Below are positions 1-64,000 of a DNA stretch of 64,000 nt, in pieces (position 1 is the first letter of the stretch; every line of letters begins with the position of its first letter). The notes under the pieces were generated by a model. The model made no database searches. It was not told where the DNA came from and saw nothing but the letters and a program-made list of their open reading frames with translations. The position numbers were made by a program, and so were the translations under genes. This DNA is from Laburnicola sp. R22_1 (Eukaryota > Ascomycota > Dothideomycetes > Pleosporales > Didymosphaeriaceae): positions 186,001-250,000 of the forward strand of contig JACONQ010000013.1 of NCBI GenBank assembly GCA_014281115.1, written 5' to 3'.

Positions 1-2657
1 TGATAGTTTTAGTAAGACAAGACATGAGGTTGTGGTAGCTGGCAATAAGGTATGCCATGGATGTTTGTGCGGTGCTGCCGAACCTCCATGGCCGTACCGT
101 ATACTCGTTTGGAGACGAGGAGCAGCACCGCATACCCCGATATTCCACCTCTTTTTTTAGTAAGAATGGCGCGAGGGGTGGTGTGAGGAGAACAAAATGT
201 GCCCAAGGTGGGGATTTTATAGATGGTGAGGCTGGCGGAGGGAGGTGGGGGAGGGGAGAGGATAGTGGGTGCAGGTGGTGGTGTCCATCTTTTGGGGGTG
301 GACGATGGGGGGAGTTGTGATGAGGGGAAGAGGTGGGTGTCGTGGCTGGGGTGGAGGGTGTAGATGCATGGGATATCGTCGCGCAAAAGTGCTCATGAAC
401 GCGTCCTTGCTGGTTTTCGATGTAATGGAGGAGGAGGAGGGACGGACTCTCCATAAAATCCAATCGTGTTGAATTTTAGAGAATCCTACAGCGCGGCAGA
501 CATGGCTTACCATGTGGCTATTTTTGGAGCCAAGAAGGCCAGATCAGATATGAGTTTTATACGTGTGCTGTTTTAGATGTTTAGGGGAGGGGGAGGGACG
601 GACTCTCCATGAAGTCCAATCGCGTCGAATTTTAGAGAACCCCGCAGCGCTGCAGACACGTTTAGGTGCTGGTGTTGTTTTTTGGGATCCAGCAGGCAGA
701 GCAGACATGTCTCTGTGTTGTGGATGTTTGGATACTGTGCTGCAGTTGTGAGTGTGTGAGAGGGGAAAGGTAAAGGGTGTAAATTGCCGAGATTTATACT
801 TGGATTTGGTCTGATCGGGGGTGCGGAGGAATCGCTGAAGGTGACGAAGTGCGCTGCGCACGTGGAGTATTGCGCAGGTATGTTATCTTTTGAGATGGGA
901 TGAAGAGATGGAATGTAGGATCCTATGGCCATAGGTATAGGATGCAACGTGTGCTGCCAAGGTAGATTCGATGGTGCGCATCATCACCTGCAGGTGTCAG
1001 TCACTGCTGAATTACAGAATGGGCCGTAGACTGATTTCCATGTGTACTTCGAACACAGCTCAGTGTTGATACATGAGGTTGATATGATATTGCAAGGACA
1101 CATATAAGCCTCGGGTGGCCTTTTTAATCCAGGCGCACTCTCTTGCTTGCCATGATGAAATTCTGGAACCATTTTGGTGGTCCCAGGCACGTCACCATGG
1201 GGCTTTTTCAGGCGTCTTTTAGTGGGCCTGCCGCCCTCAGTGAGTGCAGGTTTTGTGTACAATGACAGAAGCACCAGCGAGGATTTTATAGAGCGCCTGA
1301 AGAGTGGGTGCACGAGCAGTGGTGGATTTAGTCCTATTAGAATTGGAGCTAAGTATATGATGAAGATGATGAGCGGCATCATTGCTCAGCAGAGTGTGTT
1401 CTTCCCATGGAGGTTGCGATTTTCTTTTAGACTGCGCTTCTCTCAGTCTCCGACACAAGCATTTCCGTTCGGATTGGCAGTTGTTGTTTTTTTACCCCGA
1501 AATGGGGACTGAGCATACCGCAACTTGATCCTCAAAGGTTGAAATGTACCTAACTTGGGCACACAGGACCGTCCAGACATGCAATGCTGTGCAGATCATT
1601 TTAGACGCCCGGAAGGTGCAATTTATAGATGAATATGGACAACTAGAGAGTATGATCAAGTGATCTGTAGTCATCACCTGAGTATACATCTCTGCCTTAT
1701 CTATTTATGATAATGATGATCATCGATTAATGAGCGTAATGTCTCGCGATGAACCCTCGAATCCCTTTACCACATACGTTAATTCTCATTCCACTAGCTT
1801 CTTTTATATTTCGGACTGAACGCCTCCAGAACATGACGTCGATGCTCTAATATTTTGGTACGCCACCATAAGGGAGCATTATTGTTTTCATTCCGAAAGA
1901 GACACCATGAGTCCATTGCTTCCTGGATTTTAGTTGGTAACGCGCGATGGTGCAATGTGGGGAGCGGCGATTAGACGCAAGCTGGAGCTTTATATATGTG
2001 GTTGGAAGCATAGCTCGCGTTTGATCCCCGTACAATACATGAATGATGATTTTGACGGAGACAACGGGCATGTTCCACATATTCTTATCGCAGATATTAA
2101 ATTCCATGGGCTATCAAGTATGGACCGAAAGAACTTCGATGAACGAATGGCGAGGCTCCTTCCTCTGTGCCATGTTAGTGCCTAGCACGATGTTTTAATT
2201 GCTAGTTTAACCCGCGAACGTGTTAAATGTCTTGCATGGATGCTAAAGTCTAACTGAAGGTTTATCGTCATGACGTGGTGTGAATATCCTATCCTATCTG
2301 CACACGAAATGATGTTCTGATTGTCAAGTAAACTTTATAGATTAAAAACGGAACTCGGAGTTGATAGTGTCTTCACAATCCATGCTGCATGATGTTACAG
2401 TGGAGCGTAACATACCCACTAATTATCTATGTCATTTTGGTTGATGCCGAGCATATCTATCGCAACTTTACCAACAGGCCGCGTCAGTCACGCAGCCATA
2501 AAGTACCCAATGAACACCTACATATAGGTCTTCTCGCATCTTCCTAAATATGTTCCTTGTTCATGGTGCGGAAAGAGGAATCTTAGCCTGTGCTTTAGAT
2601 GCCAAAACAAGTACTTAATTCTGGGTCATGCGCCACGTGGCGATGCAACAGCCTCTA
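1..2657. other. Gene-poor flank, no convincing gene
   Basis: Moderate-GC DNA in which the open frames are short, overlap on both strands and show no recognisable domain, signal peptide or intron structure. It contains one imperfect direct repeat of about 65 bp (around 445-515 and 592-658, both reading gacggactctccat near the start). It may contain parts of a gene continuing beyond the window, but nothing supports a call. Confidence 0.5.
445..658 (+). repeat. Imperfect direct repeat, two copies of about 65 bp
   Basis: The segments near 445-515 and 592-658 share gacggactctccat, then tccaatcg and gaattttagagaa followed by cagcgc. They are about 85% alike by eye and separated by roughly 80 bp. 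No target duplication or coding frame links them. Confidence 0.6.
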
Positions 2658-4782
2658 CCCTGTCTCGGCAGTCAATGCGCACCGTCACTCAATGCGCAAC
2701 CCCAACGTAATCGCTCAGCCAGCAATATGAGGCTATAGAGCTCTACACAAAAGCTTTTATCGCGAGATTTTCTAGAGTTGGCTTCTCATAGAGCTATAGA
2801 TGATTGCTAGCTAGTCAGATTATAGATATCTGCTTGGTGTTCTGATTATACGGCCACAGCGCGATGATGGCGTTGATGGCGCAGATGCCGCCGCATCAAC
2901 GCGTACAGGTGCTGGCGTAGATTTCTTCCTCTTTATAACTGTATGAGTAGCTTTTAAAGCTTTCTGACTTCCCTTTTTGGCAATTTTGAGACGTTTTTGA
3001 AGTTGTTGTTGAGTCTTGCGAGCCTGTTGACGGAGGCGTCGCTCAGCAGCTTGATCAGCTTTCTCCTTGGCGCGCGCATCTCTGGCTGCTGCCCGCTCAA
3101 CGCGCTTCTCCTGCTGTAAACGAGCTTTAAGCTGTTTATTAGCTATATGGATCTCTTGCTGCTGAGCTTTTTGGAGTTGTAACTGTTGTTTTTTAGCCTC
3201 CTGCTGGCTGAGCGAGTTACGCGCCCTCTGTACGCGGGCAGGTGACCAGAAAACTGCTCCTCCATGCCACTCCTTAGGTTGCTCTAAGGGCAGAGTCTTG
3301 CCTTTTGTTTGACGCCGTTTCTGGTTTGCAAGAGCTTCTCGGAGACCCTTATTTTTATGCTCTAGGAGCTGCTTTTGTACAGAGATTGAGTGTATCGTCT
3401 GGCTCAGCTTACGCGACTCCTCAGTTGCGATATCCTTCACAGTGGAGCGTAACAGTCGCTCTATTTTACGCCAATCTGACGCGCTAAGTACTGAGGTAGA
3501 GCTCACTAGTGATTCTGGCTCTGGCAGAGTCTCTTTGTTAAACCTTTTAAGGATAGGCGTTAGATCTGGCGGCGAGATACCTGTACACTCAAAAGCTTTA
3601 GTAATCAACTGCGGCGTAACTGACGTCGTCCAGGCCTTCCAGAATAGCGTAAAGAAGTCTCTTTTGGCGATTGTTGACAGTCCTTGGCTCCTATACAGGT
3701 ATCCGGAGAGCTCGTTAGAGTAGGCAGCTGAGAGAGACTTAAATACGCAGATGTTAAGAGGCTGCAGCGTATGAGTCGCATGAGGGGGAAATATCGCAAG
3801 GAGGATCTTATTCTGATCGCAGTAGTTGATAAAATCCATAGTAACGTGAGATCCATGCCCATTAAGGACTAGGAGTCGCCACTGCCGTCAAGCCTTCTCC
3901 TTTGTACAGCGATCAAACACCTGTTTAAGCCATTAAAGCCCTATCTCATTGTTTAACCATCCAGAGGTTGATGAGGTGATAAAGACTCTGTGAGAATTGA
4001 CGTTGATTTCTTCAACCCAGCTTAATTGTAGAGTCGCGGCGTCAGATCGATAGATTAGCGCTAGATCAACAGTAGATCCGTCAGCGCATATACATGCGAT
4101 AAGCGAGATTCACTTACGGCTGCCGTCCTATATAGATTGCCTTACTTGGCGACTCTCATATAGAGGCCTATCGAAGATCCTTTTGAGCGGCCAGTGATAC
4201 TAAGGAGGAAGCCTTTCTCGTCCATATTGTACGTATGCTGAGGCTCTACACTATACTCTGTAATTTTCTTGTGTAGAAGCTTAAAGTAGAGCCTGTATTT
4301 TGCCTCTGAATCAGTCTTGTGGCGATTGCTGTCAAGCCTAGTTGTCTATTGTGAGATCAAGGAGTCGGGGTTGCGCCTAACAAAGCGATCAACCCAGGAC
4401 ATGCTGACGTCTCTTTTTGCCATGTAGGAAGCAAAATTTTGTATTATCTGCCGTGTAGGAGGAAGGCCACGCTCAGTAAGGTAGGTGATATATTGTAGAA
4501 GCCCCTTTTCTTGTTGTGGATGGAGTAGACGACGTGTACCATCAGTGATAGTACGCGCCTGCGTGACACGTTGGTGCCTGCGCGTCAACGTAGAGCGTAC
4601 AACACCAAATTCTTTGGCGATTTTATTGTATGATAAAAATTCTCCTGGTTCTTGCGCTTCGATTGCTGCTATCGCGGCGTTAATTGGGTCCATATTGGTG
4701 GAGTTGGGGCGCGTCAAAGTTGGGGCGCGTCATGTTGGGGTTGCGCATTGAGTGACGGTGCGCATTGACTGCCGAGACAGGG
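2658..4782 (-). mobile_element. Fot1/pogo-type DNA transposon, degenerate
   Basis: The element is bounded by 49-bp perfect TIRs (2658-2706 and 4734-4782, outer end ccctgtctcggcagtcaatg) and flanked by a TA duplication (2656-2657 and 4783-4784). That is the Tc1/mariner superfamily target preference. Its length of 2,125 bp is normal for fungal Fot1/pogo elements. The transposase inside runs on the minus strand and is broken by stops, so this copy is dead but could still be mobilised in trans because both TIRs are intact. It resembles the element at 38619-46787 in architecture, but the TIR sequences differ, so these are two related families. Confidence 0.93.
2820..4693 (-). pseudogene. Fot1/pogo transposase, broken
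   Basis: The N-terminal part (ATG at 4693, open to 4346) begins MDPINAAIAAIEAQ. It reads as a psq-type helix-turn-helix followed by a CENP-B/Tc5-like DNA-binding segment containing GLPPTRQIIQNFAS. The middle (about 4345-3840) carries NMDEKGF, the usual first catalytic Asp region, but also in-frame stops. The C-terminal part (3839-2820) has IFPPHATHTLQPLN, typical of the DDE_1 endonuclease family, then a coiled, Gln/Arg/Lys-rich tail. The second catalytic Asp region reads LNGHGSH instead of the usual LDGHGSH, so a catalytic residue is lost. Stops are mostly former Gln or Trp codons. The assignment is secure; activity of this copy is excluded by the stops and the missing Asp. Confidence 0.9.
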
Positions 4783-5288
4783 TAGCGCTGTCGTGACCAC
4801 CTTAGTGGCGAGGTGCCGAGATCAGCGTCGTACAAGGGTACCTTGATTTTTGGAGCACATGCGGGGTATGAGCAACTCAAGAATTCATTCAAACTTGTTT
4901 CTTTCGAAGTGCATACCTTCGTATGCTGGGAAGCGAAATATGCCTGCTAGCTAGGTAGATATGTAGGTTTATCTCCTGCTCGATAATGGAGAATCACACT
5001 CCGCACAGGTTTCTTATGTAGTACTTAAGATAAACACTGCATATATATGGAGACGTATTGCCTGCTGTAACTAGTCATGATGTCAGCTTGAACTTCTTGG
5101 AACAGGCATGGACGTAGTAAAATGCATCGCAATGTCATTTATGGAAGGTCGACCGACTTCAGCAAAAACAACAAAGAGCGCTGACATCAAGGATATCGTA
5201 AATTCTGAACCATTTCAGTAACTGCAAAAAGCAACCCATAAGGTAGGAACTACCGTGACGAAGTTTGTTCATTGCATTTGCCTTCCTT
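4783..5288. other. Intergenic, nothing recognised
   Basis: About 500 bp between the transposon and the 3' end of the GH76 gene. No coding frame with family resemblance. It should hold the 3' UTR and polyadenylation region of the GH76 gene, but no clear signal can be pointed out. Confidence 0.5.
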
Positions 5289-6657
5289 TCATGCCACCGC
5301 CGCAACCAGACAGTCCATTGCCGAACTTTGCGTCGACGCATTTGCAGGCGTAACCCAGGGCCCTGTCCATCTGACCGACGACTCGTTCCTCTCGTTCCTG
5401 TCATTCTCCCAGATGCTCTTCGCGTTCTGCTTGAAAAAAGACCTATACTCATCTTTTGGACTAGCCTTGTGCAAAATGAGCAAGTTCCTGACAAAGATTC
5501 CCTTGAACTGCGAGCCATCTGCGCCGCAATCTGGCTCACATGGATCCGTCAAGATGCCGCCTGGAGCAAGTGTTGCGATAGCCGCGCCAGCGATCCTGTG
5601 TGCGGTATCAATGTATGAAGAATCTCCAGTGGCTTTGCTGAACTCAACCAGGCCGCCAAGGACAACGCCTTGATTGTAAGACCAGACGGTTCCTCCGTTG
5701 TTCTGGCAAGTCTGTTGGTCGAGGCCGTCATTGATTGTGAAGCTGTCTGTGATCATGCCCGTGCCTTTGAACCAAGCCCACTGCTGACTCGCGATAGACA
5801 AATAAGATTGTCTGCCGTCCGGTGTGGTTGCGCGATTGGCAAGCGAGGCTGCGGTGCTGAAGAAGAGCTCATTGGCGATTGCGTTCACGTAGGTATTCTG
5901 CTTGTCCCACCAGATGCCGCCGACTCCTCCACTGTTGCTGCTGCAATTTACCTTGCCGAACACTGAATGCATGTCTTTGAATATGATCTCCGCTTGATGG
6001 AGGTATCGGTCCTCTTTGGTAAGGTCATATGCGGCAATCCAACCTAGAGCCCACCATCCTTCGTCACTGCAGCATCGTAAGTAATACAACCTTCGCTGAC
6101 TTCCAAGACTCACTCATAGTAGCTACAAGATTGTTAGCAATAGTTTTTAATACAAACTTTTGCGACTTACTCATTTAAGAAGTTTTTGCAGGTGTGTGGT
6201 TCGGGGTTGCCAAATTGCTGGATGTACGACTGAGGAAGATACGGCCACTGGTCTGTGTAGTACGTTTCCATGAGAGATGGATCGTCTCCCGCTACTGCCA
6301 TCTTTTTCATAGCTGCGTTGTATAGAGGCGCATTCGTATAAGTCTCAGAGATCACGCCAGTGATTGTTTGCTTCATACTGCCGTCTACGGCTGCCAGTCC
6401 GATGAGTACGGTGAGGCCTATAAAGAGTAAGCCCTTGGGTTAATGCAGTCAAGAGAACTCAACGACTAACAATTCGCACTATTCCACCATCCAGTGCTTG
6501 GTATCCAAATGCCAATGGACGAGTTATACCACTGCTGCAGGGCATCGTAGGCAGCCCGGACATCAGCTTTCGAGACATCTCGCGCAATAACGGCGCCGTT
6601 TGATGGACTGAAAAGCCCTGCTAGGAGCGTGGTCTTAAGTAACGTCTTCGAAAGCAT
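5289..6657 (-). CDS. Secreted GH76 alpha-1,6-mannanase, four exons
   Basis: Predicted endo-alpha-1,6-mannanase-type glycoside hydrolase (GH76, DCW1/DFG5 relatives), acting on cell-wall mannan. Reading the minus strand, the exons are 6657-6471, 6417-6171, 6122-6114 and 6066-5289. The introns begin GTTAGT, GTAAGT and GTGAGT and end TAG, TAG and CAG. The spliced product is 406 residues, a normal length. It starts MLSKTLLKTTLLAGLF (signal peptide). Family landmarks are WNSANC near residue 60, NDYYDDEGWWALGW around 144-157 (the Asp pair is the known catalytic dyad of GH76), GGIWWD, and the terminal ATQSSAMD. The first catalytic Asp codon is split across the junction of the 9-nt exon 3 and exon 4. 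There is no obvious C-terminal GPI signal, so a soluble secreted enzyme is more likely than a DFG5-like anchored protein. The gene looks intact and has no RIP-like stops although it lies between a transposon and an AT-rich block. Confidence 0.92.
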
Positions 6658-7879
6658 CTTGTGGGAGGAAAAAGCCAGAGATTGAATATCGTCCGCATAA
6701 AACCGGTAATCTGGCAGAACTATATAGTAAGATGGCGGGGAGCCGTAGTGGCGACGAGTGACGCTGCCTGGCGAGCCAGTTGACACGTCACATGTACTTA
6801 CAGCATGTGAGTATAGAGTGGTTACTGACATGTGCACGGGTATGGTGCACCCAACTAATATCATATAACTTATCACATAACTAATAACTAAGCGTTGTGT
6901 ACGCTTACTATAGCCAGCTAACATCCCTCTCAGTAAGAATAGCCAAAAGAAAACGAATAAAAAAATATAGTAAGATGAGTATTCCAAAATGCATTCCCAA
7001 ATGACGTCGCTCGTTTGAGGAACGTAAGCCTTGAGAAATCACGTCCGAACACATGGCCGTGTAAGCTGCGCTGTAACGATGGATATCTCTTGGCGGATGA
7101 TCATTCGAGGAAGGTCCTCCGGAATTGGCAGGGTATTTGAAAGACATCCAACTCCTCAAGGTGTCGTGGGCCCTCACAAATCGATACCAGGACGTGCAAA
7201 GGCTTCCGAATGTCGTGTTAGGTGCCAACTTCGGGCTCCGATGTATCAACCCAATCAACTTCATCTACGCGCCACTATATCGAATACCTCAAAAAGGCGA
7301 GTGTCCGTAGCCATGTAGAGGATCGGTTTCTTTTTCGTATTCCCCCTATGCCCCACTATTCCCGGAGGGTGTAAGGATGCAGTGAGAGGGCATGAGGCCA
7401 AAGAGATGCGTGTGACCTGAATAAGCGATTTGCACTAAGATCTAAGACTTGGTTTAGGTTACTGGTTTTTACCAAGACAGGCAAATCAGCTTTTAAGCTT
7501 AAGTGAATAGTACAAGGATTGTAGCAAGGTACGTGCAAGGGTGGAATTCTTACTGTGGAAGGCCTATCCGATTGTACCCTTCTAGTGGATCAGAAAAGTG
7601 CGCGCGTGTGCAACATCTCACTGATCATACGATCACTTATATTTACGCGATAGAGAAGCTGTCGTATAGGAGGTAAAAGCTTCTGCGATGATATTTTGCG
7701 AACCTAAGCCTCTTCCCGCCCAAACCACCTACTCGCTTCTGCTTCTCCTCTTGCTCGTCTGCCAGGTAAGAAAATGGAAGTTCTTATGGTTCCCGGAATG
7801 CTGTTCTTTCCTCGTCTTAACCAGGTTCGCCCCGTGCGAACCTTGTGACTCGGCTCCAAGGAAGTACCTTTCATCGGAA
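6658..7879. other. Intergenic, upstream of GH76
   Basis: Frames here are short and lack domains. One minus-strand frame (6908-7264) starts MKLIGLIHRSPKLAP and has no recognisable family. The first few hundred bases next to 6657 should hold the GH76 promoter, and the end near 7880 the 3' region of the MYND gene. Confidence 0.5.
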
Positions 7880-8488
7880 TTATGATAACCTTCCATAAAA
7901 GAGAAAATAGTCGACCGCAACTCGAAGGTCACCAGGCCTTATATCCTCGTAGACCAAAGGGTCAATAGCCGTACCCGGTTGACGCATGGCTACTATTGGT
8001 CCCTTCCAATCGTGTGTCATTCGCCCTTTCGTAGTATGTCGAACACAAGCATTGGACGTGGAGCCATCAATTTGGAAAGTTTCCCGGTTAATAATCTGGA
8101 CCGTATGGCTGAGGTCGAATTTGCGAAGCGCGTTCCGCTTTATACTCTTGAACTCTCTGGCATGTTGGTATTGGGGGGCAAGGTTCTCGATTTCTAGCAG
8201 GTGTTGAGTATCTGGTAGCTCCCAAGCAGTTCCGTCTTCCTCATTGACACGTCGTTCGCAGTTGACCCAGGTGAGTTGGGGGACCTTCGAATCGATTGGA
8301 AAGAGGATTGCGAGTTTGTGCGAAGGTGATGGTCGTGATGGCAAGGTTGTGAAAGATTTGCAGACCGTCTTGTGGAGGGGCCAGTCGAGTTTCTGACATT
8401 CTGGGGAGCAGTATGAAATCGAATGGCATGAGGAGCAATTTTTGGCGTTAGAGCCATTGCAGATGATGCATTTTGGAGGAGTTGCCAT
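7880..8488 (-). CDS. MYND zinc-finger protein
   Basis: A 202-residue single-exon frame. Residues 7-43 give the complete MYND zinc-binding pattern: Cys7, Cys10, Cys18, Cys21, Cys27, Cys31, His39 and Cys43, with the typical YCSPECQKLDW core. MYND fingers usually mediate protein-protein contacts. The remaining 150 residues (including FPIDSKVPQLTWVNC and a C-terminal DIRPGDLRVAVDYFLFYG) resemble the poorly characterised MYND proteins common in filamentous fungi; no enzymatic domain such as SET is visible. The start ATG directly precedes the finger. The gene is intact and lies only about 110 bp from the sharp edge of the 22-kb AT-rich block, so its promoter may lie partly in degraded transposon DNA. 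Confidence 0.85.
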   Translation of the reverse strand: MATPPKCIICNGSNAKNCSSCHSISYCSPECQKLDWPLHKTVCKSFTTLPSRPSPSHKLAILFPIDSKVPQLTWVNCERRVNEEDGTAWELPDTQHLLEIENLAPQYQHAREFKSIKRNALRKFDLSHTVQIINRETFQIDGSTSNACVRHTTKGRMTHDWKGPIVAMRQPGTAIDPLVYEDIRPGDLRVAVDYFLFYGRLS

Positions 8489-8699
8489 CTGATCGCAGAG
8501 CGTTGATGCTAACGTGTCAAGAGAGAGAAGATCTGCTATGTTCGAAAATCGGGGGATTTCTTGGCACCGCCATCTTGGGATTTTCTCCCCCCACTAAAAT
8601 TGTACTAAACGCGTAAATTTAATTATAATACATTTTTAACTCTATATTAATAGCTAGTATTTTTATATAAGTTAAGGCTATAAAGATAGCCTATAGAGT

Positions 8700-9900
8700 A
8701 TATACTAACGCGTTGTTTAGTATTATAGTTATTAAAGGGAACCTAATAAAGGCTATATACGCTGCGTATACTACTAATAGTATTTTAGTCTACTATTTAT
8801 AAGCTTTTACACCTACTTTAAGTGCCTATTTTATTAACTATAGTCTTTCTATATATACTTATTATAATATATAGAGGTTTACTAAATTAGGCTAGTATTT
8901 ACGCGCTATTACTATCTATAAGACTTATTTATATTATACTATTAATAATATCTAAAGCAACCTAAGGCTTTATAATAATATTTATTAGCTTGCTAAAAGA
9001 CTAGAAAGATTGCCTAAGATACTAGAAAAGAATAGTAAGGCTTTATTTAACTAGCTTATTTATTTTAGATAGATATACTAGAATAAGATTATATACTAGT
9101 TAGTACGAGAGCATAGTCTAGTTATTTTTATATATTAGTATAGTAGTACTTAAAGGCTAATAAATAGTTAGAGTAAACGCTAAAGCCCTTTTCTATTAAT
9201 TATAATAAGGACTTAAGGTAAAGTTACTATATCTAGATAAGTTGCTATATTTAAAAGTAACTTTACTTTATTAATAAGGCAATCTTTAATAAAAAGTTAG
9301 GCTAGTAATATAAGGCGTATATATAAATTAGGAAGAAGAGTTATTATATCTAGAATATATATTATAAAAATATATAGGCAATTCTACTAGTTTATACTAT
9401 TAAGTATAGCTACTTATCCTACTATAGAATTAAAAAGGGCTACTATAATTATAAGCTATTTATTAAGTAGATTAAGACATAATTAATTCTAACTTTACAC
9501 ACCTTTTATAGTAATAGGCTAATAGTAATTATCTTTAATAATATATCTATCTATACTAATAATAATATTTACGCTATTATTAAGCGCACTAGCTATATTC
9601 TTTAGTACTTACTACTATACTTACCTAATTATAATCCTATTAAGCTTACCTTCTTAGTATTAAAGGTATAGATCTGCCGCAACTACTACTTTATATAGTA
9701 TTATTTTAGGCGCTTAAACTTTAGAGACTTTCTATAGGCAGCTATTATAAAGAGTAAGTATAATAGGTTTATAAGAAAGCACTTTAAGTACACAGTAAGT
9801 GGCCTATATATTAATAAGAATATATTACTAAAGGTAAGGCGTTAGTTATAGTAGAAGTTTAATTTTAACTTTGTAGATAATAATAAGTAACTTATTAATA
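8700..9900 (+). pseudogene. Tc1/mariner-type (DDE_3) transposase relic
   Basis: When stops are read through as former Gln or Trp codons, one plus-strand frame shows the end of a DDE_3 superfamily transposase. Visible pieces include IKKGYYNYKLFIK, then VIFNNISIYTNNN (normally a DNAS-H type second catalytic motif, here with Asn for Asp), then YLPNYNPIKLTF, the degraded form of the YSPDLNPIE motif carrying the third catalytic residue. Upstream frame fragments (LAKRLERLPKILEKNSKALF) fit the helix-turn-helix and linker part only loosely. TIRs were not found. The superfamily call rests on the spacing and shape of the second and third motifs. Confidence 0.7.
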
Positions 9901-10469
9901 ATTATATAGTATAATATATAGCTATGATACTACTTAAACTTATAACTTCTCTATTACCTTATACTACCTATTCTTTTTATGCTTATTAACCTTGCGCTTG
10001 CGCCCCTGCTTCCTTTTCTAATTATTTTAATAGGGTTTTTTAGAGAGACCCCTAGTTTCTATACTTTTTGCCTTACGTGTATGTTTAGGAAGGCTATAGG
10101 TAGAGCTACTTATCTAATATTTTAAGCACTAGCTTCTAATATTCTTAAATAGCTAAAGATACTCCCTATATTAATAGTATATCTATTAGTAGTAATAAAT
10201 AGGCGCACTAGGTATAAAGTAGTAACTTTTATAACACTTGTTATATGCCTCTTAATACTTTTTTTTAAATTTATTATCTTATACAGTATAAGGCGCGTAT
10301 AGGCTAGATACTACCTTTACTTCTTCTTAAGTATATACTAGTTTTAACTTAAAAGGTAGCTAGATTTACTAGGGGTAAATAAAGGATTAAGGGCTTATAT
10401 AAATATAAGCTCCTAAAGAGTACTAGCGCATAGTAGTAGAATGCGGTAAAAGTAGAAAAAGTTAAAAGA

Positions 10470-10500
<31 letters not shown>

Positions 10501-10826
10501 AAGAGGCTTTTAAGTATAGTAATCTTTTATTAAAGTAGAAGGGCCTTATAGGAAGAACTTAAAAAGTATAAGAGTGCTTTTTAGTGTTAGATTTTATATA
10601 TATAGCTTTATAAAACTTATAATTTAAAGGTAATAATAGAATAATAGACAGTGGAGTAATAAAAAAACTAATATTTTTTTAACTCTTTTTAAAGCTTATA
10701 AGTTTTTATATAACTAATTATTAAAATTGTAATTTTTATATATTATAGAGAAGATATGGTAGTCTTAGGTAATCTATTAAAATTTTGCTTAGTAATCATA
10801 AACTAGGTATATAGAGGAACCTAAAC

Positions 10827-10905
10827 ATAGAGGTTTTAAAACCTCTATTTTAAAACCTCTATTTTAAAACCTCTATTTTAAAACCTCTATTTTAAAACCC
10901 CTATA
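10827..10905 (+). repeat. 14-bp tandem repeat, about 5 copies
   Basis: The unit is aacctctattttaa. The left end (tagaggttttaaaacctcta) is also a perfect palindrome, so the array can fold into a hairpin. Confidence 0.85.
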
Positions 10906-11834
10906 ACTTTTTTAGACGTATAAAAAAGGTAATTTTTATATATATAAATACTATAGTTTAGCATAGTATTATTTTAAATTTTAGTATAGGTTATCTTTCT
11001 AAATATTTTTTTATCTAAGGTTTTTATTTTTCCTACCAAAAGTATACTTAAAAAACTAAAGAAATACTATTTTTTATAACTATAGCTATTAAGCTATAAA
11101 TTTTTATATACTTAGGTTACCTAGTAAATAACCTTATATAAAAATTATAGACCATAGGATTACGTAATAGAAAAGTTATAGGGTCTTAAACTAACTTAAA
11201 AATTAAAAATTAAAAATATATTAAAAATACATGTAATATTGTACTTTTTTAACCTTAAAATTAAGATTCCGCTTCTAACTATAAGATAATACTGTCTAGA
11301 ATTAATTAGATTGTTATATTATAATAATATAGCTAAAAATAAAAAAGTAAATAATCTAAAATAAAAAATAGTTTTAGGAAATAACCTATACTTAAAATTT
11401 GTATATATATAGGTTTTTATACATCTAAACAACAATATAATATAAAAAAATTTCATATCGTAATAAAAAAGTTATTTACATTTCTAAAGAGATCTGAAAA
11501 ATTCCCTATGTTTAAGGCTAAGAAACCTTTTAACGCTAATTAGTTAGCATTACGTAAGTATACTTTCTTAAAGTTACTAATCTTCTCTATTATATATAAA
11601 AATCCTATAATTTCTTTATTACTAAATAGGTAAGTTATTACATTTAAAAAAGGTATAAAAATATTCTTTTTTATTGTCACCCTACTAGATAATATAGTAA
11701 TAGTAGTAAGAGTAGTAAGGTATTTATTATAAAGAGCGTAAAACTTATTTATAGATATATACTATTGCTATAGTAACTACTACTACTTTATTTATATTTT
11801 AAATAAGAAAGTTATAATTTTTACTCTATATAGT

Positions 11835-12050
11835 AACTCTAGAAACCCTAGTCTAAATCTAAGTATATAAAAACTAACCCTAGAAACCCTAGTCTAAATT
11901 TAAGCAAATAAAAACTAACTCCTTAAACCCCTACTTATATCTACATATATAATATATATATATAGCTAGTAAAGGGATTTTAGGAGTTACTTTTTATATG
12001 CGTAAATTTAAACTAGGGTTTCTAGGAATTACTATAATTCTTAATTTTTT
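11835..12050. repeat. Fold-back inverted repeat with AT core
   Basis: The left arm (about 11840-11930) contains ctagaaaccctagtctaaat twice. The right arm (about 11965-12040) contains the reverse complement, aaatttaaactagggtttct. Arms are about 80% complementary over about 75 bp and surround an AT-rich core. This fits a MITE or fold-back element, but no clear TSD was seen. Confidence 0.6.
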
Positions 12051-12546
12051 TAAAATTATAGTAATTTATAGTAATTTATAGTAGAATATAGACTTATATA
12101 TAGTAAAGTTATAATAAATATAGTTCTTATTACTACTATATAACTATAATAGACTTTTAAAAGTATCTCTATATAAATAACGATATAAACTATAGAAATA
12201 AATATTAACTAAGTATTACTATTATCCTAGATATCGTCGCTGCCACCGCGCAATATATTCTAAAGACTTAACGCTATATAATATAAAGGCTTAAACGCGC
12301 ATATATTCTTTATAAAGTAGCAAATAATCCTATCCTTTAATTTAAACTATATAGTAATATTATATAGGTCGCTTCTAGGGTTTAATATATAGTAGAGATT
12401 GTTAATTGTCTACTATTATTTAAGTACTATCTCTATAGCCTGCGTATAGTTATACTATTTATCTAGAGTCTACTTATTAATAAGCTACTAAAAGAACTTC
12501 TTTATAAAGTCTTTATTATTTTTACCTAAGTATATAGGACTTAATA

Positions 12547-12627
12547 GTTTTTTTGCGACTAAGGGATTTCTAATAAAAATATTACAATAATAGTAGATAT
12601 CCCTCCTACTATTGTATACACAGATAT
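12547..12627 (-). mobile_element. Retroposon family A, copy reduced to 81 bp
   Basis: An 81-bp fragment of the family A T-rich/A-rich end (starting with gtttttttgcgactaaggg on the plus strand), flanked by the exact 10-bp direct repeat ggacttaata at 12537-12546 and 12628-12637. It corresponds to the last part of the long copies at 25711-26891 and 28147-29268. Confidence 0.82.
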
Positions 12628-12924
12628 GGACTTAATATGAGTATATTAAGAGAAGAGATAGCTTAAGAAGTAGGCGTAAGAGCCTTAATGTAATTAATAG
12701 GTGTAAAAGACATAATAGAAGAGACTAATAGTAATAAACTATAAAGCTAACTCTACTATTAATGCTAGAAATTTAGGTAATATTACTAGTACTCCTTTTC
12801 TAGCCTAAGCTACTCTCTTTACTTTTTACGCTCCTCCTTCTCCTCTTTTAAATAACTAATTTAACACTTTATCTTACGTCTAGCTATCTCTTACTTTATA
12901 TACTTTATTTCTACTATATTAAAG

Positions 12925-13132
12925 TGTAAAGGCACTATAGGGGTTATTACGCCGTATATAAGATAATAGTAGATATTAGAATCTAAATATAAGATAGTAG
13001 CAATACATATATAAGGTGGATACGTAGGCAGGCTATATATATAGCCTCGCTTAGGACCTTACTTAGTAATTACACTAGTCCTAAAAGGGTAATATAATAT
13101 AAGCGAGGGGGTTGCACCTTAGATTAGTAATA
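12925..13132 (-). repeat. 3' LTR (208 bp) of the gypsy element
   Basis: Pairs with 29905-30112; both are exactly 208 bp and share long identical stretches such as agattagtaata at one end. The polypurine tract lies immediately next to it. Confidence 0.88.
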
Positions 13133-13371
13133 CTACTCCCCTCTTTATAGTAGCAACTCTAGTACTACTAAAATTCTTCTAACTCTATATTAATTTCTAG
13201 ATAACTATTACGCTTTATTATAATCTATTACATTTTATTACAAACTATTACGCACTATTGCTAATTATTATAATTCTTATAGTAATTTACACTAAATTAC
13301 TATAACTATCTACTAAAATTACTATAGATTTAGTCTAATTTATTAATGTCTATTAGGATTGTATTATTAAT

Positions 13372-13560
13372 ACTATTGTTATTAATACTATTATTATTAG
13401 TACTATTATTATTAGTACTATTATTATTAGTACTATTATTATTAGTACTATTATTATTAGTACTATTATTATTAGTACTATTATTATTAGTACTATTATT
13501 ATTAGTACTATTATTATTAGTACTATTATTATTAATACTACTATTATTAGTACTATTGTT
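13372..13560 (+). repeat. 15-bp microsatellite/minisatellite array
   Basis: About 12 nearly perfect copies of attattattagtact. It creates an artificial Leu/Val-rich reading frame. The array is much more uniform than the surrounding RIP-mutated DNA, so it probably expanded recently. Confidence 0.92.
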
Positions 13561-15011
13561 ACATAGATTAGTATGCTTAACCTAGCTAAGAGAATTACTA
13601 CTAGGAGGGTTCCTAGGGGAACTACTATCTATTACTAACTTAAGACCTATATCTATCTATCTCTAAATATCTAGATAGGCGTCTATAACCAAAGTAGTAG
13701 TAAAGCATATAATAATATTCTAATGCGTAATAAAATTATTAAAGTTATATAATATAGTAGGCTTTCTTAGATTCTTAGCGTAAAATCTAGTAATAAGATA
13801 GGGATAATTAAGTAGGTTATAATAGGGCTCCTAGGTAGAGTCTTTACAACTATCCTATATAACTTTATACTCTATAACGCTATAGTTAGGAGCGTATAGG
13901 TTCTTCTTTAACTTATTTAACCAGTAGGTAAGTATAGTCTTTACCTTATACTTCTTATTTATATATTTGTTTAGTAGTATATTATTCTTATTATATATCT
14001 AACTATTAAGCAGTTACTTATTATAGAGGTATAGTAGCTATAAGTAGAAAATATTATATAAACAGCCTATTTCCTTAGGTAGGTTAAGCTTATATACTAT
14101 ATTATTAATAACTTATACTATATAAAAAGGTCCTCTATTCTTATAGTTAAGTAATAAGCTAGGCCTCTTAGTCTTAAGATTGTGTGCGTTTAATATTACC
14201 TTATTACTAACCTTAAAAAATAGTGCTAGTGCACACTTTATATCTATATACTTAGCCTATTTAATTTATACCTATTACAAATTATTATATAGAAAGTTAT
14301 ATAAGTAGGTAAGAGAGTTAATAAAGTTATTTACGCGTTAATAATTTATACGTGCGAGCACTATAAGTAGGCGCTTGCTAGTAGTAGTGTACCTACTTAC
14401 TAACTTAATATTATATAATTAAGCTAGTTTAGTACGATTACGTAGTAAATAGCTCTTAGTAGTAATAAAGGGAGCTACTCTAGTTAATTTGCTAACTAAA
14501 AAGTTAGTAATAAACTCTGCTATAGGTAAGTATAAGGCCTAGTTATCTTATTAATAGTTAATGTATACGCATAAGTATTCCTTTAGCGTAGTATTAGTAA
14601 TCTCTATCTAGCTATCTATTTTAGAATGCTAACTAGTAGATAATTATAGTTTAGTGCTAAGACGTTTGCAAAGCCATTTCTAAAAATAAAATAAAAACTA
14701 TTAACTATAGTTACTAATAATATCCTCTATAAAACTCTTTTTATACTAGATATAGGTAATAAGAGCCTCTATAACTGTCTTAGTTATAATTTTAAATATA
14801 GGGATAAACTTCTTCTTTTTACTAAGCTGGTTTATAATAACTATAATAGCTATATAGGTCTTACTATTATTATAATATAGTAGTAAGCTAATAATAAAGT
14901 ATATTAAATAGACTTCTACTATTAATTTAGAATTAGTAGTGGATACAATAAACTATACTTAGCGTTATAGTATAGCTTACTGTAGTAGTGGAATATATAG
15001 ATGTAAATATA

Positions 15012-15117
15012 TAGCATTATTTTATCTACCTAGAGGTAGGACGACAAAGACTTTTATCTTAAGTAATATAACAAAAAAGTAGAGCCCCCTGCTTAGTAAT
15101 TTAAAAAGGCGTATAGG
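15012..15117 (-). mobile_element. Retroposon family B, copy 5 (106 bp)
   Basis: Inserted in the gypsy pol region and flanked by the exact 10-bp direct repeat tgtaaatata at 15002-15011 and 15118-15127. The sequence matches the other family B copies in reverse orientation (gtagagccccctgcttagta). Confidence 0.82.
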
Positions 15118-18100
15118 TGTAAATATAATAGGTAATAGTGTGTATTGTATATAGCTAATAGTACTAGTAACTAATATATTTATAAGTACTCTTATAACTA
15201 ATATATCTAGTAGTAACACTATTATAAGCTTATTTAAGAATATATATATAAAGCTTCTTATTACTAGAGATGTATAGTTAGTTCTTAATATATAGTAGAC
15301 CCTTACTTAACTAATAGCTAGCAACCTTAATCCTATGTTTCTACTTAAGGAGCTTCTCTAGCAAATATTAAGCTTTTGCCTTAATAGTGGCAATAATATC
15401 TTAGACTATCTTATTAATAGTATAGGCTATCTTAATATTCTTAAGTAATTGCGCTATCTTATTAGTCTTTATTATAGTTATAGTAATAGAATTATTATTA
15501 TTAGTAGTAAGTTTAGTAATATAGTATAATATAGCTGCAAGCTATAAACTAAAGTAATAACTTTTATTTAATAAAGCGTAGGCAGTAGCAACTATATAAT
15601 ATAACTCTTTGCCTTTAAAGATTTCTAGCTATAAAACTATCTAGACTTAGTATTATTAGTAGGTATTGTTATTGCCTTTAGATAAGTTACCTAGACAGTG
15701 CGTTAAGATATTAAGTTTTATACCTTATTTACTAGAATAGTACTAAATATAAAAGTTAAACTTAGCTAGAAACTCTACTTATTACGCTTATTATTAATTA
15801 AACTACTTACTAGTTATAAAGTACTATAAAGCAAGGTAATTAGTAATAATATTAATAGAATTCTAGGTATCTAATAGCTTAGATCTCTATTCTTTAAAGG
15901 CGCGTACAATAGCTAGAAGCTCCTTATTATAGATCTTATAGTTACACTCTATAGGGTTTATTTTATATAATAAGTACGTAATAGGCTATAGTACGCCCTA
16001 CTTATCCTTTTATAATAGTACTACTATAGTAACAAAGTCTAATATGTTAGTCTCTAGCTAGATTTACTTATCTAGGTTAAAATAGACTAGAATAAGTGCT
16101 ATTATAAAGGCCTACTTAAGTGCTTTAAAAGTAATTGCTGCAAAAGTCCCTAGTTTAATAGGCTAGTTCTTTAGCATATTACCTTTAGTTAAATTTGTTA
16201 GTAGGCAAGTAATTTAACTAAAATCTTTAATAAATTATTAGTAGAAGTTTGCAAAACCTAAAAAAGACTATATATTTTTAAGCAACTATTGCAGCTGCTA
16301 ATTATATACTACCTAAACCTTTTTAGGGTCTATTTTAATATCCTTAGTAGTTAGTATAATTCTTAAGTACTTAACCTTCTTAACTTTAAAGTAACACTTA
16401 TTAATATTTAGATATAGACTAGCTTATCTAAGTTTATTAACTATAGTCTATATATATTTAATATAATCCTCCTTAGTTTTACTATATATAAGTATGTTAT
16501 CTAAGTAAGCTATATAAAATTTATCTAGGTATTATTATAATATCTTATTAATATATATTTAAAAAGTACTAGAAGCTCTAGTAAGTCTAAATAGTATAAA
16601 AGTGTACTTATAAAGTCTATATTGCATAAAAAACGCTATTTATATATTACCTTTCTTAACGTATATATTATTAAAACCTATAATAATATCTATAATAGAC
16701 ATAAACCTTATCTTATTTATACGCACTAGCGTGTCTTTTATAATAGTGGCGTATTGCGATTATACTTTATAATAGTATTAATTGCGTAATAATTAATGCA
16801 AATGCGTAATTCACCCCCCAGTTTTTAATAATAAGAATAGGAGACGCGTACTAAGAAGTGCTTATCTGCAAAAACTCTTTTATAGTTATTTTATTAATAT
16901 ATTCCTTAACTATTATAGTCTCTAGTTATATAAGACTATATAGATATAATTATAGGGCTTTATTATTAATAAGGTTAATAGTATAGTTAACTCTAGGGTA
17001 ACAATAAGGTAACTTATTAGCCTCCTTTAGGTTAAAATACTAAGACTTATTTTATAACTATATAGGTAACAACTATCTTATCTTACTTATTATATAGGGC
17101 TTATTAGATAACTTTTTATAAACTTATTATAATCTAACTAACTATATATAGTAAGTCCTATAGTAGCGCAGAATGTCTACGCATCGCAATTGCCTATTAT
17201 TAAGTTAAGCAGTCAACCTAGCTAGTTTTAGTTATAAGGCTCTAGCCAAGTTATAAAGTCTAGGCTATAGACTACTATTAGATAAGCTGCCTAGCTAGTA
17301 ATTAGACTAATATCCTCGCAAGTTATTATAGGTTATAAGGAACTAGTAGGTGGCTTATTATAGTATATAGTTTTAGGCAGCGCATCTTTAAGGCAATAAA
17401 CTAGGCAATAATATATATTAAATATTATAGATTTGTTATATAACCCTAGTTGTAGATTATAAGCAAATATTTAATTTATGCTAAGAATAATATTAAAAGT
17501 GCTAATATTAGTAATAAAGCACATTGTAGTACTAGTATAAGTACTATATTATATTATAAGGTCTATAGCTTAACTAATCTTATCTATAACTTTGCTATTT
17601 GTAAGGCATAGAGTAATTAGGTTATTAATATAGTATAGTTTTAGCTAGTGTTATTTAATATATAAAAACTAATAAAACTTGCGCTAGCTCTAGTGTTAGT
17701 AAGCTATTACGTCTTTGCCTATTTTTAAGGTGTAGCTAGTTTAACTAAATAAGTAAACTAGAGTTATTATTTAGTTTTATTTAGTTAATCTATATTAATT
17801 ATAGAAATCTATTATATATACTATAGGTTAAGACCTAGTTTTATATCTAATTTAAACTTATTAATCTTTTACTATACTACTATAAGGTTTCTTTATATAC
17901 GCTGTTATTGTTACTTTATTACCTAATTTTACTCTAGAGCTACTAAAAATATAACTTATTCTTATCCTTATAGTCCTAACCTTAACGTATGTCTAGGTTA
18001 TTATTAGCTAGATTATTAGGTTTAGATAACTTACTATAGAAGCTATTATATCTATATATCCTATATAGATAGTTAGAGTTTATTTAAATAGTATAGATAT

Positions 18101-18623
18101 ACTACGCGTCTTTATAATTAATAAGGTCTAAGAGAATAATATAAAGACACTTAATATCCTTTACTAAAGTAATAGTATTATTATAATATCTAGTAGTCGC
18201 GTCTATTACTTAATGTCCCACTGCGCCATATTTAAAATAGGTATTAGCTTTAGCTAGTAGGTCTAATTTGCGTAATATACGCCTATAGTTATTGCGCCTA
18301 GTAGACTTTATATATAGGGTAGATAAAGTAGTATGTATAGTAGTATAAGATCTAGTTATAATTATATTTATTATATAAGCTTTTAAGTAGTTAGAAGCTA
18401 TTATAGAGACTTCTAAATAACCTATTATAAATTCGCAATTAAGGCTTTCTATATACAATGCTTATTTTATATAAGTAGTAAAAAAGACTTACTAAGGACA
18501 GATAACGCGTTAGTAGTATATATAATATAAGAATATATAAGCTAGTAGGCATAATTTATTAGTAAGTAGTTAGGCATACTAAGATAGTTAACAACTGCTA
18601 TAAATTGCGTATACTAATCTATA

Positions 18624-18750
18624 GTTTTTTTTTGCGACTAAGGGGTTTCTAATAAAATTATTACAATAATAGTAGTTATCTCTCCTACTATTGTTAATAC
18701 AGAAAAGCGTTTTAAGATAGTGTTAATAAAAAGAAGTTAGCACGTTATAG
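18624..18750 (-). mobile_element. Retroposon family A, copy reduced to 127 bp
   Basis: Flanked by the exact 12-bp repeat tactaatctata (18612-18623 and 18751-18762). On the minus strand it ends with the family tail cttagtcgcaaaaaaaaa and begins about 127 bp before it, inside a region that also exists in the long copies (ctttttattaaca followed by aaaacgctttt). Confidence 0.85.
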
Positions 18751-18799
18751 TACTAATCTATAAGAGTCTCTCTAGGGCCCTAGACTAGAGTATCGCCTA

Positions 18800-18985
18800 T
18801 AGGCTAGTAAATGGGTTCGGGGTACCCAGCTTAGATATAGGGTTAGGCTGGGGTCGCATAGACCCTAGGTATAGGTTAGGTTAGGGTTGCATAGACCCTA
18901 GATATAGGTTAGATTAGGTTATATAGACCCTAGGTATAGGTTAGGTTAGGTTATATAGACTTCTAGGTGTAGGTTAAATTAGGGT
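18800..18985 (+). repeat. Degenerate tandem repeat, about 45-bp unit
   Basis: Four or so copies of a unit containing catagaccctaggtatagg followed by ttaggttaggg. A related reverse-complement sequence (cttaacctaatctatacc) occurs at about 24802, so this may be the subterminal repeat of the hAT relic between them. Confidence 0.6.
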
Positions 18986-19229
18986 ATCTATTAGAGTTGC
19001 ATAACTTATATTATATAAAATTAATAGTAATAAGATTAGTAACTTTACTTACTCTTTAAAGGTATATAAGAAAAGAGATCTAAGTAAAAGTAAAATTAAC
19101 ACTATTTTGCTATTAATATATATATTTATTATATCTTATTATTGCTAACGCTATAGTAGCGCTAAGGCCTTAACTACTTTTATAGTAGCTCGCTATCTAA
19201 AACCTTAGAACCTTATATAGTTTTAATAG

Positions 19230-20520
19230 TCTCCTTATTAGCTAGTAGCTTATATAAATTATTCCCCTTATCTAATAGTGCTATGTCCCTTAAATTATTC
19301 TCCCCTATATTAGAATCTAATAACTTTATAGATTATTTATTAGCTATTATAAACTTAACTATTATAACCTTTTAAATTATTTAAGTAGCGAGATTATGTC
19401 TTTAATTCCTAATTATATCCCTACTAGTGTTAAAAACGCGCTTAATACCTATCTATAAAATTTATACTACTATGATATCCTTTATAATCTATACAAGTTA
19501 GGGATAAGATATTTAATAAACTTTTTACTACGCTAGTATATTAAACTTATTACCCTTTTTAACTATAAGAGGACTTAGGTATATTTCTCCTTTTATCTAA
19601 GTTAGGCCTAAGTTATAATTAATATCTAGCGTAGCTAAACTTTAGCTAAAAGTAGAGAGGCTACTAGACTATAAACTAGATAGCAAAGAAGGCTTTTAAA
19701 ACTATTTACTACCTTGCAACTATCTTAGGTTAGTATTTAAGACTAGAGTAGGGTCCTTAGCTATTAGGCTGTTATAGCAATTAAAGTACTCTAGAAACTA
19801 TTAGTAGTATATATACTTATTCTAGGTCTCCTATATCTTATTCTATATAACTATTAATATATTACTATAATAAATAGCTATAATTATAATACCTTATACG
19901 CTATAAGCTTTTATAAAGAATCTAATATTATTATATAGTTAAATAAGAAACCTTTCTCTCTATCTATCCTTAAGTAATACTTGCGCAACTTTTCTTATCC
20001 TATCTTAGCTGTAGCCTATATAGCTTCTAGCTATCTAATATTTTTTAACTCTTTAATAAGCTTATTATTTATCTTATTTAAGAAATTAAAGAGCTAGTTA
20101 TATATAAGCTAGATATATAGGACCTAGAATTTCTAGTTCTTACTTAGGAAGTTTATAGCCTCCTTAAACTTTTAAAGCATAGAAGTAATTAACTTAAGAT
20201 ATAACTATTCTAGAGTTAATAGTTAAAGTTTCTTAAGGTCTTTAAAGTCTGCCTTTATAGTATTGCTATAAGCAAAAGCATTTAATTTCCTAGTTATCTT
20301 TATTATAATCTTCTTCTCTAGCTATATATTAATATTTGCCTAAAGCTTTAGTGCGCGCTCGCATATATTATATATAGAGTTCTATCTTATTTAAACATCT
20401 TAAATTATAGACAATTACTTCTTTAGTAGTGTGTTACTCTACGTTATAAGAAATTACTTAAATTGCTATAGTAACTAGTTAATTGCAATACAAATAGCAC
20501 AGAGCTACGCACTAGTTAGT
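19230..20520 (-). pseudogene. hAT transposase relic
   Basis: With stops read as Gln/Trp, the minus strand gives hAT landmarks in order. These are a degraded LDVKTRWNST-like box followed by CERALKL at about 20400, then KYYLRIDRERG and ILDSLQKL near 19970-19900. The dimerisation (hATC) region follows at about 19520-19330: YPQLVQIIKDI, then RVFDTSRDIIRNQRHNL, the degraded form of ERVFSTARDI. The protein is dead. Its borders are uncertain: similar short inverted sequences around 18791 and 24843 (sharing aggctag, then aaat) may be its TIRs, but no 8-bp duplication was confirmed. It lies inside the gypsy element and is therefore younger than it. Confidence 0.75.
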
Positions 20521-20521
20521 T

Positions 20522-20690
20522 TATAATAACTTTTTATAATAACTTTCTATAATAACTTTCTATAATAACTTTCTATAATAACTTTCTATAATAACTTTCT
20601 ATAATAACTTTCTATAATAACTTTCTATAATAACTTTCTATAATAACTTTCTATAACTTTCTATAATAACTTTCTATAATAATAGCTAAC
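20522..20690 (+). repeat. 13-bp tandem repeat
   Basis: About 12 copies of actttctataata with one phase slip near 20650. Located just upstream of the recognised hAT coding part, within its element. Confidence 0.92.
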
Positions 20691-22225
20691 ATACCTTGCG
20701 AAGGGAATTTAGAATAGATATCTACGCCTAGATTTTGTTTATATATTATCGCTGTAGCGTCTCTTTAGAGTTAAGATTAATAGACGCTAATAACTTAAAG
20801 TAATAGATAATATCTTAAACTATAAGGTTAATAGTATAAGTAAGATATAAGATTGTATTCTCTTTTTAATTCTAGGTAATATTCTTCTCTAATAGTTTAT
20901 TCTAGACACTCTAAGCTAGGATACTATTATTATTAGTATTATTATATATAATTACTAGGAGCTTCTGCGCAGTTCCTATATTCTTAAGGACCTATAGTAC
21001 CTCTAATACTATTAATACTCTAGTATAGCTGCTATATATTAGTATAAAATTAAGCAGCTTCTCCTTAAGCTGCTAAGCATTATTAATATAGTAACTATTA
21101 ATAACTAGAAAGCTAAGGTAATTAGCTATAGACTACGCGTTAAGCAAAATAGAGAGTTTAGTTACCCTACTATATTACTAAAAATAGCTACCTTAGCAGT
21201 ATTAAATTTATTTAGGACTATCTAGCAAAACCTATACTAGCTAGTTATTATAGTGTTAGGCCTAAGGAAACAAAGAAAGTGTTAAAAGGATAGCCGCTCT
21301 ACTATTTAAAAGGACTAGTTATTATTAATTACTATCTATATAAGTTTAGTTTTAAACACCTATAAAGAGTATGTAGGATATAAAATAGCTATCTGCTTTT
21401 TTTTATACTAAAAAGTAAAAGTCCTTTTATAAATAGGCTTATTCTACTATATATATATTTAGAACCTTATATAGTTAATAAGGTGCTTAGTACTAATTAG
21501 CTAGGTACTAGTAAAGTTAACACTTCGGTATTATAGTATATAGCTGCAGTTAAGATAGAATATATATAGATAACTAGAGGGGTACTCTACGCCCTCCTAG
21601 AATATAGTCTAGATAATATCTATATAAAGGTAAAAGTTCTAGTGTAGGTTATAGGTTTGTTTATCTTTAGCCTATTAAGTATTAAACTACTACGCGTTCT
21701 ATATAGCAAATATTTTTTTCCTTATTTCTGACTCTTAAAAGTCTAAAGAGGGATATTAGATAAGATAAATTATTCTACTTCCTAACCTATTAGTCTATAG
21801 GGCTAGAATTCTATATCTAAAAAGAGAATCTAGTAGTAAAACAACTAGTTTATTAATAGAGGGCTATAGCACTTAAAAATATTAGTATAATAAAAAGACG
21901 TAATAACTAGTTAAATAGTTGTTTAAGAGAATAGTAGTTTAAAAGAGAATAGAATAAACTAAATTCTATAATATTAACTATAGTAGTGTTTAACTAATAT
22001 TAAGGTTAGCTAAAAATAGCGTGCAGCGCATAGTGTGCTAATAATAAGTTGGTTTTAGATTTAGACTACTATATAGCCCTTTATTATAGAGTTAGTTTTA
22101 AGTAGTAATTAGCTTATTACTATACTATTATAGACGGTATTCTTAGTAACTAGTATATAATTATTAGCTATAATAATTAGCTATAGCAAAACTACAACTC
22201 TAGCTTATCTTATCCTACGTGCTAA

Positions 22226-22345
22226 TTATTATCTAAAATCCCCTTAGCACCTAAGCCCTCCTTATTATCTAAAATCCCCTTATTATCTAAAACCCTCTTA
22301 GCACCTAAGCCCTCCTTATTATCTAAACCCCTTTAGTACCTAAGC
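22226..22345 (+). repeat. Short direct repeats, about 36-bp unit
   Basis: Three imperfect copies of ttattatctaaaatcccc, followed in part by ttagcacctaagccctcc. No flanking duplication seen. Confidence 0.7.
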
Positions 22346-22541
22346 TCCTAAAGTCTAAGAAACCCTTAAAGTCTATATTCTTATCTATAATATTAGAGTT
22401 ATACCTATCTAGCAGCTCCTAGAAATAAGCCTTAAGCTCCTTTCTATTATTCTTAATTTCCTCTTTACACTTTTAATTATTATTCTCCTTAATATACGCC
22501 TTATTGCTATTAAGCATACTATCCTTACCATAGTTAATAAG

Positions 22542-22710
22542 CCCCGTGCCAAGACCGCCAAGCTTGCTTAGCAGTTCGAACACGCTTTTTTTTGTCATTA
22601 CCTTTTTCACGCTCTTTTTAATTACTAAGTAGGGGGCTCTGCTTTTTTTGTCGTATTATTTAGGATGAAAGCCTTTGTCGTGCTACCCCTAGATAGTTAA
22701 TTTAATGCCA
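22542..22710 (+). mobile_element. Retroposon family B, longest copy (169 bp)
   Basis: Flanked by the exact 13-bp direct repeat catagttaataag (22529-22541 and 22711-22723). It starts ccccgtgccaagaccgcc, contains gcagttcgaacacgc (a weak Pol III B-box look-alike), and ends gttaatttaatgcca. Being the longest member, it best approximates the full unit. Its first 45 bp are much less AT-biased than the surroundings. Confidence 0.85.
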
Positions 22711-24148
22711 CATAGTTAATAAGATTAGTAGAAGAACTAGGCTTATAATAACTAATAATTATTAGTAAAGCTATGTAATAAATAAGTATAATAAACTTAC
22801 AATTATTTCTTATTAATAACTATTACTAGCTCTTTAGTAATTAGACCTATATTGCCTACGCTGTTGCAAAAGTCCTTTTATTCTTTCTTATTAGTTTTAC
22901 TCTTAAAGCTATTAGTCTTAAGCTTTCTTACGTCTGCCTTATATATATTGCGTAAGAGCTTCTTATATACTCTACTATAACTAAAGATTTATTTATTTAC
23001 GCAATTCTATAGTATAGAAGGGCCTTTTCCTTTACTAGTAGCAATTCTACACTTAGCTAGAGCTGCTTAGTAAGTCTTTAGATTAACTTTATTTTTAATC
23101 TTATCCTACTTCCTATATATAGCTATTAGTTTCGCCTCTAACTAGTTGCCTACGCCTTATTAGTTAACTAATATATAATAATAGGATATAATAATATACT
23201 ACTTCTTTAATTCTTAAAGTAGAACTATATAAGCTCTTCTTCTTTCTACGCAAGCTATTAATACTTTTACGCTTTAGAGAGTAGTTAGTAGTTCTTATTA
23301 TTATAAAGCTTTTTTAAGCTAATATTATATAGCTTAATTAGCTAATTTAGTAAAGTCTAGTATCTTTGTTTCTTTACTATAAAGTGTATTGCAAGATCTC
23401 TATATAATAGTATAGGTACTACTACTAAGTGCACTTTTAAATAGCACTTTATAGTTAGTAGAATAATCTTTCTAAAAGCTACCTTATCTATAATAAAAAA
23501 ATAGTACTAATCTCTTTATCTCTAAATATAAAGTCCTATCTATATTAGTATATAGTATAATAAAAGGCTGTAATTACTAGGTACCTTAGTAAGACCCTTC
23601 TACTTATTACGCTTAAAATTTGCTAGTATCTATAGGCCGCTGCTTAGGAGGCCCTCTAGAATATTAGGAGACTCTTTCTTAATAGACACTATAGTATAGA
23701 GGATAATAATAATATATAATAACTATAGTTAATATTATAGAGATAATAAAAATATTATTATTATTATAAAAAGTAGCTATAGGGGCCTATATGTATAAGT
23801 AAGGCGCTAATAACACTAGTGTATTTTCTTTACTTACCTTACTACCTACTTAGCTACTCTACCTTACTACCCTTCTAGCTACTTTTTTAATACTTTACAG
23901 TCTTAACTACTATATAACTTTAATTTCTAAAATAATAGTATATGCTAGACTAGTTAAATACTTTAAACTAGTTACTAGCAAATCTTAAGTAAAAAAAAAA
24001 GAAGTCGCTAGCTACTAAGGCTGCGCAAAAGGCGTCTTGGAAATTACTACCTACTACGCTAAAGAGAAAGCACTACTAGAAGCTAGATAGTATATTATTA
24101 TTATAGCTATTTATTATATATATATTCTAATAATATATAACTATTACG

Positions 24149-24244
24149 AAACGCTTTTCTGTGTATACAATAGTAGAAGGGATATCTGTTATTATTGTAA
24201 TATTTTTATTAGAAACCTCTTAGTCGCAAAAAAAAAAACCATAG
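24149..24244 (+). mobile_element. Retroposon family A, copy reduced to 96 bp
   Basis: Begins aaacgcttttctgtg and ends cttagtcgcaaaaaaaa plus ccatag. Flanked by the exact 8-bp repeat ctattacg (24141-24148 and 24245-24252). Confidence 0.78.
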
Positions 24245-25710
24245 CTATTACGCTTAGGAAAATTATAAAGTACTAAAAGAGTATTAAGCCCCTTATTAGG
24301 AAAATACTATTCTATTACCTTATTAAGAAAGTAGCGCAAAATAATAATAAGAAAGATCTGCGCTTCTAGTCTACTATGCTAGCTGCTCTCTAAAAGGCAA
24401 TAGAGGCTTTTCTAATTAGAATATTTAAAAGTATTTCTTTATACTACTCTACTCCTACTATAAAATAAATACTAATACCTCTAAATACTAATATTAACGC
24501 TATTTATACACAATAAGTTACTATATAGGCTAAAAATATATAGCTAGCAGATAGGTACTATAAGAAGTATATAGATACTAGGTAAATAGTAAGGCGCTTA
24601 GTTAGGTTTAAAATAGCTAGGCGCTTAATTAGGTTTAATAGATATATTTAACACTAAAGCTAGACTTTTACTATAATAAGTAAACGTAATAATTGCTACT
24701 ATAATAATAAGAGTATTTTTATAGTAATTTACTATAAAAATTATATATAGCTAAAAAAATATATATAATTAGTTAGACCTAATACAACCTAGTCTATGTA
24801 ATCTTAACCTAATCTATACCTATTTGCTAGCCTAATTGCCTATAATATTTTTCTAGATATCTAATAGTTTATTCTCTAACAAATAGATTTTGTTAAGATA
24901 GTTAAGCATATTAGCTATAGTTGTAGTAGTTTTAAAATATAGGTATATAAGAGTCTAGGCCTACCCCTTTAGTTAGCTTTGCAAATATATAATATAAAGC
25001 TACTTAGTAGGTAAAGTCTATAGTTTATCTATTAACGCATTATGCTAGCGTTTATAGTTATCTTTATCTTTATTCTTATTAGAGAAGAGATTTACCTTAG
25101 GCATTTAAATGCGTAAGTATTAGAGATCTGCTATAAGTTTTAGTAATAGGATTACTTTACAAGGGGGCAGTAGATAGGTCTATTATTATATATAACTTAT
25201 ATAGCTAATAGCACGCCTATTATAATATAAATCTAGGATAAGAGACAGATGTATATAATTAAGTAATAGATTATTTACTAGAGTATAGCAAACTTTAACA
25301 TTAGGAAGTTACTTAATAGAGGGGATAGACTAATTAGGATATTTAAACTATTGCGTATTACAAGGTTAACCCTACTATATAATATAAATAGGTAGTTATC
25401 CCCTAAGCTTAGTAATATAGGTGCAAGCTATATTTAATTCTTATTAAATTATATACTTTACTTTTATTAATTATAAAATATAGTTCTCTAAGTCTTAATA
25501 ATTAACGCGTAGGACGTAATTATCTAGTAGTTCACCTTAGAGCTTCCTAAGTTATTATTATAAAGCTATATAATAAGCGGTAGGGATTTTAGATCTCCTA
25601 AGAGTAATAAAGTCCTTTTTTAATAACTTATAATATGCTCGCAGCTAGATATTATCTTATTTTGCTATCTTAAGGGAGTCCTTATACAATAATATATAAC
25701 CCTTTAATAT

Positions 25711-26891
25711 CGCATTGTTTATTTTGTGTTAATTACCTTCTTTAATACATTTTTTTAATTTGAGCCTACGTAGGTTAGGATGAAAAGGCCGCTCTAGTCT
25801 AGCGCCTAAAAATATAGTCTACTCCTAGTCTCCGCTAACGTAATAATAGTTTATAAGGATAGTTTATAAACTACACACTTGCCTAATATCTATAAGCGCT
25901 CTAACGCCTATTAAAAATTACTTAAAGTATGTATAGAAAACTAACTCTTACTTTATTATTGCTATTATTAGCAATTGCGTCGCTTATGTGTTACGCTTAC
26001 TACTTAACGCTATAACTGTAAGGATTTAACGCATCTACATAATGCTCTTCTTTTCTAGTAATTTATTAATAAATATCTTTATTTTCTCTTTTTTCTTATT
26101 GCCCTTCTTTAATGTTATTACCGCCTTTCTAACTAGTAGTAATATAAAAAACTGCAGTAGCAACCCTACGTGTCTATTATAGCGCCTATAGTTACTAATC
26201 TATTACTAGCCTAACTAATATACTAGAACCACCTTATATAGGCTAAGGTATACCTTCTCTACTTTAATCTTTAATCTATTAATAGAATCTTTTAGATAGA
26301 TTAGAGTGTACTAGGCGGTGTTAACTATAATTTTAGTATTAGTAGTACTCTAGTATAGGCCTAGTAACTTTAAGTAGATAGATTAGAGTGTACTTTTAGG
26401 CGGTGTTAACTATAATTTTAGTATTAGGGCTTAGGAGAATAGTAGAAAATAGAGTAGTAAAAGTCTCCTTAAGGTTAACTTTAATATAGAAATAGAGTAT
26501 TAGTATACTTATAGTATATAAGCTTCTACCTAGTATATATTGCCTATAAGTAGCATAAACCTACTAATATAATTGCTATTACTTTTAGTAATCTTTAGAA
26601 ATAATAGTAGAGAGAAATAGTTATAGCATTATACTAGTTGCGACGCTAGCGCTATTTTATACCTTTTCTACTCTAAACTATAGTATAGTAATATAGCCTT
26701 ATGTATAGTTTTGTATGTAAATTTTTTTTAAGTTAGAGTAGACGCGCTAAGCCTACTAAGCTTGCTTATAACGCGCTAACCCTTTTTATTAATATCTAAA
26801 AACGCTTTTCTATGTATATAATAGTAGGAGGAATATCTGCTATTATTATAATATTTTTATTAGAAACCCCTTAGTCGCAAAAAAAAAAGCT
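25711..26891 (+). mobile_element. Retroposon family A, long copy 1 (1,181 bp)
   Basis: Begins cgcattgtttattttgtg and ends cttagtcgcaaaaaaaaaa plus gct. It is flanked by the exact 15-bp direct repeat ataaccctttaatat (25696-25710 and 26892-26906). Variable 8-15-bp target duplications, an A-rich end and shortened relatives that keep that end indicate target-primed reverse transcription, as for LINE/SINE-type elements. An antisense frame in the 5' half reads protein-like with stops only at Gln/Trp-type codons (pieces such as NKLLEKKSIM and LGARLERPFHPNLRRL), so a coding origin is possible; no known family was recognised. An internal 100-bp direct repeat (about 26290-26440) is specific to this copy. 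Confidence 0.85.
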
Positions 26892-27999
26892 ATAACCCTT
26901 TAATATTTTAACTTATTCTAACTTTATTCTAAACTATTGCTCTAACACCTTATAACTAGCCTTAAGTTATTTAAACTCTTAAAGCTTAGTCTACTTATCT
27001 TCTAATTTGTTAGTAATTTATTATATAGTTATTAATAGTGACGTAATAATATTCTACTAGAACTTAGGTTTCTAGTTAATAGCGTTAACAAACTATATAT
27101 ATTCTTAAACCTTAACTTTATCTAGTTTTAAACTATTCTCCACACTAGTTACACTAACTTAGAGTTAGTAATCTAGTATATTACTATTAGTATTAGTAAT
27201 ATTAGTAAAGTATATATACTTAGAGAGATTGGCGAGTAGTAAACTAGCACAATATTATTAGTTATATATTATAGTTAGTTAATTATATATATTAATAAAA
27301 GGGTTACTTTTATTAAAAGGTTAAATATTATTATTATTATCTATAAAAGCTTTATTGTAATCTTTAAGTTAAAGACGTTTTTTTAAAGGTAACTTTGTGC
27401 TTATTATATTATCACTCTATTTCTAGCAAGTTATTATCTAACTTATCCTAGTCTATAGGCAGGGTACCCTAAGTAGTGCTCTACTAAGTTAGGACCTTTA
27501 GCTAAGACATAGTAGTAAAGTTGCAGGGCTTCTTATAGAAGCTAGTGTTATTATTATTCTTATAGCTTAGTCTTACTATCTTATCTACTATATATAATAG
27601 GTTTATCTTTTAGTAAGTATATAATTTAAATTAGAGATTAAGATTGTAAAGTTAAGGATAAGGTAAGCAGTATTACTAGTTATAGTAGTTACTTTTATAC
27701 TAGGTATTATAATCTAGTCTATACGTAACTATAAAATTCTAAATATATATATATATATAAACCTAAAACTTTATATAGTAATATTAAACTTCCTAAGCTT
27801 CTACTAAAGTAGGTAAGACTTATTAGAATTACTATAAGGTCTTAAGACTTTTAACTGCGCAAAATAAGCGCACCTAATAACTAAGATTACTATTATACTA
27901 CACTAGAGTAATTTACTAGGGGTATAGGTCTTACTAACTTAACTTATAATTATACCTTAGGCTATAAGTTATCTAGATTATTACTATCTACTATTATTA

Positions 28000-28133
28000 T
28001 AAAGGTCTTATGTATCTGTCTACTATTATTATTATGAAGGTTCTATATACTATTTGCTATTATTATAGAGGTTCTGTGTATTATAACCTTTTACTATTAT
28101 TATAGAGGTTCTATATAACTATCTATTATTATT
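28000..28133 (+). repeat. Degenerate repeats of a 35-40-bp unit
   Basis: About four imperfect units containing ctattattatagaggttct. They directly precede family A copy 2. Confidence 0.6.
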
Positions 28134-28146
28134 ATAGTATATTATA

Positions 28147-29268
28147 GTCGCATTGTTTATTTAATGTTAATTATCTTTTTTAATATATTTTTTAATTTAA
28201 GCCTGCGTAGGTTGGGATAGAAAGGCCGCTCTAGTTTAGCGCCTAACAATATAGTCTACTAAGTCTTCGCTAATATAATCATAGTTTATAAAGAGAGTTT
28301 ATAAACTGCCCACTTGTCCTACTATTTATAAGCGCTCTAACACTATTAATTTACTTAAAGCGTGCACAAAAAACGAAGCTCTATTATTGCTATTATTAGT
28401 AATTACACTGCTTATGCGTTGTGCTTACTATTTAATACTATAATAACTATAAGAATTTAGCGCATCTATATAACGCTCTTCTTCCCTAGCAACTTATTAA
28501 TAAATATCTTCTTTTTTTTTTCTTTTATTGTCCTTCTCTAAGGTTATTACTACCTTCCTAACTAGCAGTAATATAAGAAACTGTAGTAGCAACTCTGCGC
28601 GTTTATTATAGCGCCTATAGTTACTAATCTATTACTAGCCTAACTAGTATACTAGAACTACCTTATATAGGATAAGGTATACTTTTTACTTCCTATTAAC
28701 AATCTTCTAGATAGAGTAGTACTCTAGTATAGACCTAGTATTTTTAGATAGATAGATTAGAGTATACTTTTAGGTAGCGTTAATTATAATTTTAGTATTA
28801 GGGCTTAGGAGAATAGTAAGAAATAGCGTAATAGTAATAGAAGTCTCTTTAAGGTTAACTTTAATATAGAAATAGAGTGTTAGTATATTTATAGTATATA
28901 AGCTCCTATCTAGTATATATCTTATAATAGCACAAATCTACTAATATAGCTATTACTTCTAGCAATCTTTAAAGATAATAGTAGAGGAAGATAATAGTTG
29001 CAGCGTTATACTAGTTGTAGCGCTAGCACTATTTTATACCTCTCTTACTCTAAACTATAGTATAGTAATATAGCCTTATTATATTTTATATATAGATTTT
29101 TTTTGCTTAGAGTGTGTGCGCGAAGTCTACTAAGCTTGCTTAGCTTACTTCTACGCTAACCCTTTTTATTAACACCTTAAAACGCTTTTATATGTCTATA
29201 ACGCAGGAGAAATAACTACTATTATTATAATATTTTTATTATAAACTTCTTAGTTGCAAAAAGAAACT
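28147..29268 (+). mobile_element. Retroposon family A, long copy 2 (1,122 bp)
   Basis: Aligns over its whole length with 25711-26891 (gtcgcattgtttattt at the start, gttgcaaaaagaaact at the end), and is flanked by its own exact 13-bp repeat atagtatattata (28134-28146 and 29269-29281). Because its target duplication differs from that of copy 1, the two are independent insertions and not LTRs of one element. Confidence 0.86.
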
Positions 29269-29904
29269 ATAGTATATTATAAGTAATAGAGAAGATATTA
29301 TAGTTAGAGACGTTACTATTATTAAATCTAGGCGATAATATTAACATTATCTTATCTCTTATTAGTAAGGTAAATAGAATTATAGAGATTTATAATAACT
29401 TATAATAAGTTTAATAGTTATAACTATAGGTAGCTTATTTAAGTAAGCTAGGCTTATAATTATTACAATAACTAGATTTGCTTATTAGTAAGCTCTTCTT
29501 ATAACTACCGTAATAGTTATTATATATAAATCTTGCTAAGCTTATAGGTTGTTATTAGGAGCTATATTACCTATAAGTAGGTTATTCTTCTAGGGACTAT
29601 CTATTATAATAATACTAGAGGGCTAATATTTTATAAGATATAACCTATATACTTTATAAGGCAGAGCTAATTCTTTATCTTCTACTACACCTATTATTAA
29701 TAGATAATCTATAGATAAGTGTTATTATTATTACTATTAGTTACGTTAGTAACGCTCTAAAGAAGACATCTATACTTCTAATATATAAGGTACTTAAGAA
29801 TATAGAGGCGCCCCGCCTGCTATATTTATTAATAGGCATTATTAGTAACGCCTTAGAAATAGGCTATAGATAGTTAAGCTATAGCTTAACAATTGCTACT
29901 ATAG

Positions 29905-30112
29905 TGTAAGAGTACTATAGGAGTTATTACGCTATATATAAGATAATAGTAAATATTAGAATCTAAATATAAGATAGTAGTAATACTTATATAAGGTAGG
30001 TATATAGGCAGGCTATATATATAGCCTTACTTAGAACCTTGCTTAGTAATCGCGCTAGTCCCAAAAGGATAATATACCGTAAGTAAGGGAGTCGCATCTT
30101 AGATTAGTAATA
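29905..30112 (-). repeat. 5' LTR (208 bp) of the gypsy element
   Basis: Partner of 12925-13132. On the minus strand the sequence just after it (ctatagtagcaattgttaag) is where a tRNA primer-binding site is expected, but it is too RIP-altered to match to a tRNA. Confidence 0.88.
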
Positions 30113-30117
30113 TAAAG

Positions 30118-31455
30118 AATAACTTATTAGAGTTATTACTACTACTACCTTTATACTTTTTCTTACCTTTACCTTTATAGATGTGCCTATTAATATATAG
30201 CTTATTACTATAGTTAGTATATTAATAGTTAATAAGCTACTATAGTAAAGTCTTAATATAGACGCCTAACTATTCCTTTAACTAACACTTTACCTAAGTC
30301 TTACTATTAGTAGTATAGATCTTAAAGTGCTTATAACTTAGTAGGTTTATCTAGTACTAAAGGCTATAGTTATTATAGAGGTATTTATAGCAGATTTAAT
30401 ACTTATAAAAATAACTAATAAACTTAGTAGTATTTAGTTAAGCCTCTATCTACTTTTACTATCTTTACTTTATTATTATATATAAAGTATAACTTCTACT
30501 ACTACTTATTATAGCATAGGTAATAGTAGGCTCCTTTAGTATATCTAATAATAGCTTATTAATAGCGCAATTATAAGAAAAGGCCTTTAATTAGCTTTAA
30601 ATTTTAATCTTTATTTTTACTTTAAATTAGACGCTATTAACTCTCTTTAATAGTAGAACTTACTAATTTATAAACTCTATTAATATAGCGCCTAACTTTA
30701 GGCTTAACTTTATAAAAGTCTTATATTTTTATATTCCCTTTAGTATAATCTTAAAGGCAATACTTATTATTAAAAGGTAGTAGTCTCTACTCTTAACTCT
30801 AGACCTAGAGTCCGTAATTAGGTCTTCTAGCTTGTCCTCTAGCTTGCTTATAAGAAAATTATAATAGATACTAAAGTTAAAGTTTTTAACTTTAATAAGC
30901 TTATTAATATAAAAGATATAGTTAAGGTATACAGCGTACTCTAGCTTAGTTAGTAGTAGCAATAATAATAGTATAGAAGAGTTTTTTACTTCTTTGAGGA
31001 AGCTAAATGCCGCATTGTTTTTGTCTCGGTTTTTGCGTTCGAAGGGGGAGCACATGATGAGTTTTTGGGTTCAAATTGAATAAATGTGCTGGGAAGATAT
31101 AGAGCGCGGAGGTAGAAGGGATAATATAATTTATGTGCTCATGGGTGAGTGAGAGACCCGCCGTTGTTGTGCATATACAAGGCGAAGCACACTTTGGTCT
31201 GGGTATCGCAGAAATTCTAACAATGCTACCTGCCGCCATTCATAGAGTCGTGCTTCGGTCTGGCTACCGCATAAATCGTAACAATGCTCTCCTGCCGCCT
31301 ACAATGTATTTACTTAGCCAACCTCTGAATGACTACATCGTTCTGGAGGTATCGTATAGAGGAAATATAAAAAATGAAAATATTGTATCCCAACTTCCAC
31401 ATGTACCGCAAGTAAGCATATTCACACCAAATTGCATTAAGCTTACCACATCATC
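30118..31455. other. AT-rich remainder and transition to gene island
   Basis: 30118-31005 is the continuation of the DNA interrupted by the gypsy element at 12920. One minus-strand frame of 108 codons (30729-31055) is partly open but has no recognisable domain. After 31005 base composition returns to normal; 31006-31455 contains no supported gene and should hold the 3' region of the kinase gene. Confidence 0.5.
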
Positions 31456-32871
31456 TTAGAAATTCTCCGCTTCTCCACCCTCACCTTCATATTGCGGCAA
31501 TTTTCTCGTCTTCGACTCCTCCATCTTCCTCTGCATAAACGCATCAATGCCGTCTCGAACATCCTCACCAAGCAGCTTTAATCGATCCTCATACTCATCT
31601 CCCTTCCCATTTCCCCCAAAGAACTTCCGATCCAGAAACGTCCAAAAGACTGCATCAAAAGCCCACGACCGCCTTACCGCATAATCGAACCAAAACTGCC
31701 CGTTATCCCAATTCCTCCGCATGCGCCTTGAAAGCACACGATCCGGCTGCAGACTTCCACGCTCGATGGCAATCTGCTCTCTTTCCTGGAGCACTCTCAG
31801 GAAAGTCTCCAGGCGAGGCGATACGTTGTACACCAGTCTTCGAAACCGTGTGGCCAGTACTCTGGCGTCTCGAGTAGCAACCACCACGGCGGATTGTGCG
31901 CAAAACTTGCCGGAGCGGCATACGTGAACTCCCAGTCTATGACAGCGAGTATGCGGCACTCTTTGTCGACTAGAATGTTTCCGGGTCGGAAGTCGTCACA
32001 CCACAGGCGAAAGGGTCCGTTTTCGAACTCGGCATCATGTAGTTTCTTCTCTATCGCCAGTTTCTTAAAAAGATGGCGGCCGATGTATTTCCGCCTGCAG
32101 TCTTCTCGTGATTCGACAGCATCGTTATGTTGCATGGAGAGGTGCATGGTTTTCATATCAGCAATCGCTGAGTAGTACGCAGATGCTGTGTCGAACGTCG
32201 ACGCTACCAGTCTTTTCGGTGGGCAATTTGCAAGCTGTATGAGCTCATTCATATCCCATGTCAGGGGACGCTCAGCGACTGCCCATGTGTCCGGTTCAGT
32301 TTCGACAACTGTTCCAACCTTGTTGAAGGTAAGCCGGGAGAACTGCAACATTATGTCGGCTATTTGCTCGTATACAAAAACCAATTTGTCTTCTGCGACT
32401 CTTGGATCCAGCACCTGTCTATCCTGTGGCGATAGTTCCGGAAGATTCAAGCATCCGATAGCGCCTCGGCATCTTTGACATATTCCATGATGATGAATGG
32501 ACCTAGCCGTCCAGGACATTCGTCCGTGGTGCCGTGGTAGAGCACAAAGGGCATTGGTATTGTAGTGTTCTCGGAGATATACTTCATTACGGCAACCTCA
32601 TTCCGGGTCTTCTCTTCCGGGAATATGTGTACTCCAGGACAGGGTATTCGAATGATAGCAGAACCTCCGTCGCCGAACTCCATACGCAAGGTGGCGTTGA
32701 AAGCTCCTCGTCGCGGCGCAAATAGCTCTTTAGCGACCCCGCCTCGATGTTTCTTGATAAGTCGCCGATTCCCCTTAAGTTCTCTTCCTCATATAATTTC
32801 GACTTCCAAGCATCGAAGATAGCGTCACTACGCTCCCACGCCGCGTCGTCAAATTGCATGCGTGGCTCCAT
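31456..32871 (-). pseudogene. APH-family kinase-like gene with three -1 frameshifts
   Basis: Aminoglycoside phosphotransferase-like (APH, PF01636-type) protein of the large fungal family; the substrate is unknown. It starts MEPRMQFDDAAWERSD at 32871. Family segments appear in order but in four consecutive frame segments: LYEEENLRGIGD; then KELFAPRRGAFNATLRMEF and FIIMEYVKDAEALSDA; then LDPRVAEDKLVFVYEQIADI, the catalytic LWCDDFRPGNILVD and AVIDWEFTYAAPA; then RLETFLRVLQERE to the stop. Shifts fall near 32762, 32449 and 31808, each consistent with loss of one base beside a short T or C run. No RIP-type stops occur. Either this is a young pseudogene or these are homopolymer errors in the assembly, in which case the gene is intact (about 470 residues). 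Confidence 0.8.
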
Positions 32872-33587
32872 CTCACTTCAATGATGGGCGCTGGAATCGG
32901 ACTTCTTCGCTCGTGAAGGGTTATTCTGAAACCGAAGTGACATGCAACGTGTGGATTTGGGCACGAGCTCTGAGTATTCGAAAGCCCACGGCAGTCGAGC
33001 AGACCCCAAGGTCTGTGTTGTAGGGATGTCTGGAGTTATGAAGGAAGGCGAAAGAAGATCAAAGTGCCATGTTATGGCTCTTGCGCACCGACTTTGAGTT
33101 GCGAGAGCTGCCTTACCTAACAAGCTAGACCTAGGCGGCAGCTGGCGATCACCAGTGCCGGTGAAGCGGCATTGTTGCGGCGTGGTCCACCGCTGTATGT
33201 CAGATACGAAAGTGTCACTGTGTAGAACGCTAGCCAAGAGTGCGGCTCAACCAGCGTCGGTGTTGATTCCCTCATCACAGATACAACCCTATTTCCACCC
33301 TCTACCGAACATCATAACCATCGATGCCCTCTTCCTTGCCGCTCCCTATGATATGGCATGTAAATCACGATGGGCAAAGAGAAAGAGGCAGACAGGGAAT
33401 GCTGCAACCATCCAGAACCTCGGGTCGGCGCGGCATTGCGCGGTTCTTTTAGAATGACCACCGTTTCGCTGACGTTCTGCACTTATACTGTACGCGACGA
33501 GCAACTTTCGCAATCCTGTGGCCTGTAAAACAACATCTGGGAGAAGAAGATAAACCACTACGTCTACACTAGGCATTTTGACACCCA
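32872..33587. other. Shared upstream region of two divergent genes
   Basis: Separates the kinase-like gene (minus strand) from the reductase-like gene (plus strand), so it probably holds both promoters. Overlapping open frames on both strands show no family resemblance. Confidence 0.5.
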
Positions 33588-34584
33588 ATGGCGATTATCC
33601 CGGGGATACTGCCGCCGTCGCGCGCGACGTGGGAAACGGCGTGCACGCTGTTCCAGTTCTTCCCTGTGGTAGGCCTGCGACGCGCACCCCCGACTAAGAA
33701 GTAGATGTAGAGTCGCGGGATTGTTGCTAACATGTCGAGGAGGTTACTGCACTCCAATGGGTAATCGACTGGTACCCCATGGGCAAAACATCGAACGACT
33801 CGCGCTTCAACATCCCCGGTACATGGGGCTGGGCAATCGCAGAATCATTGGGCTTCATCACGTTGCTCTATACAATGTTTACGCTGCCTCGAGAACTCGG
33901 TCTCGGGTCGCTGCCGTGGGGTAATTGGACCATGGCGGGCTGTTTTGTACGTCCCCGCATACGATGCGCAAGGCCTGCTTTGCGACACAGCTAATTATGG
34001 TACAGGTCATTCACTATATATACCGCGCGATCCTTTCTCCGTTGTTTCTCAACCCCAGCATGTCCCCCATCCACCCGTTCCTCTGCCTCGGCATGGCCTC
34101 GTTCCAAGTCTTCAATGCCCTCTCCATCGGCGGCTATCTCGCTGGCTACGGCCCGACCACCGACTCCGACTGGGCCGGTCGCTACATGAGCATGGAAATC
34201 GGGCTCATAATCTGGGCGTGGGGTCTGTTAGGCAGCGCCTTCCACGACGACGACCTGCGCGAGATACGCCGCGCCGCTGACCGTCGCCAGCGGAAGGAGG
34301 CCGAGAAGCTTGGGAAACCTATTGAGGGCGTGGATAAGGTGTACATGGTGCCAAAGAACGGGCTGTTTCGATATGTGCTGTTTGCGCATTACTTCTGTGA
34401 GTGGGTGGAATGGGCAGGGTGGTGGATGGTGGGCGGTTGGGCATGTACACCTGCGAGGACATTTCTGCTAAACGAAATCGCAACCATGCTACCGCGTGCG
34501 CTTCAGGGAAAGAGATGGTATGAGGAGAAATTTGGGAAAGAGAAGGTGGGGAGTCGAAAGGCGGTGGTCCCTGGGTTGATTTAG
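33588..34584 (+). CDS. Steroid 5-alpha-reductase family membrane protein, three exons
   Basis: Predicted 287-residue protein with the C-terminal 3-oxo-5-alpha-steroid 4-dehydrogenase domain (PF02544), an NADPH-dependent reductase family of ER membranes; the substrate is not predictable. Exons are 33588-33668, 33743-33946 and 34006-34584. Introns start GTAGGC and GTACGT, end GAG and CAG, and contain gctaacatg and cagctaatt as likely branch sites. The start ATG has good context (accca-ATG-g). The spliced protein runs MAIIPGILPPSRATW, then ALQWVIDWYPMGKTS, VIHYIYRAILSP, IGGYLAGYGP and GLFRYVLFAHYFCEWVEW, and ends PRALQGKRWYEEKFG and RKAVVPGLI, the conserved C-terminal signature (KRWYEEKF). Several hydrophobic segments are membrane spans. 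It looks intact. Confidence 0.88.
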
Positions 34585-34827
34585 CCGTATCTAGGGTTTG
34601 GGGGGCGTTACCCGCGCTTGGGCGTTACCCGAGGTTGGGGTCTTGATATAGAAGCTGTCGGATTCTACAAGTTATAGGTGAGTATATTGTGGTATTGTTT
34701 GGTCGCGTGCATAACTTATGTGGGCCTTAGTGTTACTCGCCCGATACGAACGTTGCTAGCTCTGCATCCTCACTTTGCTTCCCACTCGCTTGGAAGATGG
34801 TCTACTCGCCTTCCATATCCTATCATT

Positions 34828-34991
34828 GAGCTCAACGGTAATCCAGACGTAAGCAAAAAGTCCGTTCTACTTCGTTCAAAATTAGCTGTGCGTTTAGGGA
34901 TCGTACATTGAGCTCAATGATAATTCGGACGTAAGCAGCAAGTCCGTTCTACTTCGGTCAACATTAGTTGTGCGTTTAGGGATCGTACAAC
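34828..34991 (+). repeat. 82-bp tandem duplication
   Basis: Two adjacent copies beginning gagctcaa and ending tgcgtttagggatcgtaca; about 88% alike by eye. No coding frame spans both. Confidence 0.9.
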
Positions 34992-35579
34992 CCCCTGTTG
35001 GGTGCTTGCAGGCTGCAGCCTATACTCGCATGATGCGAACGTTCCTTAATATTTCCCTCCCTGTATGCTGTACCCACTGAATCTCATCTAGCTAGCCTGG
35101 AGTCACATAACCACCAAACTGCTTATAGTCCGCAACGCTTTGTACAATGCAAACGTTCGCCAACCCTAGCATGCCGTACATACCAATTCTCTCTGGCCTG
35201 GCCTAGATTTCGTGGAGATGAAACAGCAGATGCCCATTACAGCCCGATGGTACTCGCACGATGCGGACGTTCCAGCCGTGCATGCCGAATCTGTTGCTGT
35301 TGGTTGAATATGGCTAGTATGCGGCGGACGTCTCCAAATGTTCCGGAGATGACCATGACTCTTCACAATGTTAGGTCAAAGAGGCAGGACCTTCATTGCC
35401 AGCCTGGTAAGCTCGTTACCCCAGTCCTTACATAGATCAAAGGGCGTTTCACCCGACGGCGAATATTTTACATAATCCCCAGGGGGAACCCATAGCTTCC
35501 CATGATGTTTGGGTCAATCAGGGTCTTGATTCCAGTCTGGTAAGCCTTTTCTGAAGTCAAGGAGTTAGCCCAATCAGTT

Positions 35580-35805
35580 CGTTCAGCCTTTGGATGTCCG
35601 TAGAATTCAGCTCCAGGCTTGTCCTCTCGTGCGGTGGAGGGCGTGAGTGAATTGGAGTGAGCTCAGCCTTTGAAAGTCCGTAAGACTCAGTTTCGACCTT
35701 GCCTCTCGTGCGGTGAAAGGGTAGTGGTAAGTTCATTCGGCTTTTAAAAGTCCGTAGCACTCAGTTCTAATCTTGTCTCTCGTGCGATGGGAGGGCAGAG
35801 GTGGG
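35580..35805 (+). repeat. Three tandem copies of an 80-bp unit
   Basis: Each unit contains cagcctttgaaagtccgta (or a close variant), then an actcag box, then ctctcgtgcggtg. The copies differ at about 20% of positions. The array ends about 200 bp before the gene at 36016-36768 and could lie in its promoter. Confidence 0.88.
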
Positions 35806-36015
35806 TGCAATCATATTAATATCGTTAGTGGAACGTCCACTGGAAGATGTTTATCTCATTTTCATTTTCATTCTTGCCTCATATCGCGGCGTCCATTCAC
35901 TCGACCTATATTCACTCGTTTCTGGTGTCCTGGAGGCGCCTTTCCCCTCGTTTCAGAGCAGTTCGGTTATCAGTCCCTAGTTCAAGTTGGACCCCCTTCT
36001 GGCCTACTTGCCTAA

Positions 36016-36768
36016 CCATTACTGTTCCTGTTGATACCCAAGATAAGGTTCTGTAGCACTGCTGGTGCTTTCGCGATCGTCGTCCTCTTCCTGGATGCGT
36101 TTGCTGCTCCTGTCCAGCATGAAGATGGCCTCGGAGTTCGGGACGTACTCCAAAGAGGTGTGGGCATGTCGGTAGTACCCGATGAAACAACGCCTGTACT
36201 GACAGATACTGCTGCTGGGTTGGTCTTTGCTCGTGGGAGAAGTCGGGGAGGTAGCACCAGGTCTCGCACTCGTCCGAAGAAGAAGGCCAAGAAGACCAAG
36301 ACAAAGAAGACGAAATCCACGAAGACCAAGTCGAAGAAGAAGACCAAAACACCCACGAAACCGAAGCCCTCAACCCCACCCAAACCCAAGCCCTCTCTAC
36401 AGCCCTGGGAACAGCCTGTCCCCTCTGAAGCCACCATAGCCAAAAAATGCAAGGTGCCCAAAGACCGAGCCATCTTCTTGTCCGGTACCTGGCCCGCCAC
36501 AGAAGCCTACTCTAAACTCCACAACCTCGTCCACGACGAACTCGCTTACCCTAGGGGTTATACCCTCCGTTATATGCGACCCAACGGCAAGGCCTATAAC
36601 AATACGAAGAACCAGCTCTTTGCAACAAGGTTTTCTAAGGTCTTTGCTAGAAAGGCGAGAGGGAAGGTATATGTTATAGTGCCGTGGGCGGCAGGACCAA
36701 AGGCTGGGAGGGTATTTGAAAAAGATGAGTGGCCGATTTTGAAGAGAAGTTTGAAGCGGGGAGGGTGA
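36016..36768 (+). CDS. Secreted Lys-rich protein, possible ADP-ribosyl-cyclase-like domain
   Basis: Open frame without an ATG before the signal peptide. The frame opens at 36016; counting from 36031 there are 245 codons. Visible parts: a strong hydrophobic signal segment (AGAFAIVVLFLDAFAAPV), a short acidic pro-region, FARGR (66-70, possible furin/Kex2-type site), a Lys/Thr/Ser then Pro/Lys-rich linker (82-122), and a compact C-terminal domain (140-240). The C-terminal domain contains IFLSG, YTLRYM, FSKVFARKARGKVYVIVP and VFEKDEWPIL. The order FxSG, TL, SxxFAxxAxGxVyV, then a late Glu before a Leu resembles ADP-ribosyl cyclases of the CD38 type (Glu233 would be catalytic); this is an inference, not a secure match. 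Either a short upstream exon supplies the start (a ctaacc branch-like site lies at 36012-36017), or the start codon is lost. Confidence 0.6.
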   Translation, partial: PLLFLLIPKIRFCSTAGAFAIVVLFLDAFAAPVQHEDGLGVRDVLQRGVGMSVVPDETTPVLTDTAAGLVFARGRSRGGSTRSRTRPKKKAKKTKTKKTKSTKTKSKKKTKTPTKPKPSTPPKPKPSLQPWEQPVPSEATIAKKCKVPKDRAIFLSGTWPATEAYSKLHNLVHDELAYPRGYTLRYMRPNGKAYNNTKNQLFATRFSKVFARKARGKVYVIVPWAAGPKAGRVFEKDEWPILKRSLKRGG

Positions 36769-37082
36769 GTCAGGTTATCCAGGTTAATCCTGATAACTTT
36801 GAGCAAACAAGAACGTACGACCCGAAGGTGTATGGGTCGACGAAGAGGGAGGAGAGGAGAAGAGGAGTCGATTTCGATGTTGATTTGGCGATGAAATAGA
36901 AATGTTCAATCAATCACAATTACAACGAATAAGCAAAAGTACTGTGTAGCTGACGATTACCCAAGTGGGGTTCTCATCGTGACGCATGACGTCACATTGA
37001 TGCGTGCTGCAGGCAACCACGACCCAGCCCGCAGATTTTCAGTCTACACTTCCTTCACACTCACCGTCTTCTATATCCGACA
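36769..37082. other. Intergenic, methyltransferase promoter
   Basis: About 310 bp between two convergent-in-strand plus genes. It should hold the 3' UTR of the first and promoter of the second; no distinct motif stands out. Confidence 0.5.
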
Positions 37083-37721
37083 ATGGCTTCCACAAACAGC
37101 TCGTTTCTCGACCGCGTCTTCGCAGCAAAGAGCCAAGACGAAACGCGGAACTTATATGATCAATGGGCCTCGAGCTACGATGCCGACATGGAAGCCCATA
37201 GCTTCACAGCGCCGCGTCTAGTTGCACAAGCTGTATCACGATATCTCAAGAGTCCTTCACCGGCAGACGCCACTATAGTCGACGCAGGCTGTGGTAGCGG
37301 TCTCGTTGGCCTCGAACTCGGCAAACTCGGCTTCAAACGAATTGATGGCCTTGACCTTAGCGAGGGCATGTTGAAAGTTGCAGACAATACCGGAGCATAC
37401 CAGAAGCTGCGGGTTGCGGATCTGACGAAGAGATTGGAAGCCGAAAACTGTGCATATGATGTGCTCACATGCTGTGGTATCTTTACGCATGGACATCTGG
37501 GACCGGAACCATTGCCGGAATTCGCACGAGTGGTGAAAAGTGGGGGTGTGTTGGCCGCCACGGTGCTGGAGAGTTTCTGGAAAGAGGAGGATTTTGAGAA
37601 GACCGTGGAAGGACTAGAGAAGGATGGAGTGATTGAAGTGCTAGAGAGAGACGTGCACGAATACAGGAAGAGCGGAGACGGTGCGAGTGGCGGACTAGTA
37701 TTGGTCCTAAGGAAGCTTTGA
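37083..37721 (+). CDS. Class I SAM-dependent methyltransferase
   Basis: A 212-residue single-exon protein of the Williams-Beuren (METTL27)-like methyltransferase group. Motif I for AdoMet binding is VDAGCGSGLVGLELG (66-80), followed by the acidic loop GLDLSEGML (89-97). An ADL box appears at the third strand, then YDVLTCCGIFTHGHLGP (family-typical) and GGVLAATVLESFW. The start MASTNSSFLDRVFAAKSQDETRNLYDQWASSYD fits family N-termini (xxYDxWAxxYD). The methyl acceptor is unknown. Intact, no introns visible, cytosolic. Confidence 0.9.
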   Translation: MASTNSSFLDRVFAAKSQDETRNLYDQWASSYDADMEAHSFTAPRLVAQAVSRYLKSPSPADATIVDAGCGSGLVGLELGKLGFKRIDGLDLSEGMLKVADNTGAYQKLRVADLTKRLEAENCAYDVLTCCGIFTHGHLGPEPLPEFARVVKSGGVLAATVLESFWKEEDFEKTVEGLEKDGVIEVLERDVHEYRKSGDGASGGLVLVLRKL

Positions 37722-38618
37722 GAGAGCACCTGTGAGGGAGAGAAACATGGAATTGCATCTGATCGTGAACAGAGCGGACGATCCTCTCCGCGAGGCTTTC
37801 CGCCTGTTCCTGCAGTCGGCGAAAAGGCGCAGCCACGTCGGAACGCACGGCGGCGCATTGTTGTATCGTACGCAGAACGAGATTACTTCTCTGGGCCTTG
37901 CGGCCCTCGCATGAGCTATGCGTTTGCGAAGAGAGAACCATACCCGAAGACGCAAGTGCGTACGACACAAAGTCCGGGGAAAGATTAGCGTTGCACAGAC
38001 ACGCTTCACATATCGCACGAGTACACCGATAGGCCCCAACATCAGCAAGATCGATACGAAAGCATTCATGCCCATAACTTGTTGGTCGCAACGTCTACTT
38101 TGCAAAGCATGGTGAAGGTACCGAAAACTGCACAGGAACAAAGTTTCGGTTCGTGAAGAGGATAGGTGTATGCCGCAGGGAGATGGATAGGGGCCGCACC
38201 ACTTTTTTCCTGCAGTGGGAACCTGATCCAAGCATGGGATTCCGCTCCCGGGTGATGATCTGGGCAATCGCGCGAATCTCTTGGCCAGGTTGGCCCCCAA
38301 TGCACACTCGACCGACCCTCCCCCGACCCCCGACTTTCTGTGTAATTAAACTTTCGTATAAGTGGGCATGGCCAGTGCGAACATGCTGACGGCGAGCGCA
38401 CGGACAGGCTCGCGCCAGTGCATGTGTGGCTGGTACCTGCCTGAATAGGTAATTATGTGTGGAATGGCCGACAAGTGTTGTTGTGATTGACGATGAGAGC
38501 TGTTATCAGTCTCGCCTCAAGCTCGAGTTTCGGACCGCCGATCAATCATTGTAATTATATCGGGACCAGCACACGCATGGCTCGACAACACTGCTGTTTT
38601 GGTAGGTGCTAAGTAATA
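37722..38618. other. Intergenic, nothing supported
   Basis: Several overlapping open frames (both strands, up to 202 codons) lack any domain or codon pattern that would distinguish them from chance in GC-rich DNA. Confidence 0.5.
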
Positions 38619-39889
38619 CCCTAGCTTGGCAGTCCGTGCAACGCGTCACTCCATGCAACACCCCGCCATGCAACACCCCAACTTTGACGCGCCATATCTC
38701 CACTAATATGGATCCAATTGAGGCTGCGATAGCAGCAATCGAATCGCGAGAGCTAGGAGAATCTTTCTTATATAGACAGGTTGTAAAGGATCACGGTGTT
38801 GTGACTTCTACACTAACGCGTCGGCACCAAGGCGTCACACAAGCAGGTGCAGCTGCCAACTCCGCGCGTCGAAATATCAGCCAACAACAAGAAGTAGAGC
38901 TTCTACAATATATCAAACAGCTCACCAAACGTGGCCTTCCTCCTACAAGGCAGATGATACAGAGCTTTGCTTCACATATAGCCAAAAAGCAGATCTCAAT
39001 ATCCTAGGTTGATCGCTTTGTACGGCGGAACAAGGAATCCTTAATATCTCGATAGACGGCCGGCATCAACAACAATCGCCACAAAGCTAATTCTCCAGCC
39101 AAATATAAGCTCTACTTCGAGCTCTTATAGCGTAAGATCGAACAATATCAGATTAAGGCTCGAGATACGTACAATATGGACGAGAAAGGCTTCCTGCTCA
39201 GCATCACCTCCCACTCCAAGAGGATCTTCAATAGGCCTCTATACAAGGCCAAGACTGTAAGGCAAGTAATACAAGATAGTAGCTGTAAGTGGATATTGAT
39301 CATAGCTTGTATATGCGCCGACGGATCTGCCTTGGCCCCAGGTCTTATCTATTAGGCTAGCTCTATCAACATACAATTAAGCTGGGCCAAGGATATTAAT
39401 CCTGAACACCATCAGGCCTTTATTACAGTATTAGAATCTGGCTAGAGCAATAATCAGATCGGCCTTGCATGGCTGCAACAGGTGTTTAATTGGCTCACAA
39501 AGCCAAAATCTGGACGATCGTATCGGCTATTGATCCTTGATGGCCATAGATCTTATATTATAATAGACTTTATTGACTTTTGTGATCGCAATAGGATCCT
39601 GCTAGCTATATATCCGCCTTATTCTACGCATACGTTGCAGCCTCTTAATGTCTGCGTCTTCAAGCCTCTATTAACAGCATATTTGAACGAGCTATCAGCC
39701 TTCATAAATAATAGCCAGGGACTGGCCTCAATCGCTAAGAGAGGTTTCTTTAGCCTGTTCTGGCAGGCCTAGGTCAATACAATAAGGCAGCCATTGATCC
39801 TCCGGGCCTTTAAAGCTACAGGCATCTCCCCGCTCGATCCAACAACCCACACCGAACACCAACTTTTCGATTTTTAGATATCCTCTCTA

Positions 39890-41640
39890 GAGACCCTAAT
39901 AATCCCAGCAACTGAACAAGCTCACCGCGCTGATTCCGGGAGTACCTCTAACGTCCGCCTAGCCCTCCGCGCAACCGCGCAAAGGAGCTTGTCAGGATAG
40001 CAGAGTCTCCCTCCTCCCAGCACACAGGGTCCCCAGACCCGAAGATCCCGCAGCAGCTTTATACACGCGCCCCAAGACGGCCCCAGGAGGACATGCATCA
40101 CTGTGCACCCCTTCTAAGCAGCTAGAACCCTAGTGGGGGCGCTCCTAAACCTCGCGTCTCTGATGCCGTCTAACGCCACATCACCGAGACTTAGCAGATT
40201 GCCCAGCTGTGGAACACTATCACTACGGCTTTCGCAGCAGTAGTAGACCAACACGCAGAGAGCTACACTAACCCTTAAGAAGCCAAGATTGCTGAGGAGC
40301 TATAGCAGAGAGTTATCCAGGCTCTGACCTCGCTCCCCCCAAGCAACTCCCTCCCTAGCTCCCGCTAGAGCAGCGACACCAGTCACAGCAACCCTAGGAG
40401 CTAAGAGTCGGGACGCCGCTCTTAGGCGGACGTAGCCAGAGACCCCCAGATCTCAGATAGGGGTGGCAGTCGGCCCCTAATCCCTACTAAGCCCCGGCCC
40501 AACCCGCCCATTAAGCCAAAAGAAGACAATCGAATATTCGTAGCCATCTCTAACCCGGCAATGCGACTGCAACAACCCTCACCCTTTGCAATAAGGCAGG
40601 CAATATGCAAGAGCATAGCAGGACTCACCCTTAAAGACATACCTACCGCATCACCAATCAACACAGGCTGGGCGATTACTCCAGCAAATAAGAACATCTG
40701 GGGCCGACTTCTAACTTAAGAAAACTAGGAACTTCTAGTAAGAGCGCTAGGCGGAGACGCGGTGAAGATCCCCGAACGCTGGATCAACTACGCAGTACAA
40801 GGAGTACCTAGCTCTTTCCGGACCCTAGACGGCACAGAACTACTAACTACTACCTAGCTAGTAGAAGAAGAGGTCTGCTCGCAAACAGGCAAGCAGCCAG
40901 TTAGTTGCAGGACCTCACAGCATAGGGCAAATTAATATGGCCTCACAACCTGGATTGTTTTATACAAGGAGCCAGTCCGCTCGTTCTAGCTCTTTGGCAC
41001 TAGCCAATTCTCGAAGGAAATCCACAAGCATCCCACTATACAGCAACATAACCCAGGCTGCCAGGGATACTGCAACGCTGCCCGCTGTACCCGAGTAGCC
41101 CGCTGTGCACACTGCGGGGACCGCACGGATAGACACCAAGGACAGTACGGGGACAGTTGCGCCCACAAAGCTATGTGTGCCAACTGTCATGGCCCTCATC
41201 CAGCTAGTCACACCAACTGCCCGGCAGCCCCTCGCCAGGTCAACGGACACATCACTAAGCCTACGAAGACCGAGCTAAAGGCTATTCGTCGCGCAGGCAA
41301 AATAGCACAGCAGCACCTCTACAGGACAGTTAAAGTGGCCCTTGGACAGGCAGCACTTTAGCCTGAAGCTCCTCCTATGGAGGTATTAGAGACAGTGCCT
41401 TCCCACCTTTCTGCCTAGAGGCAAGAAGGAAATAGCAGGGCTACACCTCCTACAACTACTGCCTCCTATGCATCCTCCTCTACTACTGGCAGAGAAAAGA
41501 GACCAAGGCGGGCCGCCACAGGCCAGAGGAGCCTTAATGTAGGACAACTGTCTGCCGGCAGCATTCGTCCACAATCAACTATCCACACTGACCCGTCCAC
41601 CTCAGAGAGGGAAGACGCCAGCATGAGCGATGACCCGCCA
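39890..41640 (+). pseudogene. LINE ORF1 (gag-like), broken
   Basis: Nucleic-acid-binding protein of the LINE. Recognisable parts are a conserved central segment (RIFVAISNPAMRLQQPSPFA to IPTASPINTGWAI, about 40530-40680) and two C-terminal Cys/His knuckles: ARCAHCGDRTDRHQGQYGDSC and MCANCHGPHPASHTNC (about 41095-41222). Several TAG stops interrupt it. Start and end are approximate. Confidence 0.75.
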
Positions 41641-41649
41641 TTATCATGT

Positions 41650-44600
41650 TAGAACACCCTTACAACATCCCAGCCAACACTAGGCATCAACAGCCCAGCC
41701 TACTAAGCAACCAACTTCGTGTATGCTGGGCCAATGTTAGCAGGAGCTCACCCTGGCACATCACAATACTAGAGGTGGCCTTTTAAAAGGGCATGGATGT
41801 TGTGTGTGTTTAAGAGCCCTTTACATGTGCCAACTCAAGAACTTCCACCCACCCTGGTTTCACACACCTAGCACCCATCAGCACCTGGGACAGCCCTAAC
41901 ACGCCAGGCTCAGCCCGCCCTAGGGTGATGACCTACATCCGCAAAGGATGCCACCTACAATACCAGGCTAGAGAGAGCCTCAACCACCCAGACATGCTAT
42001 GGGCTGTAGTGAACGGAGTTGCCATACTCAACTGCTACAGACAGCCACACACCCCACACGTTATCCAATACGTCACATATCTTATACCCCCTCAACTCTG
42101 CCTTGTAGAAGGAGACTTTAACGCTAGACATGAATCCTTTAAGCCTACCATCACTGCAGCCAACAGAGGCGTGGAGCTAGCTAGATAGGCTGCTAACGCG
42201 TCTATAGACTACATTGGTGTGCCAGGGCAGCCAACACACTGCGCTGGCCATGTCCTCGACCTTACCTTCTCTAATATCCCATTTGCCCAGTCTGCTGTTG
42301 ATGCTAGCATGCACAGCGGCTCAGACCATAAGACAATAGTAACCTCTGTCCCTATCTCTACGCCAGGCACTCCGCATCTAGAGCAGTACCACTTCAGAGT
42401 CCCCGAGGCAAGCCTACCTAAATTCGCTGGGCTAGTGGAGATGGGTGTCCAGAGCATCCCAGACCCGCTTGCAACACTGGACGCAGCACAGCTAGAGGAA
42501 TGTGTCACGCTGCTTACAGAGACCATACAGCACTCTATACAGACAGCAGGCAAGCCTGACCGCAAGGAAGGCCGTGCGGCACCATAGTGGACCAAGGAGT
42601 GCAAAACTGCTTACCAGGCCTACAAACATGCTAGACAGCTCTGCTCTGGCAGTCTACAGGAGGAGAGACAGGCCTTCAAGACTACCGTCCGACAGGCCAA
42701 GAGGCAGTACTAGCGGCATGTTATTGACAATGCCAAAGACGACAAGGACCTGTTTAAGATCATTGCCTGGCACAAGCTTACACCAGAGAACCAGGACACT
42801 CCTCTTGTAGTGAACAACACGACAATATTAGACCCCCTAGAGAAGGCAGAAGCTCTTAGAGAGGAAGTCCTCAACCGGTACACAGCAGAGGATGACCTCA
42901 GACACTACCCAGACCAGGAGATGGCAGATACCCTCCCGTGGAGCACACACATCTCACTGGAGGAATGTGAGCGAAACACAATAGGGGTCTCGAGCACCTC
43001 ACCAGGTACTGATCGCTCTACTATGCGACTACTCCGAGCCTGCTAGGCTCAGGTTGGGGAATTCATACAAAGGGTCTTCCAGCGATGCCTTGAGCTCAAC
43101 CACTTCCCAGCACAATAGAAGCTTGCAGAGGTAGCAATGATACCTAAGACAGGGAAGACAGACCAATCGTCGCCCCGCTCCTAGAGACCTATAGCGCTTC
43201 TCTCGTGCATCAGAAAGGGACTTGAACGAACAGTAGCCAGAAGAATCGCGTGGACCGCCATAACACACAAGATCCTTAGCCCCCAGCATGGCGGCGCCCT
43301 TCTAAAGCGCTCTGCAACCGACCTTACTGCAGCATTCACCCACGACACCGAAGCAGCATAGGTACTTAGAAAGCATGTCACTATGGTCACCCTAGATGTG
43401 CAAGGCGCCTTTGATGCGCTCCTAAAGAACCGCCTGCTATACTAGATAGCCCAACAGGGCTGGCCACAAAGAACCATGCTCTTTGTAGACTCATTCCTCA
43501 CTAACCAGAGGGTTCGAGTCCGCCTTGGACAGGTCACTACCCCTAGCTACCCTATCGCCTGTGGCACACCTCAAGGCTCGCCTCTCTCGCCTGTACTATA
43601 CACACTGTATCTAGCAGAGCTACTATCTATAGACACAGAACGGAGGTTTGGATATGCAGACAACATATGTCTATACCAGGCCTCACACTCTATGGACGAC
43701 AACGTCGAGCTCCTAGCATCAGATCTAAGGCAGATCAGAGCATGGGGTAAGACTAACAAGGTCACCTTTGCCCCAGAAAAGCAGGAAATAATACACCTAA
43801 CTAGACAGCGGAGCAACTACGCACCACCATGTGTTGTAGACAAGCAGCTCACGATCTACCCTATTCTCCCAGGTAGAGAGCACAGCCAGCCAGCCCTGCG
43901 TTGGTTAGGAGTGTGGTTTAACCGCAGACTTACCTTTAGATGACACGTAGCCACACGCACTGTAAAAGCTGCTAGGGTAGCTCATTATATTCGCAGTCTG
44001 GCCAGGACCACCTATAGACCACCAGCTAGCTCCCTCCGCAAGGCCACTATTGCCTATGTATACCCGTCGCTTCTGTACGGGACGGAATGCTGGTACAGAG
44101 GCCGCACTAAGCAGCCACATACACTCAAACCAGGCAGGTCATAAGAGGTTAGCGCTTACGTTGGATGGCACATAGCTGCTATAGACAAGACACTGGCCAT
44201 AGCAGCAAGGGGCATTCTACTAGCGTAGAGAACAACCCCTACAGCTACACTCTTCCGCGACGCCGGACTACTGTCTGCAGTAGTGGCACTAGAGGAAGCT
44301 AAAATCAGATTTGCAACCCACTTGCGCACTACAGATGCAGACCATCCTCTCACTAGGCGCACATTAGTACATATAGTAAATAGGGGTGTAAAAACAGGAC
44401 AACCACAGCAAGTCAAGACTAAAGTCCAACAGATAGCATCTCTTCTACCAGAGATCCTTAGGACTACACTCACAGCCCCTCACTACTCAAGTGGCTGCCA
44501 AATTAACCCAACGCTCGGCATAGACAAAAAGACTGCAGCTAAGGCTTTCAATATATAGTGGGCCCATCTCCCACCACTAGACGTGACTATCTTCTCAGAT

Positions 44601-45480
44601 GGCTCTGAACAGTACACAAAGGAAGGAGGAAAGCGGGTCACTTACGGCTTTGCAGTGTATCAGAACGGAAAGCAACTGCAAACTGGACGCGGGTCGCTCA
44701 ACTCTACCTCGCACGTCTTTAACGCTAAGGCAGTAGGAGCATGGAGAGGCCTCCAGCACACTATAAGACAACTAGAGTTCAATACCCGTCGAATCTGGCT
44801 GTGCATAGACAGCACCTCAGTTATATGGTGTCTGAGGGGCGACGCACCCCCTACCTCTTAATAGGCCTTTCTAGAGTGCCACGGCGCTATAGAGACTCAC
44901 AATGTCTCTATCAAATGGGCCCCTAGACACCTAGGCATTGAAGGAAATGAGGCAGCAGACAGATTAGCTAACCTAGAAGCCCAACACCCATCACCTGCAA
45001 CAGGTAAAGCTGCTCTGCCTACACTCTCAGGCATCAAGACAATTGCTCGCAAGACATCACAACACACACAACAGATCTGGTGGTCTAAAAAGAAGAACAA
45101 ACTCTCTAGATGGTACAAAAGCTGGCACCTAGACTACGCACCACGCAGCAGTCTAAAGGAACTAGACCTACTAAGAGCTATCCTAGCCAGACTGCTTTCT
45201 ATCCAGTCTAGATATAGGGATTTTGCCTAGTACCACTAAAAATACAACTATAAGGATGCAAACCTTACCTGCTTATGCAGATAGGACAAGACACCTAAGC
45301 ACCTCGCGCTTTGCCGCAAGACTCTAGGGATGTTTAGCAGATGGCCACTTCGACCACCTATACCGCCATCCAGCCAGGCTGATGGCCTAGCGTACACTGC
45401 AGCACTGATAAGGGAGCCAGAGTTCTTTGGAGCCTTTACCAAACTAACGCAGTACTACACCAGGATCTGCCCCCGCTAGC
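41650..45480 (+). pseudogene. LINE ORF2: endonuclease, reverse transcriptase, RNase H
   Basis: N-terminal APE-type endonuclease pieces include VCVQEPF, VEGDFNARHESF and SDHKTIVTSV. The reverse transcriptase follows, with VTLDVQGAFDALL, ACGTPQGSPLSPVLY and the active-site box YADN at 43653-43664. The second Asp of YADD is replaced by Asn, abolishing catalysis. RNase H begins TIFSDGSEQY at 44586, but its Glu is replaced (FNAKAVGAWRGL). It still has CIDSTSVIW and KWAPRHLGIEGNEAADRLAN. About 20 in-frame stops are present. All changes seen at catalytic residues are G-to-A transitions. Confidence 0.9.
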
Positions 45481-46787
45481 TCTTGCAGCCCTGCAAAAGC
45501 AACAGGCAATGCAGCACCTAGTGGAACTAGGTCTAGCACAAGAGCTGCAATACTCCTTACCCCTCTTCCTCTCTTTCTCTCCCCCCGCCCCCCCTACACA
45601 CGCACACACTCTCTCTCTCTTGGCACATAGATGCCTCAAAATGCAAGGAAATCACCCTAATGTACACGCACTGCTCAGTCTCTCCAACTAGAAGGGGAGC
45701 TGTAGTTCTGAAATGGTAGCAATACCCGCGCAGGCAAGAAATGCTTTCTAGGGTAGTGTGTTAGCACTGCAATTCTATAGCTTAGCACGTCGTATATGCC
45801 CTTCGGGAGGCGAGATGGTGGACTTAATCCCCATCAACTAGACGAAAAATGAATACCAACCAACCAACCAACCCGCTCGATCCAACAACTATACTCAATA
45901 GATTTGATCAGTCTTAACTATCTGAGCAAGGATCACAAGAAAGCTCAACCTTAGTACTTAGTGCTTCAGATTGGAGAAAGATCGATAGGCTACTAAGGGC
46001 CGCTGTGGATACAGGCGGAGATAATAAGGCCAAGAAGCTTAGTCGAACTGTACACCATATCTCTGTACAGAAACAGCTTTTAGAGCATGAAAACAATGGC
46101 CTCCGCGAGGCCCTATCGATACAGAAGAAGCGCTTAAAGCGAGGCAGGCCTTTACCTCTTAATTAGCCAGATGAGTATTATGGTGGAGCTGTTTTCTGGT
46201 CACCTTATAGCGTGCAGCGGGCCCGCGATCGTCAACACTAAAAAGATATAGAGGATTAGCAAAAACAGCTTTAAAAAAGTGAGCAAGCAGAGGCTCGTCG
46301 GTCCAGCCAGCAGCTCAAGGCAAGACTTCTCCAGGAGAGGCGTATTGCTCAAGCAGCTGCTAGAGATGGGCGCGCAAAGCAGAGGGCCAATAAGGCTGCA
46401 GATCAACGTCTTAAACAACAGACCCGCAAGGCACAAAGTCAACTTTAGAAACGTATCAGATTATCCTAAAAGGGTAATAAGAAGGCCTTAAAGCCTTCTA
46501 GTAGATCTATTAAGAAGAAACAGGCTTAGCGTGAGGCTGTAGATATTAATAAGGCCTTATCTGTTGCATCCGCCTCACAGTCACGCAGAGGCCGAATCAT
46601 TAAAATACTAAGCAGATATTAATAATCTGAGTAGCTAGCAATTATCTACGGGCCTTAGAGACCTCAACTCCAGAAAATCTTGTGATATTATTTTTTGTGG
46701 CTGTCTCTATAGCCTCATGTTTGTGGCCGAGCGATTATGTTGGGGTGTTGCATGGAGTGACGCGTTGCACGGACTGCCAAGCTAGGG

Positions 46788-48076
46788 TACTGCCATAAAA
46801 ATAAGTACATGCCACAACAAAATGGCGCCTTTCCATCGAGGGCAATACTGGCTCCACGCAAGGGCAGATGGGTTACGCGGACGCCTGCGTACAGCTCTCC
46901 CAGATCAAAGCGACCAAGCTATCTTCAGAGCTTCCAATGTTGAACCAGTTCTGGGTCCCTTCAATTCCGAGCTACCCGTCAACTGCATAAATGTCCGGTA
47001 CCAGCATCGCTATCTTCCGCTGGCCATTGCGCGCTACTCTTGCTTATTACATCCAAGTATGTCTGTGTTCGTTTAACCGCGAGCCACTCGTCAAACGACT
47101 CATCATCAATGTCCGGTGCCAAGCACCCCGGTATTGCACAGACGCTTGCACACTTTCCTTTTGGGATATGAATGATTTTCTATGTTTCACTTTCATTCCT
47201 TATCCAAGACTGCTCACAGACAGCCCCGTAAGACATTACGCAGGAAAGAGTCAAGAGGTCTAGAGTGAAGTGTAGGATAAGGGGTAGAGGAGTCACAGTA
47301 GGGGCATATTGTGTGTACATCCAGTGTATCTCCAGTTGGATGGATAACTGCGTACGGTACGGAGTCGGCCATCAACACCTGCTCGCTTGTAGGCTAACCG
47401 AGTGCTAGTACATAACCCCGTTTCCTTTTCCACGTGTAGCCCTTGTGCCTATGCATACCCACGTTACGGAAATGACGAAGGTACTAGTGGAGCACGATGG
47501 ACCGTTGCACAGGATGTATTACCGTACACTCTTGGGTATAAGCCCCAGTGCTAATCATTTCGAGAAATAGTGAAGGACAATTGTCCATACTCGCACATGC
47601 AGATGTGGGGGCAACCACGAGCGGACAGGATCCGATTGGTTTCCCACCTCGTTGACAATGGGGCTTGTTTGACAGAGTCCCGTATGTAGAAGATCTACCA
47701 ACGGACTGGACTATTCGTAGCTTACCACCGTAGCTTGGCAATGAGACGAGCGTCCAACTCCGCCTCGCGGAGTGGCTTCACTCGGAGCATGAGTTTGCTG
47801 GTACGAACTGCGTGCGCGCTTCGAGCATCTAGAAGTTCAGGAGAGGTCAAAGGAAAGAAGATGTACTGTATTCCTATAAAGGTCATCTTCTTGTCCACTC
47901 TACAGGTATCAACCACATCTTCTTTCTTCATTCTTCATTCCTTTTCTTTCCTTCATTCGTTCATTCATTCACTCGTTTATCTATTACGAGTATAGACCTA
48001 CCCCTTCGACCTACGAAAGAGACACTCATTTAGAATCCGTGGTTCTATCCCGTACTTTCGATCCGCCCTTTCGACC
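46788..48076. other. Intergenic; distal end probably an ART gene promoter
   Basis: Open frames are short and without domains. The last 200 bp have the look of a fungal promoter and 5' leader (listed separately). Confidence 0.5.
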
Positions 48077-48084
48077 CCTTCTCT
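47870..48084 (+). promoter_or_regulatory. Probable promoter/5' leader displaced from the ART gene
   Basis: A TATA-like tataaa at 47875-47880 is followed by a CT-rich leader (47905-47980) of the kind common just upstream of fungal start codons. No start codon with a matching gene follows directly. The hAT-like element begins at 48085, and on its other side the ART start codon lies 29 bp beyond the duplicated target, so this stretch and the ART gene were adjacent before insertion. Confidence 0.55.
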
Positions 48085-49226
48085 CAGCGCTGACAACGTA
48101 GCGTAGTATGGTACGGTTAACCCTTATTACTCTACGCTACAGCTTATATAGGCGCTACGTATATATAGGAGCTACTAGAGATGCTAGATTACGCCCTATA
48201 ACTATAGTATAGTTTAAAAAGGTGTTTATAGGCTATATATACTAAAATCTTTCCTAATTAAGTAATTAGTAATTATTTTCTAGTGTTAAGGTTATTAAAA
48301 AGTTATCTTTTTAAGAGATTAACTTTACAAAGTTAAAAAGGTTATTTTTAATAACTTTTTAACGCAGCTAGTTCCTTTATAATTATAAGGCCTTAATAGT
48401 ACACCTACTAAGAGAATTATAATTGTATATAACTATATATTTTATAGAGCTAAAATATCTTTTAGAGTTATATAATATATAGGGTACTAAAAGATAATTT
48501 ATAGCTCTCTTATATATAATTAGGTACTATTTTTAACCTATTACAACCTACTAATAGTATAGGTTATTTATAAGCTATTTTAACGTATTATTATTACTAT
48601 TAAGGTTCTTTTATAAGTTATCTAAGTACTTATTAAGTTATAATATGCGTTTATAGCGTTTATATACTCTACTACTAGTAAGAAGTATAGAATTTATACT
48701 TATTATCTACACTCTTCTTATATTACCTTTATACGCCCTAGGAACCTTATATAATAATAAAAGTAACTCTAGGTAGTTCTTAGTATTATTTTTAGTATTA
48801 ATATAGCTTTAAAATACCTTACGTAGTAATATCTTAGCCTTTTTATATTATATAGGGTGCTTTTTCTAATAATCTTTAAACTATATAATACGCAGCTATA
48901 GGTATAATATAGTAGCTATATAGTATAGAAATAGCTCTAGATGTATTATAATTTTATTAAAGTATATTATAAGCTTTTTTAGCGTAAGCGCAATACCTTA
49001 TTAGATATACGTAAAGTTTATAAAGCCTTTAATTAGCTATATATACTTAGTTAGCAACTTATAAAGTTGCTATAAGTTAATAATAATCTACTAGAGTAAC
49101 CTAAATCTACTAATACTAGCTGCGCCCTCTAGGGCTTTATAAAGTTTATAGAACTCCTATAGCACCTATATTATTATATAGACTTTCTTCTAGTTATTGT
49201 TAGATAGTATATTAGTTATTAGGTTA

Positions 49227-49417
49227 TATATTGAAGATCTTCGTCGTGTGGAGATTCTAACCAAGGTCGAGTCCGTACTATACACAGAGAGGAGTAAAAC
49301 AGGAGGCACTAGTTCGGCATGACTATATTATTTCTAAAATCGAAAAGTTCCTTAATTGTGTGATCTGACTATGAAGTACCTATGGGTCTCGGTCGAGACC
49401 GTATAAGTGCCTTAATA
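49227..49417. mobile_element. Candidate 191-bp MITE, little RIP
   Basis: A segment of near-normal GC inside the degraded hAT-like element, bounded by the exact 9-bp direct repeat attaggtta (49218-49226 and 49418-49426). Its ends (tatattgaag and the complement of ccttaata) are weakly inverted. It has a hairpin ggtctcggtcgagacc near one end and a related gtcgagtccgtac near the other. A 9-bp duplication would fit a Mutator-type MITE. Confidence 0.55.
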
Positions 49418-49583
49418 ATTAGGTTAATTATATATTCTATGTAGCGTATATAGTATTAACTTTTAATATTAAGGCTAGTTAATAAATTAATTTACTTAAT
49501 AAACTTTATATTATTATTACTTATATTATTACCTATAAAATAATAGAGTTTTTGCTTAAAGTTATACTTATAAATAATCTAGA

Positions 49584-49695
49584 CTACCTTTTCACGCTTT
49601 TTTTTTAATTACTAAGTAGGGGGCTCTGCTTTTTGTTATGTTATTTAAGATGAAATCCTTTGTCGTACTACCTCTAGGTAGTTAATTTAACGCCA
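49584..49695 (+). mobile_element. Retroposon family B, copy 2 (112 bp)
   Basis: Flanked by the exact 15-bp repeat tataaataatctaga (49569-49583 and 49696-49710). Ends ggtagttaatttaacgcca. Confidence 0.87.
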
Positions 49696-49934
49696 TATAA
49701 ATAATCTAGATAATAACTTAAGCTTACATAGCTACTATATAGTTGCTAAAAATATTATAGAAGGTAATAAGTAGATTATATTATTAGTGTTAAGTATCTA
49801 AATTATAAAAAGTTAATATTAAAAATTCACTAAGTCCCTTATTAATAAGAGCACTAGAGCGAAATAACTATCTTACTAATAAAGCAGGCCATAACTCTAA
49901 GAAAGCTTATATTATTTAGTAATATCTATAAATT

Positions 49935-50065
49935 AAGCGCTTTTTTTTGTAATTACCTTTTTTACGCTCTTTTTAATTACTAAGTAGGGGGCTCTACTTT
50001 TTTTGTTATATTATTTAAGATAAAAGCCTTTGTCGTTCTACCTCTAGATAGATAAATTAACGCCA
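49935..50065 (+). mobile_element. Retroposon family B, copy 3 (131 bp)
   Basis: Flanked by the exact 8-bp repeat tataaatt (49927-49934 and 50066-50073). Starts aagcgcttttttttgtaatt, ends ataaattaacgcca. Confidence 0.82.
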
Positions 50066-50089
50066 TATAAATTGTAACTTATACTTATT

Positions 50090-50195
50090 ATATCTTTTTA
50101 ATTACTAACTAGGAGGCTCTACTTTTTTTATCATGTTATTTAAGATAAAAGCCTTTGTCGTGCTATCCCTAGGTAGTTAATTTAACGCCACACAC
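50090..50195 (+). mobile_element. Retroposon family B, copy 4 (106 bp)
   Basis: Flanked by the exact 9-bp repeat atacttatt (50081-50089 and 50196-50204). Ends ttaacgcca followed by a short caca tail. Only 16 bp separate the flanking repeats of copies 3 and 4. Confidence 0.8.
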
Positions 50196-51381
50196 ATACT
50201 TATTTTACTTCGTAACACATATAAAAGCTTTGCAACTTTCTTCTTTTAATCTATTAGGCTTAATTATATATATTTTACTAGCGTAATATAGCTAGCTAGT
50301 AGGGCGTATAAAAGATTAGTTTAATTCTATATTAAACGGCCCTCTATAGCTGCTAACGTTACTATTAAAAAGCTTAAATTCTTAGTAATTACCTAGTTAA
50401 CAAAGGCAGTTTAAAGCTCCTCTTCTTACTATAGCGTATGCGATACTATTAACTACGCGCTAGTAGCTTTATCCTATAAATTTTTAGGCTTTATAGCCTC
50501 TATAATAGGTAATAATCTATTATCTAGGTTAACTTTATAGGCCTTTCTAAGGTAAAATTTAATATGTGCTATACTATTAACGCGCTAGCAATTAGCTTAT
50601 CTATATATAAGGTAATAGTTCTTATATAGCTAAAAAATTATTTTACTAACTATATTATTCTCTAAATACTCTAACTTAGCTCTATATTACTATATAGATA
50701 TAGGCGCGCGCTTACCCTTAAGCTATAATTTATAGTAGACTTTCTACCTAATTCTATTAGTAACTAAATAGTAATTATTATGCAAAAGGCAGTGCTAATT
50801 AATATTAAAAGCCTTTTTATATATAATAATCTAGCTACTAAATATATAACTTTTTATACTACCTAGAGTACTTTTATATAATATAAACAACTCTAATAAT
50901 ATATACCTACTATTACTAGTAATAGCAAAGGTAGTGTTAAGCCTTTATAATATAGTAGTATAGTAAAGGTAATAATTAAAAGTACTTTAAGATAATTGCA
51001 AGGCCTAGGACTGTATATTTTATAGTATATTATAGGCAAAAGCTAATAAGTTATTACTTAAGGAGCACTAAAAAATTCTACTATAATAAAGGCCTACTAA
51101 GTCCCCCTATAATCTAAGCTTATACTATACTAAAAAAGGCAAATAATAGCTAAAAATAGCCCCTTAAAATACTAAAAGGTTATATTAAAAGCTTATAAAA
51201 AAGCTTCTATAAAGCTATAATTATGTCTTATTTATATACAAATTATAGCTATAGTACAGCCTAGGAGGCAGCTACGTACGTATAGCGTATAGGATATACT
51301 ACAGGATGTAGTACTACGCGTAGTACGGTACGTTGTCAGCGCTGCCTTCTCTCGAGCCAGTTTGGCTAAAGACCAAGCAGT

Positions 51382-52071
51382 ATGCTCTGGGAAACGCCTC
51401 TCATTCTCTTCGGAGCCCTAGCGGCCGTCTGCAATGCCGGAAAATATGACGGCGGCGTTGGCGACCCATACGGACCAGGTTTCAGGGTCGATTATGTTTT
51501 CCGGGCTGACAGTCGCCCCCCTCAGGTAGTCCAAGCCGCAGGCGGTTTCTGGGGGAAAGGTACCAACGCCCACACGGGAGCGAAATATGCGGACCGAAGT
51601 CTATACCACCACGTTGTTGGTGCTGCGAACGGCTTCAGCATGGATAACGACGGTTATACCTCCACGACCACATCGGTACAAGTCGCCGAAGACTGGATCG
51701 ACAAGTTCTTCAAGGGCGCTGGCTACACCTACAAGATTTCAAGCGGCTACAACCTCATCGACTGCAGAGCGACCCTGAGGCAATACAAAAAGTACAACAA
51801 CGAGAAGGAGTTTGCCGCCTTCAATGGCGTCCCATGGTCGCAGGTCATGGGCTGGGCCACTTTCAGGAACACGAAAGGTGTGCTTACTAAGGGCCAATAT
51901 CAATACAACCCGGACTTCGACGCGAAGAGATTCGACAAGCAAACTGTCGCGGGTGGACAACCCTGGATGGCTGGCTTCCCCAAATCTCACAAGGCTTGGA
52001 CGGAGACGCCTTGGTACCAATATTATGCCGACCCGGCCTGCGTCAAGCCCAACTACCGCCGAGAGGTCTAG
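51382..52071 (+). CDS. Secreted ADP-ribosyltransferase, enterotoxin A-like fold
   Basis: A 229-residue secreted protein: signal peptide 1-19, then an NAD-dependent ADP-ribosyltransferase domain of the heat-labile-enterotoxin A type (PF01375-like). All three NAD/catalytic elements are visible: Arg41 in VFRADSRPP, the STS-type motif STTTS at 94-98, and the two-Glu motif with Glu141 and Glu143 in the ARTT-type loop preceding FNGVPWSQVMGW. Such proteins are expanded in insect- and plant-associated fungi as candidate effectors; the target is unknown. The frame closes with TAG at 52069-52071, but the same frame stays open behind it to 52374 and encodes an FARGR plus Lys-rich stretch like that of the gene at 36016. 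The present stop may therefore truncate a longer protein. A hAT-like element ends 29 bp before the ATG, so expression is doubtful. Confidence 0.88.
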   Translation: MLWETPLILFGALAAVCNAGKYDGGVGDPYGPGFRVDYVFRADSRPPQVVQAAGGFWGKGTNAHTGAKYADRSLYHHVVGAANGFSMDNDGYTSTTTSVQVAEDWIDKFFKGAGYTYKISSGYNLIDCRATLRQYKKYNNEKEFAAFNGVPWSQVMGWATFRNTKGVLTKGQYQYNPDFDAKRFDKQTVAGGQPWMAGFPKSHKAWTETPWYQYYADPACVKPNYRREV

Positions 52072-52374
52072 GACATTTTCGCTAGGGGAAGGGTGAGCAA
52101 GACCCGCCCCTCCAGGAAGCCAAAGACCAGCCTCAAGAAGAAGACCAAGACCTCCAAGAGCAAGAAGACCTCCAAGAGCAAGAAGAAGACCAAGACCTCC
52201 AAGAGCAAGAAGACCTCCAAGAGCAAGAAGACCTCCAAGAGCAAGAAGACCTCCAAGAGCAAGAAGACCTCCAAGAGCAAGAAGGCCAAGGGCAAGGGCA
52301 AGGGCACGGAAAAGGCACCGGCCTGTAACAAGCCCAGGACTGGAGAAGAGCGTCTTCAGCACAAGCCTGATTGA
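52072..52374 (+). pseudogene. Lys/Ser/Thr-rich continuation of the ART frame
   Basis: In the same phase as the ART gene, without ATG, 100 codons to TGA at 52372-52374. It begins with IFARGR, followed by about 50 residues of repeats of the type TSKSKK, and ends with a short Cys-containing tail (PACNKPRTGEERL). The DNA repeats are gacctccaagagcaagaa. Its independent existence as a gene is unlikely because it has neither start codon nor signal peptide. It is either the cut-off C-terminus of the ART protein or reached by read-through or splicing around the TAG. Confidence 0.6.
52126..52300 (+). repeat. 18-bp coding minisatellite (TSKSKK)
   Basis: Eight or so units of acctccaagagcaagaag with two expanded variants. 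The repeat creates a long Leu-rich shadow frame on the other strand, which is not a gene. Confidence 0.9.
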
Positions 52375-52557
52375 GGTCAAGGGTGTCGGTTTGTGACAAC
52401 GTACTTTTTATTCTCCAAGACTTTTTGTTTATAGAACCATATCGCATTGTATACATAGAGCGGAGCATAGCAACACGTTCTCTTTCCTAGCACAAGATTT
52501 TTTCAGGTTTCTCATCCATCGCGTGATATTCGTTCGTCGTACTGTTTCATACATTCC

Positions 52558-53557
52558 TCATGCAGCAGCTTGCTGCGCTAAAAACGTTGTTGCTGCTGCT
52601 GGACATCCTACGCCTTTCCCTTCTAAATTCTGCAACACGATGATACTCGTCTGGATCCTCGCTTTCGCACTGGCGCTTGAGTTGTCGGTGGGAAATTCCA
52701 CGGGCACCTAAAGTGACGTCAGTACGTAGAATTCAGCAAGCAGAGATAAGACACTTCACAGACGTCTTAGCTGAGCGAGAAAGGATTTCATTCGTTCCTT
52801 CCGCGATCACTGAAGACGTCCGCTTTGTATCTCGACTTTCACTTACACCTTCCGAGTTACCGGCTGTGACGGCAGCTTGCACTTTTTGAAGGAACTGCTG
52901 GCGGTCGGGTGGGCATGAGCAGGGGATTAGGACGTTGTTGTTCCCGACGCAGTTTCCTTTGCCGTCGGGGTTTTGGCCTGCTTCGACGCCGAACTCGGGG
53001 ACGAGGGAGGGATCGAAGGCGCCGGTTTGAGGTTGGCCGTTCTGGTTCTGGCCGTCTTGGAGTTGGCCGTTCTGGAGTTGGCCCTCTTGATTTTGACCGT
53101 CCTGTAACTGGCCATTCTGTTGGCCATTCTCGAGTTGACCGTTCTGGTATTGGCCGTCTTGGATCTGACCATCCTGTAGTTGGCCGTCCTGGTTTTGCGC
53201 GTTGCTGTCGTTACCGTTACCGTTACCGTTACCGTTACCAGTGCCTGCCTGGTTGTTGCCCGCGGTCCCCTGGTCTTTTATGTCGCCCTGGTTGTTCGCA
53301 GTCCCTTGGTCCTCCACGCTGTCTTGGGCGTTCAAGTTGCCTTGGCCCGCAGATTGGGAATTATCTGGAACCGCAGCTGGAGCCTGTGCACCGGGGAGCG
53401 TAGCATCGACTGGTTGCGCGGCTTGCACACCATTGCTTTGTGCATCCTGACCGACAGGTCGGCCGCCTCTGAATCGCCCTTGTCCGCCACCTGGTCTCTG
53501 AGGAAGGGTTGTGGCAAATGTCGCCAGTCCCGTAACGAGAAGAAGAGAGAAGTGCAT
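52558..53557 (-). CDS. Secreted Gln/Asn/Gly-rich repeat protein, two exons
   Basis: Exon 1 runs 53557-52847 and exon 2 52707-52558, joined by a 139-bp intron (GTAAGT to TTTAG, branch-like tactgac); 286 residues. It begins MHFSLLLVTGLATFATTLP (signal peptide). The middle is low-complexity: (GN)n at about 106-116, then about 10 variants of NGQLQDGQ. It ends with a conserved Cys domain (GNCVGNNNVLIPCSCPPDRQQFL), continued after splicing by PVEFPTDNSSASAKARIQ and LQNLEGKGVGCPAA. That arrangement (CSCPPDR, then FPTDxS, then LQNLxGxGVGCP) recurs in secreted proteins of many ascomycetes. Without splicing the frame would run into an unrelated C-terminus. Function unknown; the repeat region could be wall-associated or amyloid-like. 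Confidence 0.85.
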
Positions 53558-54313
53558 GATGAAATCGTCGAAAAATGGAAAGAATAAAACAGAGGCCGGC
53601 CCGTGCGCAGATCAAAAAAAGGTAAGGAATACACGAAGAGAATAGAGCAACACGAGGTGTGGAGAAAGTCACAACCAACAGAGCATGATCAGTCTTGTAG
53701 TCGCGAATCCTGACTTTAAATCGCCTTTGCTACAAGTAGATCTGAAAGGATCTGCATGCCTAATTTTCCCCTCGTCTTACTGTAGTCGCACCACAATTCG
53801 ACGTTCCCATCTGGTAAGTGATGGTATTCGCTGTCACGTAAAGCTAGATGCTGGATAGTGCCTCAGGTCCGTATCTGGAACGCTGTAGAGCATCCTTAGA
53901 GGGAGCGTAGAGCGCCCCTCTCGAAACAGAGCGCTAGATCTCGAGCAATGGATTGGACGAGCTCCCAAACGCAGCGTTAAATCACAGGTTTCAAATATGG
54001 GATAGCATCACATGGAAACCAAAACCTTGACAGCGCGCGCGAAAGCGCTCGCGGTGGGTCCATGAGAAGACTGATTTCCAAGGTGTTTGCGACAGTCGAA
54101 TTGTTTCTCTTGTTGCTTTTGTTTATTTGATGGGCGAACTGATTCTTATAATGGATGTCGGACTTCGAGGTTGGGTGGGGTGGGCAGGTGGTTGGTGTTT
54201 CACGACCGTCGATCTTCGTTTGAGAACGTGCACATCCGGGCGCTAAACCTCCAGAGGGAACGTTGGCTTCCATGACCCCATGTTTCGCATAAATGTGCGG
54301 GAGCGATCGACTA
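53558..54313. other. Intergenic, promoter of the repeat-protein gene
   Basis: No gene recognised. A CT/GA-rich segment lies just upstream of 53557 on the coding strand, consistent with a leader. Confidence 0.5.
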
Positions 54314-55656
54314 CTATGGCATCAGGCATAAGTAGTGTACATGGTCCGCGCACTGCAGGGGCACTGCCAAGATGATCACGCGATGACTCATAGCCTCTCT
54401 ACTGACAAAAATACATCTAATTACCTATAGTTTTGTACCAAAACACGTGTACCTTTGTCGTCGCCGCCACCCTCGCGTCATCCTCTCCCCATCCACACAA
54501 TGTCAACACCATCAACTCCACCTCGCCATCGATACCTCTCGCGCGACGAGCGTCTACAGGTGCAGACCCTGCACCTAGCAGGTCATACACAGACTTTTAT
54601 TGCCAACTTGTTGGGTTTCTCACGCAGACAAGTTGCCTACGCAATCGCTAGTAACCGCGTCACGCCGAAGAAACGCTCCGGTCGCCCTCGCAAGCTCACT
54701 GATGCCCAAGTTGATGAGCTTGAGGCCTATATCAAATCCTCGCGTACAGCCAGGCAGATGAGCTATCAGGCTCTTGCAGAGGGACCTTTTGCGGAGTGGG
54801 AAGTCACACAATACGCTATACGGACTGCTCTACGCAGCAGAGGGTACACACGTCGAGTCGCCCGTGCAAAGCCTCCTCTTACTGAGAGAAATCGGCAGAT
54901 TAGAGTCGCGTGGGCGGAGGAGCACCTCTGCTGGAGCTCTGAGCAATGGTGGAGCATCCTCTGGAGTGACGAAACCTGGGTCACTGGCGGCAGGCACAAC
55001 AAAGTCTGGGTTACTAGGAGACCTGGAGAGGAGCTTGATGATACCTGTATAGTTGAAAAGGTACGTAGGAAGGCTGGGTGGATGTTCTGGGGCTGCTTCT
55101 CAGGCTCTACAAAGGGTCCTTGCCTGTTCTGGGAGAAGGAGTGGAAGAGTATTAATAAGGAGAGCTACTGTGAGCGCATTGTGCCCATCGTTGATGGCTG
55201 GTTACGTATGAATCCTACTTTAAAATTCATGCAGGATGGGGCGCCAGGGCACTCTGCTGCGTATACTCGCAATGAGCTTCTTGAGAGAGGCATCTCTCCC
55301 ATCTACTGGCCACCCTACTCGCCAGACCTCAACCCAATTGAGGCTGTTTGGAACAAGATGAAGGACTATATACAGCTGAATTACCCTGATCAAGAAGGTG
55401 GGAGACAGCCTACGTATGACGCTCTACGACAGATTGTACGGGAAGCGTGGGACTCAATTACAGTACAGGATCTGAGGGGCTCATCGACAGTATGCCGGCC
55501 AGGTGCCAGGCAGTCCTAGACGCCCAAGGCGGTCATACAATGTACTAGAAACTCTATACAAAACAAGACAATACCGGGCTTACGTTATCTGACTCCTGCC
55601 AAGTTACATCCCTGCAGTGCGCGGACCATGTACACTACTTATGCCTGATGCCATAG
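54314..55656 (+). mobile_element. Tc1/mariner transposon, nearly intact
   Basis: 1,343 bp with perfect 47-bp TIRs (54314-54360 and 55610-55656, outer end ctatggcatcaggcataag) flanked by TA (54312-54313, 55657-55658). There are no RIP-type stops, unlike almost every other element in the window, so it is probably the youngest insertion. Confidence 0.95.
54500..55519 (+). CDS. Tc1/mariner transposase, 3' frameshift
   Basis: Starts MSTPSTPPRHRYLSRDERLQ. The N-terminal part has two helix-turn-helix regions (QTFIANLLGFSRRQVAYAI; GRPRKLT linker). The catalytic core shows all three acidic residues: WSDETW, MQDGAPGHSA and WPPYSPDLNPIEAVW (DD34E type). The reading frame diverges from the expected C-terminus after VQDLRG. 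Shifting by one base at the run of four G near 55480 restores the family end (LIDSMPARCQAVL to GGHTMY, stop 55546-55548). A single G may have been lost from the run or undercalled. The last 20 residues are not catalytic, so function could be retained. Confidence 0.92.
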   Translation: MSTPSTPPRHRYLSRDERLQVQTLHLAGHTQTFIANLLGFSRRQVAYAIASNRVTPKKRSGRPRKLTDAQVDELEAYIKSSRTARQMSYQALAEGPFAEWEVTQYAIRTALRSRGYTRRVARAKPPLTERNRQIRVAWAEEHLCWSSEQWWSILWSDETWVTGGRHNKVWVTRRPGEELDDTCIVEKVRRKAGWMFWGCFSGSTKGPCLFWEKEWKSINKESYCERIVPIVDGWLRMNPTLKFMQDGAPGHSAAYTRNELLERGISPIYWPPYSPDLNPIEAVWNKMKDYIQLNYPDQEGGRQPTYDALRQIVREAWDSITVQDLRGSSTVCRPGARQS

Positions 55657-56949
55657 TAAACGATCGTTGGTGATCTTCAACATGAGCATGTTTTGCCGAG
55701 CTTCAAGAAAGCAACAAGCATCCTTTCAAATCGCACAAAAATGGAGATATTTTTGGGACAACGCAAAAGTGATTGGAATTGTAACCATGGACACAACTTG
55801 CGTAGACGTGATCTTCAAGCGCTGCGGGACAGGAGAACTGGCGATATCGTTTGAAACCTCGATGCGCATCGTATAGATGTGCCGAGGGGTCAATAAATGC
55901 CTAGGCCTGCAGTGAATGTTGGATATAAGGTAGTTGTCTATGGCCAGGGTTCATGGTGGGAAGTGCTATGGGGCGATGGAGCTCATGTAAAACTAGTTAT
56001 TTGCGGCATTACGCCACGTAATCTCTGATAGTTCGCATGAGGCCCCAGGATAACCTTTCAAACAATAGCACGACTTCAAAGCGAGGAAAAGCTGTAGTGA
56101 CGTTTGTCATCCCATCTCGACCGTGGAAGTGCTTAGAGAGGATGCCAGGTCAACAGATTATGAGTTCGAAAGACGAACCTAGAGAATATCAGTATGTTTC
56201 TTATGCCAGCGACAGTCGCCAGTGAGACGAAATCGGTCTCCATCTCTTATCCATCGATGAAATGATTATCCCACCCACAATCAGCAATCGATGCCTGGCA
56301 ACTGAACTGGACGACGTCAATCTTCTACTTCGGTCGACCGACATGGGCTCATGACCAATAACATACCTACTTTCCCTTAAGGTAGCGTTCGAATGCTTCA
56401 TCTTAGGTTCTGCAATGATGTTCTGGGCCCTGATATGTGCCTCCACTACTGGGGTGACCACTGACTAGTTAGAAGGGTCTCTTAGTGCAAAGCTTCCTTC
56501 GGAGTGCGTATCACTTCTCTCCATTGACTCGCAAGATGGGTCGACTGGCCTTAAGTTTTACTGAAACTGTCACCCCCGCAGCGTTCACGATAACCTTTAG
56601 TAAACACGGCAGGTAGAGCGAGCATGTGCTCCGTCAACCATAGTGATTTCTCCGGCACGAGATACTGCACCATCATCGGAGCCGCGCTTCACTACAGTTT
56701 CACAAGATTGATTGCGCGTGGCGTGGAAATCAAACAGTCGCAAATAGAATACTAGAACATTTCTAAGACGATATAAGTTAGCGAACATCAATAGACACAA
56801 GAATCTATATAGACAAGGTAAGCAATCTTATACTCAAATTCAAGGCTATGTTCTAACCTGTACAGTGTGTAACAGTAGCATTTACTATTAGCAAGCGTTG
56901 CTATTAAATTGTCAGAATAGCGTAGATAAGATATTAATTTTAGATCTAT
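55657..56949. other. Intergenic up to the second AT-rich block
   Basis: Only short open frames without domains. From about 56830 the base composition falls toward the AT-rich block. Confidence 0.5.
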
Positions 56950-56966
56950 TTATATTACTAGTATAT

Positions 56967-57078
56967 ATATGGCGTTATTTAATCTACCTAGAAGTAGGAT
57001 AATAAAGGCTTTTATCTTAAAAAAAAGTAGAGCCCCTACTTAGTAATTAAAAATAGTGTAAAAAAATAATTATAAAAA
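56967..57078 (-). mobile_element. Retroposon family B, copy 6 (about 112 bp)
   Basis: Contains the family sequence in reverse (atggcgttatttaatctacc at the start, cttagtaattaaaaatagtg towards the end). The flanking repeat is only agtatat (56960-56966, 57079-57085), so the borders are less certain than for the other copies. Confidence 0.65.
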
Positions 57079-57337
57079 AGTATATTTAAACTACTAAGTA
57101 AATTTAGTAGTTTTAGTATAAGGCTTTTATAAGCAATTTTTTTATAAAGAGGCTATTTAAAACTCTGAAAAAAATAAAACTTTAGCGCTACTATACTATA
57201 AGCTATCTTTTCTTTACTATTCTAATTATTATAAATAAGATAAGTTAATATATTAATAGGTATATACTATTTTATAAGTAAAAAAATAAGTCGCATTATT
57301 TATTTAGCGTTAATTATCTTTTTTAATATATCTTTTT

Positions 57338-57497
57338 AGAGGGGCGTATTGTGGTAGATATAGGCGTAAGGTCGTCTAAGTATAGCAGAAGTCTAGATGG
57401 TAAATCTACGCTGTGGTGGGGGACTATAAGCGAGGATTTTAGTCTAGAAATAAGCGAAAACTTAGACTCCTTAGCGAGTTCGAATCTCGCCCTCTCT
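57338..57497 (+). ncRNA. tRNA-derived head of the candidate SINE
   Basis: Acceptor-like 7-bp stem, perfect T arm with TTCGAAT loop, and a possible variable arm (AGTCTA pairing with TAGACT). The 160-nt length and lack of a clear A-box and anticodon arm argue against a working tRNA gene; a tRNA-derived Pol III promoter region is the likely interpretation. Confidence 0.55.
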
Positions 57498-57570
57498 CTC
57501 CTCTAGTTTTTAAACACTAAAAAACCAATCTTTGTAGATAAGAAGAAAAGTAGCCTAAATAAGCTAGTAT

Positions 57571-57740
57571 CTCTAATAATTAAGAAATTTCTAACTATTT
57601 GAGCTAGTCTTAACTAAGTTACTAGATTAAACTTATAGGATGGGAAAGCTATTAGCAAGTACCTCTAATAATTAAGAAATCTTTAACTAGTTACTAGTCG
57701 TAATAAGTTATTAAGATTTAAACTTATAGGATAAGAAAGT
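57571..57740 (+). repeat. 92-bp imperfect tandem duplication in the SINE body
   Basis: Copies start at 57571 and 57663 with ctctaataattaagaaat and both run to aaacttataggat(g/a). Confidence 0.8.
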
Positions 57741-59464
57741 TAATTAAGGCATATTACTATCTTCTAATTTAGGAAAAACTTTATAGGAAATTTTAATTTA
57801 CACTTTAGATAGACAATAGGCTACTAGTATTAGTTTTTTCTTAACTCCCTTTAAAGGACTTTTTTACTAGGGAAAGTGCCCTTATCTACCTATACAATTT
57901 GCCTATGGCTATATTTACTTTATAGAAAATTTTAGAAGCAATAGAAACGTTAATAATAATAATATATCTTTTTAATTTAAACCTACGTAGGTTAGAATAG
58001 AAAGGCCGCTATAGTATAGCGCCTAAAAATATAGTCTACTAGTCTCTACTAATATAATAATAGTTTATAAGGATAGTTTATAAACTCTACACTTGCTCTC
58101 TAATATCTATAAGCACTCTAATGCCTACTAAATTTACTTAAAGTGTGTATAGAAAACTAACTCTTACTTCTTTACTATTATTAGTAACTATACTACTTAC
58201 GCATTATGCTTATCTAATACTATAACTATAAGAATTTAGTATATTTATGTAATACTTTTCTCCTCTAGTAACTTATTAATAAATACCTTTATCTTCTTTT
58301 TTTCTTTAATCTTACTCTTAATTTTGCCCTCTATTACTACCTTTCTAACTAGTAATAATATAAGAAACTATAGTAGAAACTCTATATATCTATTATTATT
58401 ACGCCTATAGTTACTAATCTATTACTAGCCTAACTAGTACACTAAAACTACCTTATATAGAGTAAGGTATACTTTCTACTTTCTATTAATAATTTTATAA
58501 ATAGAGTAATACTTTAGTGTAAATTTAGCAACTTTAAGCAGACAGATTATTAGAGCGTACTTTTAGATAGTATTAGCATTAGTACTAGTATTAGCACTAG
58601 GGCCTAGAAAGATAGTAGAAAATAAAATAATAGCAGTAAATAATATCTTAGTAAAGTTAATCTTAATATAGAAATAAAGTATTAGTGTATCTTATAGTAT
58701 ATAAGCTTCTACTTAGTATATATCTTATAATAGCACAAACTTACTAATATAGCTATTACTAGTAATCTTTAGAAATAATAGTAGAGAAGATAATAGTTAT
58801 AGTATTATAGTGCTAGCGCTATTTTATACCTTCTCTACTCTAAACTATAGTATAGTAATATAGCCTTACGTATAGTTTTTGTTAAAACTATATTAGTAAG
58901 CAAAATAAATAATAAAATAATATGTTAGAATTTTGCTATTATAATAAAAGATAAATAGATAAATAACTATAAGCTACCTAGAAATAACGAAAATACTCGT
59001 TCTAATAATAAGTTATAATTAAAGCCAAAGTTAACTTTAAGTAACGTATAAAAAGTTTACTAAAAGATAATTGTAAGAAATCTAATATTATATATATTAA
59101 ATTACTTAAAACTAAAAATATAATATAATATAAAACTAACCTAATAAATATTATAAAATACGCTATCGTAATATAAATAAGCTCGTAATTAATTTTTCTA
59201 AATTAATAACTTTTGACAAAACTTGTCGCAATTTAGCGCTTTAACAATTTTAAGCAATTGCTAAAAAGAATATACTAAATAAGGCAATATTATATGTATT
59301 AAATTACTTATTACTAAAAAACAAAATATAATATATAAAAGACTTATTTTATAATATAAAATACATTAGCGTATAATAAACTAAGGAGTAATAAATTATG
59401 CTAAAATAAGGCGTTTATTATTAACGTTATAACTAAGTAATAGTAAAATAAAGTTTATAATAGC

Positions 59465-59716
59465 TTATATATAAAACACTAGTTTGTATATAAAATACTA
59501 GTTTGTATATAAAATACTAGTTTGTATATAAAACACTAGTTTGTATATAAAACACTAGTTTGTATATAAAACACTAGTTTGTATATAAAATAATAGCTTA
59601 TATATAAAACACTAGTCTGTATATAAAATAATAGCTTATATATAAAATACTAGTCTATATATAAAATAATAACTCGTATATAAAATACTATTATATATAA
59701 AACACTAGTTTAAATA
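59465..59716 (+). repeat. 19-bp minisatellite, about 13 copies
   Basis: Unit tatataaaacactagtttg with variants at two or three positions. It has no spacers of independent sequence, so it is not a CRISPR array. Confidence 0.93.
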
Positions 59717-60359
59717 TTAGTTTAAAATACTAGCACGTATAAAAGTTAAAGACATTAATAAACTATATAAAACTAAATATTTATTAGCCTAAATTATTTT
59801 GTATATAGATTACTAAATAGCTAGTTTATTAAAATTAATTAACTAGTTTAATAATACTAACTCGATTATCTTTTTATCTATTTATTTACTTTTTATAGGT
59901 TATGAGTCCGACGCTCTAATAATTTTATTATTTATTATTATCTATCTTTTAGCTTACTAAGCTATTCTTCTATTAATTTTTTCGATATATACCTTATTTT
60001 TCTTAGAATTTCTTTGAGATTCTAATTCTTTTATACTACCTAGTCTAGTCCTTTTAGCTTACTAAGCTATCTTGACAAAATCGATATTTTGACTAATACC
60101 TTATTTTTCTCAGAATTTTATAAGCTCTTTTACTAGCTAGACTAGTTTATTACCTTTTTAGGCAATTCCGCCAAGCCTTATTAATTTTTTAAGAAATACC
60201 TCATTTTTCTTAGATTTCTGAGCTCTTTTTGGCCTATTAATCTCATTTATAATAAGTTCTAAGATTTCTTCTATCTCTAAGTAGGAGATACTTAAGGGTA
60301 TTTCTAACTATAAGATATAAAAGCCTAGGGCTATTTCTATTCTTATAATAGAAAATTAT

Positions 60360-63300
60360 ATGGCTGCAATTTAGAGTAATAATAATATTGCAATTAATTT
60401 AGTATCGAAAGATATTAATTTAAAAGCATAATTAATTATTATTTTATTAGTTAAAAATAGTCCTTTACAGTATATTAAGGACTTATCTATAGCCAATAAG
60501 ATGTGGATTTGTTTAGGGAATCTTTATTCTCCTAAAGATTACTATTCTAAATTTCTTTTTTTAAAGGAGTTATTTACTAGTACCTTATTAGATTTTAATT
60601 TAATGGTGAAGTACCTTAATAAAATTAAATATTTAACAACAAATCTTGACTATAAGTTAATTAAAATATCCAAATAGGTTATTGTGGCCTAGGTATTAAA
60701 CAATTTAACTCCTAATTATAAGGGGTTTGTTACTTTGGTAACTTAATTATTTCGGGATAATTCTTCAAAGATTTATCTAGAGAATTCATTCTCTAATTTA
60801 ATTAATAAAAGTCGTCGTTAGACGCACTTAGATAGTAATAAAACTAAGGTTTTATACACTAAATTCCAAAATTAATACAAAGTTATAAAGTCTAAATAAT
60901 TTTGTAATAAGTGTAAAACAAATACCCACTTTACTAATAAGTGTTAGTATTTACATCCTAAAAATAAACCTAAATAGTTTAAAACAAATCACGATTTTAA
61001 ATCTAAAAAGATAAAAAAATAGATAAAAATCTATTAAATTGTGAATCCGAATGTCCATTAGATCGACTAGATCGAAAGCTGTTAGAAACAATGGCTGAGT
61101 TATCTAAACTAATGGAAATTAAAAAGGCATTATTAACTACCCTAAATAAATAACAAACTAATTCGAAAAAGGACATCGAAATTCTCGAAATCTAGAATTT
61201 AATTCTAGAAATCCTAAACAATGATTAAAAACTACTAAGGTATTTATAACTACCAAGTTAAAAAGCCCTAATCTAATACTAGATTTAGGTAGTTTATCTT
61301 ATATTATCTCTAACAAAAACCTATTTATAGAAAATTCGTTAGTTAGAAAAACTATAAAAATATAATGGGGAAATAACAATATTTTAACTTCGTAATTTAT
61401 TGGCAACGTGAGCTTTATATATAATAATTCTAAGATAGTCATAAATAACTATCTATATTTGCCTAAATTTAATGTAAATATTATTTTAGTAAAGAAACTA
61501 GTCGAAAAAGACCTTGTAGTAAACTTTATATAAGACAAAGCTATAATTAAAAAGAATACTAAAATAATATTAGAAGCAACTCGAATTAATAATCTTTATA
61601 CAATAAATATAGATAATATAGCAATAGATAACATTCTATTTGCTAAAAAGGTTATTAATAAAAATAAAACTATTAGTAACTATAAAGAGAACTTAATATA
61701 TCTCTATTACAATCGTTTTGAACATAAAAATCTAGACGTTATATGTAAAATACTAGGTATAACTAAACCTACTAACTATAAAATTAATTGCTCTAGCTGT
61801 ATAAAAGCTAAGCTAATAAATAATAACAGTAGAGAAATTACTACTAAAGTAGATAATTACTTAGATAAAATAGTAATTGATTTATGTGAGCCTATTACCC
61901 TCTCCAAAAATAATTATAAATATATTATATTCTTTCTAGACTCTGCTACTAGAAAATTAGAATTTAAACTATTAAGACTTAAATCAGAATCGTTTAAAGC
62001 CTTTAAAGACTTTAAAACAAAAGTTAAAAACCAAAGTAATCGAAAAATTAAAATTATTAAAACCGATAATGGCACGGAATTTGCTAATAGTAATTTTACG
62101 CTATTTAATAAACAAAATGGTATTATTTACCAATTTAATTCGCCATATACACCAGAATAAAATGGTTTAATTGAAAGAATAAATAGAACTATAATAGAAA
62201 CAGCTAAAAGCTTATTGTTCTATAGTAATTTGCCAACTAGTTACTAGCAATAAGCTGTTAAAAACGCAGTGTATATATATAATATTACACCACATAGTAA
62301 TTTAAATTTTATAAGCCCAAATATAAAACTTTATGAAAAGAAACCTAACTATAATAATATTAAAATCTGGGGCTTACTAAGTTACTACTTAGTTAAACAA
62401 CAATTAACTAAACTAGAACCTAAAGCCAAAATAGGTATACTAGTAGGTTATAATAACTATAATTATAAAATATTAGATCTAAAAGATAATAAACTAGTGT
62501 ATACTAGAGATGCTAAAATTCTTAAAAATTACTTTTATAACTTTAATAACGACTCTAATAAAGAAGTTAATATACTATTTAATAGTAATAATAATATATA
62601 CCTAGGCAATAACCTAAATAATAATAATAATAATAATACTATAGAACAAACTATAGATTCTGAAAATCTAGATTTAAATAATAACGAGAATAATAACGAG
62701 AATAATAACGAGAATAATAACGAGAATAATAACGAGAGTAATAACGAGAATAATATAAGCTCTCGCGAATTAAGTTTAGATATATTACTCAATAATACTA
62801 CTATTAATAATAATAATAAAAGAATTATTTCTAATACCTATAATATAAGGCAAAACTTTAAAAGAATAACTTTAGAAAACTTAGATGAGTTAATAGATAA
62901 ACTAGCCTTATTAATAACTAAAAATAATAAACCAACTAGCTATAAAGAAGCTATAAATAGTAAAGATAAAGATAATTGGCTAAAAGCTATGGAACTAGAA
63001 ATTAGTCAACTAAATAATCAAAATACTTAGAAAATAGTAAATTTACCTAACAATAGAAAATCTTTATAAGGTCGTTGGGTTTTTAAAATTAAAATAGATA
63101 AAAATAATAATCTATTAAAATATAAAGCCCGATGGGTAGTAAAAGGTTATAGTCAAATTTATGGCTTAGATTATCTAGAAACCTTTGCTAATACAGTAAG
63201 AATTGAAATTATAAGGCTATTACTATTTTTTGCCTATTTTTTAGATCTTGAAATACATTAATTAGATATTAAAAACGCCTTTTTATATGCCCCTATAGAT

Positions 63301-64000
63301 TCTAAAATCTATATAGAATAATCTATTAGTTTTAATAAATTTAGACATAAAGTCTATAAATTAAATAAATCTTTATATGGCCTAAAATAAGCTCCTAGAG
63401 CTTAGTATCTATACCTAAAAGATAAATTACAACAACTAGGTTTTTATTCTATCTTTACTAAACAAGAAATCTTTACTAATAAAATAACTAATTTAAAAGA
63501 AAAAAATCTTCCTAATTGTCTATATAGACGATATACTAGTAATTAGTAAAAGTCTAGAAACTATTACTATATTAAAAACTAAATTAAATATATTACTAGA
63601 AGTTAGTAACCTAGGAGAAGCTAGCTACTTTCTAGGTATGGAAATTATTAGAAATAGAAAAGAAAAAACACTTTATTTAAAACAAACTAAATATATTAAT
63701 AATATGCTTAAAAATATAATAAACTAAATCTAAATCAAATTGATTCGCCTAGCGATCTAGGAATTAAACTAAATAAAAATACTAAACAAGCTTCTTTAGA
63801 AGAAATTAATTTATATCAACAATATATAGGTAGTTTAATCTATCTAATAACTTATATAAGACTAGATATAGCATTTAGTGTATATAATTACGCTAGACAT
63901 ATATTAAATCCTAATAAACAACACTACACTACTGTTAATAGAATATTTAAATATTTAAATAAAATAATAAACTTAGGCCTATACTTTAATAATAATAATA
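60360..64000 (+). mobile_element. Ty1/copia retrotransposon, cut by window end
   Basis: Plus-strand gag-pol in the copia order (gag, protease, integrase, reverse transcriptase) identifies the superfamily. LTRs cannot be mapped because the 3' end lies outside the window. Stops are TAA/TAG at former Gln or Trp codons. The damage is lighter than in the gypsy element, as long frames survive. Confidence 0.92.
60360..64000 (+). pseudogene. copia Gag-Pol polyprotein, RIP-inactivated, partial
   Basis: Starts MAAI at 60360. Gag carries an intact CCHC knuckle, CNKCKTNTHFTNKC (60901-60942). Integrase has FEHKNLDV and INCSSCIKAK (zinc-binding region with one His altered), VIDLCEP, KTDNGTEFAN and NGLIERINRT, giving the three acidic residues. 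It also includes the longest open stretch (62269-63030), which ends in an Asn/Glu repeat. Reverse transcriptase has RWVFKIK, LDIKNAFLYAPID, LNKSLYGLK and an intact active site VYIDDILV at about 63506-63530, after one frameshift. It continues with SNLGEASYFLGMEI and TYIRLDIAFSV (start of the RNase H region) to the window end. Confidence 0.9.
62685..62756 (+). repeat. 12-bp coding microsatellite in copia
   Basis: Six copies of aataataacgag encoding Asn/Glu repeats between integrase and reverse transcriptase, a spacer tolerant of length change. Confidence 0.92.

Follow-up and report, generated by a model that had tools for sequence, protein, structure and literature searches.

Introduction

Long SINE-like elements that do not derive from tRNA and are probably driven by Pol II have so far been little characterised. 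Among fungal retroposons, Mg-SINE of Magnaporthe is of Pol III nature and shorter than the unit described here. It depends on a LINE, and the parts of the article cited here report that it has a 3′ end in common with the LINE MGL (PMC2104539). The same excerpts describe MINE and WEIRD, in which a 1.1-kb non-coding RNA is copied by the LINE machinery with duplications of 10–20 bp, WEIRD being known in this account solely from fusions, through variable junctions, with parts of LINEs or SINEs (PMC2104539). The AfuSINE families of Aspergillus fumigatus, as summarised in the cited sections, derive from tRNA (140–493 bp) or 5S rRNA (259–343 bp) and have a low copy number, the tRNA-related ones exhibiting Pol III promoter features and duplications of 4–14 bp (PMC5063351). 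Eg-R1 and the BG_Non-LTR group of the barley powdery mildew Blumeria graminis are present in many copies; A and B boxes are not reported for them in the sections cited, which consider that Eg-R1 probably belongs to a class "as yet not well characterized" (PMC6022598).

Here we describe family A, a large family of non-coding SINE-like retroposons of about 1.1 kb (1.1–1.2 kb) that are numerous in a RIP-mutated genome. The starting point was a 64-kb stretch of DNA, hereafter the window.

Family A in the Window and in the Genome

A first-pass annotation of the window had claimed five insertions, two long and three strongly shortened, flanked by repeats of 15, 13, 12, 10 and 8 bp, and all five were found in place with their repeats. 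The full-length copies, both on the forward strand, occupy positions 25711–26890 and 28147–29267, and their exact duplications measure 16 bp (TATAACCCTTTAATAT, 25695–25710 and 26891–26906) and 14 bp (TATAGTATATTATA, 28133–28146 and 29268–29281) instead of 15 and 13 bp. Exact duplications of 12 bp (TACTAATCTATA, 18612–18623 and 18751–18762), 10 bp (GGACTTAATA, 12537–12546 and 12628–12637) and 8 bp (CTATTACG, 24141–24148 and 24245–24252) flank the 5′-truncated copies at 18624–18750 and 12547–12627 on the reverse strand and at 24149–24244 on the forward strand, respectively. The last one extends from 8 to 12 bp (ATARCTATTACG) when one G/A difference, which is of the RIP type, is tolerated. Four of the five insertions share the end CTTAGTCGC followed by at least seven A, whereas the copy at 28147 reads CTTAGTTGCAAAAAGAAAC, so that the common end attributed to all of them holds for four. 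A sixth copy, overlooked earlier, lacks the 3′ end and is split in two on the forward strand (57292–57338 and 57961–58879, span 57292–58879), with a nested 622-bp element between its pieces.

A genome-wide query with the long unit, as the annotation had advised, yielded many copies on many contigs, with at least 46 BLAST places, 33 of the 46 being full length (40 of 1318 candidates scored). The exact tail pattern of A occurs at 551 places in the genome vs. none for a reversed-pattern control. Among 46 tail-bearing copies of A in the sampled DNA, 33 present a clear target-site duplication, compared to 5.6% of 2070 mismatched flank pairs, and 13 present none. These 46 copies comprise 13 full and 33 truncated ones, or 5 and 32 of 37 once loci picked by length are removed. 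At locus L040, a short A copy is nested inside a long one.

As had been noted for the short copies, start points differ along the model of the unit (275–1047). The clear duplications of A and of family B, treated below, mostly span 10–19 matched columns; two A values reach 21 and 26, one of them within a tandem repeat. Such variable lengths in an abundant family agree with a retroposon, for which constant duplications of 4–6 or 8–9 bp would not be expected. Constant ends of the full-length copies are what a DNA transposon, an LTR element or a local segmental duplication could offer as well, but these origins seem extremely improbable given duplications varying from 10 to 26 matched columns, the many copies truncated solely at the 5′ side, the direct rather than inverted orientation of the word common to both ends (GTCGCA) and the scatter over many contigs.

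Target Site and 3′ Tail

The A-rich 3′ end is constant, as first described, but the A-run closes with C(2–4) ahead of ATA and is not plain poly(A). Unmutated junctions made of the A-run, C(2–4) and ATA were found at 66 places (control: 0), and ends of the form ACT|ATA are read as the probable product of a C-to-T change at CpA. An automatic count over all 52 clear duplications (33 A and 19 B) placed ATA at the duplication start in 27/33 A and 16/19 B cases (43/52 together), vs. 23% at random, the anchor being absent from 6/33 and 3/19, respectively. A T precedes ATA in 40 of the 43 anchored duplications of both families, vs. 50% at random. The preferred nick site is T|ATA, a target bias of the endonuclease type.

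Variable duplications, a variable 5′ end due to truncation, a constant 3′ end and the T|ATA bias together argue for target-primed reverse transcription, the mechanism put forward from the first reading, with an endonuclease of the LINE type. A structured 3′ recognition hairpin, suggested by the GCAG...CTGC motif of A and B, was rejected. For the 3′ 80–130 nt taken from a pair of A copies and a single B copy, folding gave no advantage over shuffled sequences (z +1.0, −1.0, and +0.3), so that no structured 3′ recognition signal is demonstrated by these three ends.

Coding Capacity, RIP, and Origin

At the longest, stop-free stretches measure 47–77 aa for 13 of the 14 full copies of A; the 14th, L054, reaches 115 aa and carries a low-complexity insert. 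In each frame, 13–25 codons are a stop in every aligned copy that has letters at the codon (8 or more of 13), and none of eight X-masked frame translations matches Pfam at E ≤ 1. By Pfam and stop-free stretches, A does not encode the reverse transcriptase that defines a LINE, and the protein-like antisense frame proposed earlier could not be sustained, a rejection that is not absolute because saturated RIP could mask an old frame. RIP-type mutation is evident in the long copies, where CA and TG stand at 0.28 and 0.39 of expectation. The examined long copies being RIP-mutated, and the stops fixed in all copies being possibly saturated RIP sites, A could be imagined as what is left of a small LINE that was formerly autonomous and whose own protein frame was destroyed in every copy. 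This is very doubtful in view of the missing Pfam matches and of gaps between copies that are often not multiples of three (among the alignment columns listed). Moreover, an endonuclease and a reverse transcriptase need more than 1.1 kb, and the unit is too small to hold both.

No tRNA was detected in 13 A loci, and the window region 25600–29350 gave no Rfam match at E ≤ 1. T-runs (≥6 T) are located within roughly the first 60 nt of 14 aligned copies, which argues against Pol III. On the evidence of tRNA, Rfam, and T-runs, A seems to have neither the Pol III promoter nor the tRNA, 5S or 7SL origin of classical SINEs, although RIP may blur the boxes. The initial impression that the element falls outside both LINEs and usual SINEs is supported by its non-coding nature and by the lack of tRNA and Rfam matches in these searches.

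Truncation Hot Spot

Truncation is not evenly distributed: among 22 A copies whose start falls in the final 160 positions of the model, 12 have it at model 996–1010, as counted on tail-picked loci and window copies for an interval picked after data inspection. The copy at 18624–18750 starts at model 997, within this hot spot. The hot spot adjoins a stretch folding as a hairpin, the pattern of which was matched in 11/14 full A copies and missed in 3/14 full A and 3/6 B copies; its stability exceeds that of shuffled sequences by no more than a modest margin (z −0.2 to −3.0). It may be the cause of reverse-transcription stops. Copies of 60–130 bp are common, and the grouping of 12 starts within 15 model positions could be expected from an independent short SINE that has its own source gene and agrees with the long unit at the 3′ end by coincidence. 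We find this quite improbable, as starts spread over model 275–1047 with intermediate lengths present, start letters vary among copies, and family B offers a similar picture.

Family B

The body of B can be aligned to A and its tail differs, reading ...GGTAGTTAATWTAACGCC followed by AC units, a few at most; the exact B-tail was found at 488 places in the genome. Two 5′-truncated copies on the forward strand of the window, at 22542–22710 and 49584–49695, are flanked by duplications of 13 bp (CATAGTTAATAAG, 22529–22541 and 22711–22723) and 15 bp (TATAAATAATCTAGA, 49569–49583 and 49696–49710). Matches to the model revealed three other 5′-truncated copies, at 15044–15118 (reverse strand, untrimmed ends; duplication of 16 columns with one C/T difference, score 14.7), 49894–50033 (forward; no clear duplication) and 50093–50158 (forward; weak duplication, score 9.4), as well as a truncated copy at 57001–57280 (reverse; no clear duplication, score 7.7) that adjoins the split A copy. 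Clear duplications flank 19/29 B copies, vs. 6.0% of mismatched pairs, and are lacking in 10/29, four more B matches with an unrecognised tail being left out of the count. Starts are spread and intermediate lengths occur, similarly to A. Judged from these alignments, B is a second family related to A, more divergent and with the same target preference, and probably older. A joint A/B profile run on sampled genome loci for a third related family gave a single weak extra match (E 0.004).

Proposed Mobilisation

Bringing together what is observed of the unit and its ends, the duplications and their target bias, the RIP-type pattern, the absence of any detected coding capacity and the relationship of A and B, we consider A very likely to be a non-autonomous, non-coding non-LTR retroposon of 1.1–1.2 kb, putatively transcribed by Pol II and mobilised by putative LINE enzymes. 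The RNA of A, most probably transcribed by Pol II, would be recruited by the endonuclease/reverse transcriptase that a putative LINE encodes. The endonuclease would cut DNA rich in A and T at T|ATA (5′-TAT^A on the bottom strand), and the freed DNA end would prime cDNA at the RNA 3′ end ...CTTAGTCGC-A-run-C(2–4). Synthesis would run to the fixed 5′ end (GTYGCATTG...) or halt early, often at the hairpin roughly 100–130 nt from the RNA 3′ end. A staggered cut of the second strand would then create duplications of about 10–19 bp, and RIP would mutate long copies after insertion.

The helper of A would be a LINE. A LINE with the same 3′ end, which the first-pass annotation had recommended to look for, was not found: not one of the 22 RVT_1 places of LINE type is followed on its own strand by the unmutated A tail up to 80 kb downstream (512 of 662 candidates unscored, mutated tails outside the search). 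The LINE of the window itself has a duplication, CCCGCTCGATCCAACAAC, and a (CCAA)n tail that are both unlike A and B, which speaks against it as their helper.

The non-coding WEIRD, with 1.1 kb, is of similar length, and this together with the LINE-type duplications would also suit MINE-type chimeras, i.e., a host non-coding RNA joined to a LINE 3′ part through template switching. Such an origin of A and B is unlikely, since body and tail keep one register in 14 full A copies, with no variable LINE junction among the alignment columns listed; in a variant of this scenario, one ancient fusion may have been amplified afterwards. Coming back to retroposons mobilised as single units, we tentatively suggest that A and B represent a lineage not described before, made up of non-coding retroposons about a kilobase long and transcribed by Pol II, which persisted in a fungus with active RIP as their 3′ end changed, and that the hairpin of both families acts as a strong stop for the reverse transcriptase of an undetected LINE, setting the hot spot. 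With hundreds of exact-tail places in each of two related families, sharp ends, a target motif and a hot spot, both the helper LINE and the stop signal become testable. In addition, A and B could serve as markers for past RIP activity.

Comparison with Known Systems

In the literature on fungal non-autonomous non-LTR or SINE-like elements and MINE, no element could be matched to A or B at the level of titles and abstract openings. What is new here is the A tail ending in C(2–4), the related family B, the pile-up of truncations beside a hairpin and the 22 LINE-type places without unmutated A tail. AfuSINEs resemble A as fungal non-autonomous retroposons with, for the tRNA-related ones, target duplications, but differ in origin, copy number and promoter features as described in the sections cited (PMC5063351). 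Similarly, Mg-SINE is non-autonomous and LINE-dependent in the cited account (PMC2104539), but a LINE with the A tail, as a counterpart to MGL, was not found here. MINE/WEIRD share with A the kilobase-long non-coding RNA and LINE-type copying, whereas A and B each form one unit in a constant register, unlike the fused WEIRD of these excerpts (PMC2104539).

The nearest known kind appears to be the Eg-R1-type retroposons of powdery mildew, likened to A by description and not by sequence. According to the cited sections, Eg-R1 has a functional AAUAAA signal and RNA shown to be polyadenylated, whereas no AATAAA occurs in the last 81 nt of the unmutated-looking A copy L043; Blumeria was moreover suggested to be without RIP, in contrast to the RIP-type mutation of the present genome (PMC6022598). 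Like A, Eg-R1 and the BG_Non-LTR group are described there as non-autonomous non-LTR retroposons with internal T-runs that would stop Pol III and without genomic 3′ poly(A), and, like A and B, they form several families conserved over part of the unit (PMC6022598).

Copy number and setting of family A

The genome comprises 63.9 Mb in 26 contigs, and in the window blocks of about 50% G+C are interleaved with AT-rich blocks showing strong dinucleotide depletion of the repeat-induced point mutation (RIP) type, a pattern that looks fungal. Between 9 and 30 kb TA/AT is 1.71 and (CA+TG)/(AC+GT) only 0.30, vs 1.08 and 1.19, respectively, between 33 and 46 kb.

The dispersed retroposon family recognized by the first-pass annotation was recovered genome-wide: the 1181-bp copy at 25711 matched at least 46 places, a lower bound since 40 of 1318 candidates were scored. 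Thirty-three of the 46 rows, including both window copies (25711 and 28147), span query positions 1-4 to 1165-1181, with 76-82% identity to the query, itself apart. The exact tail pattern CYTAGTYRCAAAAAA occurs at 551 genomic places (reversed-pattern control, 0), and 14 aligned full copies share, within a few bases, the start GTYGCATTGTTTATTT as well as an identical end. Thirteen copies have a mean pairwise identity of 0.829 and differ by 13.5% transitions and 3.5% transversions. A short copy at locus L043 (3391-3476) appears unmutated, as do its flanks, and is matched at 91-100% by at least 40 places, itself counted (40 of 1130 candidates scored). Short copies of this sort would be expected outside AT-rich blocks if they had escaped RIP. 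At locus L040, a long copy (1169-2607) hosts a short one (1515-1617, minus strand) flanked by a 14-bp duplication, which is a nested self-insertion.

A diverged relative, family B

Among the matches to the family A profile were diverged copies whose 3' end differs. A profile of four such copies (family B) gave 33 matches reaching the 3' end, the tail being recognized in 29; its tail pattern occurs at 488 places (control, 0). Family A copies match this profile over most of its length (E down to about 1e-69), their tails differing, and identity between the families is 56.7% over about 980 columns (two A and five B copies aligned). Family B looks older, since its copies differ by more transversions (8.1% vs 3.5%).

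Target duplications and insertion site

All five window insertions reported by the first-pass annotation are present where it placed them, each between exact direct repeats; lengths of 12, 10 and 8 bp stood, whereas those given as 15 and 13 bp proved to be 16 and 14 bp. Tolerating a single G/A difference lengthens the 8-bp repeat to 12 bp.

A profile from 13 family A copies yielded 78 matches in the loci examined and the window. Forty-six tail-bearing, non-redundant matches were tested with a transition-tolerant score, 10 or more being considered clear; they include one family B copy (L043, model position 354; score 9.4) and one copy with a doubtful tail (L051, model position 1021; score 5.0), both left in. 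Clear duplications were found in 33 of the 46, vs 5.6% of mismatched 5'/3' flank pairs, and in 19 of the 29 tail-recognized family B copies, vs 6.0%. ATA opens the duplication in 27/33 family A and 16/19 family B cases (random positions, 23%), and T immediately precedes it in 40 of 43 anchored duplications of both families (random, 50%). Sixty-six unmutated junctions read CTTAGTCGC, an A-run sometimes broken by CAAA, TAAA, T, TA or G, C(2-4) and then ATA, although the search pattern itself requires CCATA and permits up to 12 bases between CGC and CCATA. As these junctions carry C(2-4) before ATA, the ACT ends preceding ATA that are common in RIP-mutated copies can be read as C-to-T changes at CpA.

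Duplications of variable length, a constant 3' end combined with truncation at the 5' side, and nicking at an AT-rich motif are hallmarks of target-primed reverse transcription driven by a LINE with its own endonuclease. Family A shows these marks.

Truncation and a hairpin

The window and the loci picked by their tail together contain 37 tail-bearing family A copies, 32 of them truncated and 5 full. Of the 22 copies whose start falls in the final 160 model positions, 12 begin at 996-1010 (uniform starts across those positions would give P about 3e-6, the interval being chosen after data inspection); in family B, 7 of 20 such copies begin at 1002-1012 (P about 1e-3). Directly 5' of, or overlapping, model positions 996-1010 lies a hairpin-folding stretch, typically GCGCG...CGCGC, matched in 11/14 full family A copies, with a corresponding hairpin in 3/6 family B copies; its stability is only modestly above that of shuffles (z -0.2 to -3.0). 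The enzyme may stop at this hairpin, which would produce the cluster.

The putative helper LINE

The first-pass annotation advised looking for a LINE that shares the family A 3' end. Of 662 RVT_1 candidates, 150 were scored, and 22 places were taken as LINE-type by our own criterion of a 750-790-base match; for none of these did the 80 kb downstream contain, on its own strand, an unmutated A tail from among the 66 unmutated junctions and the 40 best tail matches. One of the 22 is the window LINE at 39847-45871 (RVT_1 match, 43140-43916), whose (CCAA)n tail and 18-bp duplication CCCGCTCGATCCAACAAC (39829-39846 and 45872-45889) differ from those of family A. It seems to be inserted in a transposase-like gene, of pogo/DDE type by eye; the frame at the LINE's 5' edge and another at 3633-3896 share 62.5% identity. 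The helper is possibly a LINE with a mutated tail, one beyond the scored candidates, or one needing no shared tail.

Coding capacity and transcription

The longest stop-free stretch is 47-77 aa in 13 of the 14 full family A copies and 115 aa in the other (L054), which has a low-complexity insert. In all six frames, 13-25 codons per frame are stops in every aligned copy with letters there. Eight X-masked whole-frame translations (the full set of six frames for an A copy, two of the six for a B copy) matched no Pfam family at E<=1. A tRNA scan of 13 loci found none, and Rfam gave no match at E<=1 in window 25600-29350. T-runs sit close to the 5' end in the 14 aligned copies, so a full-length Pol III transcript is unlikely.

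Other elements in the window

A 622-bp element (57339-57960) is nested in a family A copy between 14-bp repeats, AATATATCTTTTTA (57325-57338 and 57961-57974). Its tail consists of TAA repeats, and by eye it includes a stretch, GAGTTCGAATCTCGCC, that resembles a tRNA T-arm. At least 40 places match it over nearly its full length, itself counted, with 91-94% identity apart from the self-match (40 of 126 candidates scored), which marks a younger SINE-like family; ARAGORN and Rfam detected no tRNA in it. A 362-aa open frame at 54431-55519 resembles, by eye, a Tc1/mariner-type transposase.

Comparison with known elements

The nearest known element to both families, likened by description and not by sequence, is Eg-R1 of barley powdery mildew. 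It is described as a SINE-like element without A and B boxes or genomic poly(A), with T-runs speaking against Pol III, that probably belongs to a poorly characterized class of Pol II-transcribed non-autonomous retroelements; in B. graminis, eight families including Eg-R1 show conservation of the 5' region (PMC6022598). MINE/WEIRD resembles families A and B in length and non-coding nature, but is a variable LINE chimera (PMC2104539).
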